Of a stretch of DNA of 64,000 bases, positions 1 to 64,000 are shown in pieces (the first letter of the stretch is position 1; every line of letters begins with the position of its first letter). The stretch comes from Blattamonas nauphoetae. Taxonomy: Eukaryota; Preaxostyla; Oxymonadida. The DNA lies in contig JARBJD010000056.1 of the NCBI GenBank assembly GCA_033064195.1, positions 124,001 to 188,000 on the forward strand, read 5' to 3'. The translations under genes were made by a program, and so were the position numbers. The notes under the pieces are model-generated. The model saw only the letters and a program-made list of their open reading frames with translations, was not told the origin of the DNA and did not search any database.

Positions 1-1
1 T

Positions 2-157
2 GCTAAAGAAGATGTAAAAGTGATCTGGGACCCATACTTGAGATTCGTTGACAGTTCAACATTTCGATTCTCTGGCGACACATCCGAAGCATATGCAATT
101 CGTGAAAGGATTACAATGAAGATATCTCCTGCTCCTCCAATACGGAGACCGACTTGA
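2..157 (+). CDS. 3' end of an unidentified protein gene (partial)
   Basis: An open frame enters from the left edge and ends at TGA (155-157), giving about 51 C-terminal residues that include the stretches VIWDPYLRFVD and SGDTSEAYAIRERI. The mix of residues looks like ordinary protein and the frame stays open from the first bases, so this is probably the last exon of a gene that starts outside the window. No motif is recognisable and no function is proposed. The tRNA gene follows 93 bp downstream on the same strand. Confidence 0.45.
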   Translation, partial: AKEDVKVIWDPYLRFVDSSTFRFSGDTSEAYAIRERITMKISPAPPIRRPT

Positions 158-250
158 ATGAAACGACACCTTATTTCAAGTGAATGTGCAAATCCATTAA
201 ATCTACTGTCCTGTTTGCAACAAGACCACAACCGGAAATGCGAATTTTGA

Positions 251-323
251 GACTCCTTGGCGCAATAGGTAGCGCGTGAGACTCCAGATCTCAAGGTTGG
301 GCGTTCAATTCGCTTAGGGGTCA
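251..323 (+). tRNA. tRNA-Trp (anticodon CCA), no intron
   Basis: The segment folds as a full cloverleaf. The acceptor arm pairs GACTCCT with AGGGGTC and leaves discriminator A at 323. The D stem is GCGC/GCGC around AATAGGTA. The anticodon stem TGAGA/TCTCA holds loop CTCCAGA with anticodon CCA. The T arm contains GTTCAATTC, a B-box-like sequence, and closes with two G-U pairs. It decodes UGG as tryptophan. A T-run follows at once, as expected for RNA polymerase III. The window also encodes a TFIIIC subunit (27898-28352), part of the machinery that transcribes such genes. Confidence 0.92.
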
Positions 324-331
324 TTTTTTTT
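324..331 (+). terminator. RNA polymerase III T-run terminator of tRNA-Trp
   Basis: Eight consecutive T residues start directly after the discriminator base of the tRNA. Four or more T residues on the coding strand normally suffice to end Pol III transcription. Confidence 0.8.
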
Positions 332-431
332 CTTTAAATCCCTGTCAAGGTTTTTTCTTGAATTCACTCAAAATTAGATTCTCCGTGTAATTGAGCAAAA
401 TGGAGAAAATTCTGTTTCAATTTCAAGAGTA

Positions 432-1438
432 TTACAATTCTTCGTGCTCCTTCATGTTTCGCTGAAAAACATCAACAAATTTTTGTGCATGTTCAGGATA
501 GAATGCCAAGACTCCATTCACAAGTTTCAAATTGGAGGCTGCTGTGGAAGGGTACGTATAGTGCACACCATTCACACCCATTAACTCTCCGCCTCCTGCT
601 CGAAGGATCGCTTCTCCAGCACAGATATCCCTGAGATGGAGATCAAAGAAAAGACGTATATGTGATAAAGTGCCCATACCAAAGGCATGATCCATGATAT
701 GGACTTGAAAGAGCAACCGTAACTGTCCCAGAAATCACAGCTGCGATCTTGGAACCCATCCCGCCAAGTGGGAAGAGATCACTTGTCCCGAAGAGGTCAG
801 CATATTCTTTTGTTTTGTAACGGTGTAGGGACTCTGTTACAGCAATTTTTGGGGTTTCAGTCGGTGGAACGGCGATTTGAGTTCCTTGAATTCCAATTTC
901 TGGAGCTCCAAAGATAGAGATATCATTTTTATCCTAAAAATCAAGAAAATGGGAGTCTGACGTACTTGGTCAAATTTAAATGGAAAATGGATAATTCCAG
1001 CATATGGTTGATTATCCACGACGATGCCGATTAGGATACTGACCTTTTCGAAGTCTTTCCGAACAAATGAAGATGTTGCATCGAGAGGATCGACATAAAC
1101 TACAACAGAAGAAAGGGGTATTGTCCGTAATCGATACGGGAATGCTTGTGGGAGTGGAGGAACTTGGATATCAAATGGTGGTAATAGATGTGGGTTTTCC
1201 TCCCCAATGATCTGGATATCCGGCCTAAGGTATGAGCTGGTGAGAAGACAAACCAATAATGGCGGATAAATCCCGTGATGATTGATTGGGACGCAAAATC
1301 TGCTTTGGTGACGTAATCTCCTGGACCTTTTGTTTGAATGTCCATATCACTTGATTCAGCAATCTGTCTGATTCTGATAGCTGCTACCCTGGCACTTTCT
1401 AGGCAAACATATAACAACGCTCCGAGATCACAAGTCAT
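432..1438 (-). CDS. Inositol monophosphatase-family phosphatase
   Basis: Four exons (1438-1254, 1224-966, 933-680, 630-432), with introns of 29, 32 and 49 nt, join in phase to 298 codons, a normal length for this family. Family motifs appear in order: KGPGDYVTKAD near the N-terminus, IIGEE (the metal-binding Glu), VDPLDATSSF (matching DPxD[GA]T) and, across the last junction, LWDICAGEAILRAGGG (matching WDxCAGxxIL). These are the metal and substrate residues of the Li+-sensitive Mg2+-dependent sugar-phosphatase superfamily. Members cleave inositol monophosphates, fructose-1,6-bisphosphate or 3'(2'),5'-bisphosphonucleotides. The sequence does not decide the substrate, although DATSSF is somewhat closer to bisphosphate nucleotidase or archaeal-type IMPases. 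The protein is probably cytosolic. The neighbouring gene upstream (1600-2272) lies on the same strand. Confidence 0.85.
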
Positions 1439-1599
1439 GAAAAAAGACTGCGGTGAGATCTGAATTGAATGGGAACTGGTGATGCATTCGAGACATGTTA
1501 GTTCTGTTTGGAATTAATGTGGCTGCATGGTTTGATAGGAAGATATCAAACGAGACGAAGAAGGCCAAATGATGAGAAGTGTTGAAGTGATGACGAGAA

Positions 1600-2272
1600 T
1601 CAAGAATTAGGAATAGAAACAACGAAGACGGCCGTCCTACAATCCGGAAAGGAAACATTCTCTCCCATTGATGGATGTTGGTGATTTTTGGTCTTTTTTT
1701 CGCTCTGATGGATGTGGCTGTTGCCTTCATCTGGAAGCATCCTACGAGGTTTATTGGCGTGATCACGGGGAGGAGACGAATGAATGGTAGGAGTTGATTG
1801 GATTGTATGTGTTTTGGATATCGTGGTTCTTTTATTTTGGGGTTTCTCTCGTCTTTTGGATGTGAGTTGTGATTTTCGTTTCTCATCTTCCTCCACAGCA
1901 TTTTGGAGATCAATACAAAATTGCCGGTGATCAACAGCTTGTTCCTGCAGAATAATCAATAAAGTCGGAGAATAGATCACGACAGGCGAGATACAACAAA
2001 AAGATGTAAAAAATGACAGGTATTCAATTACAACATGAAAATGTTTGCTAAACCTCATGAAAGCTGCTGGTTAATCACAGAAAACGATGAAGAATGCTAT
2101 CATACCCAAGCAGATGGAACTTCAGTGTTTGAGTATGTTGTGGCTATCGCTTTGAATGGATAGACATACTTACTTGAACCTCTGCAAAAAGCGGCACATG
2201 AGAAAGGAGGAAATCATACTCAAGGCGCTTGACCTTCGATTGGGACGTTTGCTCCTTTGAACGGTTTGTCAT
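1600..2272 (-). CDS. Hypothetical protein with two micro-exons
   Basis: Four exons are proposed: 2272-2174, 2119-2106 (14 nt), 2063-2054 (10 nt) and 1944-1600. They join in phase to 155 codons, all with GT-AG borders; the first donor is a full GTAAGT. The N-terminal third reads as a helical, acidic segment (for example VDHRQFCIDLQNAVEEDEKR). The rest is a basic, Ser/Thr/Pro-rich tail with no hydrophobic core. I recognise no family. The chain of micro-exons rests on reading-frame continuity alone, so it is less certain than the large last exon. The gene lies head-to-tail between the helical-repeat gene upstream and the phosphatase gene downstream. Confidence 0.5.
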
Positions 2273-2393
2273 GGAACATGTTGTGGGTGGTTTGATCCCT
2301 CGAGGCAATTGATAGAAGAGATAGAAAGATTAACCAAGAATTCCGATCGAGGCGGAGTTTTGTCCTAGTTTGTTCAGAAACGAGTTAAAATGA

Positions 2394-3855
2394 TCAAACT
2401 GTGTCATGCAAATTGAGACTAATCCGAAAGATCACTGAAAGATGAGAGGTGTTTGCTGGCGTGGAGTGGCAGGAGGTTCGCTCCAAAAGTGAGCACAACT
2501 GTGGAACATCGGAGAAGGTGGATTTGAAAATTGGATTGAGAGATTGGCGATGGTCATGTAAACAGGCATATGCACAGTTCCACGATCTGTCGAGAATGTT
2601 GATCAACATGTCGGATACACCTGTCGTCGGACAATTCGACTCTGTTTTCTGTTGCTTTATTAGATCAAGGCAAACGATGATGGTTGATTTGAGAAGAGGA
2701 ACAAAGTCGCAGTCGATCATAATCTGGACAAGATGAGAAGAGACAAAGACACACTTTGCGGAAGGTGTCGTCCACGCCAGAGAGAAGTGAGTAGAGGAGA
2801 GAGAAGCCTTCACAGAGCATTTCCAGAACAGTGGTTCCTGCGAGAAGTTGTGATTCTTCGGGAAGGGTTGTGGAGTTAGCAGAGATGGTTGCATTAGTAG
2901 GTGGGATTTCTGTGATGATTGATTTGAGATGCAAAACATGTTCGGCGAGCATTTCACACAGCCGTTCTGCAAACGGAACAAGCTCCGACGAACTTTTGGT
3001 CAAAGCAGAAGGTATGGTGTGCGTGCGAAGGAAGTGCAGGCCCTTAAAACTTGTCCTGCATTGAGTGAAGAGTGTTTTGAGAGCCATCCTCGACACTTCG
3101 AGATGTGGTGAGAAACACAGATGGGCCAAAATCGTCAAATGTGGAAAAGATGTCTCTGTACTTCTCTCAATATGATCGATAAATGCGAGAAATTGGGTTT
3201 TGTGGTGGGTGAGGAAGATAGAAGACGATCGAGGAGTGGATATCAACAATTACAGACAATCTCCAATCTGGAACAAAATAATGGAAGTGTTGAGGAAATC
3301 AAACTGCAGTGAACATATTTGTATCCGAAGTTGAGACCATCCATTGAAGAAGGGAGGATGTAATCGATGATTCACAGATGCGATCCAATTCGCCTTCTGA
3401 TGATTTCCCTGATCAAAGAAATCATGAAAAGAGTCCATGTGAGCACAAAACATTGTCAGACCAATCAGAGACAACAATTTCGGGAATGTAATCTGAGAAA
3501 TGATGATGAAACAAGAATCACACTGGAACATCACATGGTTGTGTCTGTTCGCAATATTCCTCAAGAGGTTGGATGTAGTCCACATCAAGAATTGCTGAGA
3601 GTGCCCAATCAGATTCTGTCACAATCATCAACGAGGATGAATGAAAACGCGTTGGAACAAACCAGTCGCATGAGCGAGGTTATCATTCAACATAACTGGA
3701 TCGAGTGACTTGGACTCACCACAGATCTGGCTTAGAAACACTTCGGCCAAGTTCTGGAAACATTTTAGTGTGATGTCGAGAGAATGTCGTCAAACTGTTT
3801 GTTTCGCTGACCCGTTGTCAACTTGAGGATTTGTTGAATTCTTATCGACTAGCAT
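2394..3855 (-). CDS. Helical-repeat protein of a lineage-specific family, possibly degenerate
   Basis: Start at 3855 (MLVDKNSTNPQ). Exons 3855-3796, 3753-3633, 3594-3524 and one from 3492 join in phase. The later coding block, 3249 down to 2394, is clean except for a 31-nt intron near 2750-2720 that restores the frame before CDFVPLLKSTIIVCLDLI. The C-terminal part (SDMLINILDRSWNCAYACL, then VPQLCSLLERT) is a Leu/Ser-rich alpha-helical pattern I associate from memory with a large armadillo-like family in Blattamonas. Its function is unknown. Around 3250-3320 I cannot find a splice that removes an in-frame stop, so this copy may be damaged or I may have missed an exon. It stops earlier than I expect for the family. 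Confidence 0.5.
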
Positions 3856-4288
3856 GGTAGTTTGGGACGATAAATCGTTGTGGAGATATTCTGTACTGTA
3901 AGAACACTAGATGGAGAACCCTTCCTCCTAAATGTTATTCAATGGGTCTGATCTGATGTCACCGACTTTCGTGGGTTTCATACAGACCTTCTTAACCTGC
4001 ATTGATATGAACTGACTGAGTGAGAGATGGGCGGGTCTTTTTTCCAATGGTCACCTTAACTCCTGTCTCGAAATGCTTTGACAATGAAATGTGGAATGTT
4101 AAAGATACTCAAGGATGGTTTGATGTCCTTGAGACAACCGTCTGTAAGATTATGATGTTGTAGAAACGATTGAATAGACATTGAGAGTGTGGTTGCTTGG
4201 ATCGGTCTGAACAAGAGAAAGTGTGGACCGATCCACTTGGAGGCCTTGGATTCGACTTTCTCGTCCATTTCTCTTACTGCTCGCACCT
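3856..4288. other. Intergenic region between divergent genes
   Basis: 433 bp between the start codons of the minus-strand helical-repeat gene and the plus-strand armadillo gene. It must hold both promoters. I see no recognisable core-promoter motif, RNA gene or repeat. Confidence 0.4.
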
Positions 4289-6528
4289 ATGTCCAACCAG
4301 TCCTCTTTTTCTTCTCGCGAACGTGGTTGGTTCGATCAACTCCTCGATGGTGACGATACTCAAGATGACATCAGTAATCGTCATCGTCCAATTTCCTTAA
4401 GATCATCAAAACGAAATCATCTGCCGCAATTTCCAGAACGTGATGATTCCACCAAGCGGCATCTTGTCGACGCCTCTCTAGTATGTGTTTCCGTATCAAC
4501 CATGTTCCAGGAGGACCGAATCAGCAGCCTCATCAAACAGACTCAAAGTTCCATTGAATCGGAACAGATTAGTTCTGTGAGAGAACTTCGTTTAATTAGT
4601 CAAGGTCTCTTCACTCCTTCATGATCGTTCACATCAATGAATCTTTCCAGATGTTCCAAGAGATCGTGCTCCAATCTTTGTCCGCCATAATGCAGTGGAT
4701 CATCTGGTTCGATTTTTGTCTCCAACTACACCTCTTGACACTGTGGTATCACAACTTTCTTTCGATGTTCATTGACTCTTAGGCCGACGTCCTGACTATT
4801 TTCATCAACATATGTTTGCCAATCAACCTTTTCCGATGAGTATTATCTGTTTAGCGTATGCAGCAACAGAATTCACACAAACCATCATCACAAGTGGTGT
4901 GATGGGGACCATCTTTCAATTGGCACTGTCTGATCACCAAAGAGCAAGCACAAACGTTTGTACACCAATTTTTGTTTCTTCTACAGGCGTGGGGATGCTT
5001 ATTCAACTTTGCTTCGGATGGAACGCGCTTTCGAGATCTCCTCGTCCAAAACGATATTTGTAGCCTGATTTTTCAGGCTATTCAAAAGGCAACATCGAAA
5101 ATTGGGAATGGTGAATGCCCGTTTACACCCATCTTTTCTCTTGTCCCGCCACTCAGTCTCGATACAATCGCATGTCTGAGATATCTGAGTCAACACAAAA
5201 ACATCAAAATCATCCCACAACATCTTCCTATCTTGACTCAACTTCTATACTGTCACGATTCATCACTCGTCTTGAATGTTTTGGAAGTGTTTGAAACCTT
5301 CATCGACGATTCACTCGTCAATTCCAACGACTTTCACCCACAACTTCTCGAAATGATGCAAATTTTGTATCCTTCAATGAAAGGTGATAGTCCAGTGCCT
5401 TTTTGCACGCTTATTTGGCAACTATTCTGTCTTTCTTTCGATTCATTCGCTGAAGCTCATTTAACATTCTATATCCACGTCAATTTGGTCACAAGACGAC
5501 GCGTGGACGAAAGAAGGAACGGGAAAGTGCCCGACTTCCTTACGAAGGAGGAAAGGCGAGACCTGTCTTTGGCAAGCACATCCTTCTCGAACAATAGCAA
5601 AATAGCAAAATCTTGCTTGAATGTCCTCGGAATGATCAGCAGTGCTCAACATGAATTTGCAGAGGTATATTTTTATCATTATTATTGTCTGTAGCTTGTC
5701 CTTGCAACAAATGCGATGACCCAACTGGGACATCTCCTCCTCTCTATCGACGAACTGGAAACCGAAGATGTCACCCCTAAGGTTCTATTTGAATTTGATC
5801 GACTCCGTGCTGGTCTTGCCACTAACACTCTTCCTCCGAAGTGGGAGAAGCCAAGCTGGTGCACAGAATTAGCTCTTCGAGCTCCTGATCCAACACCTGT
5901 CGAAATGTCATACGAAAGAGCCTGGGTGTTATCGCAGAGTAAATCTGTCAAGACAACGCTTTCTCTCAACCAGGAGATGACAAAAGTGTCATCGTCACTC
6001 ACTCAATATGTTCTCTTGATTATCTCGAATCTTGCTGCGATTTCCGATGAAATATCATTGATCCTGCTTCATAACCTTTTTCCTAGCGAGGAGAACACTC
6101 CACTGTTCACAGTTAATTCACTTCTGCAACTCTACCAGCGACGATCTCCCCAAATTAAAACAGACTTGACTTATGTCATCAAAAATATGTCAAGCGGCAA
6201 CGATGCCACTCTTGAACTTTTTGTGAACAACGGACTGATGGCTGAGCTTGTTATGTGCCTCCGGGAGACCAAAAGAACAACCAACTTTTCATCCACGATT
6301 GTGTATCTGAACTTCATGTCGTTAATTTTGAACAAGTCGACGACGTTTCCATCCACGTTGGGAGATGACAATCAGGCTTTACGGGATTATTATGAACAGA
6401 ATGGAGAACGACTGATCGCTGAACTGGCTCAATCAAAGAATAGGCAGGTGAAACACAGTGCCGACAAAGTTTTTGAGGCAGTTGATTTCGCAGCGAAAGG
6501 TCATCCTGTTATCGAACAACGCGGATGA
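4289..6528 (+). CDS. Armadillo-repeat protein, importin-alpha-like
   Basis: Seven exons (4289-4480, 4511-4604, 4651-4745, 4783-4813, 4855-4955, 4987-5664, 5695-6528) join in phase to 674 residues; the introns are 30-46 nt. The start MSNQSSFSSRERG is the first in-frame ATG. The N-terminal ~60 residues are basic and polar. Armadillo helices follow, for example DVLTIFINISYAATEFTQTI and AWGCLFNFASDGTRFRDLLV, with the usual [A/S]xxxLxNIA spacing, and then less regular helical repeats to the end. Importin-alpha has this plan (a basic importin-beta-binding segment, then ten ARM repeats), but the Trp/Asn ladder that binds nuclear signals is weak here. It could be another ARM protein. The length exceeds the usual ~520 residues. 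Confidence 0.65.
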
Positions 6529-6864
6529 ATTGCTGAGATCAAACCGTGTTTTTTTCTAACCACTATATGTGGGGAGAATAACACATTCTATCGACTGGAT
6601 CTCATCTAAAATCTGATCCACAGAGATGCAAGGACATTATAGCTCAGAAAATATCGATCTATCACAAAGACAGTCCAAGCGACAAAGAAATGCTTTTTTT
6701 TCAAGATTAAGAGGGTCAAGTCGAATAATTATGTGGTAAGCGTCAAGAAAATGGATACAGTTTGAACACATCATGTTATGATAGTGAATTGATGAATAAA
6801 GATGAGACAACAGTTTTCGGTACACCCCAGGGAGAAAGGAACGAAATAGCTGTTAAAGAGGGAA
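6529..6864. other. Gap between convergent genes
   Basis: 336 bp between the stop of the armadillo gene and the stop of the LRMDA-like gene. Only 3' untranslated sequence is expected. The short open frames here show no coding character. Confidence 0.4.
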
Positions 6865-7736
6865 TTATCCACTTTGTGTCCATTCCCTGTCTACACCAGA
6901 AGTGGATTGAGCAAATCCAGCTGAAGGATGCTGCGGGGTGGGTTGAGTGACGTGTGTTTCGTTGGTTGGTTGTTGAGCACCTTGTCGTTGATTTGTTGAG
7001 TGATTAATGGGCTGATATCCGTAGAGTGTTTGAGCCTGTAATCTTTCCTCTTCTGTTACAGGCGTGGTGTCGAGAATAGAGAGATTTGGGAGTCGACTGA
7101 TGACGAAGAATCTGATGAATTAAGATGTATAAGGACAATAATATGGAGAAATATGCAATAAAACAATGAGAAAATGCAGTGATAGAGAAAATGGATCAAA
7201 TAAGACGATGAAATAGTGAAAGAAAAGTGTGAGAAAATTGTGGGTGAAAAGTTGCTGAGAAGGAGAAGGATACCGATAATCTTGGTATTCTTGAGGTGAG
7301 CGATGGAAGAAGTAATTGGGACAGGCTTCATTGTTCAGCATGCTTAGGAACCGGAGGTTTGGAACGTTGGTTCTCTAGGAAGGTGGGGAATGAGATAGAA
7401 TTATGTGGTGAAACATGGAGAAAATGATGTATAATGGGGAGAATATGGAAAACAGACGAGTTTTTCAATGAATAGGGAGAGATTAGCGATTTTATTTTTA
7501 TTAACAGAAAGTGTGTGGAGATTCGGGAGGTATGGGAAAGAAACAAAAGAGGTGAGGAGATTTCCGTCCAAAATGAGAGATTCCAGTCTTTGGAAACCTG
7601 CAATCGGTCCAAGACTCTTATCTGTGAGTTTGTTGTATGACAGGTCGAGGTGCTTGAGTGAGCGTCCATACGTCTGTACATACCCTCCACCAATGAATTC
7701 CAGGTTCTGATAGGCTAACGAAAGGTAATTGTCCAT
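6865..7736 (-). CDS. Leucine-rich-repeat protein, LRMDA-like
   Basis: Exons 7736-7458, 7374-7274 and 7111-6865 join in phase to 208 residues. Two or three leucine-rich repeats are visible (SLKHLDLSYNKL, RLESLILDGNLL, NLHTLSVNKNKI). A C-terminal cap follows: LSMLNNEACPNYF, then YRFFVISRLPNLSILD and PVTEEER. The order NxACPN, YRxFVxxxLPxLxxLD and VTxxER is the signature of LRMDA (C10orf11) and related small LRR proteins. The closing ~55 residues are polar and Gln/Thr-rich. LRMDA relatives are small cytosolic adaptors; in animals LRMDA acts in melanosome biology through Rab proteins, a role that cannot be carried over to a protist. The gene is divergent from the CSC1-like gene. Confidence 0.7.
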
Positions 7737-8144
7737 CACCTTGAGTTGACCTCTCTCGATCCAGAAAAAAATCAAAGTAAGGGTGGGTTTCACGAAGAAA
7801 CGATCTCTCGTCTTTGAGTCTACCCGATATGATGTCGGTCTTTATGGAGAGAAAATAACAACTTGTTGATCTGTTTTGTTCAGGCAGAGAGGTTTTGTGA
7901 TTCCTCGATCGAGCCATTATCCGGTTTCGCCAACCCTCCAGCCCTGAAATGCCGGACAGGGCTAAACTCAAAGTTTTACTTGTATTTCACTTCATTTTCT
8001 TCACAGAAAGCAAAAAAATTTTCGAAGAATTTTATTCTTCAAAACCAAATCCCACCCGGACAATCAAGACCCCTCTCCTTCTGTGGTATCTTCTCAGTTT
8101 CTCCTAACAGATCCTCAGAACATTTCAACACAAATGTACACAAG
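7737..8144. other. Intergenic region between divergent genes
   Basis: 408 bp between the LRMDA-like and CSC1-like start codons. It must hold both 5' regions. An open frame crosses 7863-8144 on the plus strand, but its composition gives no reason to call it coding. No repeat or RNA gene is seen. Confidence 0.35.
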
Positions 8145-11100
8145 ATGGGATTGAGTACGGGTGCTTCAAGCTATTTTTACATTGTGGTTTGCTCCTCGCC
8201 TTTTAGCTCAACACTGAGTGTAAATAGAAAACCCTCGCCATCATATTTTCCATTCTTTCCTTATTTTCGCTTGGGATCGTCGCTTGTTGTGTCCTTCTCA
8301 ACCTGAACACTCCAAAAGATCTGGTCTCAGCGATTCTAATGACAACCTTGGATTCTGTCATCAAAGCACATTACGCCGGAAATGTCAACTTGCTATATTA
8401 CTTGTATCGATCGTTATTTTCTCATTTTGGGCTCTCTCCCCCGCCAATTCAGTCTGATCGTCGGACTTCAATTTGCCTTCACCCTCGTCCTCTACATTTC
8501 ACTACTCCTGCTGAAGCGGAAAACAGAGAAACTGAAAGATGATGTTGACTCTCGCACTTTGTCGACAGGGGATTATTCTGTTATGGTCAAGAAATTGCCC
8601 GCTGGACTGAAGGATGCGAAGATTCTCGCACGGCATTTTGAACAATGGGGAAAAGTCCATTCAGTTATTTTGTGCTACGATGTGCGAGATTTCGGAAAAA
8701 TCCAAATTCAATTGGATGATGCAGTGACCAAGGTCTGGTTCATCTTTCCCCAATATACTCTTTTATTGTGGCATTTTTCAACAGTATACTTACTCCCGAC
8801 TCAGACATCACGCTACCCCAGAGCTTATGAAGCGATTCACCCAAACGTATCTCTGTGAAGAGGACCGAATTGTCTGACGCTCAATTTCACGTTATTTCCT
8901 TCATTCAAGGTTGACACAAGTCTTTTTGAGCATGAGAAACATACAGGCTGGCATAAATTACTTCGAACACTTCGATATCGTCAGGATATCGGTATGAACT
9001 TCTTTTCCCCATTTTTTCATCTCCATCATCTTTCTACCACTAATCAACCTCAAAATTTTTCTTCAATCTCATTTAGACACTCATTCCATGACAATTTCCC
9101 GCAATCTCGAGCAGCGATCCACGCTCTCGTCACCAGTGTACCGGCCATCGCCAGGAATCGCCTTCGTCACGTTCGTCCATTCCGTTGATGCTGTCAGCTG
9201 CGCCAAAGACTATCAATTCAACCTCAATCGATTATGTTGTTCAGGTGACACGGATGACGCGCTGATCTTCAGCGGGAAAGTGATTGACGTGATTCCGAAG
9301 GTGGAGCCAACCGATGTGATATTCCAGAACATCGGGTACTCGCATGCTAGTCGAGCTTGCAGGCAGATTTTGATGGTGTTCGTGTCGTTGGTATGATCAA
9401 CACGTAATCTTTGCTTTCTCCCCAATTTCTGCTCTATTCTTCAATTATCCCCCCATTCTCTTGAACCCATCTATTCCCATTCCCTCCTTTCAGATTTTTG
9501 TGTCATTCTCAGTCGGTCTCATGCTTCTCATCAAATCATTCACTTTGTCGTCCATCGTCTCCCTGCTTCTCTCCATGGCCATATCACTCCTCTCCTCACT
9601 CCTCTCATTCTTCATCCGCTCCCTTTCGCCTTTCACCCATCCTCTGACCAGGACCGAATCCGTTACTCGCTCCATCTTCAGAATCTGGCTCTCTGATTTC
9701 CTTTTCCAGATTTTTGGTCATTACGTGATCTCTATCTTCCACTCCCAAACAACATATGATGCAGAGACTTATCCATTCCCATCAACCTTTTATTTCTTCT
9801 CTCCCGCCTGGTTCACTTCCACTGCTTTTTCGCTGTTTCTCAACGCTGTGGTCGACTATGCCCTTATTCTGTTTTTTGAGTCCACCCATATTTTCGACAG
9901 ACTCCCTCGTCTCCCTTTTCGGCTCAAATCAAAAAAAGTTAGTCAGACTGAACTCAATTTCGTCCGCGCCCCTCCAAGTTGGCCCTTAGAACGAAGATTT
10001 GCCCATGTGATCAAAACCACAATGACAATATCGTTGTTATCTCCGTTCTTCCCTGCACTCACTCCAATTTGCGCTCTCTTTTTGTTCATAATCTTTCTTG
10101 TGGACAAAGCGAATGTTATCTCTTACTATCAAATTCCCCCACAATATGGCTTCGGAATGATCAACCAAGGCCTTTCCCATCTCGGCTATGCCTTCCATCT
10201 CAACGCAATCAGCACAATCGTCACCTCACTCTTCTCCATGTGGACCAACAAGATGGAGCAAACATCCCCCCTCTATCTCATCCCATTCATCCTCCATAGC
10301 GTCCTCTACGGTGTTATCCTTCTTATTTCTATTATCAAGTGGATATACAAGCGTACGAAGGACGGATGTGGTGGAGAACACGACAATGCGAAGGATGACG
10401 ATTTCGACGAAACACAGGGCCTTCCGTTCGATATATTTGAGACTAAGCTGCAGTGTTTCCATGAATCGCATCCACTCTATGTGGACGAGAAGACGAGGAA
10501 GAAAGCGTTGGATTTGGAGGAAGCGGGTCAGACAAACATTGTTGTGGAGGAACTGAACGCTGATAGTGATGAGGACGACTCGGATATTAATGAAAGCTCG
10601 ACAAACAGCCCGCGCGATGAAGAGGAGATGATTTCACTCACTCGACTTCTCAGCAACATCACTCCAATGGAAGGAATGGAACCAAGACAGGTGGGAGTGA
10701 TGGCCCAGGAGAAAAAATCAAATAGGTGTGATATCTGAGCTTTTGTTTTAAATTATGTTTGCTTTCATTGAGGAAAACTTACCTTCACGATTTTGTCACC
10801 AACAATCTCCTCACTACACTATTCTCAACATCTCTCTCTCTACAATTTCTCTCTGATCATTCTTTTCTGCCTTTTCATATTCATAATCTCTGTTTTCTCT
10901 CCACAGCTTCGTCAACACATCTCCCCTTCCGTCTTACATGTACTACTCACTCTACTCTCGCAATCCCCCCAAGCCTCGCTCTTTTAAGCGAAAAGACGAT
11001 GCTATTCAGTTCGCCACACCCGAACATCTCCAAATTTACATCGAACAACTTCTGTCAACATTGGAAGCTGAATCTGGCTATCCTTCGCTCAACCCGTCTC

Positions 11101-12458
11101 CAATTAGTTTTATGCAGGAAAAGACGAAAATCCAAAGAGTAGTTCCAACACGGGTCGTGACGGGAGATGATAGTGACAGTGATTCTGATCAAGAAACGGA
11201 AGCGAACAGATCGAGGGGGAATATCCGGAATAATGGAACTAATGTGCAGGCACAATATTCAAATGATGACCAAATTCTCCACCTGTCTCCTCAAAACGCC
11301 TCACAACACCGTTCACCGTCACATTCCCCTCCATTTCGAACAACAAACGGCACGTCGCCCTCACACACTACCCCAACACTCTCCCCAACACAAATTTCAC
11401 CAAGGGGTTCTAATTCAACTATCATACGCATTCCCAGTCCACAGAACCAGAGCCCAACTCAACAACAAGTCATCTCCATCCCGTGGACTGTCCAAGGCGC
11501 CCAACCAACACAAATTCTTCCAATCCCCAACTCCCTTTCAGCTGCCCCAAATTCAGGCGTGACAGCCGCTTCAAAGGTGCTTAAACCGTCTCCCCAGATC
11601 GGTCGACATAAAAGTGATAATTATCCGTCGCGGGGACTCCCTTGGGGTGACTACGAAGAACTCAGTTCCGAAGACGAGTCAGAAGACGATTGGACACATC
11701 AAACACAACAAGGAGCTTCCAAACGAAGCAGCCTCCAAACTTCTCCCACCCGCCATCCACAAAACACTTTCCCGAACCAGAATCAGCCAAAACCGAAGGC
11801 GATTGGACCGATCGCAACGATTCTGCCTGGTTTTGGAACAGTTGATCTGAATGGTCCACCAACACCGATTGGGACGAATGGTCAGAAAGGACAGATCGGA
11901 GTGAAAGGGTTTCCTGCGATGAAACAAGAAGAGATTGATGAAGAGGAGGAAGGCGAGGAGACAGAGGAAGAGCAAGAAGTGGAAGTGAAGAGGAGAGAAA
12001 CGAGAGAGGAAGATGAGCAGACAGAGGATGATGAGCAAGTTGAGGGAGATGTGGATTCGGAGGAACAGGAAGAAGACGCGCAGTCTGTTCGACAAGAACA
12101 AGAAGAGGACAAGCCACTCACTCGTCTTCAACACTCCAATGTTATCAACGAAATCAATGACAACTCTGACGAAAAGGAAGAGTCTGAACAGGAACAACAC
12201 GAATCGCAGAACGAGGAAGACTCGGATGAGAAAGAAGACGAGCAGAAGGAAGATGAAAGTGAGAGTGACCATGGCGATGATGAAATGGAGAAGGATGGAG
12301 AGGAGGGAGTGTTCGATTCTGAGTCGTCGGGGGAAGGCGAGGAGGATGAAGAGAATGAAGGGAAGGAGAGAGAAGACGAGGCGGGCATCGAGTGGGGTCA
12401 CGCGGAATCGTCAGATGAGCAAGATGAATGGAGCGAGGCTGAGTCAGACGGGTCGTGA
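8145..12458 (+). CDS. CSC1/TMEM63-like multi-pass membrane protein with long acidic tail
   Basis: Eight exons (8145-8183, 8228-8403, 8453-8732, 8785-8871, 8910-8991, 9077-9390, 9494-10725, 10907-12458) join in phase to 1,253 residues. Two hydrophobic helices (ILSLFSLGIVACCVLL and LIVGLQFAFTLVLYISLLLL) precede a cytosolic domain beginning GDYSVMVKKLP. The block GIAFVTFVHSVDAVSCAKDY and the segment PTDVIFQNI match the RRM-like cytosolic region of CSC1/TMEM63 osmosensitive cation channels. At least six more membrane helices follow to about residue 630, including the pair around TPICALFLFIIFLVDKANVI. The last ~600 residues are disordered and turn into Glu/Asp-rich runs near the C-terminus. Family members are mechanically or osmotically gated channels; the divergence here leaves some doubt. 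The 181-nt last intron is the longest in this gene. Confidence 0.65.
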
Positions 12459-12686
12459 ACGACCTATACTTTTATCCGTAACGGACAAACCCATTTCTTT
12501 TCATTAATCAGCGTCTTTGTATTCCTCTGACATCTGTCAGATGAAATTAGTGTTTTCTTTCCTTATTTCTTTTTTATGACCTTTATTTTTTCAAAGGAAC
12601 ATGATAATCACACATCAACACCCAAAAATGTCATTATTTCAGGAGATTAGAGTCCTATTCAGGTGACCTGCCATTTTGAAACAAGA

Positions 12687-15600
12687 ATGGGCCCGTCAAT
12701 TCAACTTACTCGTTCTCCGCCATCTCACATCATGTATCGAATTCGTCCGGCAAACTTTGGAGAAGGTCTTCCAAGATTGCAAGATTGGTCCTCTCCACTG
12801 GGTCCAATTGACGGACGGGCTCAATCAGACTTGAATGTTCACAACATGAGTAATCCCGCGCCTTCTACAGAACATGATGAAACATCATCGATGATATCAT
12901 TGTCAGCGCTCACGTGTTTCATTTGCTTCGAACAAGCAACCGTTCCAATGATGACCAAATGCTGTACCAGGTCAGTCTTTTTTTTTAATCATTCATTTTC
13001 GATCGTTTTTACACCAGAATCTGTTGTACTAACTGCATCCAGACGTGGCTTCGAAAGAATAAAACCTGCCCAATCTGTCGAAAGAAGATAGACAGAAAGG
13101 ATCTCTTAGACATGGCTGGTTTCTGTTCATCACTCTTGGTGAACATTGAAGAGAATTCTACGAAAGGTATATTCTTAATTCCGGTCTTAAATACCATCCC
13201 TCTTTATTCCACATTGAATGGATTCTCTATTTCTTCGTTATATTCGCAGCACATCCAGCGATCGAACTGTGTCCGATTCATACGTCAAATAGGCTTGATT
13301 ATTACTGTAAGGAATGTAACAAGCCTGTTTGCTCGGACTGTGTTATTCTAGATTCAGATGTATGTTACTTAGCGACTTTGCCCAACTTTTTTCATTTCAC
13401 AGTTCTCGCTTCATTTCTATGACTCTATCTGTAATAATCTTCTCTCTTTCTGCATTTTCTCCATCTAGCACAAGTCACATGCGATCATTTCTGTGTCTGA
13501 TGTTCGTGCATCGTGCATCGCATCACTTCAAGAGACACTCACATCTCTCCAACGCCGGAAAGGAGATTTAGAGAAAATAATCCTCGAAAACACTCGAACC
13601 AAAGATAAACTGCGGGACGAAAGGGAGAAAATCGGAAAAGACATCGAAAAATGGCAACAGCAAAAGAAAGAGGAATTGGATCAACAAACAGAAAATCTGA
13701 TCGCTGAATGGAATCAAAGCCAAAATGAGGCCGAAACTATCACTGTGAGAATCGCCGACGCTCAACGACAGATCGAACAGGTTATTAAGAGCAAATCTGA
13801 TCAACTGATCGTTGCCAGCCAGAAGTCACTTTCAGATGGCGTAGAAACTGTTTGTTATTTTTTACATTCGTTTTTCAATCCATTTTTTTATGTTTTTTGA
13901 TATTATATCCTCCGTTCATCATTTTCTCTTTTCCCATCTTCGCAGCTCCTGTCATCGATACCCCAAACAACATCCATCCTCTCCTCGCAGAAACCAGCCC
14001 TTTCATCATTTTATGTTCCATCACAGGCCGATCCCAGCCTCCTCTCTCTCGTATTCTCGAACAAACACCCAAACGTCCCAGGCCCATCCTTCCCCTGCTC
14101 GAATACCCTTCTTGCCTCTCCACTCGCTCCACAATTCACTTCATTTCCACTTTTACTGCCCTCATTCTTCTGTTCACCCTCGCCAACCTTCTGCCCACCG
14201 TTCACTGTGACACCATACCCTTTCGTCTTTCAGATTCGTTTCTACCATCCAACCTTGGACCTCCCGTTCCCATCTTCCGTCTCAACATTTCCCGCATCGT
14301 CGAATTCATACCTCCCGTCTGTGGGGAATATTGGGCTCTACATCGAGATGATTCAGGGCTGGCCGTCTGAAGTCTTTGAAAAAGAGCTGAAAGTTCATAA
14401 CATTCGATACGAAATCAAACGAGCTGAACCAAAGGACGTGAAAAAGGAAAAAGAGAAGGAAGAATCGTCACAGCAGGATGAAACAAGCGATGAAAGCGAG
14501 CGAGATGAGGAAGAAGAGTCAGCCCGTCGAGCTCAACGAAAACGAGACAAGGAAAGAAAAACTGAGCTCGCAGCATCCCTTCCCACCCAATGCACATCCG
14601 ATGCATTCCGATTCATCATCAAAGAGGAGGATCACGCAGCCCTCCAAAAGGCCATTCCGATGTCTGTCTTTCTCCGTCTTCTCGAGCGAACATCAACCGA
14701 TCCGACCTGTTTTGTCCCTTTATACAAGTTCGAATGGTCTGTTGAGCTATTTCAGCAGCCAAATGCGGGAAATGAAGCAATTCCTGGGTTCTCGTTACCA
14801 GTCTCGCACAAAAAGGGATTTGTGTCGGTTTTTGAAGTTGGGGAGCCGATTGGGTATTCCTCGTTTATTTCGCTGAAAGAAGTGAAGGAAAGGGAGGAAG
14901 AAGAGAAGGAACGTGAAAAGAGGGAACGGGAATACACTCAACTTTTGGACGAGGAGCGGAAGAAGCGAGCGGAGGGACGTTGGGGTTTTGCTGAGCAAGC
15001 AGACAAAGACAGAAGGGAAAGGGTCAACAGGGAACGAGCAGCCACCAACAAAAATGAAAATCGTGGGCGGATCGTCTGGACGGATGATGGAGTGAGGGGG
15101 AAGTTGAATGTGAGAAAGCCGAGCTGGAAGGAGGAGAGCGAAGAACTGCAAAGAATGCTGTGTTTGACGATGTGGGCCGCAGGAATCGAGAAGGAGAGAA
15201 AGGAGAAGAAGGAGGAGAGGGAGAAACAGGCAGAAATGAAAATGAGAGCTGAAAGGGAGAAGCAAAGAGAAGAGGATGAGAAGAAGGAGCAGGAGCGACA
15301 GAAGAAGGAGATGGAAAAGAAACGACAAGAAGAAGAACAGCGTCGACATCAAGAAGAGTTGAGAAGGAAGGAAGACGAACGACGAAGGGAAGAACGGAAG
15401 CGGAAGGAGGAAGAAGCAATGAAACGGAAAGAGGAGGAAAGGAAGAAGGAAGAGGAGAGACAACGAAAAGAAGACGAAAAGAGGAAAGAACGACTCGCTC
15501 TCCAAATTTATCCAACACACACTATTCATGCCCAATCCATCACATCTCCCCCACACCCCTCCCATGACTCCAGCGACGATGACAGCGATCTCGAACAGGA

Positions 15601-15859
15601 CGACTGGTGGGACGATGCGATGGAGGAAGAGAAGGAGCAGGAGGAGAAGCCGGATTTCGATGCACTTTTGAGGTTGATCCGACCCAAACAGAGTTCTCCG
15701 TGGGAGGAGCCAAACGATGAATTGGAGGACGATGACGAGGATAGTCAGGAGAAGATTCAGGCGATAGCAGAATCGTTGGTCTTTCTGGGCATTAATCCGA
15801 ATCATCTCACTGGAATGATCCAAGGCATGACAAGGCGTCGCAACGAAGGCGAAGGTTGA
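12687..15859 (+). CDS. TRIM37-like RING/B-box/coiled-coil/MATH E3 ubiquitin ligase
   Basis: Five exons (12687-12970, 13018-13166, 13250-13359, 13469-13849, 13946-15859) join in phase to 945 residues. A RING finger near residues 85-130 has the pairs CFIC, CC, CTNC and CPIC. A B-box 2 follows (CPIHTSNRLDYYCKECNK, then CSDC and HKSH). Next comes a ~130-residue coiled coil and then a MATH-type beta-sandwich, seen in NIGLYIEMIQGWPSEVF and, later, VGEPIGYSSFISL. RING, B-box, coiled coil and MATH in this order is the TRIM37 plan. Known TRIM37 proteins ubiquitinate histone H2A, peroxins and centriolar proteins. Unusual here: a charged insert of ~70 residues splits the MATH domain, and ~250 residues of Lys/Glu-rich coil plus an acidic tail follow. 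The start is the first ATG of the open frame. Confidence 0.8.
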
Positions 15860-16046
15860 CCTCTAGATCATTTTTTAGACTTATTCTGTACAATTCACCC
15901 ATATAATATCTTTATTTTTAGTATTTTTGAATTTTTGTCAATTTCTGAGCCATTTTTTCATTCTGGTTCTGATCAAAACTCACGATCGAACACTGGGACA
16001 AATTTGTCCCCATCATAGATAAAGATATCTCTATATTGTACATGTT

Positions 16047-19000
16047 ATGAATGATAACGATGGATATATCCTGACGTATCTTAACCAGTTGGGATGCTCG
16101 GTGTGGGAACATTCCTTTTTCATTCTCATTACCACTGATTCACCTTGCTAGAATCCAACTTTTCTGGGTATATTTCTTTACATTTCCGTAGAATTTTTCT
16201 CATCTCTCTTTTTCTAGGCGGGGGTTCATCAGGAAGGTCATTTTAACTATTCTATTCAAATATCTCAGAGTGTATAAGGTGACCTTTGAAAATTCCACTG
16301 CTGCAGTTAAAGTTGTCCCCAGTAATACCGTCTCGTATGGCGAGATCACTTATGCGTGTAACCTTCCCTCGTTTGCCCCTGCCTTTCACTTCATCTGTTT
16401 AGAGAGGGTATCTCCAACAAATTCTACATCAGAACCCGCCAAACAACACATTATAATGGATACACGTTCTTTATGATGGATTATGCAAATCTTCCAGTAT
16501 TGTTCCTCATCAACTCACCTTCATTTTCAGACCATGTCGTCACTATTGAATGGACGAATACCTCCTCTCCCTGAAGATGTTGTTGGCATATTCATTTCTC
16601 AAATATGCATGAATTGTCATTTTTCATTCATTCGATGCAGTGTTATGTCTTGCAGAGTTCAATGAACATGGATACTTTCATAGGTCTGCCCTTAAACCTT
16701 TTATTCTCGCTTCAGAGATATAAAATTGGACAATATCTTCTTCCATTGCACTGAAAACAGCAATGTTATTTCTCAAGTCTCAGACTTTGGATTGCTTGCG
16801 AAGACCACCGATAAAATCGAATCCGGAATTGTCGGGTATGTTCTGACAATTATTTTATATCCTTTTCTCATACTATACAAATAGTACCCTGATGTACCTT
16901 CCTCCAGAGGCATATGACCTCCTTCAAAGATACTCACACAAAACTGACGTGTGGGCCACGGGTGTGGTGATGTATCTCCTTTTAGAACGCGCGTTTGTTC
17001 TTACATGGTTCTTTCAAACGATTTTCCCATAGATATCCATTCTCTGGGTACGATCAAGCGTCCCTCAAACGGTCCGCTGTCTCTCTCTCATCTAACTCCT
17101 CCATATCTCTTCTCTTCCAGAGCATTATCAGGACAAATGCGTCACCTTTCCCGTCAAGACCTCTCATCTGATTGTAAGTCAGCTGTTCAGTTCCTCCTCA
17201 CTCAAGACTATCGTAAACGTCCTTCTGCTTATGAAGCGCTCAACCATCGATTTTTTCAGAAATACTCAAAATATGCTCAAGAAGGAATCAGTTGGAGCAG
17301 ATTTGCACAGATTACTTCAGGCATTTGTATGCTAAAACATCATCATCCAAAACTCGGATTTCAATCCACTTTAGGTCGATACATTTCCATTATTTTTCTC
17401 TTTTCCGATCTGATTAATCCATTTTATGTCCTCCCTAGTTCAAAAACCCGCTATCCAGTCATATTTCTTACCATCGTCTCATCTCTCCGAACAACACATT
17501 CGGAGTCCTTCTCCGTCAACTTCGCTTCCATCAACAACTTCTACGACATCATCTTCAACCACCAACGAAAAAAGCCTTCCCACACAACCAGGAAATAGTC
17601 GGTTCAGTCGATCTCTCCCAGAACGACGAGGGGAACTTGACCAAACAAAAGGGTCGCAATTCAACTCAAACAGCGGCAGTCTTCCTCAGCCGAACCCTAA
17701 TCCTCAGGAGAGTCGTCCTCCTCCTCCGCTAATTTATCCGCACATGAACCCCAACTCTCATCACTCTCTCTCAAACCATGATTCCATCTCATCGAACAAT
17801 TCCACGGTCAACTCACCACAAGTTCAACAGACTTACAAAATAACTCATCCGCCTACCCATTCAGTCAAAAATCCTATCTTCTCTCCATCAACACATACAC
17901 CTCCCATCCACCAACCACTCTACACACCTTCTCCAAACACCACTCCCCCGCATCGACCAGGATTCCCCCCTTCCTATCCGCAAAGCCCGATCAACCAAAC
18001 TCCAAGCCGTCTCAATCCCATCCGTGGTCAACCACAGTCACACGGAAGCCCTAATTCAACACCAATGCATCCTCACCCAAAACCGAAACCAGTTGGCCCT
18101 CCACAAAGATTCACACAACAGAACAGTCCGTTGTACACACCGCAGAATCGCTCGTCTGTTGTCGATCAGATGACACATGCTGCGTTCAATGGAGTGAGGA
18201 GACACGACAAGGAACAGATCTCGCCACAACCTCAGCCTCAAGTTTTGAACCAGATGAATCCACAAACGGGACCCCAAAATCTTCAGGCAAGATTGATTGT
18301 GGATGACGCCTTTGCAGCCGCAGAAAGGAAAAAAGGAAATCAGAAACCCCAACAAGTTCCACTTCCTTTGCTCGTGGACAAGTCAAAAATGAAGTTCGAT
18401 CCAGTTTCGTGGATGGAGGGAGGGAGGACGAAGACTTTGGTTGGGATGCAGAACAGGTCGATGTATTGCTATCTCAATTCGTCGCTGCAGGTGCTCCATC
18501 AGAACGAGATGGTCAGAAAGGTCTGGAGAGAGAAATAGGAAGAGAATCTTCAGTGATTGTCTTGTTGTTTTGCTCGGTTTTTTCAATCACATCTCATTCT
18601 GTGTCCTTCCTTCAGCTGTTCACCATTTCTGGTCCCTCTCCACGTCACCCATTCATGGAGCATCTTTCAGCCATCTTCACTTCTCTCTCGAGAGAATCCA
18701 ATCCAATCGATCCTGTTCCATTTGGGGATGCGTTCACAACAGACTACTTCAACGCCAAGCAAATGAACGATGCTCAGCACTTCATGTCTCTTCTTCTGTC
18801 ACGGACACGTAAGGCGTGGAAGGTTTGAGAACTCAAATCATCACACTTACTCTTTCTCCATTATCTCCTTCTTCACTCTACTCCCTTGTTGTCTCTGTTC
18901 TTCTCCTTCTCCCCTCTTCACCATGTTCCCTTTCATCTTCCACACTATTTTTCTCTTCAGAACACGCCTTTCCGTTCAGCCATCTCGTCTGTCTTCGGCT

Positions 19001-22000
19001 TTGGGATTCTTCGACACACTCTCGTTATTCATCCAGGGCGTCCAGGGAAGCCGCAACATGGAGTCTTCCGTGAGAAGGCGTTCTCCCTTCGGATGCCGAT
19101 ACAGTCGGGGTCACTGGAGACAGAAATCGAAAAGATGGCTGAAGAAGGACAGAAACTGGCAGACAATGACTGTCTCAGTCGAGTTTGTTCAAAATTTGTT
19201 GTTTTGTCATTTTGTCATACTTCACTGATCTCGTCGTCTCTTCTTCATTCTGATCTGAATCTCTCCCTCTTTCCTCTCCTCATCTCAGAACCAGATATTC
19301 TCCCTTCCTCCTGTCGTTCTTGTGGATCTGCTACGCTGGAAGACTGAGAATGGCTTCCTCAAAAAGAACAACGCACGATTCACATTCCCAACCGAAATCG
19401 ATCTCACCTCCCTCATCTCCCCAATCTCTCTCCACGACACAGTTCTTCTCCACCAAAAGAACCTTCAGACTCAAAAACAGAAAAATGAAATGGGAACTGG
19501 ATCTCAACGTCAGAAGCCAGAAAAGGACAGAAAAATGATGGAATTGCTCCAATCGACAGCAGAACGACGAAAATCGACGAAAGTGAGCACAACCTGCAAC
19601 ATGGGGCGCTTCGACGAGAAAGACGAACAAGAAAGGCATCTCGCGGAGAAGAGGGCAGGACCGTATTATTCGCAGCAGTTCGTTTATTCGTTGAAAGGAG
19701 TTGTGGTTCACTCAGGAACGATGAGCGGGGGACACTACATCAGCTTCGTTCGAGTGGGAGAGGAGGAGAAGAGATGGGTGAGATGCGACGATGAAACACT
19801 GACGTTTGTGTCGGAGGAAGAGATGATGTCGACGAGTGAAGGAACAACCAAGGACGGAAGAGAACGAAGCACGACAGCGATGATTCTGATGTTCGAACAG
19901 AAGACACCACTCGACAGGTCAACCGCGGAGGATGGACTCACTGTCACAAGAAAAAACAACCCGAATGTTTCACAGAACGATTCAAACCGGTTTCAAGAAG
20001 AACGACTAGTCTCACAAAGCACATCGTCACATCATCTGGATTCCAGTTCGAGCTCAATTAATTCACCTCAGAAAACTAGCTCAGAGAAATTTCGAAACTT
20101 GAGCAAGACCAAAAAATCAGAATCGAATTATCTAAGCAAGAGCCTCACAAATGCAACAGCACGAACGTATGTTGGACTAGCAAAGCAGAAAGATGCGAAG
20201 AATCAGAGCAAGGGGATCACTAGTGTAGATGAACGTGCAGATAAGGAAATGGAAAAGAAAAGACAGCAGGAAGAGCACCATCGATATCAAGAAGAGCAGA
20301 AGCGGAAGGAGGAAGAAGAAGAAAGAAGGAGAAAAGAGGAACACGCACAACGTGAAAAAGAAGAAGAGAGGAAAAGAAAAGAGGAGGAAGAGAGAAAGAG
20401 AGCGATGCAGGAAGAAGAAGAAAGAAAGAGAAAAGAGAAACACGCACAACGTGAAAAAGAAGAGAGGAAAAGAAAAGAGGAGGAAGAGAGAAAGAGAGCG
20501 ATGCAGGAAGAAGAAGAAAGAAAGAGAAAAGAGAAACACGCACAACGTGAAAAAGAAGAGAGGAAAAGAAAAGAGGAGGAAGAGAGAAAGAGAGCGATGC
20601 AGGAAGAAGAAGAAAGAAAGAGAAAAGAGAAACACGCACAACGTGAAAAAGAAGAGAGGAAAAGAAAAGAGGAGGAAGAGAGAAAGAGAGCGATGCAGGA
20701 AGAAGAAGAAAGAAAGAGAAAAGAGAAACACGCACAACGTGAAAAAGAAGAAGAGAGGAAAAGAAAAGAGGAGGAAGAGAAAAGAAGAAAAGAAGAGAGA
20801 CGACGAAGAGCAGAATCGAAATGGAAAGCAGAAGAAAGAAAGAGAAAGAAGAAGGAAGAGGAGAGACACAAAACTAGCTCAGAAACAAATCAAGACATGA
20901 ACAAGACATGGAATAGGAAAGGATATGAGACAAAGAAAGACCGAGAGAGAAACATGAAATATCAGGGCAAGGGGATTGCAAAGGGTCAACCTTCGTACGC
21001 TGACATGGCATTGCAACAGATGCAGAAAATGGAGATGGTAAAGAGAAAACAACAGGAAGAGAAACGGAAAACAAAAACAAAAAAGATGAAAGAAGAGGAA
21101 GAGGAGAGAGAACAAAGAAAAGAAGCAGAGAGACGACAGAGGAAAGAAGAGGAAGAAGAAAGAAAGAGGATTGAAGAAAGAAAGAGGATTGAAGAAAGAA
21201 AGAGGATTGAAGAAAGAAAGAGGATTGAAGAAAGAAAGAGGGAAGAAGAAAGAAAGAGGATTGAAGAGAAGAGAAGGAAGGAAGAAGAAAGACAAAGAAG
21301 AGAAGAAGAAAAGAGGATGGAAGAAGAAAGACAACAAAGAAAAGAAGAGGAAGAAGAAAGAGAGAGGGAGGAAGACAAGAGGAAGAAGAAGGAAGAGAAG
21401 AGAAGGAAGAAAGAGTATTTCGAAGAAAATGAAGAATGGGAGCGAAGAGAAGTGGGAATTCGGAGGGAACAAGAAGGGAGGAAACTGTACAAAGATGAGA
21501 AAAGGGACTCCGACAAACGAGAGCGAGAAAAGGATCAAGAAAGGAGGAAAACAAGAGAAGAAACAGGACATCGTGGAGAAAGGAGACATCATTCCGAAAG
21601 AAGATATCCAACAGAACCGCAAAAACGATCATCATCAGTGCACGATCGCCGACATGAGAATTATCGAACAGAACGAGAAAAGCCTCGTTCAGGATGGGGA
21701 AGTGCAGAAAGGACACATCGGAAGAGGGACACAGCCCAAGACGATCGATCTTCTTCGAGAGGAAGGAGGAAGGATGAAGACGGACAGAGAAGTGTAGATA
21801 GCGAAGGGAGAGGAAGACACCAAGAGCGCATGTACCATTTCTCAGCACTCCCACCTCCAAAGACCCTTCATATTCGGGAAATCTTCTCTCTCAAATTGTC
21901 AGAAAATATGAGAATGAACACTTCATCTTGTTGGGTTTCAAATGTTGCTGGAGCGATTCTCAAGTCTCGCACTCTCGGAAGACATTATACACTCTCGTTC

Positions 22001-22294
22001 TGCCTTCAAATGACTTCCAGCATCCCTGTCTTCTATATCCTTCCTCCTCGAGGCCACGAAAGGCACAGAATTGACTGTTCAGACTTTGGAGACGAATCAG
22101 TGCAGCTGGTTCTTATTCGTGTGAGGAATGATCGTTTTGAATCTATTACTGTTCAACAGCGCTCTTTGCAGGGTCTTCCAACCTTTTCTCTTGGAGGGTA
22201 CCTCTCCATCCAATTTAAGCATAAAGAAGTTCATTTTACCAATCTTCAGTATTATCCACGTGAAAGCCCATCTCATTTTGCTGATACCATTTGA
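16047..22294 (+). CDS. Protein kinase fused to a ubiquitin-specific protease, with charged repeat tail
   Basis: Fifteen exons join in phase to 1,807 residues: 16047-16100, 16152-16167, 16218-16236, 16269-16355, 16403-16496, 16531-16615, 16641-16683, 16716-16835, 16885-16992, 17033-17059, 17121-17374, 17439-18520, 18616-18822, 18961-19182, 19289-22294. Kinase (residues 1-285): glycine loop LGGGSSGRVYKV, AAVKVV lysine, HRDIKLDN, DFG, GTLMYLPPEA, SHKTDVWATGVVMYLLL; all catalytic residues are present. A Pro/Ser/Gln-rich linker (~300-620) leads to a peptidase C19 domain with cysteine box VGMQNRSMYCYLNSSLQ, MNDAQHF and histidine box GVVVHSGTMSGGHYISF. A Lys/Glu/Arg repeat region and ~150 ordered residues close the protein. 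It probably phosphorylates Ser/Thr and removes ubiquitin. Exons 2 and 3 have 16 and 19 nt, and one intron has 25 nt. Without RNA, two adjacent genes remain possible. Confidence 0.75.
20320..20790 (+). repeat. 96-bp coding tandem repeat (about 4.5 copies)
   Basis: The word CACGCACAACGTGAAAAAGA recurs at 20441, 20537, 20633 and 20729, exactly 96 bp apart, with a first copy 99 bp earlier. Copies are almost identical. Each unit encodes 32 residues of Lys/Glu/Arg coil with the word KHAQREKEE. The unit is a multiple of three, so copy changes keep the frame of the kinase-protease gene. Confidence 0.95.
21165..21260 (+). repeat. 18-bp coding tandem repeat
   Basis: The unit ATTGAAGAAAGAAAGAGG is repeated four times and then decays. 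Each unit encodes IEERKR in the charged coil of the kinase-protease gene. Confidence 0.9.
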
Positions 22295-22355
22295 TTCTGC
22301 ATTGTTTATAAACTCTATTTCAGTCGATAAACGACACATTTGGGCATCTGTCACA

Positions 22356-23301
22356 ATGGCGTGAGTCTTCTGTTGCTTCCGAGCAAGCAGTACAGCTTGT
22401 TCAGCTTCAGGAGAGTTCATTTCAAAATTCAGGTGAACATTCCCGGCCGAATCAAGAAGAAAGTTTCTTGTTCATCTCACTAAAACTCTGAAAACAGTCT
22501 TGGGAGTTGTTTAGACTGAATGGTCCAGATAAATTTGGTATGGGTTCTGATCTAATTTCCATGCCTTCAAGAACAATTCGATTTGATTGTCAACCTCGGT
22601 CTGGGGTACAATCGTTACATGTTATCCAAGGTGACATTATTCAAGCCTTTGGTCCTTATCCAGCACCTCAACTTCCTGAAAACATTGACATACCCTTGTC
22701 TCTCGATTTAGATTCTGTCAATCCATCTCCGACAGTCGAGGACGAAGTCAAGTCATTCTTCTCACAATTTGGAGAAATCTATTATTTTGATTCGAGACCT
22801 CCCAACGATACATCCTCTACCTACCGTTTCGCACTTGATATATTATCGACAAGGGATTTTGAGACCATCAAATCATCTTTGCTCACTCAGCCCTTCTACA
22901 GCCAGGAAACTCAATTCAATCTCGGCCGCTATAAGCCAGACCCATTGGCGTTGTATCTTTCTAATCTTCCACCCACATGCACTGAAGCAGACATCCGAGC
23001 GTTGATCCATCCCGCCAATCCAAAAAGAGTGAGTCTCTTCTTTCCCAAAAACCACCAAAACAACCAAAGTTGTATCATTGTGTTTCCAGACGAACGTTCA
23101 ACTAATACTGCATTTCGAGATCGGTATCACTGGATTTTAAAGCAGCCAGATCTGTTCGTAAGGTTTTTTGCTCGATCAAGCGTACCACCTGCGAGCCATT
23201 TTCCGAAGAGTCTTTCGCAATCACCTCCACCTCCACGAAACCTCCCACCCTTATTAACAAACCCTCCATGCCGACCACCACTCCCACTAAACCAATTTTA
23301 G
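22356..23301 (+). CDS. RNA-recognition-motif (RRM) protein
   Basis: A long exon runs from about 22500 to TGA at 23301. Two short upstream exons starting at ATG 22356 join it in phase if the 5' introns are removed, but this part is uncertain. Two RRM-like folds are visible. The first spans EVKSFFSQFGEIYYFDSRP. The second contains LYLSNLPPTCTEADIRALI (RNP2-like), then SCIIVFPDERSTNTAFRDRY (RNP1 position, without its usual aromatic pair). The tail is Pro-rich (PPPPRNLPPLL). The protein probably binds single-stranded RNA; the target and process are unknown. It starts 61 bp after the kinase-protease stop codon on the same strand. Confidence 0.6.
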
Positions 23302-23366
23302 TAACCACGGAATATCTCATTCACCATCCAACACTATATCTTTGGATGATATAGCGAATTTAACAA

Positions 23367-23746
23367 CTGTCACTCCGACTTCCGGTTCTTAAGTCTTGCA
23401 ACAAGGAATAAAGGGTGCGATCAGACAACACATTTATTCAACTCCATTTCAGTTTTTCACTATTCAATAAAACTGCAGTTCTAAACTTCTCTAGTTGAAT
23501 CAATGATTTGGTGATCGTTGTTCAGCTATCGTTGGTGAGAACAGCTCCTAGCGAACCCATAATTCACTCCGATCATCACAACATTCAGACCTCACAACAG
23601 CTTTCACTTCAAATAATGTCCCTTGTTTCTCCTATCTCATTTTTGTAACTTGTTTTCCTTCAACATTAATTTCAATTCGCAAAACACCGACGATCTAACC
23701 TTACATCAATTTGGCAAGACCCAAGAACCGGAAGCAGGAGTGACAG
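23367..23746. repeat. 33-bp imperfect inverted repeat enclosing ~310 bp
   Basis: Left arm 23367-23399 (CTGTCACTCC...GTCTTGC) and right arm 23714-23746 (GCAAGACC...GTGACAG) pair over about 29 of 33 positions. The enclosed DNA has no coding character. This may be a short non-autonomous transposon with CTGTCACTCC termini. Equally, the arms may be remnants of two different elements ending in GCAAGAC. No clear target duplication was found. Confidence 0.6.
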
Positions 23747-23768
23747 AATCTTCCGTTCTTCAGTTTTT

Positions 23769-24245
23769 GGCAAGATCCGATGATCCGTGACCCTCCTCGG
23801 TTTAAGGGTTCTGATCGAATGACCAATTTTCCGAATGACTTGATCGTCACATCTTCATTGTCGTCTATCTTCTATACCAAAATCTTTGGTGTTAATTAGA
23901 ATTTCGAGACTGTTTGTTTCCGGGATGTCACCATTGTGCCGAGATCAAGGACCTTTATTTGTTTCGACACTTCACAAAGATCCTTTATTCCCATGTTTCT
24001 TTTGAGAATTCACTAATAGTCTTCACAGCCCCCCCTGCTCTTGAGCGGGGGGCTGTGAAGACGACCAGAGATTGTGAAAAAGCGACGGGATAAAGGATCG
24101 GAGTGAAGTGTGGATCAACTTGGAAAGATACGACTTCTATACATTTTTCGCACCTCTACCATTTTATTAAACTCAGTTTGATTCAAATTAGGAAAAGTCA
24201 CTCTACCCATACTCTGATGAGGGTCACGGATCATCGGATTTTACC
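23769..24245 (+). mobile_element. Short palindromic transposable element, copy A (8-bp target duplication)
   Basis: Terminal inverted repeats of ~30 bp (left GGCAAGATCCGATGATCCG; right end reads GGTAAAATCCGATGATCCG on the minus strand; 27 of 30 match) are flanked by identical 8-bp repeats CAGTTTTT (23761-23768 and 24246-24253). Inside, the arms around CACTTCAC...GATCC also pair, so the whole element is a long imperfect palindrome centred on a 44-nt hairpin. It encodes no protein. A related copy in the opposite orientation lies at 52531-52942. The 8-bp duplication fits hAT, Mutator or Merlin transposases; the superfamily is not settled. Confidence 0.85.
24019..24062 (+). repeat. 44-nt near-perfect hairpin at the centre of element A
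   Basis: Arms GTCTTCACAGCCCCCC and GGGGGGCTGTGAAGAC meet at a CTCTTGAG-type centre, with a small asymmetry on the left arm. The reverse complement is identical, base for base, to 52702-52745. Confidence 0.95.
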
Positions 24246-24435
24246 CAGTTTTTTTACTCTTCTGTGCTTTTTCACGTGCCTTTTCATCATCATCCACGAG
24301 CCTCCCATTTCATCGTTTTAAGATCATGAATCCCTATTTTCCCCAAACATCTCCAATTCGACTGCAACAACGCATTCTGTCCAAAGCGAATTATCAATAA
24401 AACAAGACCGATGAAACAAGATTTGATTGGAAAAA

Positions 24436-27400
24436 TTACGACTCACTCGCCCGCTGTTGTAGAATCCGCTTAATCATCGCTTCCAGGACCAACCCCCGCA
24501 TCAACACCCGCATCTGCGTAAACAGTCGGAACGCGTGTCTTTCATACACAGCTTGCTCGTCCTCTTCCACCTGCACTCTCGACCGAGTCCTGTTCTTTCC
24601 GTTCTTGCTTCCTTTGTCCTCTGCACGAGCGTTGTCCAAAGCAATTCGTTCGATCTCCTCCCTCCTTTCTTGTCGAGCCTGACGCTCTCTCTTCCGAGCT
24701 TCTCTCGCCTTTTCTTGTTCTTCCCGCAATCGGTTCACTTCCACTCCCACTTTCTCCGCCTCTCCTCGCACTCGCACTGTTCGCAGAAGGTGGAGTGTCA
24801 GAAGTGCAGATGCATGGCGAACCAGAGTCGGATGGCGGAGAGCTTCGGGGATCAGAAAAGGACTGAAAGACGAAAAAGGAACAACCATAAAACGAGAATG
24901 GTCAAAAGATGCAGAAGAGATGAACGTGATGAACGGGAAAGGCAGACCGAGTTGTTTCTGTGGCTGCTGCTTTTGTTGCAACAGGTTTGCGTTTTGGGGC
25001 GACTGAGGACAAAAGGAGACTTCGAATGTGGTCCTGCTGTCGTTCTTTCTCGGCGGCACGACTCTCTTCACGTTCTGATCACACAACAGAGAATTCAGGA
25101 GACAGTGAAGAAGAGAGATGAAAGTGAATTCATTGAAAGAATGAAAAGGATATCTCCAAAATCACTCAGTCTCCCTCACACACCAAGTTCTTCCAGAGTA
25201 CGAGTTGTACCCAGCCTGCTCGTGTTGGCTCCCGAGGCTGAGCGAGGAGCTGCGATCCGAAGAGTGCTTCCGAGTGCGGTGCGAGTTGAGCCAAGCGAGA
25301 CTCGTGTTGATCCGTGCGATGACTTCACAATTGTCTTCTTTCTCTTCATCTGTCTGTCGTTGAGTGCCAAAAACGATGACACGATGTGTTGGATTGCGGG
25401 ATCTGATGGGTCTGCGAGAACAAGAGAGCAAAGTGAGGTGAGAAGTGAGAGAGACGATGAAGATGAAGCAAAGAGTGATCACACTGTCGAGCGGAAGATC
25501 AAAAGGGTTTTCAAATGTCTGTTTCTTCTCCTTTTCCGGTTCATCCGGTCGGACTGCCTGAGGCGACAGGAAAACACTCTCTCGACGCGATTTCCCCTCA
25601 ATCCATCTCCGAATCACCCCAACCTCTTTGTATCTCTCCCGCAATTCAGCTCTTTCAGCCTCGAAATCCCGTGGTTTTTCCTCCGTTTCGGTCTTGATCA
25701 TGAATTGAGGGTATCTGGCTGCAGAAACATCACGAGGTGCGTCCCCAAAACATAAAATTCCTTCTTCAGCATGCCACTGGGGCAGAAGGGGATTAAAATG
25801 GAAGAAAAAAGAAGATACCATCAGATCGAGGGCCTTGATCTGTGCCTTTCGACAAACAAGGAAGGAGCGGAACATGCGCTGAAGACGGATGACTGCGAGA
25901 AGAATGATGGGACGAAAATCGGAATCATGAATGAAAAATCAAAAAAGAGGCAGAATGAAGTATCGACATACTCTTCATCCGATACAGTGTCGCTTTTGTT
26001 GTGAACGAATTCTGGAGGAACATCTCAAAAAGGACCCTTCGGATGATTTGAGAGCCTTCGCCACGTTCCGCTGCTCCTCGCATGACGACCACGCCGTTCA
26101 GCAACCGCATCACAATCGGGACATGTCGTCTCCAGCTGTCCACAATCTTCTCGTTCCTCTCGAACTCTTTATCAGCTTGTGCCTTCCTCTTGACACTGAC
26201 GATCCTTCGACAAATATCCCCTCGTGCCCGATTTTCCTGAAGCCCATCACTCAAAACTGCCACTCGTGCCAACAATGCTGTCAGGACGCCCCATTGTCGC
26301 CCGACTTCCTTCTGTCGCGCTGTGACGATGTATTGGCCTCGTGTCGACCCACTTTCTTGTCGTTGTCTTTGCTGGAGAATACGACCGAGTCGTCTCCGTT
26401 CTAAATCATCCTTTTGGTCCAATTCTGCTTTTCTGTGGCGAGCACGGATCATTCGAGTGGTATTCTTGTTGCTCAGAGTCGTCTGAGTTCGAGTCGTGTC
26501 CATCGCACTCCGCTGTCGACTTTGTGCGTATGGCGTGTTGACAAAAGTCCGAGTTGTCAGCGACGAGGCTGCTCGCTCCGTCGTGCCTGGTCGTTCTGTC
26601 ATTCCTGGCTGCCGTTCCGTCATTGCTGGCTGCCGTTTGGACATCAAAATCCCATCTTCTTCCTGCACCTCTCGCAGATGAACCATAACAGTAGAGTTTG
26701 ACCAGGCTTCGGTCAGAAACACGCCCTCCTTCTGAATTGTGGGTTTCTTTCCGCGTTTCTCGCGAGCTTTTGTTATTTCAGCTCGCATGTCTGCAATTTC
26801 TTCGTCGGTTAAACCTGTCTGAGTCTTCCGGACCACTTTTTGCTTTTTCTTCCTTCTTTGTTCTTGTCCCTCTAAATCTCTTTCATCAAGCCATTCGTTA
26901 GAAAATCCTGATTTGGGCCGAACGAAATCAAATGATGTTTGGGCTCGGTCAGTTGACAGGACACGTTTGACTTTTGGTGTGCTTCGAATCTTTTGGGCAG
27001 CGCGGGCTGTTTTCCATCCGAACCCACCTCCCGTTGATGGGTGTAACATAAAGTTCACTTCTTCCATCAGACGTTGCGTGACCAGCATCGTTTCCAGATC
27101 TTCTTCGTCGGATTTGAGACTTCCGATTCCTGGTGGCAGGGACGCAATATTTCGTTGTGAAATACTGGTAGACGCAGGAGTGCTGTCGAGCACATCCCGG
27201 AAAGTCATTAATTGGTTATTGAGTGTCCGCTCATACTTCTGTGAGTATCGAGATTTCCTCAATTCCGCTGAACCAGACAAAGGACTGGTTTTCAGAAAGA
27301 GAGGAGGGAGATTCGGTCTATCTGAAGGCATTCGGCTTGTGGCTAGTAGAGAGAAATGAGATCGATAATCAACGGTTCAGACCTGATCTTTGTGTGGGCT

Positions 27401-27473
27401 CTCCTCGACTTCGAATATCAATCTGACCTGAATCAGACGTCGATGGGCGTGAAGAGAGCTGTAGTGTTGTCAT
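24436..27473 (-). CDS. Coiled-coil protein with an IQ-like segment, function unknown
   Basis: Seven exons (27473-27374, 27342-25972, 25892-25819, 25776-25485, 25411-25184, 25074-24948, 24862-24436) join in phase to 872 residues. The N-terminal ~450 residues are polar and basic with short helices and low-complexity repeats (PAMTERQPGMTERPGTTER). Around residues 475-500 the segment IIRLQRMFRSFLVCRKAQIK resembles an IQ motif, which binds calmodulin-like light chains. The rest is Arg/Glu-rich coiled coil (EEQEKAREARKRERQARQER). No signal peptide or membrane segment is visible. IQ plus coiled coil is common in axonemal and centriolar proteins, but that is only a guess. The first exon was added because a 31-nt intron joins it in phase. 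Confidence 0.65.
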
Positions 27474-27897
27474 GGAATGCTAGAATGGATTGGATTCCGT
27501 TTGGAGAGCAAGATCTTTTGAAATCACGTTCGGCCATAATTCGGGTTCATTCAGCAAAACTTCAAAAAAGAATGAAAATAGACATGTAAATGGTGATATT
27601 TGAGAGAATCAATGGTGTAAATTCTCACTCTCGTAACACAAATAGAAAATAGAATTGCGGGGGCTGACCAGAAAAAATAGCAAAGTATCAGAGAACCGTT
27701 GCGAGATTTGAGGTCTCCTCTTCCCACAATAGGGGTGACTCTGAGTTGCTCCTTACGTTGAGCCATCAGTTCTCAAATACGACTCATTCAACAAGAGAGG
27801 TGAAATAGCGGTTTCTATCATTGTTCATCTATAGAGATGAATAATATAAGATAACCCAAAGATAATTCAAACCTAAATACACCATTTGGTGTGATGA
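27474..27897. other. Gap without a convincing gene
   Basis: 424 bp between the coiled-coil gene start and the TFIIIC subunit stop. A minus-strand open frame (27766-27551) has one hydrophobic stretch but no family signal. I do not call it a gene. Confidence 0.35.
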
Positions 27898-28352
27898 TCA
27901 ATGAACTGTCTTCTGTTCATCATTGCTTGAAGGTGGGGCAGAAAGTGCGACTGGTTGAAAAACAACAGTCTCCGTTGCTTTGCCAAAATATTGAATATCG
28001 GAAACTGAAGAGGGCCTATCTTCCTCCGGGTTAGCTGGGTGTTCAACTGAAAAGATGAGATGTGTTCCAACAGTTTGGTCATGATTTCCGATGAACCCCT
28101 TTCCTCCAATTCTACGATGGAGAAAAAATGAGAATAATCGATCAGCAGGAAGAAAATACCTCAGTATTGGAATCGTTTCATCAAATCCCTTGAGGCAAAT
28201 TAGGAGAGAATGAAAGTTTGAATGAATCAGACCATCAGCTGGAATGACGTTGAATCTCCAATCAAATCATCCACACCCTCGACATCCGCTGTATTAAGTT
28301 CTGCAACACAATAGTAAGAATATTCATCTTCTTCTTCAGGATCAACCTGCAT
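27898..28352 (-). CDS. Transcription factor IIIC subunit 6 (tau55/GTF3C6-like)
   Basis: Three exons (28352-28233, 28188-28160, 28111-27898) join in phase to 120 residues. The order EEDEYSYYCVAELNTADVEG, FQLMGFDETIPILRIGG, then FIGNHDQTVGTHLIF follows the TFIIIC subunit 6 domain: an acidic lead-in, a beta-strand 'QLxGxDxxxPxLRIGxxxFxG' and 'GTxLIF'. The protein is about the domain's own length, with a short polar tail. In other eukaryotes this subunit belongs to the tauA half of TFIIIC, which binds A-box promoters of tRNA genes for RNA polymerase III. It acts in the nucleus. The divergent coiled-coil gene begins only 96 bp away. Confidence 0.75.
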
Positions 28353-28448
28353 TGTTTTTATCGATGGGCTGAGTCAAAAAGAACATGTCATTGAGGACTC
28401 GATCAGACAAATCATATCTGGAATTGGAGAGGAGGATAAAAGTAGTGG

Positions 28449-29303
28449 ATGGTCAGTACTAAAAGATTAAAATCGGAGCTCGAAGAAGAAATCCACCAGA
28501 AGAACCTTGAAGCAAAGGACTATATGACCGCTTTTTCTGAAATTGAATCCATCCGACTCGAAAACGTCATCTTTCTCAGTATTTATCACATTCTATTGTC
28601 TGTCCTGAAAAGTCCATCGCTTTTCTTGTTCGAATCTGTGTCAATCTCAATGAAATGATGCAAATAATATATGAGCGTGGAAAAAAATCAAATTTTACTG
28701 AATTCAGATTTAGTTGTTGAGTACACATAAGAAAGGTGAATTTATAGATTTCAAGCCTGATCGCGCATGAAATGGCCTTTCTAAGATCAGCACATTTTTG
28801 CACACTTTTTATTGCAAAACAAGTTCAAAGACAGGGAAAGGATGGAAAACAACAAAAAAAGAGGTCTCTATGTGAAACAATGGACAAAATACATCCATTA
28901 AAGAGAAAAATTGAAAAAACGTGAGATTTCAGAGTTGATCGTGACAACTTCTATGTTTTTATGAAATTGAAAAAAGTTCAGAAATGATGTATTTAGGGAT
29001 GATAAACGAAGAAAGATAATTTTTTAGGAGAATTACTGCGTCAGTACGATTTTGTGACGCGAGGATTATTTCATTGAGAACTACACATCTCTGAATCGCC
29101 AGATTGAAGAATTAAAGGAAAGTAAAACTCTTCTCCAAAATACAATGCTTGAGCGAATAGCTATATTCAAAGAAACAATCTCAAATCAGCTTGTTAAGCA
29201 AAAGGAGTCACGAGAAGGGTTGGAGGCTGCTTTGGATGAAATAGACAGTCTTAAGGAGACATTGCAAAACCATCGACAGCTGACTCTCACTAACAAACAC
29301 TAA
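28449..29303 (+). CDS. Short coiled-coil protein, function unknown
   Basis: Exons 28449-28565 and 29064-29303 join in phase to 118 residues. Exon 1 gives STKRLKSELEEEIHQKNLEA and exon 2 NYTSLNRQIEELKESKTLL, continuing to LEAALDEIDSLKETLQNHR. Both read as heptad-like coiled coil. The connecting 498-nt intron is far longer than others in the window, so a small exon may have been missed. The family is not recognised. The gene is divergent from the TFIIIC subunit gene. Confidence 0.5.
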
Positions 29304-30138
29304 CGTCATTATTTTTTTCTTATTTTCTCATATTTCGTTTCGATCGTCCGAAACACTTTTCATCAACATTTCATCTCTTTTCTCTTTGTTATCAATGAAT
29401 TCATGTTGATTGTCTAAAAAGTGATATGAAATAGATTCTCGAAGGTCTCGGAGAATTTGGGTGAAGATTTTGTGAACTTTAAGAGAGAAAATTGGCTGAG
29501 TGATGATTGTTAAATATCTTCAGAAAAGCGGGGATCCTGAGAAAATCAAAATAATAAATCATAAAAAGGGAGAAAAGAGAGAACAAAGTGGAAGCAAATA
29601 GAAATATGTGCCTTTCGCTTCTTCAGAGTCTCATCGAGAGTGAAAGGAAAACGAATGTTTCCTTTTCCCTCTAAAAGCCAAAGTTGAATAAAGTCACAAT
29701 AAATCTACCCCTGTTGGAGTGACACCAACTGAAACAGTATCATGAAGGTGAGAAAGTCAGGGGACTTAAACAAAAAAAAAGAGAATGGTGTTGAGAGTTT
29801 GTGTGAGGCATTATTATCAAACCTTTCGATGTTAGGTATCATTGCGGTGAGAGGAAAGCGGAATGAGAACAATATTATGGATTAAAAGGAGTGGGAGAGT
29901 CAAATTCTTTTTCGAGATGGTGCGTTGTGTGAAAAAACATGTCTTAAGGGCTAGATCTCTGTTTGGATTGAACCAACCGGTATTCTGAAATCAATAGAGA
30001 GTGAATTGTACAAGAACAATAGAAGAGCCGATTCAAACCTTAAGAAGTGAATCAAGGCTCGACGGAAATGAAGATGTGTGATGAAAAAAAAATAGGACGA
30101 GAAAATTGACGTACGAAATTTCAAAAACAACATTAATT
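29304..30138. other. Gene-poor gap
   Basis: 835 bp of A/T-rich DNA between convergent genes. I saw no open frame with coding character, no cloverleaf and no repeat shared with other parts of the window. Confidence 0.4.
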
Positions 30139-31041
30139 TCAATCATGCTGATCTCGGTCAATTGCTTGGTTGTTAGCGACATTTTCGTTCCCATTGAACC
30201 CGGCCAGGTCGACTGGTTGTTGTGGAGCAGGAAGCGGTGGTTCGAAAACAATTCCTCCTCCGCAACGGCTGATACAGTGTATAATGACATACACAACTGG
30301 GAATGTGACAATTACGAGCGGGAAAAGTCCGATAAAGACCATGAAGACGATGTTCATCATCGGGCTGGTTGGGCGATAGAGGTAGAGGGTTGTCTGATCC
30401 GATTTGAGATAACAAGGTATTGAAAGTTCTTTTCCAAATGATGTTGATTTTATTGATTGGTCTGAGCAGCGGTATGAGCTATGACAAACATAGGAGCAGA
30501 AGAGAAATTGAGAGTGGGAGAGATAAACGTTTGGAGAAACGTCATCAAAGCAAACACTAATTCTGTCACTAAATGATCACTATTGGGAATCGTAGTTTCT
30601 CCATTTGTCTGGATTGGCACATAACTTGTTGTGAGATTCATAACACATGTTCCACGGACAGATTCTAGGATGATAAGAGAAGTCGTGATGAAGAGAAAAT
30701 GAAAATGGAAACCGTCAATAGGAAATACGGCATTTGCCATGGTGTATGATATGAGGGTGCATGTCCCAAGTTTTGCCGATCTGTGGGAAATGAAAAATGG
30801 TCAAATGAACAAACATGTCCTTTAGAAAGACAGCCTCCATAACTGTTTCGAGAATTACTAACACCGAGAACACAGCAACTGTTGAGAGGTGATAATGTTC
30901 GCAGTGATTGGTGAAAGAAGACAAACCGAACAGCCAGGCAGTCATTGAAGCAAGATGAACAAAGAGTTTGGGTTTAGCTCCAGGGTATTTACAGAAGCAA
31001 CATGCTTCAATAAAGATATTGAAGGTGTAGCAATTTACCAT
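30139..31041 (-). CDS. Four-helix membrane protein, function unknown
   Basis: Four exons (31041-30815, 30780-30713, 30664-30486, 30393-30139) join in phase to 242 residues. Predicted membrane segments are LFVHLASMTAWLFGLSSF, VAVFSVLVILETVMEAVFL, LVTELVFALMTFLQTF and NIVFMVFIGLFPLVIVTFPV. A loop between helices 2 and 3 (~60 residues) has two cysteines and Asn-X-Ser/Thr-like sites. The C-terminal tail is Pro/Asn-rich and polar. The plan resembles small tetraspan proteins, but no tetraspanin CCG motif or MARVEL signature is present. A divergent start with the giant P-loop gene 198 bp away suggests a shared promoter region. Confidence 0.6.
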
Positions 31042-31238
31042 TTGATCGGTGGGTTGATCCCATTCTGGTTTATCGATATCCCTCGACTCAGTCTTCGTTT
31101 CCTGGATCTTTGTTTATTTCACGATATTGATATCTATCATTTCTGTTTGTTTCTTTCAAGAAAGAACAAAATGGAGAGTGATACTATGGGCTTTGATCAT
31201 CACTTGAAGTTGTCTCTTCCATCCTCTCTGCAGGCACC
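31042..31238. promoter_or_regulatory. Putative bidirectional promoter region
   Basis: Only 197 bp separate the start codons of the membrane-protein gene and the giant P-loop gene, so both transcription starts must lie here or overlap it. The call rests on position; no motif was identified. Confidence 0.4.
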
Positions 31239-34200
31239 ATGGAACCAAGTTGCCCCCAACCCAGTCCTGCTCCCTGTGATTTCTCACTTGATGACTTTCT
31301 CCGACTCATGGAGAAACTCGAAGGTTGTGATCCTGAAAACGGAGAGACAAACATACAGTTGGATAAAGACAGAAAGCGATTGGCTGAAATGCTCCATCGA
31401 CTACAGCACGATCAAGCAAAGCATGATCAGATATTCCAACAGATGAATGAGATAATCCAACAAATCCAGCGAGAAACAGCAAAGCTCAGACGAGAAACTT
31501 CAGAATTGAAAGAGAGAACCAGGCGGTTGGATGAGGAAAACAAACAAAGGGAGAGAAAAAGAATGGATGAACGAAACACAAATATCAATAAGTGCATCGA
31601 GGATTCTCAATCCCACACAGTTACTTTGATCAAGTCGATATTGCGAAAGTTCTCCCCAAACTGGATTGCTCGCCTCAACGATCCGAACCGCACTTTTTCG
31701 TTGCTCGCAGATGGCCATGTCTTCTTTTCCAAAAATTGGCACAGGAATCACACTCAAATCCTGTCAACTCCGCTTCTTTTCCGTCCCTTATACAATCCCA
31801 TCCTCCATCATATTTTGAAGTTCATCTTCCAATATTTCCCTCCGGGCACAGCCAAAGTTCCTCCAGGCACAACCAAAGTTCCTCCAGACACAGTATTCTA
31901 TATTACTGGAGACCAAGGAATTGGAAAAACATCGCTCATGCTCATTCTGATGAGTGCATTGTCTGAGTGTGGCATCGAATACTACTATCGGAAATGGACC
32001 GATGGAGGTAAAGCCACAGAATTCATCAGCAAGGTTGATAATGGAGATGTGATCTTTGTAGAATTGGAAACGAAACAATATGCAAAACTCCCACTCATCC
32101 GGATATTTGATGACAATCTCCCAATCCGTGTACCCCCTCCGGGAACTCTATCGATCATCTTCACCTCTCCCGATCAGAACCGAATGAACATTGCAGCTGA
32201 TTCATCGATCGTCCGTTACTTCTTCCGCCTGCCTACGTTTTCGCTGGCGGAGGCTGCTGTCGCCATGGTGGGCTGCACCCCAACTGTCCCGCTCTCTCTG
32301 CTCTCCCCTGAGGACATGGAACTTCGAAAAGACGAGCAGCAGATTCTCTTCTTCATCGAAAAAGAAAAAGAGGAGATAGCCAGACTATTGCCATCCGAAA
32401 CAAGGCACACCAAAAAGTCGTCGGAGCAACAATCAGCCTCCGAACTCATCAAGGATCTCGCGAAAAGCCCAATTCCGATGCTCTCCGATTGGGATGTGTT
32501 CGTGGAAAACGTTGTCAGTCGCCTCCTCAGTCATGAAAGCCTGAATAAGGATCACCGCCCAATCCTCCGCGAGTTCTTGATCAATTTGGCAAAGTCAAAA
32601 GGCACCACACAGACAAACTCCTCACAAAAGGGAGACATCGCAGAATCAGAAGAAGAAGAGAAATCCGACGGCGCTGGTTGTAGCTCGCCATTGACACAAT
32701 CAGGCCCCTCACAAAAGAAAGAAGCGTCAACGTCAAAAAAAGTCGCTTCACCGAGTTTATCTGAAGTTGGGACATCTGACCCATCTGATACTGACTCGTC
32801 ATCACAATCAGACGCCTCACAAAAAGAAGACACTACAACAGCAGAAGAATCAACTTGGAAACAACTCGTCAAAACTCTGACAGATGATCTTACTTCGAAA
32901 GATCACTCCGAATCTACTGATGATGAACATGCCGAGAATACTGAAGGGCCAAACTTCTCAGATATGTCAGACACTCCAGAGTCAATTGTCCAGCACATCG
33001 GTTTGTTTCTTGGGCCACAGGGATTCGACACATTTCACATGTCACTGTATCGTTCGATCCTTGACTCTCGAGATTTGGCAACTGATAAAGAACGCGACGA
33101 CAAAATCGTTTCCGACTGGATCAGCCATCTCGAAATCACTTCTGGGAGAGACAAGACACAAACACCAATCGTGACACAGGCACAAATCGCCAAAGAATTG
33201 CTAACAAAGCTCATGCTCGCCAAAACAAACGATTATTTTGAACTCGCACTGGCTAACCTACCGCCTCCACCTGATATCCAAGCTGAAATTCTAAACTTCT
33301 CTGTCTCAATCAACCAATCTCTGGAGACTGATTCAGAATCGCAAGACTCTCTCCAAGCACAACTTGTGAGTCTGAAGCAACACATCAACGAAAAGGACAC
33401 CGATGATTTCAAGATTCGCCAAGAATTACGGAAGAAGGTTGAGACGATCAAGCTGGGGATCACAAGTGATGAGGGCGAAGCGACAGAAAATGAAGACAAA
33501 GCGAGAGACAATCTATTTGACACGTTGATTCATATTCTGACCGATCCCCCTTCATACGATTCACACCAAGACATTCTCCAAACCCTCTTCGTCGTCCCGG
33601 AATTGATTGATGGCACCTCCGACGTCCTTCTCCAAAACAAACTTGATTATCTTCTCGCGCCATCGAGCGAGGAAGAGGACCCTAATGAAGATTTGAAGTT
33701 CATTGTGGAAGAACTGTTGGAGTCTCTAGTCTATTCGCAAACGAAGACACCCCGTCAGGGCCCAGTTCCATCCTCCTGGGGAATCGACAAACAAAAGATG
33801 GCACAGATCGCGTGTGATCTCCTGACAATGATTGTGGATCTGCAACACGAGGAAGTGGAGACGAGACTTGAGTCAGTGAAGAAAGAGATCGAAGATGTTC
33901 GAAATCGACTGTCGTTTGTGATGCTGATGGATAACTTCGACGTCGTTGCTCGAAACATGAATATTCTTGTGACTCCTCACTCCATTTTGAAGGGTCTGTC
34001 AGAGCGAGCTAAGGAGCCTCCTCCGCAATTGAATATCGAGCAAATTAAAGTGTTTCGCCGAAATCTACGAGACATTGGGTTGAGTGAATGGGTCGCGGAG
34101 GCAACTGAGACACTCCTTGAGCTGATTGACCCACCAGAGACTGATTGTGTGAAAGATCACGAAGAACCAGCGACCTGGGAGATGCAACTTGAAGAAAGGG

Positions 34201-37200
34201 TGGTGGACACAGTGACACCATTCATTCAAAAGAATGTGAATGGAGTCATCAAGGAATTCTTCGCTGCTCATGAAAACGGACACCATCCTGTTGACAACCC
34301 AAAATGGCTGGCCATTGTTCGTTCGATGATGAACACGCTCCTGTTCCTGATCGACGCCGGAATATCTCGACACGAAATCGTGTCTCGCTGCGACAGACTT
34401 GGGGAGCTGTTGGAAGCAGTCTACGAAGCACACAAGACTCATCTGCGGAGTGTGGCTGAGTACACAATGCATCGTGCTGATCTTGATGACGATGAGAATG
34501 CCGCCAATTATGTCAATGACTCGAACATCTTCTCAACTCATTTCAGCGCAATGGGAGATAAAACACAAGAAGGAAAGGACAGTGAAGAGACAAAGCCAGA
34601 CTTTGATGTGGAGTCTCTGAGAACTCTTGAATTCCCTCGAACACTCCGAATGAATACTCTATCTCAGAATCGCCTGGAACGAATGTCGATTGCTCTCTTC
34701 GCTCGAAACCTACTCTTGTTCCTTCAAGCAGACCACCTTCCAGTTGATGATCAATGCTACACAAAACAGTTCTTCATTGAATTCCTGCGGGACAGGAATC
34801 CTGAAGATGTTGTTCATCGCTCATTCGTGGACTTCATGAACGCGACAGGTCTCCTTTCGCAGCTGAACTTCGGGCTGGAAATGAAAGACTTCCATCAGAT
34901 CCTACAGAAGGGACTTCGCACCATGAAAAGTGTGACTGCCACACTGCGTAAGACGTGGCGGTCCGGGCATCTGGTCTTAACAATGTCTCAACCGATCGGA
35001 AATCCAGAAGTGGTGGAGCCATTCGAACCATTCTTAACCAGACCCAATGGTGTTTATCTTCTGTTGTGGGCATCGACAGAACTTCTCCGCACGGCAGCTG
35101 GCGCACCTCCAAAATCTGGAACTGAGAAGAAAGATAGTTCTCAGAACGATGCTCGCACACCTCAAGAATCTGAAACTGAGCAGACTGTCCGTTCTCTGAA
35201 CGTGTCCCGCGCGTCGATCTTTGGGCCATCGCCTCGTTGGCTGACATCAACCGATGTTCGGACGAACAGAGGACTCTCGTTCTTGTGGAATGGAGTGCTG
35301 AGAAGCGAGGATTCTTTCGTATTGACGAAACTTGCTGACTCGAACCACAGCCGACTCATGAGCTTTAATACTCCACACATCTTGTTCAAAGGCGCTCTGA
35401 ACGCCGCTTGGGGTGACATGATTGCGTTGGTTCCAGTTCTCCCAAACTTTACGAAAGAGAAAGAGCGTCCCGCGAACTTGCGTGACGCTTTTTCTTTGAT
35501 ATTTAAGAAATCACAAGCTGCGATCAAAAAAATGAAGTCGCAAATATCTTTTGTGGCAATCTCGCCATTTGTGGAGCAAGTCATGCAATCCGAATTGATC
35601 TCCGCAATCGCACAACTGCCGACTCAAGAGCGCTACGAACAATTCCGCCAAGTCCAAGCAACTAAATACCTCAACATTTTACCAACTTGTTTAGAAGAAT
35701 CACTTGTTTACATCACGTTCCTTTTGAATTATCCAACACCAATCAGATTCAGCACAACAGCCACATCCTTCGATCGCACTCTTGTCCAAAACAAAGATAG
35801 ACACTTCTGGAAATTCAAGCCGATCTTGATCACAACTTCATCAATGGCCTCTTCAATGCCAATGCTCGTATTCCCTCAAATCACGAACAGAAGTGTCCAT
35901 GGCACGCCATTTCTACGAACACTCTCTGAAACGAAGCCAGGAAAGACAGATTTTTATGTTCAAGATCTTCGGAAAGGAAAAGGTGAACAATGGCCAGTGA
36001 TTAATTCATTGATTGTGTCAAGAGGGAAAGGAACAGCAAGTGAAACGATATTCATGCCAATCCAAGCGACTCCCCCAACAGAGCACTCTCTACTGCCAAG
36101 TGAGATCAGCCTCATCCAACAATTACTATTCCAAGCAATGAGTCATTTGGAGGTGTCAGAAGGTCTTGTGGCGTTGTACAATCATGCAACAACACAACAG
36201 AATCCAACGTTTCCTTCACCGACTGAGATTTTGGGCTTTCACATGGTTTCATCTCATCTTAAATTCGAAAAAAACACTCTGAAAGACTTGTCGAGCAAAC
36301 TCCGCCATCGTGATCGTCCACTCGTGACGACACGAACTGAACCACACTCCACGATGACTACACGTGACATCTTAGACAGCCTTCTCTCGGATCTCGGACA
36401 GTATCAGATCTCGTCTGATGAGTTCGATCCATGGAAGACCACACTGCCTGCAATAAACAACCCAACTGATCCCTACCTCATTCTACCCTTTCGATGGAAA
36501 TCATTCTACAACGTGTTTTGGGCATCATCGTTGGCCAAGAAAATCGCGTGTGTCGCCAATCCCACAAATATCACGAATGAGGAGATCCAAACGAAGAATT
36601 GGCTTGATCGAATGGTTCGCAGAACGATGCAAGAACTAAATCGAATCGGAATCAATCCCAATGACCTGGGTGAATCAAGAACCGACAGAATCGTGGCATT
36701 CTCAAGCTTCTTGCTCTCGATAGCTATTTCGTGTCGAAGGAACGACATCTTGCATTCCCCCCAACTTTCAGTTCCAGACACAAATGACGCGAGATTGGTC
36801 GGTCTTGTTGAATCGATGGTTGGGACAGATGAGTCTGAAACCCTCAAAATCCTACTCGCATCGCTCAGTGGTCAGACGCCAGACAGTCCTCAGATTCACC
36901 GTGACGAGCGTCTCAGAAACTTGGACAACCTGTACAGACAACCAAGCGTCGAAACAATACTGCGGACTGTTTACAGCATCGTGTCGAACCATGCGATGAA
37001 GCGAATCAGGTCTCCCGCACAGGAATATCTCCGTGCTTCAGAGTGAGAAAGATGGAGGAGTGTTCCGAGTTCCAGCACAAAACAACCTGTCTGCAATTCT
37101 GCACTGCGGAACAGTTCTCCTGGACAACATCACTCCCCTCCCAGACATCGTCACCTCTCAAACAGTGGAACATGATCAGCCACTTCTCACTTCTTCTCCT

Positions 37201-39042
37201 CTCCCTCCACACCAAACAGCAACTCAACTTTCCTCTCCTCCTCCCCCACACTCTCGTTCCACATCAGATCCACCATCTCGTTCGAAGACATTTCGAGTTC
37301 CTTTGCATTCGTTCGTTCTGGCAAAATACGGTTTCTCTGATTCGATTCCTTCTCTATACGAGCTCACACAGGATCAACTGAATGAAGAAGTGACGAATGT
37401 GACACCAGCCACACTCAGTCAATGGCACCCGCGCCGAGTTGTGATTGATCCGTCGTTCTTCCCGCAACATGCTCAAACGGAGTCACTGTCATTGTTCACC
37501 TCTTTCATCCATCGCCTCTTCGATAATACGTTCATTCCTGTGACGACATCTTTCTCTACAGAGATTCCAGACCTTCCACTTGACGAGACTTTCCTTCTCT
37601 CTCAAATTCGGAAGATTGAAGTCATCCTCACCTCAATTGATCTCAAGAATAAACCACAATTCATAAAGAATCTTGTCTCAAAACTATCATCCATTCAAAC
37701 TTCAGAACAAATTTCCGTCATTTTCTCTCTCCTTCCCACAATCCACTCGTCTCTCCAGCAGTTTCACCTCTCAACTGACCAAAATCGGGCCATCCTGAGA
37801 GCTATCGAATCAATCGAAGCCAATCAACCCCATCCGACACTCGTATTTGTGAAATCTGGGAGTGCTTTCTTAACTTCAACGAACACATCTTCTGTGGATG
37901 TTGTGGACACAACAGAATCTCGCCCCTTCCCGATTCCGTTCAGCACGGGATACAAAGAAACGGATCTGCGAACAGAAATGAAAGATGTCTTCGAACCATT
38001 GACACGCCTTCTGCCCGATCACTTCCCGACAGGGCGTCCATCACTCATGAGTGTTGACAATGAAGGAAAGCAGGAACTACGGAAGACTACTTCATCGGAG
38101 GATGAAGCAAAAGACAGAGTCAGAGCAATCATGAACTCGGTAATTCTGAGAACGGGGGATACATCGAGGACACCTCTCTTCGTGTTTGTTGTTGATGAGG
38201 ATCTCGCTGACAACCAGAGTCTGCCCATGTCACTTCGTTCTTCAGACGACAGAGTTCGTTGTGGGATGATGCGACAGAGAAGCCTTGCAGATGTTCTGTG
38301 GATCCTGTTCCTGTCTCGCCTCTCTCGCGAAGTAATTGCTCTCCCATTCAACACTTCCGTCAACTCTGCTGACTTCTCATACTCTGTCATCCCGTTCCTC
38401 TCCAACGCTCTCGTCGACGTGAAGCTCCTCAAACACAGATTCTCTTCATACTCTGTTCCCACCGTCCTCAACACTCTCATTTGTCAGAGAGCCAACCGTC
38501 GTCTCAATCATCCCAACAGGATCTCGTCAGTCGGTCTTGACCTTCTCGTCTCTGCGTTTCCGCACCTTAAAGACGAAACACAAATCCTTCTTCTTTCTCA
38601 TCTTTTGATGGTATACCCGTCTGGTCGAAAGGGAAGGTCGCGATTGGATGCTCTCGTCAATCATCCATCACCCGAAATCGGACTCGTCGCTCTGATTCGC
38701 TGGTTCCAACTTCTGTCTTCGATCGCAAAGAAAACCACACTCCAAGATGCAATTAAAAGCAGAGGTTTTTCCCTCGCAAAGGTTGAAACGTTTATGCTGC
38801 GTGCATTCTATCTCATCATCGAACATGATGGTCCAGATGACCTCATCACTCAGCTGTGCGACGCGATCGGTCAAATCATAACACTTGAAGGAGAACCGTT
38901 GTTCTTCAAGACGTCACATACACAAGACCTTCAAGAACTCATTCCACTGGCTCTCATATTCACCAAATCTGTCGACAAAGACTCTGTTCGCGGGAAGCAT
39001 CTCCAAAACGTCATATGGTGGATTAACAGGTATCTGAAATAA
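31239..39042 (+). CDS. Giant P-loop NTPase with coiled-coil N-terminus (2,580 residues)
   Basis: Exon 31239-36980 and exon 37042-39042 join in phase across a 61-nt GT-AG intron. Without that splice the first frame ends at 37046. The start has a good context (GCACCATGG). Residues ~25-125 are coiled coil. At ~225-240, FYITGDQGIGKTSLML is a Walker A motif; GDVIFVELE and, later, GTLSIIFTSPDQNRM followed by FRLPTFSLAEA come next. This order resembles the P-loop module of Crinkler/RHSP-type proteins (Walker A, a 'SP' strand, then a 'Pxws..E' segment), but the match is by pattern only. Then ~150 acidic/Ser-rich residues and ~2,000 residues of mostly alpha-helical sequence with no recognisable domain. 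It could be an NTPase switch with a large helical sensor. No transfer signature is evident. Confidence 0.6.
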
Positions 39043-39640
39043 CCCACACAAACTCAATCTCTCGGCAGAAGCTCCAATCATGGATGGAATGGCATGATTC
39101 ATGCACACTTCAATTTTATCATTTCATCTCACATTCAATCCTGTTTTCACACTCTTTTTCTAAAAAGAACTGAACAGGAAGCCTGAAGAAAGCTGGATTA
39201 AAGAAATGAGATTAAGCAAAAGTTGTGGGAACGATGACAACGGAAAGTATCACAGAAATCCGGTAAGTGCGAAACCTATGTACAGTCGAGAAAGCAAAAC
39301 TGCAAGGTTGTAATATGAGAGAAAAGAAAGTCACACCGAGTTTATTCTGTTCACTGAAGAGTTCTGTGGCGTGATTTTCGACGCCAACAGCTGAAGAAGT
39401 CTCGAGAGTGTGTGTGGGCAGGATTTGTCCAATTGGGGGACAGATCTGAACTCGTTCACGACAACTCGTATTCATCTCCCAATTAAAGATTCAGGAACTT
39501 TTGTGATGATAAAACACCGAAATTTAGTATTGTTGTTGAGATTGACAAATATCCAGAGAAAAGCGAGAAAAGTGAAATGCGAGTGTTGAGATCTAGTATT
39601 GTAGTGCATAAAATTTGATGGTTCCACGCTTGAAAGTTTG

Positions 39641-41132
39641 ATGCTTGCCGTTTGGTTCATTTCTGAAATTTAGACGAGGAAAAGAAGGCGACATATTGGG
39701 CCAGAGAAAAAGAAGGAAGTCCTGATCCTGTGGACGCACGGGTATTCTCCAACGAGAATTGCAAAAAAGCTCCATCTTGCCGAAGGAACTGTGCACTCAA
39801 TGATTTCTCGATTGAGGCACAAACGAACATCTACAACACCACCGGGAAGGAAGAGGAAGACGACTGACGGGCAAGATGCAGCAATTGTTCAGCTCATCGA
39901 ATCAAATAGATTTGCTACAAGATGTGAAATAAAATCTAAAATTAAAAGCAAACTGAAAATTTCGATGTCCGAGCCAACGATCGCCAAGCGAGCACGGGAA
40001 GTCGGCATTCAACAACGCGTGGCTAGCAGAAAACCACTACTGAGGGAAATAAATCTCACAAAGCGCCTGAGATTTGCGACTGCTCACGTATCCTGGACTT
40101 TCAACCAGTGGAAAGGGGTCCTTTGGTCAGACGAGTGTACCATTCACTTATCAGAACCCCGAGGAAAAGTCTACGTCTGGAGGCGGGAGGACGAAAAATA
40201 TCATCGAAACTGCGTCTTACATACAGTTAAGCATAGTGCTAAAGTTAATGTCTGGGGATCGATCGGATATAGGGGGATGGGAAGCATCGTGTTCATCACC
40301 GGGAACTTGACGAAGGAGCAGTACCTTCAAATCTTGAAATTGAATTTGCTAGCAAATCTAGAACAAGGTTGTTACAAACCTTGGCAAACTGCAACTTGGC
40401 GGGACAGATCAAAATGGACTCTAACAGTCAAAAACACACTATTAATATCTTTCTAGGGAAGATATGTTGCTCTAGGATTCCGAAAAAAAGTACAGAAACC
40501 TCGGAGGAAATCATAAAAATAAGGGTCGGATCAATCCATGAAATCTAAAATAGGAAATCTCAGAAATGTATAGACCTCTAGAAAGTTCCAAGCCTTGATA
40601 TTAAAGGAATAGGTGTTCTTTGAAGATAAATGAAGGTTTAATGACAGAGAATCAACCAATTCTTTTTCAAGATCGCCCTAATTCACTATCAGAAATTTTG
40701 AGAAAATGAAGTTTTTCCGAATCTCTTATCGCTTCGATTCTCCTTATTTCCTAGAAAATCACCAGTACAATCACTCATTGACTGAATAGGTCTGTCCGAC
40801 CAAGTTGCATGTTGCCCAAACCTTCGTCATTCATGCACGACAATAGCCCAATTCACACGGCACAGTTGATCACCGAGTGGCTCGAAATGAATGATGTTGT
40901 GACGTTGGACTGGCCACCCCAAAGCCCCGACTTAAACCCCATCGAGAACATTTGGAGGATATTGAAACAAAAGTTGAACAAGGAAACAATTCATTCCGTT
41001 GATGACCTGAAGGATCACATTCGAAGAATCTGGAGGTACCACTTGCTGGACGGCGTTCGAAATTCGATAGCAAGTTTACCCGAGAGAATGTCGCATGTGG
41101 TAAAAAACAGTGGCAGCTGGACGCGATGGTAG
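39641..41132 (+). pseudogene. Tc1 transposase, split by a nested element
   Basis: The reading frame starts at ATG 39641, with a possible 24-nt intron at 39650-39673. A helix-turn-helix region follows (PTRIAKKLHLAEGTVHSMIS). The catalytic residues are the Asp in LWSDECTIHL, the Asp in MHDNSPIHTA and the Glu in LNPIENIWRI; 34 residues separate the last two, the DD34E spacing of the Tc1 family. The frame is interrupted by the 434-bp element at 40383-40816 and resumes in the same frame after one target-duplication copy. No other stop was seen, so the insertion into an otherwise intact copy looks recent. It ends at TAG 41130-41132. Confidence 0.9.
40383..40816. mobile_element. Short non-autonomous element nested in the Tc1 transposase (8-bp duplication)
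   Basis: Terminal inverted repeats of ~25 bp (left GGCAAACTGCAACTTGGCGG; right GGCAACATGCAACTTGGTCG on the minus strand) are flanked by the identical 8-bp repeats CAAACCTT (40375-40382 and 40817-40824). The element is 434 bp, A/T-rich and non-coding. The GGCA termini and 8-bp duplication match elements A and B, so it probably uses the same kind of transposase, although its interior is different. Confidence 0.92.
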
Positions 41133-41324
41133 CATGATGAAAGGATGATCATCCCATGTTGATTAATTTTCTTGACACGTCACCATACTTATCTCCCAGC
41201 TTCTATTTTATGAAAAGTTCAACTCAATACAAACAGTGAAATGGAGGAGAAAACCAAATCGGAAGCTTCTCTCAGCCTTGCAGTTTTGCTTTCTCGACTG
41301 TATGAATCGACGTCAAAGACATAA

Positions 41325-43249
41325 TTAAGTTGAACCCGAGTCCGAGTGAAGATACGCTCCGCTCGAATCAACCAAAAAAGGCTTTTCCGCAGAAAAGTAA
41401 GACTGAGGCTTGATGTTCATCACAATTGTGAATTTCACTTGGACATTAAGACGAACAAGTGGAAGCTGTGCCCGGTTGATCTTGCGAAGGTCGCAGAAGA
41501 CATTATCTGGAAAGTGTTGGCAGGATATCCAGGTTGTTTGTCGGTCGAAGGATATTCTCTGCTTAAACTCGCCAGTGAATGTCTCGGTTGATGTGAGATT
41601 GGGGAAGAGGTTGAGATAATACAGAAGTAAATCTTGATTTTTCATTCTGAGAAGATTTTGGACACGATAAGGAAGAGCAAAGAACTGAGCTGGACAAGAC
41701 GATGACGCTGGCTGAAAAAGTGGGCCTTCAGGCTCATCGGGACTTGTGGGTGTCGATGCTGGACGGATCAATGGTGAAGAAAACGTGATCGTCTTGGGAG
41801 CCGTTTCTGGTCTTTGAGGAGGGACCATGTTTGGGAATGGAGCGAGATTGGGTGAATTACGGGTAGAATTCGCTGCTCGATGCGTATCAAAGGGCGGGTC
41901 ATTTGACGGGAGAGCTGGGCTTGTACGGAAAGTTTGGGGAGACTGAATGTGCTGTAAAGTTGGCTGGGTTGGTAAAAATACGAGTGACTTTGGGGGAAGA
42001 GGACGCTGGGCTTCGTGAATGGGGAATCGTCCCGAAATGGTGGAATCATTGGGGGTGTGGACTGAATTGTGGTTTAGGTCGTTCTTGTGACGGTTCTGGC
42101 GGGATGAGCCAGTCCAATGAATAGTTGACGCGGGGGTGGGAAACAATATCGTCGGTGTTTGGTTAATAGATGGAGATAGCCGATTGGGAGGTTGGGGGAA
42201 CAATTGAGGCACAGGATCTGGAGCCTTTGGTTGAGGTGGTGCTACGAGGATTGTTTTCGGTTGCGCATATTGTCGTTGAACGGGTCGAAGGCTCGGAGTA
42301 ATTTTTGGCAAGACAGATATCGACGAAAACTTTGTCTCAGTTTTGGGTAAGGGACTCGTTCGCGTGGTTGGTGGTTGGCTGTGTGTGGGGAGTTCATCAA
42401 AAGGGGAATTCGGAGGTGAACTATTGTCCCTTTCTGTCTGGAGTGGCATCTGAAGACTAAGGGAGGGCACGTCAGGCGAAAGAACTGGTGAATTAGAGAA
42501 GCCATACCCACCTTCAGACAAAGATGGGGAAGTTCGAGGTGATATTTCCAAGCCAGGCGAAGTGGTTGTGTATTCGTTGAGTGGATCAACAGGAAACACT
42601 TGGATGTCAGGCGTGAGGTAGAGGGTCGGGAAAGTTGTGGGTGCATCAATCGTTAAAAAATTAAGCGGATCCGATGACTGGAAGGAAGATTCTGGACTGG
42701 TAATCTTGGATGAAGGGGTTGAGAAGGTAGAGTGGACGTCGGTGGGCGATGAGAAGAGTGACGACTGAGAAATGTGATCTATAGTGGTCGAAATAAATGA
42801 TTGGCCACTAATTGGTGAGAAGTTCAGCGAGAGTTCGGAAACACTGCCTTGGCTCGAAGATTCCGCATCAAAGAAAGATGAGCTTCGAGAGAGTGATTTG
42901 AATGCTACTCTTCTCGAGACATTATCTTGCGCAACAAACTCAAATGGATTTTCAGGCAAGGAGTTTGCAACAAGGGTATTTCCAACGGGGAGGATAGCTG
43001 TAATGGCAGACGATCCATTTTCAAGGAGGTGAAGAGACTGATGGTGAGAATCGTCGGGAAGTACATGGACAAGAGGGTTAATGTCGGGAGCACTGAATTT
43101 CAAGAGCGTTATATTCATATTATCAGAGAAAAAGAAGACCTTTGGACGAGGGTGTTGCGTTCAAGTTTGGGAACGTCACTCTGTTGCTGGACAAATGGAA
43201 CAAAATGGTTAGAAAAATCAGGAATCCGAGTGTTTACACTGACGTCCAT
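41325..43249 (-). CDS. Ser/Pro-rich protein with a small ordered C-terminus, function unknown
   Basis: Exons 43249-43140 and 43092-41325 join in phase across a 47-nt intron to 625 residues. The start MDVSVNTRIPDFSNHFVPF gives the first exon. Residues 60-480 are dominated by Ser, Pro, Thr and Gln with almost no hydrophobic clusters, so probably disordered. The last ~110 residues look folded: PYRVQNLLRMKNQDLLLYYL, then WISCQHFPDNVFCDLRKINR and VRLNVQVKFTIVMNI, a helix followed by beta strands. I recognise no family. The gene follows the receptor-phosphatase gene on the same strand (190-bp gap), and a Tc1 transposon sits just past its stop. Confidence 0.6.
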
Positions 43250-43439
43250 TACGGAGGAGCCATAAAATGAAGAACGGAACAGCCCATTAAATTCGTTTTT
43301 TTGGACCTTGTGTTTTCTCGAAACTTTTATCAAATAAAATCGAAAAGCAAATGAAGAGCATGCTCTACTCGAACATAAACAAAATGAAAACAAAAACAGA
43401 AGTAGATAATCCAAATATAACATGGTTTGTTTCGTGAAA

Positions 43440-46400
43440 CTAAAATGTGTCCCCTTGAATGAACTCCAATGTAAAGTCTTCTCTCTCCTTCTGCTCCTTC
43501 TTTTTCTTTTCAATGTTCTCTGCTGTTTTCTTTGCCTTCTCCAATTCTTCCTTCTTCCTTCTTTCTTCATTCTGTTTTGCCTCCATCTCTTCCACTTTCA
43601 ACTGTTCCAACTCCCGCCTCAACATCAAACTCTGCTTCACTCGAATTGTCATCGCAAGTGAGCAAGCTCCTGTGAGAATAGTATCTTTCATCAGAGGGAC
43701 AACTAAGTGAACACTTTTTTGAGTATAGAACGATGAAACGAGTGCATGGAGGAGAGAGGGAGTGGATGGGTGGATTGCCTTTGTACCTGTGTTCGGGATG
43801 AGTTGGGAGACAAACTGATGAAGCGATGATGTTGTCTCGTTCCGACCAGCGAGTGTCCTCCAAAATAGGCCCGCTCTTCCGTTCTCTTTCTCTTCTTCTT
43901 CCTTCATCAGTTCTTCCTGATTTATGAGTCTGAAAGAGAGTTTGGTCTCGTCAATTGCCTCAACTGGAGGAGGAACAACATCGGGGTCGAGTCTGGCACG
44001 CAGCTCGTCGTTAATTCTCTGCTCTTCTTCTTGTTTCCGCTTCTCTCGCTTTTTGTCTTCCACTCTCTCTTTCACATGTGTTGTGAAGGGAGAGTAGCGT
44101 GGGAGTGGAATGAGCAGTGTTGCATCCCCGTCCAGAATTTCTCCGAGGCCGGAGAAATTCACCAGATCCCATTTTTGTTGTGGTTCTGAAATTGATTGCG
44201 TTTGTGGAACGTCTTGTTTGGTTACCTTGACCCCCAAATGTCCCTCCAGACTCATCCGAACAGAACACGCCCCGACGACACAATCATCCCCCACAAGCCC
44301 AGCATCCATCACAACCAAATCAATCCTTTCTGCCCCAACCGCTTCGGAGAGGGCCAATGAGAGCAGTCGAAGGAGTTCCAGACGAGGAAGAGTAACGAGG
44401 GTGTGGGTTGGAGTTTGTGGGAGAGGAAAGTGGGCGAGTGAGGTGAGTCCGTTGTTCGTGTTGAGACGAGAAAGAAGAAGTGACTCGAACAGGAATTGAA
44501 CTTGCGATTCGTAAATCGTGAATCGGAAGAAGTCTTTCTCTGCCACTCCATCTCGATCCACAAACAGTCCCTCATTCTTCCTCAGTGTCGCTTTCACTCT
44601 TCTCTGCTTCTCCGTTTCCATCCGAAAATCCCCTTTTGCCTTCTCCCAAACAGGAGAAGTCGAATTGTGGAACACCGTCGTGGAGAAGCTGGTGATTGAT
44701 GGCGTAGGTGGTGTGCAGAACTGGACAGCGTCTGCCAGAGCAGGCAGATCAAGAGAGGTCGACGAAACTGAAACGAACGGGTCGATGATGTCGTTGATTG
44801 TGATTGGCTGGAGATTGACACATTCGATACGAGTGATATCCACGTCAAACGACAGAATTGCTTGGTCGGCTGGAAGGGACGGGTTCTGACTTGTTGTGGG
44901 CGAGTTCCGAACATTCATTCGTTCGCCCAAAAGATCTCCAATCGTCACGCTCGGTGGGTTCACAACGATCGTCATTTTCTCGCTCACTGGAGCGTGGTCG
45001 CTCGTCAGACAATCAAAGCCGTGGTTGAGAAGACCTCGCCGTCCAATCCGCATCGACTTCCGAATCTGCGATCCTCGTCCGAATGCATGTTTCGTTAGAA
45101 TTCTGTCTGTGAACGAAGGCGTTTGATTCTTCTTGTTTGAGAACACATATTCTCGAGTTGTGCGAGTGTGTGGAGGACGGTGATGAACGAGTCGATAAGA
45201 TGGCAGAATGGGAAGAATGGAGGGCTCTGTGAACCCAAAAAATAGTTTGTGTTTCGATCGCTGAATCTGGAGCTGGTCGAAAAAGAGAAGAGCATGAGAT
45301 GTTTCCAGAAATGATTGATTTTCGCTTTGGATGTTCAGAAGACTGGACGACGACGAATCGAAGATGTACGAACTCTGCTCGCCGTTCAAATTCCGCGTCA
45401 AAAGAGGCGACAATGCATTCACGTTCAGCTCCGGATCTTTGGGTGTTTGGTTCTTTTTTCGCCAGTTCTTCTCTTCTCCCATTTTCACAGAAACACACCC
45501 AAACGGCTCGAGTCGACGAAGCGTCTCATCAAACGGCAAATCCAGCCGATAATTGAGGTCGCCAAGGAAGACGACACAATCGAAGGGGTGTGTCAGGTCC
45601 AGTTTGTTCAGACTGGACTGCGTGGGAGTGAGAGAGGTGAGTGTGGAGACGAACACTTTCGCAAGTTCGGATTGTTGGATTGGGTTCAGAGTGAGGAAGG
45701 AGTGGTCGAGTTTGTCGCTGTACTGTGGAAGCAAGACAGAGTAATCAAGTCTCCCCGTGTGCTGTTTTGTTTCTCCGCCTGTTTTGGTCTTTCGAAGAGT
45801 CATTGTCATCGTCATTTGTGTTTGGTGTTTGTCGAGTTCGGTTGTTTTCGCTTTTCGTTGATTTTCTTTCAATTCTTGTTGGACATCATCGTTCCAACCA
45901 TCTCCGCTCAGCGTTGCACTCATTCCAGCAACAAGACTCTTCACATTCTGCATTCTTTCCCATCCTCTCCATGCAAAAGCATTCAGATGAGAATTTGAGA
46001 AGAGAAGGATGGTCGACCCAGCGTGGAGAACTGACGATTCTGGGAAAGGATCAATTGTGGAGTCGAGGCTGGCATATCCGCTGCTCTTCTTCAGCTTGAT
46101 CGTTCTTTTGTTCGGTCCGGAAAGGACTTCTTTCCAATCCACCGTTTTTCGGCGGATTTTGGTTGCTGACGATTCCTCGCCAATTCCAACGAGAAGTGCG
46201 ACACTTCCTTTGTTTCCGAGAAGCTGCATCTTCCCAAAAGCTTCTTTGGATGTGCGTTTGACCTGGATGAATGGAATGAGATCGTGTTTTGCGAAGAGGA
46301 AGGACTGGATTCCTTGGATTGTCTCTGAAATAACGAGTGCGTGTGTGTCATGAAGAATTGAGTTGAGAAATTCACTCAAAGTGTTGGGAAGATCCTGGAG

Positions 46401-48378
46401 ATTGGTGTAACCTTCTGAAATTTCGCTTTCTTTGTTGAGTAAAGCTTCTTGGAAGCCGAGGAAGAGCAGGTCATTTTGGATGGCTGGTTCTCCTCGTTCG
46501 TTGTTTGATGTCGCGAAAATCACGTCAAGATCGGAAGGATAGTAACAACCAAGGTTGAATGTCATCATGAACACAGACAAGGATGGTGGGAGTTCGCGGA
46601 CAGGAGAAGAAAAACTTCTGACAGACGATGGCTGTTCTGAAGGTTTAATTTGGGCTTGTTGAGAGGTTGATGTGAATAATCGATACAATGCTGTGCTAAT
46701 ATCGAGGTTGGAGATTTTTTCCTCAGAATTGTCCGAAGTTAGAGGATATGTTCTGGTGAAACAGGGAGTGTCAGCGCTTGACTTTAAAAGAACTGTTATC
46801 TTCTCCGCATCTGTTGTAGAATCTTCAGGTGTGTTTCGTGATTGATATTCTCCTACGATAGTTCGTTTGTTCAGTACATTGTTTGAGAATGGATCTGTGA
46901 CTCGGATGAGGACAGTTCCAGGAGGTAGTGTTGCAGAATCGATTGATTGAATGCTGCGATCGGACAGTAGAGGTGAGACAGTTGGCGTGATGAAGGGAAG
47001 AGTGGAAAATAGACGAGAAAACTCATCTTTTCGTCGAGATGAATCTGGGTGTTGAATAAAGACAGCTTTATTCTCTAAATTCGAAAGTGCATCAACAGTT
47101 TTCATGTTGTTCCATCGTTCTTGCACTTTCTGTATATATTCTTCCTCTGGTAACTGTTCTCCGATCTCGTCACTGAATACCGTTTGTCTGTCGATTGGAA
47201 TTGTCATTTGAGAAACAGACCCGGAATCTGGGGCGTGCTGTCTCAGTTCTTGATTTCTAAATCGATCAAATGACATCAATGCCTTTCTTTGAACTTTGGC
47301 GTCCGATTTCTGTCGTCGTTTTCGAGAAATTCGGTCTTTGATTTCGATGAAGTACACAATCATGTTCACAACACCAGCTAAAGGTGTTAAAGCTCGTTCG
47401 GTAATATGGAACGCATTTGTATTTTGGCTTGCCCAGGTAACAGAGAAGAAGCCCAGCATGCAATCAACAACCCACAGAACATGAATCAAGACATATCCTG
47501 TCAGAAGAACTAGGAATAGATTGAAAAATGAAGATGTACGAAGAATAGAGATATTGAGTGAAAGAAGCAATGACATCTGTGACGCTTGGCAAACCAATGA
47601 GTTTCATTGTTACTGTTCGAAAGCGACGATTGAGAATGACATCTGAGTGCATCTTTTTGTCACGTTGATTGACCACGAGAACTTGAATGACGAGTCTGTT
47701 GAGGGTGGGAAGGTAGAGACGAAGAAGAAGATGAATCGAACGAAAAATACATTGTGCATGCAATATCAATCAGAATGATAAATGAATAACAGAGTGCGAC
47801 ACGAGAGATGAGTTTGTCAATCCTGACATCGATCGGTATATCGACTGGCGAGAAAGATTGAGGATCGAGTGAGAACAAGTAAAAGGATCACACTTTGTGA
47901 TTTTCCACGGATTAGAAACTCAACCACAGATGCGATGACCGAGAGTAGAGAGTATGACCAGACGATTGCATGGTATAAAGGCTCAAACTTGTGAGTCTAT
48001 TCAAACACAAAAGATGACTGTTGAAATGTGAATACCCGACGATATCGAAACACAACGATTGAGTATTGGACGATCGTGTAGATTAGACTCCAACCATGAG
48101 CGGCAACAGTCGAAAATTGCTGAATGATTGATTGAAAATGATACTGAAGAACATGGAGAGACCTTGACAAAAAGTGACGCTGCTAGACACTTTGGGATGA
48201 GTTCAGTAAAAATTGATGCCGCGTTAATGACTTCCACAAGTGCAAGCCAGAACTGAATTTTTACAGAAAAAATTGGATATCGCCGGGCAGAGAGGAGGTA
48301 GTTGATGATCACAAAGCAGCAACTGATTATTGACAATCCTGCAGACACGAGAGGAACGAATTGAACCGCCTTCAGCAT
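43440..48378 (-). CDS. Seven-helix receptor fused to inositol polyphosphate 5-phosphatase and C2-like domain
   Basis: Six exons (48378-48163, 48119-48036, 47996-47894, 47844-47742, 47695-47595, 47509-43440) join in phase to 1,558 residues. Residues 1-265 form seven membrane helices of cAMP-receptor (class E-like) type: VSAGLSIISCCFVIINYLL opens, FSTVAAHGWSLIYTIVQY is helix 3, YHAIVWSYSLLSVIASVVEF helix 4, and ALTPLAGVVNMIVYFIE helix 7. Helices 6 and 7 share one uninterrupted exon with the enzyme, which argues strongly for a real fusion. The 5-phosphatase (~515-1045) has LLGNKGSVAL, FLGDLNYRLDLP, PSFTDRILTK and TSDHAPVS, all catalytic motifs. A C2-like domain (IDPFVSVSS, FHNSTSPVWEK) and a charged coil follow. 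It probably couples an outside signal to removal of the 5-phosphate from PIP2/PIP3 or inositol phosphates at a membrane. Confidence 0.85.
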
Positions 48379-48609
48379 TTGAGAGTGTCCGGATCGATCT
48401 GCCCCAAGTATCGTTTTTTCCAGGCTGTTCGGAGCTTCACGATACAGACATTTTGAATCGTTTATAACACTTAGATCTTTCTTACTGTGCACTTCCTTCC
48501 CCCATTCGATTCTATTAATCCTCCTTATCAAACCATTCCGTCGAAAAGATTCGTTGATTTTTTTCACATCAGCACTTAAGCGTATCGTCAGCCACGAGAT
48601 TTCAATCTC
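48379..48609. promoter_or_regulatory. Putative bidirectional promoter region
   Basis: 231 bp separate the start codons of the receptor-phosphatase gene and the plus-strand helical gene. Both 5' regions must lie here; no motif was identified. Confidence 0.4.
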
Positions 48610-51600
48610 ATGTTTCAACATCGACCATTCGTTTCGGAAGACCAACCAGAAGAGGTCCCCCGAACAAAGACATTTTCCAAGTTCACAAAACAAGCCCCAC
48701 CAGATCCGTTCACGTCGGTGATATCACTTCCAACCAGACCGAAAAGGGTTCAAGATCCTGTTGAGACCATCCAACAACGGTCTCAACCAGGTAGTCCCAA
48801 GAAAAAGGTCACACGGCCAAGGAAACAACTTCCAATCCCAAAGGTTATCTCAGCCCCAGTCCCCAGTGCAAGTTCAATTCATCGGACATTCACAGCTATT
48901 CCTCTTGTTGAAGAGGAATCTGATTCATCAAAGCCTGTCTCGCCTGAATCTGTCTTCGATTTCACTCCATCAACAACCATCGATTTATCTCGGCCATTTA
49001 ACTTCCAAAGTGCTGAACACAAATATAGTGGTCCTAAAGCCGATCGAAAAAGGTCTTTGACCAGCGAATCACTCTCAGAAAAAATTTCTCTCTCCAAGGG
49101 CGCAACGATCAAAATCACGACCGAAGAAGAAGCTCTTCGTCGTCGAGAATCATCACTATCCGAGGAAATAACTCAGCAACTGTTCAAACGGAAGGTTTCA
49201 ACACGGAAATCAAAGTCTCTCTCTTCGACTAAATTGATAACTCATGTTGATGTGTCTGATCAACAACACGATCTCTTCGACTCACTACAGTCTGCGTCAG
49301 AATTCGATTTTCCGGACTCTCCACCTTTAAATGATCCAACACTCGAAAGGAGCCAGGATTTAAATGTTTCTCATGGCGAATCTCACGGGGACTTGAGCGA
49401 TGATTCAACAGAGCTGTCAATCCCAGCATTTTTAAGGAATAGTCCTGAAAAACCCAAGCGCGACATTCCAATTGCACTCGAAAATCTCTTGAATGATAAT
49501 CCATCATCATACCTCTCGAAGATCCTGTCAAAAGGACTCCCTCCCCCTCAGAAACGAAAACGACCCCATCCCACAGAAAGTCAGACACTGCGATCTGAAC
49601 CTGTTTGGAAATTGTACAAAGATGGGGGAGAGCGCACTTTGCCTCCAGAAGAGCGGGAGAAAATCGAACAACAGCGATCAAAATACTTCGAGGAGATGTA
49701 CGAAAAGAAACAAGCAAAATTGGAAGCAGAACTTGCCAAAAGGCGACCTATTCCAACGAAATCGGAGACTGCCCCTTCTTTAATCCTTACATCCACGTTT
49801 TCGCTCGTAGAAAATGGCGTCTCGTCTCAAGTCGCACACGATGCCATGTTCCAGATTGAAGCCCTTATTGCTTCTCTTTCCCGCACGAATAACCCCATTT
49901 CACCGAAGGGAATTGCGTCAACTCCATCATCCCCGCCATCTTCTCTCTTCTTCCGAACATCAAGTCGAAACTCACAAGACCGGCCGCTCTCACCAACATC
50001 TCCCCTTCTTTCTGATCCTTTCGACTTTTCCTTGTCATCTCCTCGCCCACTCGACCAATCTGATCCCCTCACTCCCTCCCAGCGACGGTCAGTGATGTTC
50101 TCTTTACTCGCCATCATTGTCCCACGAAACAAGGACGCCCACTTTCTGAAATCACAACAAAACGTGATGAAAGTGAAAGGCATTTATCGAAGATTGGCCG
50201 AGCTCATTCGGATGATACTTCTAAAATGGGTGAAGGAAGATGGTGACGATGAGTCGACTGGGAGCAATTCTCAATCACCTTTTCATACACCGAAGACTCC
50301 TGCAGACGATTGTGACGAGTTGGAGTTGTGTGTTGCTCTCTCACTCCTCCTCTTTCTGTCGCTGGACTCGTCACTGCACTATCTCATCGATGGTTCGGAC
50401 ACTCACTCACCTTCACCTCTCGTCTCTCCAACACCTTCTCCAACTCAAGCAGCTCAGTTTCAATCAAGACAGCCAACACCGACACTCCCTCCCACCCCAC
50501 TTCTCTCGCTTTTCATGAAACTTCTCTCATCGCCACTGTTTCTCACAGCTCTCACTTCATCCTCTCCATCCTCACTCTCCATCTCGTCTCTCTCTGAACT
50601 GGCCACAGCATTGGATTCACTTTTCAATGCGAATTTCGTCGGAGGAGTGGAGGAACTCGCAAAGAAGGAGAGGACAGCCCTTTCGCCAGCCTTATTGATC
50701 GAGAAACCGCTCCAAAGAACGAAATCAAGTGCATCTTCGAAGCGATCCTCTCCAAACTCTCAATCGAAGAAACAGACAATCATTCTTGACGCTTCAGACG
50801 ACTCGTCTCCACTTCTCATTTCAACCACCACTCCCTCGCCTCTATCCTCGTCCACACTCAACATTCCACTCTTTCTTATTTTTGGGCAGATCTTCTTCCG
50901 ACTCTCTCAGACACTCCAACCCTTACATGACCTGGACAAGCAGCCCACATTTCAGATTCATGTTGACGCGCCATGGGCAACCAGACCGACACAAACGAAG
51001 AAAGATGACGGAAACAACATAACAAAGTTGATGGATGGTCAGAACGGACAGAAAAAGAAGGAATCAGGACCAATATCGTTCCTGTCTGTCGTCTCCAGAT
51101 TCGCTGATTGGGCTCTCAGCCCTCTCTTGTCGCCACTTCGCCAGACAAGCGACAGCCTCCTCGGCTCGCTCTCTCCCACGTGGCCTCTCCCGACATCGTC
51201 TTCGCATCATCTCTTCGGCTCTTTCCATTCATCCTCTCTTCCGTCGTCGCTCAACTTGGAGTTCCTTCTGGTCCTTGAATCCGTTCTCAACATCTGTTTC
51301 CCTCTCACAGAAACTCCAAATCCACAAGATTCTTCGTCTGTCCATCCTTTCGTGGCTTCCGGCCATCTTTCGACGAACGACATCGTCACCCGAGATTTCC
51401 TTCAACAACTCCTGACAATCTCATCAACGGCACTTCTTGTTTATATCTCATCACACACAACCCCAACACATTCAACATCTGCTCTCGCTGAGATCACTAC
51501 ACCCACAAAACTGACAAATAAAGGGTCGACAACGCAAGAGGAGGGATCGACGAACCGAACACAGATTCGGGAGCAGTCAGTGGTTGTGTTGAATCAAGCA

Positions 51601-52275
51601 CTTCAAACAATTGTCAACATTTCACATTCTCTTCCGTCATCAATTCTTCTCTCGCTTTTCACTCAACCACAAACATCATACCCAGTCTCATCTCAACTCC
51701 CAACAGACGAACAAGTCCTCATCAGCAACATCCCAACACTCCTCGTTCTCCTCCTCCATCCGACATCTCCTCTTTTCTCTGCGTCATCCGATTCTCTCTC
51801 CATCGACATGATGATCGCGTCCCTTGCTGGTCTCATCAACCTTGCTCAACAAGCACAGACCCTCTCGCCCATGATTCACTCACCACAACCCTCCAAAGAC
51901 CAAATGGAGGCATTTTCGGGAATCTCTCCAATCGCTGCTTCTCTCCTCTGTCTCTTCTCTGCCCTCGCTACGCTCTCTGAAACTGCCGATTCCTCTCCAT
52001 CTCAATCAATGGTGAGCTCGTATTCAGCGCTTCTGGTTGGGATCTTCCTTTGGACTCTGGGCAGAGATGGAGTGAAACACGAACATCTCCAGAATCTTGT
52101 GAATCAGAACTCAGAAAACCAAACACCTAATTTAACAATTCCTCTGAACGAAATTCTTCGAACTGTGCAGGAATTCAAGACAATTCACTCTCTCCTTGGT
52201 CTATCGTCAAAAAAGCTGGATGATTTGTTTGAATATGCGATTGGTGCATTGGAAGAGTTTGGAGGAGGAGAGTAA
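48610..52275 (+). CDS. Large helical protein, possibly WAPL-like cohesin regulator
   Basis: One uninterrupted frame of 1,221 residues, unusual in this intron-rich window. The start MFQHRPFVSEDQPEEV is the first ATG of the frame. The N-terminal ~330 residues are disordered and basic (KKKVTRPRKQLPIPK). A charged helix follows (PPEEREKIEQQRSKYFEEMY). From ~400 on there is alpha-helical sequence interrupted by Ser/Pro-rich loops: VAHDAMFQIEALIASLS, then RRSVMFSLLAIIV and ELELCVALSLLLFLSLDSSL. An N-terminal disordered half with a helical C-terminus beginning 'dd..yxidxL...RRxSxxxL' recalls WAPL, which releases cohesin from chromosomes. The likeness is weak and by eye; other helical-repeat proteins fit too. 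Confidence 0.6.
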   Translation: MFQHRPFVSEDQPEEVPRTKTFSKFTKQAPPDPFTSVISLPTRPKRVQDPVETIQQRSQPGSPKKKVTRPRKQLPIPKVISAPVPSASSIHRTFTAIPLVEEESDSSKPVSPESVFDFTPSTTIDLSRPFNFQSAEHKYSGPKADRKRSLTSESLSEKISLSKGATIKITTEEEALRRRESSLSEEITQQLFKRKVSTRKSKSLSSTKLITHVDVSDQQHDLFDSLQSASEFDFPDSPPLNDPTLERSQDLNVSHGESHGDLSDDSTELSIPAFLRNSPEKPKRDIPIALENLLNDNPSSYLSKILSKGLPPPQKRKRPHPTESQTLRSEPVWKLYKDGGERTLPPEEREKIEQQRSKYFEEMYEKKQAKLEAELAKRRPIPTKSETAPSLILTSTFSLVENGVSSQVAHDAMFQIEALIASLSRTNNPISPKGIASTPSSPPSSLFFRTSSRNSQDRPLSPTSPLLSDPFDFSLSSPRPLDQSDPLTPSQRRSVMFSLLAIIVPRNKDAHFLKSQQNVMKVKGIYRRLAELIRMILLKWVKEDGDDESTGSNSQSPFHTPKTPADDCDELELCVALSLLLFLSLDSSLHYLIDGSDTHSPSPLVSPTPSPTQAAQFQSRQPTPTLPPTPLLSLFMKLLSSPLFLTALTSSSPSSLSISSLSELATALDSLFNANFVGGVEELAKKERTALSPALLIEKPLQRTKSSASSKRSSPNSQSKKQTIILDASDDSSPLLISTTTPSPLSSSTLNIPLFLIFGQIFFRLSQTLQPLHDLDKQPTFQIHVDAPWATRPTQTKKDDGNNITKLMDGQNGQKKKESGPISFLSVVSRFADWALSPLLSPLRQTSDSLLGSLSPTWPLPTSSSHHLFGSFHSSSLPSSLNLEFLLVLESVLNICFPLTETPNPQDSSSVHPFVASGHLSTNDIVTRDFLQQLLTISSTALLVYISSHTTPTHSTSALAEITTPTKLTNKGSTTQEEGSTNRTQIREQSVVVLNQALQTIVNISHSLPSSILLSLFTQPQTSYPVSSQLPTDEQVLISNIPTLLVLLLHPTSPLFSASSDSLSIDMMIASLAGLINLAQQAQTLSPMIHSPQPSKDQMEAFSGISPIAASLLCLFSALATLSETADSSPSQSMVSSYSALLVGIFLWTLGRDGVKHEHLQNLVNQNSENQTPNLTIPLNEILRTVQEFKTIHSLLGLSSKKLDDLFEYAIGALEEFGGGE

Positions 52276-52530
52276 TGTGCCAATCCTGAGACTTTTGGAG
52301 CAAATGTTTTCTTCTTATTTTCATGTCATAGTCTCAAACCACTTCTCTCATCATTTGAGGGTGTTCTCTCCAATTGGAAAAAAGTGAATACTTCCGTGGT
52401 TTGTCGCATGGATCGTCCGAAGAACTGTTGTATTTTCATGAATGGAGGCACACTGTGTTTCAATTTATTGTCAAAGATGATTTCGATTGTCAGACACCTT
52501 GCGACAAAACCTTAGAAACTAAAGATTTTC

Positions 52531-52942
52531 GGCATAATCCGACCCCGTGCCCCCCTCCAATATTTTAACAGTTGCTTGATTTAACTCCATTTCACGATAT
52601 TTTTGCAATTATTTTTCGATTTGAGACCGGGTTTTGGAGATATAAATTCATCTACACTTCACCCGATCCTTTTTCCAGACACTTTTTCATAATGTCGGAT
52701 AGTCTTCACAGCCCCCCGCTCAAGAGCAGGGGGGGCTGTGAAGACTATTGGTGAATTCTCAAAAGTACCATAGAAAAAAGGATCTTTGTGAAGTGTTGAA
52801 ACAAATAATGGGCTGGATCGGGCCAAAATGGGCAGCTTCTTTTCGCCCTCAAAATCACAAAATTTCATCAAAAGTGTGATTATTAATCGAAAATAGGCAT
52901 ATTTGAAATTTTCGGTGAGGGGGCACGGGGTATGATTTTGCC
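52531..52942 (-). mobile_element. Short palindromic transposable element, copy B (8-bp target duplication)
   Basis: Terminal repeats GGCATAATCCGACCCCGTG (left) and GGCAAAATCATACCCCGTG (right, minus strand) are flanked by the identical 8-bp repeats AGATTTTC (52523-52530 and 52943-52950). In reverse orientation its interior is about 75-80 percent identical to element A over some 200 bp and carries the same 44-nt hairpin. It encodes no protein. It inserted into the older transposase remnant. Confidence 0.9.
52702..52745 (-). repeat. 44-nt hairpin of element B, identical to that of element A
   Basis: The exact reverse complement of 24019-24062, including the small asymmetry near the loop. It sits at the centre of element B as the other copy sits at the centre of element A. 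Confidence 0.95.
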
Positions 52943-53123
52943 AGATTTTCTGAGTGACGAGAAAACTGTTCAAGAATGAAGATGTTGGTCTTATCGTTTG
53001 TGACTTGACGCGTGATCCGCTTCATCAAGCTCTTCCACACGATTGTTTTTTCATTTTTTCTTCTGCGAAGTTGAAATGGTTTTGGAGATTGTGTGGTTGA
53101 AAGGGGGAACTCTGTTGTGTCTA

Positions 53124-54114
53124 TCGGGGTGGCGGGAAAAACTTGGGCGGGCTCTTAGTCGATTCTGGCACTATTTAGCTTAATTTTCACTTCATACAGT
53201 GCCTTTACATGTTTCCTATTTTCAAAAAACACCAAGTAAAAAAATCATAGTGTCCTGACCAGAGAGAACAGCGAGGTGAAAGATCAGATCTGAACGACTA
53301 TGACTCTTTTTCTCAACAAAATGGAAAATTTCAGACATTTAGACTAATTTACACTCATTTCAGAAGAAGATGTAGCAATTGAATCAATACATGACAGGGA
53401 AATATCATCGAGATTTTTAACTCTGTTTGAGAATCGCCGTTGTCACGTCATCTTTTTCAGGATGAAACGAATCGACCCCCTTCATGAATGCACGGGGCAT
53501 CGTGGAAAGTGCCAATCATCACATCTGACGTCATGATCAAGCGGTGAAACACGACATCGTTGATTCAGGGATAAAACCAGACTGGTTTGTATTTCTTGCC
53601 GTTTTCTCATTACTCCTCCCGTATTCAAAGGAATCTGAATATAAACACTGAATTGCAATTTTTTTCGATCATCGACGTTGTTTTCAGGATCTTGGTCATT
53701 ATTCATCAGGATATGTGTAATCACCATGCTGGACAGAAGCTACAGCCAGTTCAATGACTGGCTGGGAGATCAAACTACGAATTGACGACAAAGGAAGGAT
53801 GATCATCACGATTCTGGAAAAAAATCTCGATGACATTTCCCTGTCATGTATTGATTCAATTGCTACATCTTCTTCTGAAATGAGTGTAAATTAGTCTAAA
53901 TGTCTGAAATTTTCCATTTTGTTGAGAAAAAGAGTCATAGTCGTTCAGATCTGATCTTTCACCTCGCTGTTCTCTCTGGTCAGGACACTATGATTTTTTT
54001 ACTTGGTGTTTTTTGAAAATAGGAAACATGTAAAGGCACTGTATGAAGTGAAAATTAAGCTAAATAGTGCCAGAATCGACTAAGAGCCCGCCCAAGTTTT
54101 TCCCGCCACCCCGA
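53124..54114. mobile_element. 991-bp element with ~296-bp terminal inverted repeats (TA target)
   Basis: Arms 53124-53419 and 53818-54114 are almost perfectly complementary. The ends start TCGGGGTGGCGGGAAAAAC and the flanks are TA (53122-53123 and 54115-54116). The ~400-bp middle has no convincing open frame. The TA duplication and the position inside a mariner-type transposase suggest a non-autonomous Tc1/mariner-class element with unusually long arms. High arm identity indicates recent insertion or gene conversion between arms. Confidence 0.92.
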
Positions 54115-54623
54115 TATAGAGTCTGATTTTGTTTGCTTTGAGGAAGCGTTGGAAGGAACGGTCGGATCCCGGAAGTTTCAGGTCCCTCTTCAATTGGATT
54201 GCGGAGCTGTATGTCTTGTTTTTGATCTTAATCTGCACTTTTTTCAGAGTCTCGTCGGAATAAAGCAGTGATTGACCTTTTCGACTGTTCGTTTGTGGTC
54301 GTGCATCGACGATCAATGTGTTTGTGTATTTTGTGACAGTTTGTGGAGAGATTTGGAGAAAACGAGCTGTTTCATTTCTTCCTTTTCCTTCTTTTCTTGT
54401 TTTCTGGATCTTTCTCTGCATGGACAAAGACAATCGGGGAACCATTTTGGAGTGAAATCGGAGGTTGATCACCTGTCATGTCATCCTACATTTCTCCACC
54501 AACTGTAGTAAATCACGTCATTCTCCATTATTGTACACTATTGTTCTTTCAAGACCAATTTGAGCAAAGAGAATCATGTATCGACAGAATCAATAAATGA
54601 AGAGAAAACACGAATTAAAACAC

Positions 54624-57600
54624 TCAGTCAGATGAGGAGTCAAACCAGTCAGAATCCGTCGACTCGTTGACATCGCTTTGGTCCGTCGTGAGGATGTCAG
54701 AAAGGACAGATTCCTTCCCTTCTGGTGTCTCAAACACATCCGACATTGTGCTGACTGTGTCATCGGCCAGTGTCGATCCCAACTTCGAATGCAGTTTGGA
54801 TTTCTTTGATCGTCTCGACAGTGACACTTTCCCGTCTCCTGCTGAGCACGCAGAGTCGGTGATATTCACACTCAACATCGAACGATGCGCTTGTGAAGCT
54901 TCGAACATTGACTCGATTTCAGTGAGTGTAATTTGGCCTGGAGTCTGCCAACACTTTCGCGCGATTTTGAGGGACAGGGTATTCTTCATTCCAAACGTAA
55001 TTGGATGGATCCCAACAGCGATTGAGTCTTTCAACGACTGGAAATCAGTCTCTGGAATATCAGCGAACGGTTCTTCTTTCGACTGCATCTCCCACAGCAC
55101 GATACCGAACGAGTGGATGAGCATGTTCGACAAATCACTCACACTCATCTCGTCCCACCTTCCGTTTATCAGTCTGTCCAATGCCGTGCTGTTCAGTGAG
55201 CGAAGGAGGACAGGGTTTGTGTCAAACGAGAAGAAGCTGGCGTGTGCTGCCTCTGAGTAGAGTGGTGAGAACGAGAGTGTGGTGAGAGATGGCGTCATAG
55301 TTGATCCCAGCGGAAGAGCGAGGCAGATTTGGTCGGTTTCATCGATCATCAGCGTGTGCATCGAGAGGATATATTGCGATACACCTCGCTTTGTCAGGTC
55401 TGGTGACTGTTTTAGGCGTTCCTCTTCTCTCTCCAACAGAACTCGAAGTGTTCTTGCAAGTGACACACCGAACGTGTGAATGGACACTTTGAACTGTCCT
55501 CCTCTGATGCCTTTCGAGAGCGTGCGAGAAGTGTCACAGAGAACGATCGATGAGGCATCGTGGAGACTGAGGCAGGGCACAGTGAACACTTCCTTCTGAC
55601 TCGTCGCTTCTGTTTCTGGCGGACGAGACAATTTCGACCATTCGTCTTCGGCTTTCGAAACAACATCTGGCACTGATTTCTGAGAGGAGTCAAACGTGAA
55701 CACAGACTCGACTTGATTGTTGTCCAGAATCTCCTCCGAATCAGACGACGACTTCTTATCTTCGCTCTCGTTCGACCTTTCGTCATCATATTCCGAATCT
55801 GTCTCATCCGAAGTCCTCGTTCCTGGCTTCGTCTTCTTTTTCACCAGACTCGCCAAATACTCCTCCCTCTTTTGTGACAGTGTCTTGATCTGGATAGCAT
55901 CTTTGAATGGAACATAACCAACATGGGACGGCTTCCGTTTGCGGTTTTGGGGTTGGTTCGCATCTTGGAGCGTACAGTAACGTCCAGACATTGTCATCGG
56001 ATGCATCTCGTTGTCTGGGTTGATCATTGGGTCGTCGAGGAGCGAGGCCTGCTCTCCGATCGTCTTCATGTCGTCGGGTTGGCGTTGGTTTCGCCATTCC
56101 TCTGCGGCATCGGCCGAGACAAACCCACCATTCCCGTCCATCCAGCGGAGCCAGGACGGGAGACTGTGGCTCTTCCGCTTCGATTGGACGATTTGAAGGG
56201 CGATGAAGGAGACAACGATGATGAAGAAGATCACAAACAACGGAATCCCGACAGACATTCCCACAACCATCATCTTGTTGACGGTGAAGAACGTTTGGAG
56301 TGGGATGATCACATTGAATTGGTTCTTTTCAAACCCGACTGTCAAATATTTGTTGTCTGTCTTGATCCATTCACGATCGGTGGTGGTGAGAGCGGCGGAG
56401 AGGGATGTGGCGTGGATGGCAATTGATCTGACGCTCTGGGCGACCTCGAAGTGTTCCTTGTCTGTGCACTTGTTGTTTGAGAATGAGAGTGAGGAGAAGT
56501 TGAAGTGGGAGGAATGATTTGAGTTGAGGGTGGTTTCATTTTCTGAAGTGAGCGAGACGAAGAGACACGCTGCGAGGACGAGCGAGGATGACTTCGCAGT
56601 GCAACTGGACAGTGAAACTTTGGTCAGTGTGAGAGGAGCAGTCCCGACTTGGACATGAAGAACCACTCCTGTGATTGTATTTGTTGATTCCATCGAGATT
56701 CCAGAAATATTGGCGTTTGAGATTGAGATTGGCCCTGTTGGAGTTTCGCTGATGAGCAGTGATCCATTCACGGTTGAGGTTGACGATGAGAACTTTAAAC
56801 CATCGATCTGAATACGGCTGCACTCGTCCACAACAACAATCTGACGTTGGAATGTAATTTTTCTCGCCAAGAAAGACGACAGAACAAGTGAAGACGTCCC
56901 GTGCACAAAGAAGAATGGAGATGTCAGGATAGACTCAGAATCCAGTGAACAATTCGAAACCTGCAAAGCAGATTTCTCCTGCACAGAGAACACAGTCGCC
57001 TGTCTCGTCACGTGGAACATAATCCCATTCACTTCGCTATCACCAACGACGAGGATGGCCTGCTTGGGTGAGTGTGTGACGATGTAGATAATGAGTGAGG
57101 TTGTAGTGTCGTTATTCTTCGAGACGAGCGAGGTGTGGTTGAATGTTGTTTCTCGCGTGAGTGTGCAGTGCTGAATGACCAGTGTGCACTCAGCTGTCCT
57201 CTTCTGAGACAGAGATAACGCAAAGTCGATCGTTGAGCACGGGTAGTCTGGATGTCCACAACAATCAACATCGATCCCTGTCTCAGTCGCCACGGACATC
57301 GTTCCATAATCAGTGTGGATGATGTAATACAAGAATTGGATCGGGATTTGAGAGTTGACGTCGTCATACCCGATGAAGCAGGTTGGGTCAGCTGGGGTGA
57401 GAGACACGATGACTGAGTGTGAGATGAGAGAGGCGAGGGAGTCGGTGTGGATGGAAATGAAGTTGCGGGATAATTGTGAGAGGAACTGGATGGAGGAGAG
57501 TTCCAGAGATGGAGAGCGAGCTGGGAGGGTGAGAGAGATCAAAGACGAGTTCCCTGAGTGGATGATCTCGTCGAATGTACACGCAGCGAGGCTCAGACGC

Positions 57601-60600
57601 ATTCCGATCTCCGGATTTTGACTTTGGACATTAAACATATGGGCAACTTTTGGGAGTAGGATGTTGGTGTACAGCAGTGACTGCACTGTCACGTTGGAAG
57701 AGCGGATCGAGACGAACGATTGGCTCTGGTCGTCAAGATCCACTCGAAATCCAGCTCCGTACATCCCGTTCACTAACACTGTGTCAGCTGTGAGATTGAT
57801 CAGTGGAACTGCGAATTCTGTTGACACGCTGTCATTCCTTCCGCAATCGATGATGACGAGATTCCGGCAGGTTCCCACAAGAAAAGAAGTCGTGCATGTG
57901 CGGCTGGGGTAATAAATTGAATTTGTCACTGTCAGATTGCTGTTTGGGAGGAGCGAAACGAGTACATTGCATGCTGTCCAGTCTGTTGGCGTGAACAGGA
58001 TAAATTTGAGGGTCACTGTCGAGTTGAGAGTGAAAGCAGGGTCAGCCATTGCGAGGGTCACGTTGACTTGACCATGTTTGGCTCCATTCGCTGATTGGAG
58101 AGTGAAGGGAGTGTTGAGGACGACTGTTTCAGAGAGTTTGATCCGTTGCAAGATCGATATTGTTGAATTCGGCTTTGTCGCTCCCAGCGCTCTTTTCAGC
58201 GACTGACACGCTTGTTCCTCCTCAAAACACGTGTTTTCATCATCCCCATCCAAATCGACGAAAGCCGACGATTTGGTGATCATGTAATGGGAAAGAAAAA
58301 TGCGAGTCAGCGGTGAGGTGAACTTGTAACCCTGCATTGCTGACTGATGGAGCGATTCCCAGTCGAAGTTGAAGCGAGAGGGGAGGATGAAGTCGATCAA
58401 GTTGTGTGCGCCAATCAGGATGAGTGGGGGTGGGTATGCTGCGGCGAGGAGAGACGATGCGGGGGATGGTTGGGTGAGGGACTCTGGTGTTGTGTGGAAG
58501 GTGAGGTCGGTGAAGTTGAATGAGGACTTTTCATTGTTCAGAGTGAGAGACAGACAGGACGCGTTCAGTTCCTCGTCCGTTTGGCAATCAATAAAGTTGA
58601 TTTGTGAGAGCTCGAGGAAGTTTGAACCAGACAAGACAACTCCGATTGCTGTCCCATCTCCACTCGAAGTGATTGAGGTGAAGGCAGAGTTTCTGATCAC
58701 ACAATCGTGTTCAGATGATGCGAACGATATGCAGAACCCAGTTGTGTTTGCGTTGGTCGTGAAATTTGTGATCTTCAGTCCATCAATCGTCAGTTTTCCG
58801 TCAGAAGAAAAGATTATGTGATTTGCCACAAGGACCCAATCCGTTTTGGCAGAGATGACGACGTGCGAGAATGACGCGGTTGTTCGAATGAGAAGGAAGA
58901 GAGTCGGGATTGCTTCTCCACCTGGTAATGTCACGTCGACTGAAGAAAGACTGAAATTTGAATCTGTAAATGAGAACGACCCATTCATTTGAAGAGCGAA
59001 CGGCGTGTCCGTCGCAGAGACAAGGCTCAGCTCCGAGTGATGTGCTTGGTGCGCGGAGAGAGAGTGAGTTCCTGTTGTGTGGATGGTGATGTGGTAGATT
59101 GGGTTCAGGATGGAGAACGCGAAAGGAAGGGATGAGCACGGGTTCTCTTCTCGTCCACATGTCCACACCTCACTCCCCTCCTCTGCAACCCACAATTCAG
59201 TCTCCAAATCCGACAGAGCATCTGCGAGTGTTTCTGTCAGATCGTTCAGACGCGGCGCAGGGTTCGCAGAACGTGTTCCAGTGTTGATGATTTCGGATGC
59301 CGTGACTGTCGTGCCGGTGGCGATCGAGATGTCTTGCCCTGCGGGGCCAGTGTTGTCCGAAAAGAAACAGTTTTCGACTCTCAAAGACGGGAGAGACTGC
59401 TGAATAACGATTGGAGAGAGGGAAGAAGCACTTGATGCAGCGAGAGAGCGGAATTGACAGTTTGTGAGCGAGAGTGCCCCTCGATGCTCGATGACTGCAG
59501 TTTTGTATGCGAGCGATGTGAAAATGACTGATTCCATGGCTAATGTGAATTGGGCGGAGCTATAAAACAGAGGAACAGAAAGATCAGATGATTCTCCCGT
59601 TTGAGGTCGAAATGACACGTTTTTGATGAGGAGAGTTCCGCCGAGAACGACAACTAGAAATGAAGACGATTTTTTGCAGCAGAATGAGATGTCCGCGAAA
59701 GACGAGCTGGACGAACTTTTAGAGTTCACTGAAATGGAGTATGTTGAGTTGAGCAAGACAATGGTCGATTCCTGGCTCTTCCCTGACAGACTCAGTTCTT
59801 CAAATGTTTTCCCTTGAGATAATGGGTAAATATTTTCAGATTCGTCAAAAATGACATCAACATGTCCAGATGAGCCCATTTGGGAGATTGCATATGTCGC
59901 CGTCCGACATGGAATAGTCGGTCCACAGTAGAAATTGTCTACAGCTTCTGGCACGTGAGATATGTGAAATTTTGCAAAATTTATTGGAAGGTATTCATCA
60001 TAAGTGGTTTTTCCATTCCAAGAAATCTTTCTGACGAGTGTTGAGGAGGTCCGGCAGTCTTTCAGAACTGTTGATGGAGTGACTGTCATTCCAACGGCAA
60101 AAATATCAAATAATGTACTGTTTCCGTTAGAATGAAACATACAATAAGATATTTCTGACGTTGATGATGCTTTTTCGATCGCTAAGCAGACACCCCCCTG
60201 TATTGCTTGAGATGTCTCAAATTTAACCATTGTGAGGATCAGACTCGTATCTAACGAAGTAATTCCTCCGCCGTCCGATTCATGTGTTTTGCATAAGGTG
60301 ATTGTACATTCGGATACAGTTGCTGTTGATCGTTCCAGGAGAAGTCCAGCTCCTCGTCCATAGATGGATTCGCATGATGTCAAATTTAAGCCAGTACAAA
60401 TTACTGTGGAATCCGTGCAAAAGATCCCACCTCCACTCCCTTTTGCTTTGGCCCTGGTCAGTGATGAGGAGACGACGGTTAGAGTGGAGCGATTTGAGAA
60501 GATTGCGCCTCCACAATCCATATTGTTCTCCAGGCACTGTGGGTTCTGAAAAAAACACGAAGTTACGTTTGCTGTGATGCCGCTGGAGAAGCTGAGAGCT

Positions 60601-61487
60601 CCGCCACTTTTATTCGTATTTGTGTTCGTGAATGAACAGCGAAGGAAAGTGTGTGAGGCGGACCCAGACTTATGAATGGCCGACGTAAAGTTCTGATCGA
60701 TGTATACAGTATTCGATATCGTTGAATTGATGCAAGAATACGTTGGGAGTGACCAGTAGGACGGGATGATTGTGGACGAGGAAATGGAATCAGTTTCATG
60801 ATATCTGGATGATATTGTGCATATTTCTTGTGATAAAGGAGTATAGAATGAATGAGAGGAACTTAGTGACGAAATATTCACCATATTGAGCCCAGATAAA
60901 GTGATCGATTGACATTCATCAAAACCAAGCAGTGAGCGCGATGAATATGTGACAATATTGCTCAAAAGTCCCTGAAAAATGACAATTTCATTGTTTGAAG
61001 AGGTTGAGTAAACAAGATGAGCGATTGGATTGAGAGAATTTGGTGTGCATCTGACACCAACGAGGACAAGTGATGATTCTGAAGGAATGAAGGGAGATGA
61101 GATCGCATTCACGAAAATGTTGGCATGGGAGATTTTGAGATAAGAGTTTTCAGAAAGTGCGATGCATGAGTCCACATAGAATCGAAAAGAAAAGCCAGAA
61201 AATGTTAGAGTGGAGTTTGACATCATAAGAGGTTCGTATAAACTAAAGCTGAGACGATTTGGGGATAAAGATGAGGATATCGTTGCATCAAAGGTGTTGA
61301 CATTAACTGACTTCTGGAGAATCATGTGCGAGGCGACTGACAAAAGTTGAGGAGATGACTGGTGGCCATTATGGTTGTGAAATGATGAGAGAAGCTCAGA
61401 AATGCCGACACAGTCAGGAAAAGTTGATGATGAGCCATCTAAGAACTGAAAGAAAAACGAAAGAAGAGAAATTGACAGAGGGATCAT
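54624..61487 (-). CDS. Receptor-like pseudokinase with beta-helix ectodomain (2,287 residues)
   Basis: One open frame of 6,864 bp. The N-terminus MIPLSISLLSFFFQFLDG is a likely signal peptide. About 1,800 residues of Ser/Thr/Asn-rich beta-helix sequence follow. At least four modules open with a paired-cysteine signature: YCGPTIPCRTATYAI, TCGREENPCSSLPFAF, TCFEEEQACQSLKRAL, CCGHPDYPCSTIDFAL. This is the pectin-lyase-like fold. A single membrane helix (GMSVGIPLFVIFFIIVVSFI) precedes a basic stop-transfer (QSKRKSH). The cytoplasmic part ends in a kinase C-lobe (MLIHSFGIVLWEMQSKEEPF, then ARKCWQTPGQITLTEIE). I find no glycine loop, HRD or DFG, so it is probably a pseudokinase. It likely binds an outside ligand or surface and signals by scaffolding. 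Such receptors are, from memory, numerous in oxymonads. Confidence 0.8.
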   Translation of the reverse strand: MIPLSISLLSFFFQFLDGSSSTFPDCVGISELLSSFHNHNGHQSSPQLLSVASHMILQKSVNVNTFDATISSSLSPNRLSFSLYEPLMMSNSTLTFSGFSFRFYVDSCIALSENSYLKISHANIFVNAISSPFIPSESSLVLVGVRCTPNSLNPIAHLVYSTSSNNEIVIFQGLLSNIVTYSSRSLLGFDECQSITLSGLNMVNISSLSSSHSFYTPLSQEICTISSRYHETDSISSSTIIPSYWSLPTYSCINSTISNTVYIDQNFTSAIHKSGSASHTFLRCSFTNTNTNKSGGALSFSSGITANVTSCFFQNPQCLENNMDCGGAIFSNRSTLTVVSSSLTRAKAKGSGGGIFCTDSTVICTGLNLTSCESIYGRGAGLLLERSTATVSECTITLCKTHESDGGGITSLDTSLILTMVKFETSQAIQGGVCLAIEKASSTSEISYCMFHSNGNSTLFDIFAVGMTVTPSTVLKDCRTSSTLVRKISWNGKTTYDEYLPINFAKFHISHVPEAVDNFYCGPTIPCRTATYAISQMGSSGHVDVIFDESENIYPLSQGKTFEELSLSGKSQESTIVLLNSTYSISVNSKSSSSSSFADISFCCKKSSSFLVVVLGGTLLIKNVSFRPQTGESSDLSVPLFYSSAQFTLAMESVIFTSLAYKTAVIEHRGALSLTNCQFRSLAASSASSLSPIVIQQSLPSLRVENCFFSDNTGPAGQDISIATGTTVTASEIINTGTRSANPAPRLNDLTETLADALSDLETELWVAEEGSEVWTCGREENPCSSLPFAFSILNPIYHITIHTTGTHSLSAHQAHHSELSLVSATDTPFALQMNGSFSFTDSNFSLSSVDVTLPGGEAIPTLFLLIRTTASFSHVVISAKTDWVLVANHIIFSSDGKLTIDGLKITNFTTNANTTGFCISFASSEHDCVIRNSAFTSITSSGDGTAIGVVLSGSNFLELSQINFIDCQTDEELNASCLSLTLNNEKSSFNFTDLTFHTTPESLTQPSPASSLLAAAYPPPLILIGAHNLIDFILPSRFNFDWESLHQSAMQGYKFTSPLTRIFLSHYMITKSSAFVDLDGDDENTCFEEEQACQSLKRALGATKPNSTISILQRIKLSETVVLNTPFTLQSANGAKHGQVNVTLAMADPAFTLNSTVTLKFILFTPTDWTACNVLVSLLPNSNLTVTNSIYYPSRTCTTSFLVGTCRNLVIIDCGRNDSVSTEFAVPLINLTADTVLVNGMYGAGFRVDLDDQSQSFVSIRSSNVTVQSLLYTNILLPKVAHMFNVQSQNPEIGMRLSLAACTFDEIIHSGNSSLISLTLPARSPSLELSSIQFLSQLSRNFISIHTDSLASLISHSVIVSLTPADPTCFIGYDDVNSQIPIQFLYYIIHTDYGTMSVATETGIDVDCCGHPDYPCSTIDFALSLSQKRTAECTLVIQHCTLTRETTFNHTSLVSKNNDTTTSLIIYIVTHSPKQAILVVGDSEVNGIMFHVTRQATVFSVQEKSALQVSNCSLDSESILTSPFFFVHGTSSLVLSSFLARKITFQRQIVVVDECSRIQIDGLKFSSSTSTVNGSLLISETPTGPISISNANISGISMESTNTITGVVLHVQVGTAPLTLTKVSLSSCTAKSSSLVLAACLFVSLTSENETTLNSNHSSHFNFSSLSFSNNKCTDKEHFEVAQSVRSIAIHATSLSAALTTTDREWIKTDNKYLTVGFEKNQFNVIIPLQTFFTVNKMMVVGMSVGIPLFVIFFIIVVSFIALQIVQSKRKSHSLPSWLRWMDGNGGFVSADAAEEWRNQRQPDDMKTIGEQASLLDDPMINPDNEMHPMTMSGRYCTLQDANQPQNRKRKPSHVGYVPFKDAIQIKTLSQKREEYLASLVKKKTKPGTRTSDETDSEYDDERSNESEDKKSSSDSEEILDNNQVESVFTFDSSQKSVPDVVSKAEDEWSKLSRPPETEATSQKEVFTVPCLSLHDASSIVLCDTSRTLSKGIRGGQFKVSIHTFGVSLARTLRVLLEREEERLKQSPDLTKRGVSQYILSMHTLMIDETDQICLALPLGSTMTPSLTTLSFSPLYSEAAHASFFSFDTNPVLLRSLNSTALDRLINGRWDEMSVSDLSNMLIHSFGIVLWEMQSKEEPFADIPETDFQSLKDSIAVGIHPITFGMKNTLSLKIARKCWQTPGQITLTEIESMFEASQAHRSMLSVNITDSACSAGDGKVSLSRRSKKSKLHSKLGSTLADDTVSTMSDVFETPEGKESVLSDILTTDQSDVNESTDSDWFDSSSD

Positions 61488-61490
61488 TTC

Positions 61491-61657
61491 AGGTGGGATG
61501 ATCGTGATGACACTCTTGTTGTAGAATCAATGAGAGGTACCTCAATAGTGAGATGATGAATAAGATGAAATAAAACGAGATTAAATCTCGAATTCTAGCC
61601 CATGACCAGAACAAGTCCACTGAAACACAACACGACATCGTTTTCTACACGCTGGCC
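61491..61657 (+). repeat. Upstream duplicated segment, intact copy
   Basis: This ~167-bp stretch lies directly upstream of the receptor start codon. Its first ~107 bp recurs at 62332-62438 and the rest at 63703-63780, both in the same orientation. In this copy the two parts are joined at TCTAGCCC. Confidence 0.9.
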
Positions 61658-62331
61658 CTCGTTTGGACGGTTCATGGATCAAAAGACTGCCCTTTCACTT
61701 TATTGAGAATCTCCGAAATCACCTTCCGATTTCTGTTGGGAAAAAGAGAGAGGATGGCAGAGTGTGGCTCGATTGTGAGATTAGGGCTGACTATTGGTGG
61801 CTAACATCATTGTGGTTGCTTGAGTTTCTTTGAACAATCATCAATGAAGTTTTTCGTGTCTGGGATGACTGGAGTTGGACAATCTCAGAAAAAGTGAAGT
61901 TCAATGCAGATCGGGACCATTTCAGAGTTCGAAATCACCTCCCCCATTCTCTAGTCATCCTTTGGATGAATGACTTTGTCTAAAAATCGTGCGAGGTGAG
62001 AACTCGATCCCACAAGAAAGTAATGAAAACACCGTTCTCTCATTCAGTGATTGACTCCTCGAGTGTTACTCTCGTAAAGTTAAAACAATTTCAAGTTAGA
62101 GGGATCGAGCAGGATGAAGTGAATCACGTGTCATGTCGCGAGGAGCATGTCCATCATTTTTTTTGTTTTACAGTTTTCACGTCACTCAGAATTTTTTGTC
62201 TTCTCATTTTTTCTCAAACTGTGTCTAACTCTCAAAATTAGTATTCATAGAAAATTGAACCACATTGTGCCTCTATTCAGAAAAATACATCCGTTTTACA
62301 GCCGGATCAGGACGTCGTGTCGGGCAGTATA
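61658..62331. other. Non-coding stretch
   Basis: 674 bp between the two duplicated segments. No open frame with coding character, RNA gene or matching repeat was found. Confidence 0.35.
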
Positions 62332-62438
62332 AGGTGGGATGATCGTGAATACATTCTTGTTAGAAAATCAAAGAGAGGTATCTCAATAGCGAGATGATGA
62401 ATAAGATGAAACAAAACGAGATTAATTCTCGAAATCTA
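62332..62438 (+). repeat. Upstream duplicated segment, second copy, left part
   Basis: About 85 percent identical to 61491-61597, sharing GATGATGAATAAGATGAAA and AAACGAGATTAA. It breaks off at TA 62437-62438, where a mariner-type element begins. Confidence 0.9.
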
Positions 62439-63700
62439 CAGTGCGGAAGATTAAACTGCAACGCCCACATGAGAAAGCTAGGGAGACCATACTGTGTTTA
62501 TTTTCTTCCTTGGAGAGTTGGTAAGTGCTCCTTTAGACGCTCGCTGTCAAAACAGCCTGGTTGGTCTGTGAGGACCCAAAATGACCACTTGGGGTGAGAT
62601 CGGATCTCAGTCGGATAAACTCGTTTTTATTGCTCAATTCGACTTACGCAAACAATTTCGGTAAGAATACAGATAAAAGTAAAATAAATGTCGAAATGGA
62701 GAGATAAACTGAGAAAAGGGGGAAAAGTTAAAAGTGAGAATCCACAATGGCATTATCCTTTTGAATGGATTAAAAGAAGAAACGGACAAATGTAAATTGG
62801 TATCTTTCTCACATATCTCGCTATTTTGTCCCTTCTTTCGAGTTTAAGAGTGTGAAACAGTCGCTGTATTTTTGAAGTTGCCTTTTCTGCTTTCAAAACG
62901 GAGTTTGACAATTGAATGACAGAATAATCTCAGACAAGGTATGCTTGAGTCAGGATTCGGAGCTGAAAGGTCAATTGACTCGAACATCGAAAGATCCTGT
63001 TTTTTCCTGTTCGCACAGAAAACTCTTCTGTGACGTCCGGGGTGATCCTCAAAATTATCTGATTCGACTGTGAGACATATTTCCGACAGAAATAGTTTCG
63101 AGATGTGTCAAAGCAGGAACAATTTCAGCTATAGTTGAGAGAGAGAAAGAAAGCAGGGCAAGAGAAAGGTGAGAGGAAAACATTCAGTACAAAAGTGATG
63201 AGAAAAGTGAGGACACACCATGAAAACGTGGAGTTTTGTTTGGTTCCATCGAAAAGCAACTTGATGGGAACTGTCGGCATGAGTCGTGTTCACTTCAGCT
63301 TGACTGCTATTCTTGTCTGGTGAGAGAGAAATTCTGAGAATAGCAGGATTGTTGTCAGATGTTCAAAATAAAGATGAACACAAAAACAATAAACACCTTG
63401 AATTGGCTGAACAGTAACAATTGTCGAATCTGGCTGAATAGCTTGTCTGATTGTGGAAGAAATTTGAAAAACAGTTTGAAAGAGTGTATTAAGTCAAACT
63501 GTGAAAGGAAGAGCGACTGGACGCGATTGGAGGAGAATGATTGGAAGATCAAACCATGTTGTTTCTTTTTCTCGTCACGTCAACAAGATTGTTTCTCAGC
63601 GTTTATTTTCTGAAACGATCATATGGATAAAAATCGTGAAATGGAGGCAAAATGGAAAAAGGACGCTTCTGTCAGCGTTGCAGTTTTGCCTTCCCCACTG
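62439..63700. mobile_element. Mariner-type element interrupting the duplicated segment
   Basis: The left end CAGTGCGGAAGATTAAACTG and the right end (minus strand) CAGTGGGGAAGGCAAAACTG match at about 24 of 28 positions. TA flanks lie at 62437-62438 and 63701-63702. The right ~65 bp resembles the right end of the Tc1 element at 41239-41300. At 1,262 bp it has the length of an autonomous mariner, but I see no DDE motifs or long open frame, so it is decayed or non-autonomous. The undisrupted site survives at about 61595-61602. Confidence 0.85.
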
Positions 63701-63702
63701 TA

Positions 63703-63780
63703 GTCCAAGATCAGAACAAGTCCACATTCCGATCCAAACAAAACTCCACTGAAACACTACACGACAGAGTTTTCAGCGCT
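63703..63780 (+). repeat. Upstream duplicated segment, second copy, right part
   Basis: Resembles 61599-61657 (CAGAACAAGTCCAC, then CACTGAAACAC, then ACACGACA), with about 19 extra bases in the middle. It resumes right after the TA of the inserted mariner-type element. Confidence 0.8.
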
Positions 63781-64000
63781 TAGGGATGAGCAACGGACGG
63801 ACAAAAAGACGTTCAACTCGGACAACGGACAGCGGACATGTCCAAGTGAAAAAGAAGTGCTTCATGTGGCCTAAATCAACGTGATTGACACTGAATTCGT
63901 TCATAAATAAGTGAATAATTGTAATCAAATTCAGATTTTGTCTTTCATAAAAATGATAAAAGAGTACTAGAGAATTCGGACAAAATGACCCATTAATTGC
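63781..64000. other. Non-coding right edge
   Basis: 220 bp with no gene seen. A short run of GGAC-containing words occurs near 63790-63840. Confidence 0.3.

Follow-up and report, generated by a model that had tools for sequence, protein, structure and literature searches.

The window, that is, the whole stretch of 64,000 nucleotides of contig JARBJD010000056.1 that was analysed, contains on its minus strand a gene of six exons that runs from 48378 to 43440 and encodes 1,555 residues. Its public record is BLNAU_8625 of Blattamonas nauphoetae, a gut protist of the Preaxostyla, where it is named 'hypothetical protein'. From the N- to the C-terminus, the product comprises seven hydrophobic helices, a linker of about 250 residues, a 5-phosphatase domain, a C2-like region and a charged tail (Table 1).

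Table 1. Features of the gene BLNAU_8625, in the direction of transcription (window coordinates).
Feature	Position	Strand	Basis
Exon 1: ATG, helices 1-2, start of helix 3	48163..48378	-	own model and public BLNAU_8625
Intron 1, 43 nt, phase 0	48120..48162	-	own and public models; paralogue comparison
Exon 2: remainder of helix 3 (AAHGW..YRR)	48036..48119	-	own and public models
Intron 2, 39 nt, phase 0	47997..48035	-	own and public models; paralogue comparison
Exon 3: helix 4	47894..47996	-	own and public models
Intron 3, 49 nt, phase 1	47845..47893	-	own and public models; paralogue comparison
Exon 4: beginning of helix 5	47751..47844	-	own and public models
Intron 4, 55 nt, phase 2	47696..47750	-	own and public models; paralogue comparison
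Exon 5: remainder of helix 5, cytosolic loop 3, start of helix 6	47595..47695	-	public model; paralogue models agree
Intron 5, 85 nt, phase 1	47510..47594	-	public model; column and phase equal in both paralogue models
Exon 6, 4,070 bp: helices 6-7, linker, 5-phosphatase, C2-like region, tail, stop	43440..47509	-	
Seven-helix receptor-like module, residues 1-257	47337..48378 (span with introns)	-	hydropathy, low-confidence structure model, weak PDB matches
Cytosolic linker, residues 258-505	46593..47336	-	
468-nt stretch treated as an intron in BLNAU_8625; open and in frame, with aligned residues in paralogues	46753..47220	-	
Inositol polyphosphate 5-phosphatase domain, residues 506-1048	44964..46592	-	PF22669, PDB profiles, motifs
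C2-like region, residues 1090-1171, sub-threshold	44595..44840	-	Pfam C2
Lys/Glu-rich tail	43458..43604	-	missing from both paralogue models

Gene model and paralogues

An independent splice model and the public BLNAU_8625 model (P0001) agree on the ATG at 48378 and on introns 1 to 4, and the reading frame ends with a TAG at 43440. RNA-seq hints were among the data on which the genome project drew (PMC10703272). The ATG is also in register with the models of two paralogues (contigs C556 and C182), which were built with guidance from the BLNAU_8625 protein. For intron 5, the public choice (47594-47510, 85 nt) was adopted and our own first choice (47613-47577) dropped, as both paralogues show an intron starting with GTTTGC at the public column and phase. 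The length is consequently 1,555 codons and not the 1,559 of the first-pass annotation, whose five upstream exons, joined in phase, and 4,070-bp last exon (47509-43440) were recovered. It had further placed helices 6 and 7 in the exon of the enzyme, which holds for all of helix 7 and for helix 6 apart from its first residues, encoded by exon 5.

The two paralogues share the architecture of BLNAU_8625. The genome of B. nauphoetae has 5-phosphatase exons on at least 14 contigs. A tblastn comparison of P0001 with the remaining 13 loci hit the helix exons at C556, with a combined E of 1e-78, and at C182, with E values of 2e-17 and 2e-21. The fusions number at least three, a count that comes from a PF22669 search scoring the best candidates together with tblastn on 13/13 of the other loci and that covers helices related to those of P0001; the other 11 loci may hold fusions with unrelated helices. 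At another 5-phosphatase locus (C446), a many-helix gene just upstream was treated as a neighbour and not as part of a further fusion, since it matches Mem_trans.

All three genes have the five introns at corresponding positions and in equal phases, apart from an offset of two alignment columns next to a gap in one case; one intron was placed manually as GC-AG. Compared with BLNAU_8625, identity in the helix part is 57% for C556 (146/256) and 42% for C182 (106/255), while the enzyme part has 283/527 and 205/507 identical positions, the conservation of the helix part being equal to that of the enzyme part. Between BLNAU_8625 and C556, the 7TM part differs 102, 51 and 167 times at codon positions 1, 2 and 3, which is a coding pattern.

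The linker carries a motif common to the three paralogues, PGT..V..PF...TVL..S....CF.R. Within the linker, the public model removes a sixth 'intron', which was set aside. It measures 468 nt, whereas the other 15 introns compared are 30-87 nt long. The stretch is probably coding sequence: it contains 156 codons without a stop (chance about 6e-4, equal bases assumed) and aligns in the paralogues, with 38/124 and 32/152 identical positions. Differences at codon positions 1/2/3 number 71/57/73, 96/79/91 and 70/51/86, weakly coding-like for two of the three pairs; since this signal is weak, the stretch may be subject to alternative splicing.

The seven-helix part and the enzyme

Seven helices, as initially annotated, are confirmed by hydropathy (on our own splice model, with overlapping segments merged), and seven also appear in an AlphaFold model obtained with no alignment, which is poor (pLDDT 55, pTM 0.35). 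Lysine and arginine residues are distributed 23/7 between the inside and the outside in BLNAU_8625, and 23/4 and 22/5 in the two paralogues, a topology signal in all three proteins.

Searches of PDB profiles with alignment A2 yielded only GPCRs at E <= 10 (8/8 matches), namely seven chains of the succinate receptor (E 0.0021 to 0.039) and one adhesion GPCR D1 (E 1.1). The helix part of C556 alone matched adhesion GPCR D1 in 4/4 cases (E 0.58 to 2). These matches are weak and involve two receptors only; the reversed-sequence control gave no GPCR and two matches, both to interferon-beta (E 0.08).

In Pfam, no GPCR family exceeds its curated cut-off for the helix part of BLNAU_8625 or of the two paralogues. 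The cAMP receptors (Dicty_CAR, PF05462) are the top match of BLNAU_8625, over helices 3-6, yet the score of 13.5 bits lies below the cut-off of 21. C556 matches best a family that is not a GPCR family, ODC_AZ (E 0.1), and reaches E 1.3 for 7tm_2. For C182, no GPCR family matched, and a PF05462 profile search across the B. nauphoetae genome found nothing. The label 'cAMP-receptor-like' of the first-pass annotation therefore retains its sub-threshold match, but this neither passes the cut-off nor recurs in the paralogues, and filing the protein as a cAMP receptor was rejected on both counts. A fold search with the poor AlphaFold model returned 0/67 matches at E <= 0.001; among the 50 matches listed, a few class B GPCRs stand amid unrelated helical proteins. 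With a sub-threshold Pfam signature in BLNAU_8625 only and weak PDB matches that are all GPCRs, the helix part appears, as judged from its sequence, to be GPCR-like.

The assignment of the C-terminal enzyme as a 5-phosphatase is borne out by a PF22669 match in BLNAU_8625 (3e-19, 70 bits against a cut-off of 27), and 3/3 paralogues match this family. The domain contains the motifs TFNL, FLGFQE, GNKG, NSHL, GDLNYR, TPSFTDRIL and SDHAPV, which we take to have their usual catalytic roles, and 8/8 motif blocks are present in 3/3 paralogues. A three-row profile of the enzyme matched only inositol 5-phosphatases in the PDB at E <= 0.001 (14/14, with SHIP2 at E 2.6e-10). The enzyme part probably removes a phosphate from inositol lipids. 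The C2-like domain that had been placed after it is present as a region, with Pfam C2 matches below threshold (E 0.08 in BLNAU_8625, E 0.004 in C556, none in C182); unrelated Pfam families match BLNAU_8625 as well as C2 and Dicty_CAR do (CoaE, E 0.016; PH_PHS1, E 0.039).

Possible modes of signalling

We consider it probable that BLNAU_8625 is a fusion of the GPCR-INPP type, in which a seven-helix domain moved by a ligand would steer its own 5-phosphatase. The GPCR-like domain would lie in the plasma membrane (or an internal one), with the short N-terminus outside and the long C-terminus in the cytosol. The 5-phosphatase would be held at the inner leaflet, aided by the C2-like domain, and would take the 5-phosphate off PI(4,5)P2, PI(3,4,5)P3 or related inositol phosphates. 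Binding of a ligand would move helices 5-7, the linker would relay this movement to the position of the enzyme or to its membrane access, and an outside cue would be converted into a phosphoinositide change without a heterotrimeric G protein.

Alternatively, the seven helices could be a mere membrane anchor, or a non-receptor membrane domain, that just holds a constitutively active enzyme in place. Anchoring of 5-phosphatases to membranes is common, and this reading is also compatible with the lack of a GPCR family at its Pfam cut-off, with the poor structure model and with its fold search, which gave no significant match. However, the helix part is conserved like the enzyme over a deep divergence, including loop residues and motifs in helices 3 and 7, which goes beyond the needs of an anchor, and its PDB relatives by profile, though weak, are GPCRs that the reversed control did not reproduce. 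We regard a mere anchor or a non-receptor domain as unlikely.

A classical heterotrimeric G protein, or arrestin, could also relay the signal of the receptor part, with the fused enzyme acting separately or ending the signal. Such coupling is among the models proposed for GPCR-bigrams (PMC6033456), for which direct signalling through their own enzyme or a need for G proteins is an open question (PMC6033456, PMC5784254). An exon-wise search of the genome for G-alpha (PF00503) gave 0 matches over the cut-off among 12 at E <= 10. The eight best carry a small-GTPase P-loop, GLD(N/G)AGK(T/S) in seven and GLRESGKT in one, located only 45-305 nt before the matched part. In G-alpha proteins, the helical domain lies beyond the P-loop, and this spacing leaves no room for it in those eight matches. 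The G-alpha P-loop pattern had 0 matches in the genome, and searches of the genome for RGS and Ric8 found none, a weak result as the same searches found nothing in control genomes. PI-PLC, PIP kinases, ARF-like GTPases and 5-phosphatases were found by the same method, but the exon-wise search could miss a very divergent or intron-split G-alpha gene. On balance, coupling to a G protein or arrestin appears very improbable. Signalling 'without a G protein', originally a guess, gains some support in this way, and should the absence of G-alpha, RGS and Ric8 be real, heterotrimeric G proteins can have no part in the action of the receptor.

Finally, the splice model could have merged a receptor gene with an adjacent 5-phosphatase gene. 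This can be dismissed, as the first-pass annotation had held: the sixth intron of the public model is probably wrong, so gene models can err here, but the enzyme lies in a single open exon together with helix 7 and the greater part of helix 6, and the order of the parts, introns, phases and the equal conservation of the helix part are repeated in two paralogues.

Relation to known receptor-enzyme fusions

The catalytic domain and motifs of BLNAU_8625 are those of SHIP1/2, OCRL/INPP5B and synaptojanin, and a C2-like region follows the catalytic domain, as in SHIP. To our knowledge, none of these 5-phosphatases has seven helices. In GPCR-PIPK proteins (RpkA of Dictyostelium and the oomycete GKs), seven transmembrane helices are likewise joined to a phosphoinositide enzyme, which is a kinase and catalyses the opposite reaction. 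No PIPK match was found in the BLNAU_8625 protein, the diagnostic LR(x)9GI motif is absent from 3/3 paralogues, and the short flanks of the PIP kinase loci C112, C512 and C379 have no helix cluster.

A protein-database search returned, among the candidates scored, only the gene's own record, with no orthologue from outside the genome and the two paralogues missing as well. A search with the helix part for relatives standing alone, in the size range of about 157-500 residues, gave no match at E <= 10 among the candidates scored, and the literature collection searched contained no paper on GPCRs in Preaxostyla.

The first-pass annotation knew of no such chimera in this type of organism. The fusion is new for the lineage, but its architecture has been published as GPCR-INPP, GPCR plus inositol polyphosphate phosphatase (van den Hoogen et al. 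2018, PMC5784254), of which P. infestans and Nannochloropsis gaditana have seven genes each. BLNAU_8625 has two of the defining features, about seven transmembrane helices at the N-terminus and an inositol polyphosphate phosphatase (PF22669) at the C-terminus, and like the published members it occurs in several copies per genome; we thus place it among fusions of the GPCR-INPP kind, in a distant lineage. In the 2018 survey (PMC5784254), these fusions are confined to stramenopiles (oomycetes and Nannochloropsis), and receptor control of the enzyme is unproven there too. The host here is a metamonad, far from stramenopiles, so that on the published description the range of GPCR-INPP fusions is extended beyond that group.

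It is conceivable, albeit doubtful, that this oxymonad lost the heterotrimeric G-protein machinery and kept three GPCR-type receptors, each wired to a phosphoinositide 5-phosphatase. If true, it would demonstrate in a naturally occurring receptor system that GPCR-bigrams can function in the absence of G proteins, and GPCR-INPP would either date from early in eukaryote history or have originated twice. Phytophthora, a usual subject of study, has one G-alpha (PMC9694693), in contrast to B. nauphoetae, where none was detected; a lineage that has the fusion and seems to lack G-alpha would thus offer a clean test between direct and G-protein signalling by GPCR-bigrams.

Gene structure and conservation of the fusion

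The gene comprises six exons on the minus strand, from an ATG to a TAG stop codon (see the table). Its introns were first set by hand from three reading frames, before any annotation was consulted. The gene is already public, as a protein search showed: it is 'hypothetical protein BLNAU_8625 [Blattamonas nauphoetae]', with a UniRef name that starts 'Inositol polyphosphate-related' and with exons that map exactly onto the window DNA. The ATG and introns 1–4 are identical in both versions, while intron 5 was adopted from the public model, which bears out the 4,070-bp last exon described in the first-pass annotation. The removal of introns 1–5 alone gives a protein of 1,555 residues. There is little space for a longer N-terminus because the first ATG of the opposite-strand neighbour lies at 48610.

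The public model also removes 468 nt as a sixth intron. This stretch is in frame and open within exon 6, and the other introns are much shorter. It encodes a core, PGT..V..PF...TVL..S....CF.R, common to both paralogues described below. Its conservation is modest, with a weak codon-position signal in two of the three pairs. From the paralogues, we think that it is probably coding.

In the 88.3-Mb genome (837 contigs), the 5-phosphatase family profile PF22669 matched 31 exons, spread over 14 contigs. For each of the 13 loci besides that of the window, a segment of about 10 kb was compared with BLNAU_8625 by tblastn. Two loci, on contigs C556 and C182, matched along the helix exons and the enzyme; in the remaining 11, matches were weak and restricted to the enzyme part. 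The paralogues were modelled by splice alignment guided by the window protein, with one intron hand-corrected to GC-AG. The three genes agree in the alignment column and the phase (0, 0, 1, 2, 1) of each of the five introns, except for one two-column shift beside a gap; intron lengths differ, being 43/39/49/55/85 nt in our copy, 43/43/42/56/87 in C556 and 43/31/34/30/31 in C182. Intron 1 of C556 is probably GC-AG, and its counterparts in the other two genes are GT-AG and of the same length. All three models have an ATG just ahead of helix 1. Identity to our copy is 146/256 (C556) and 106/255 (C182) in the helix part and 283/527 and 205/507 in the phosphatase, the linker being much less conserved in both. 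Between our copy and C556, differences in the helix part fall mostly at third codon positions (102/51/167 for positions 1/2/3). The agreement of introns, identities and codon-position pattern indicates that helices and enzyme were inherited and kept together, which excludes a gene-prediction merger of two genes, as the first-pass annotation had held. Both paralogue proteins were absent from the search results that returned BLNAU_8625; their genes may lack annotation, be split between several annotations or be absent from the database.

Coordinates of the gene and of other features (window positions unless a locus or contig is named)
Feature	Position	Strand	Match or remark
Receptor–5-phosphatase gene	48378-43440	-	ATG to TAG
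Intron 5	47594-47510	-	public model
468-nt public 'intron'	47220-46753	-	within exon 6
Intron 1, C556 paralogue	L031 (C556 locus) 4282-4324	reverse of locus	43 nt
PIP kinase match	C512:217386-218000
Many-helix gene	L043 (C446 locus), about 4658-6172		Mem_trans
DDE_3 transposase fragment	40782-41132	+	PF13358, 51 bits
Ubiquitin carboxyl-terminal hydrolase frame and the stretch after it	19259-22294	+	PF00443, 73 bits
Repeat in the purine-rich Glu/Lys/Arg-coding stretch after hydrolase	20310-20785	+	96-bp tandem repeat
2,300-codon open frame	54624-61526	-	no Pfam match at E <= 0.01
Large open frames (two, overlapping)	31197-37046, 37000-39042	+	no Pfam match at E <= 0.01

The N-terminal part of the 2,300-codon frame is long and repeat-like; inspection by eye also showed one hydrophobic segment and a C-terminal part resembling a kinase in this frame, and a GDQGIGKT P-loop in the first of the overlapping frames.

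The seven-helix module and the enzyme

Hydropathy analysis of the hand-made splice, with overlapping segments merged, gave seven hydrophobic regions within residues 1–280 and two further borderline segments far downstream. Loop Lys+Arg counts inside/outside are 23/7, 23/4 and 22/5 in the three paralogues (helix ends set by hand, the C-terminal part counted over its first 30 residues), which places the C-terminus in the cytosol. The module had been called cAMP-receptor-like and was checked against GPCR profiles: the slime-mould cAMP receptor family (PF05462) is indeed the best Pfam match of our copy, but it scores 9.2 bits (hand-made splice) or 13.1 and 13.5 bits (public splice), below the cut-off of 21 bits. 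The C182 helix part has no GPCR match in Pfam, and that of C556 matches ODC_AZ best (E 0.1), with 7tm_2 at E 1.3. Each of the eight distinct PDB chains that a three-row helix profile matched at E <= 10 is a GPCR; the succinate receptor accounts for seven (E 0.0021 to 0.039) and adhesion GPCR D1 for one (E 1.1). With reversed sequences as a control, the profile hit two chains of interferon-beta (E 0.08). The helix 7 N..(I/V)..Y common to the paralogues aligns with the NPxxY-type motif of the succinate receptor. The C556 helix part by itself gave matches to four chains of adhesion GPCR D1 and to no other protein; they are weak (E 0.58 to 2) and collinear over helices 1–6. An alignment-free AlphaFold model has seven helices at low confidence (pLDDT 55.4, pTM 0.35), and a fold search with it was uninformative. 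We describe the module as GPCR-like and do not assign it to any named GPCR family.

The proposed 5-phosphatase domain is confirmed in the same gene. PF22669 scores 70 bits on the window protein and matches all three paralogues, and the 14 PDB chains found with a three-row enzyme profile at E <= 0.001 are without exception inositol 5-phosphatases. The motifs TFNL/TYNL, LGFQE, GNKG, N(S/C)HL, GDLNYR, FDQL, TPSFTDRIL and SDHAPV, eight blocks presumably holding the catalytic residues, occur in all three paralogues. The C2-like region downstream gives matches below the cut-off in our copy (E 0.08) and C556 (E 0.004) and none in C182; unrelated families score similarly in the window protein (CoaE, E 0.016; PH_PHS1, E 0.039). 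The Lys/Glu-rich tail occurs in our copy only, not in the two paralogue models. Elsewhere, on C446, a further 5-phosphatase gene has the many-helix gene immediately before it; we treat the latter as a neighbour, although the two may form a second fusion.

Signalling context and proposed mechanism

Exon-wise profile searches, which can miss divergent genes, point to an apparent lack of heterotrimeric G proteins in B. nauphoetae. The G-alpha profile gave 12 matches at E <= 10, none over the cut-off. In the eight best, a small-GTPase P-loop, GLD(N/G)AGK(T/S) in seven and GLRESGKT in one, lies only 45-305 nt ahead of the matched part, leaving no space for the helical domain that G-alpha carries; GLD(N/G)AGK(T/S) also occurs in ARF-family proteins. 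The gene with GLRESGKT, an unusual P-loop, is small-GTPase-like (L054, contig C290). Two further matches had no P-loop nearby by pattern (ten of the 12 inspected), and the G-alpha P-loop pattern had no match in the genome. RGS and Ric8 gave no match here, but none in any control genome either. The same method found four exon matches to PIP kinases, one to PI-PLC and three to adenylyl/guanylyl cyclase, besides the 5-phosphatases; PIP kinases, PI-PLC and 5-phosphatases indicate that phosphoinositide signalling is present. One of the PIP kinase matches is about 45 kb from the fusion gene, on its contig.

Most likely, receptor conformation would control the tethered 5-phosphatase at the inner leaflet, with sensing, catalysis and coupling all predicted. 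The main rival, that the helices are a mere membrane anchor, is made less likely by their high conservation. A useful twist is that the G proteins after which such receptors are named may be missing from the host.

Relation to known fusions

The term 'GPCR-INPP' (receptor fused to inositol polyphosphate phosphatase) was found in two papers of the literature searched, PMC5784254 and PMC6033456, and 'Preaxostyla' together with 'G protein-coupled receptor' in none. The text of a 2025 choanoflagellate GPCR survey contains neither 'INPP' nor 'phosphatase' (PMC12716839), and that of the B. nauphoetae genome paper lacks 'GPCR', 'G-protein' and 'phosphoinositide' (PMC10703272). In the review by van den Hoogen and colleagues, direct activation and G-protein-dependent models are both open (PMC6033456). 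In PMC5784254, the same group describes GPCR-INPP in P. infestans (seven genes) and other oomycetes and, beyond these, only in Nannochloropsis gaditana. The first-pass annotation was thus right about the object, receptor-like helices and a 5-phosphatase in one gene, and its statement that none is described in this lineage holds within the literature searched, but the architecture itself is known. The fusion gene is real and well supported, and it shares its architecture with the GPCR-INPPs of oomycetes and N. gaditana while belonging to a distant lineage.
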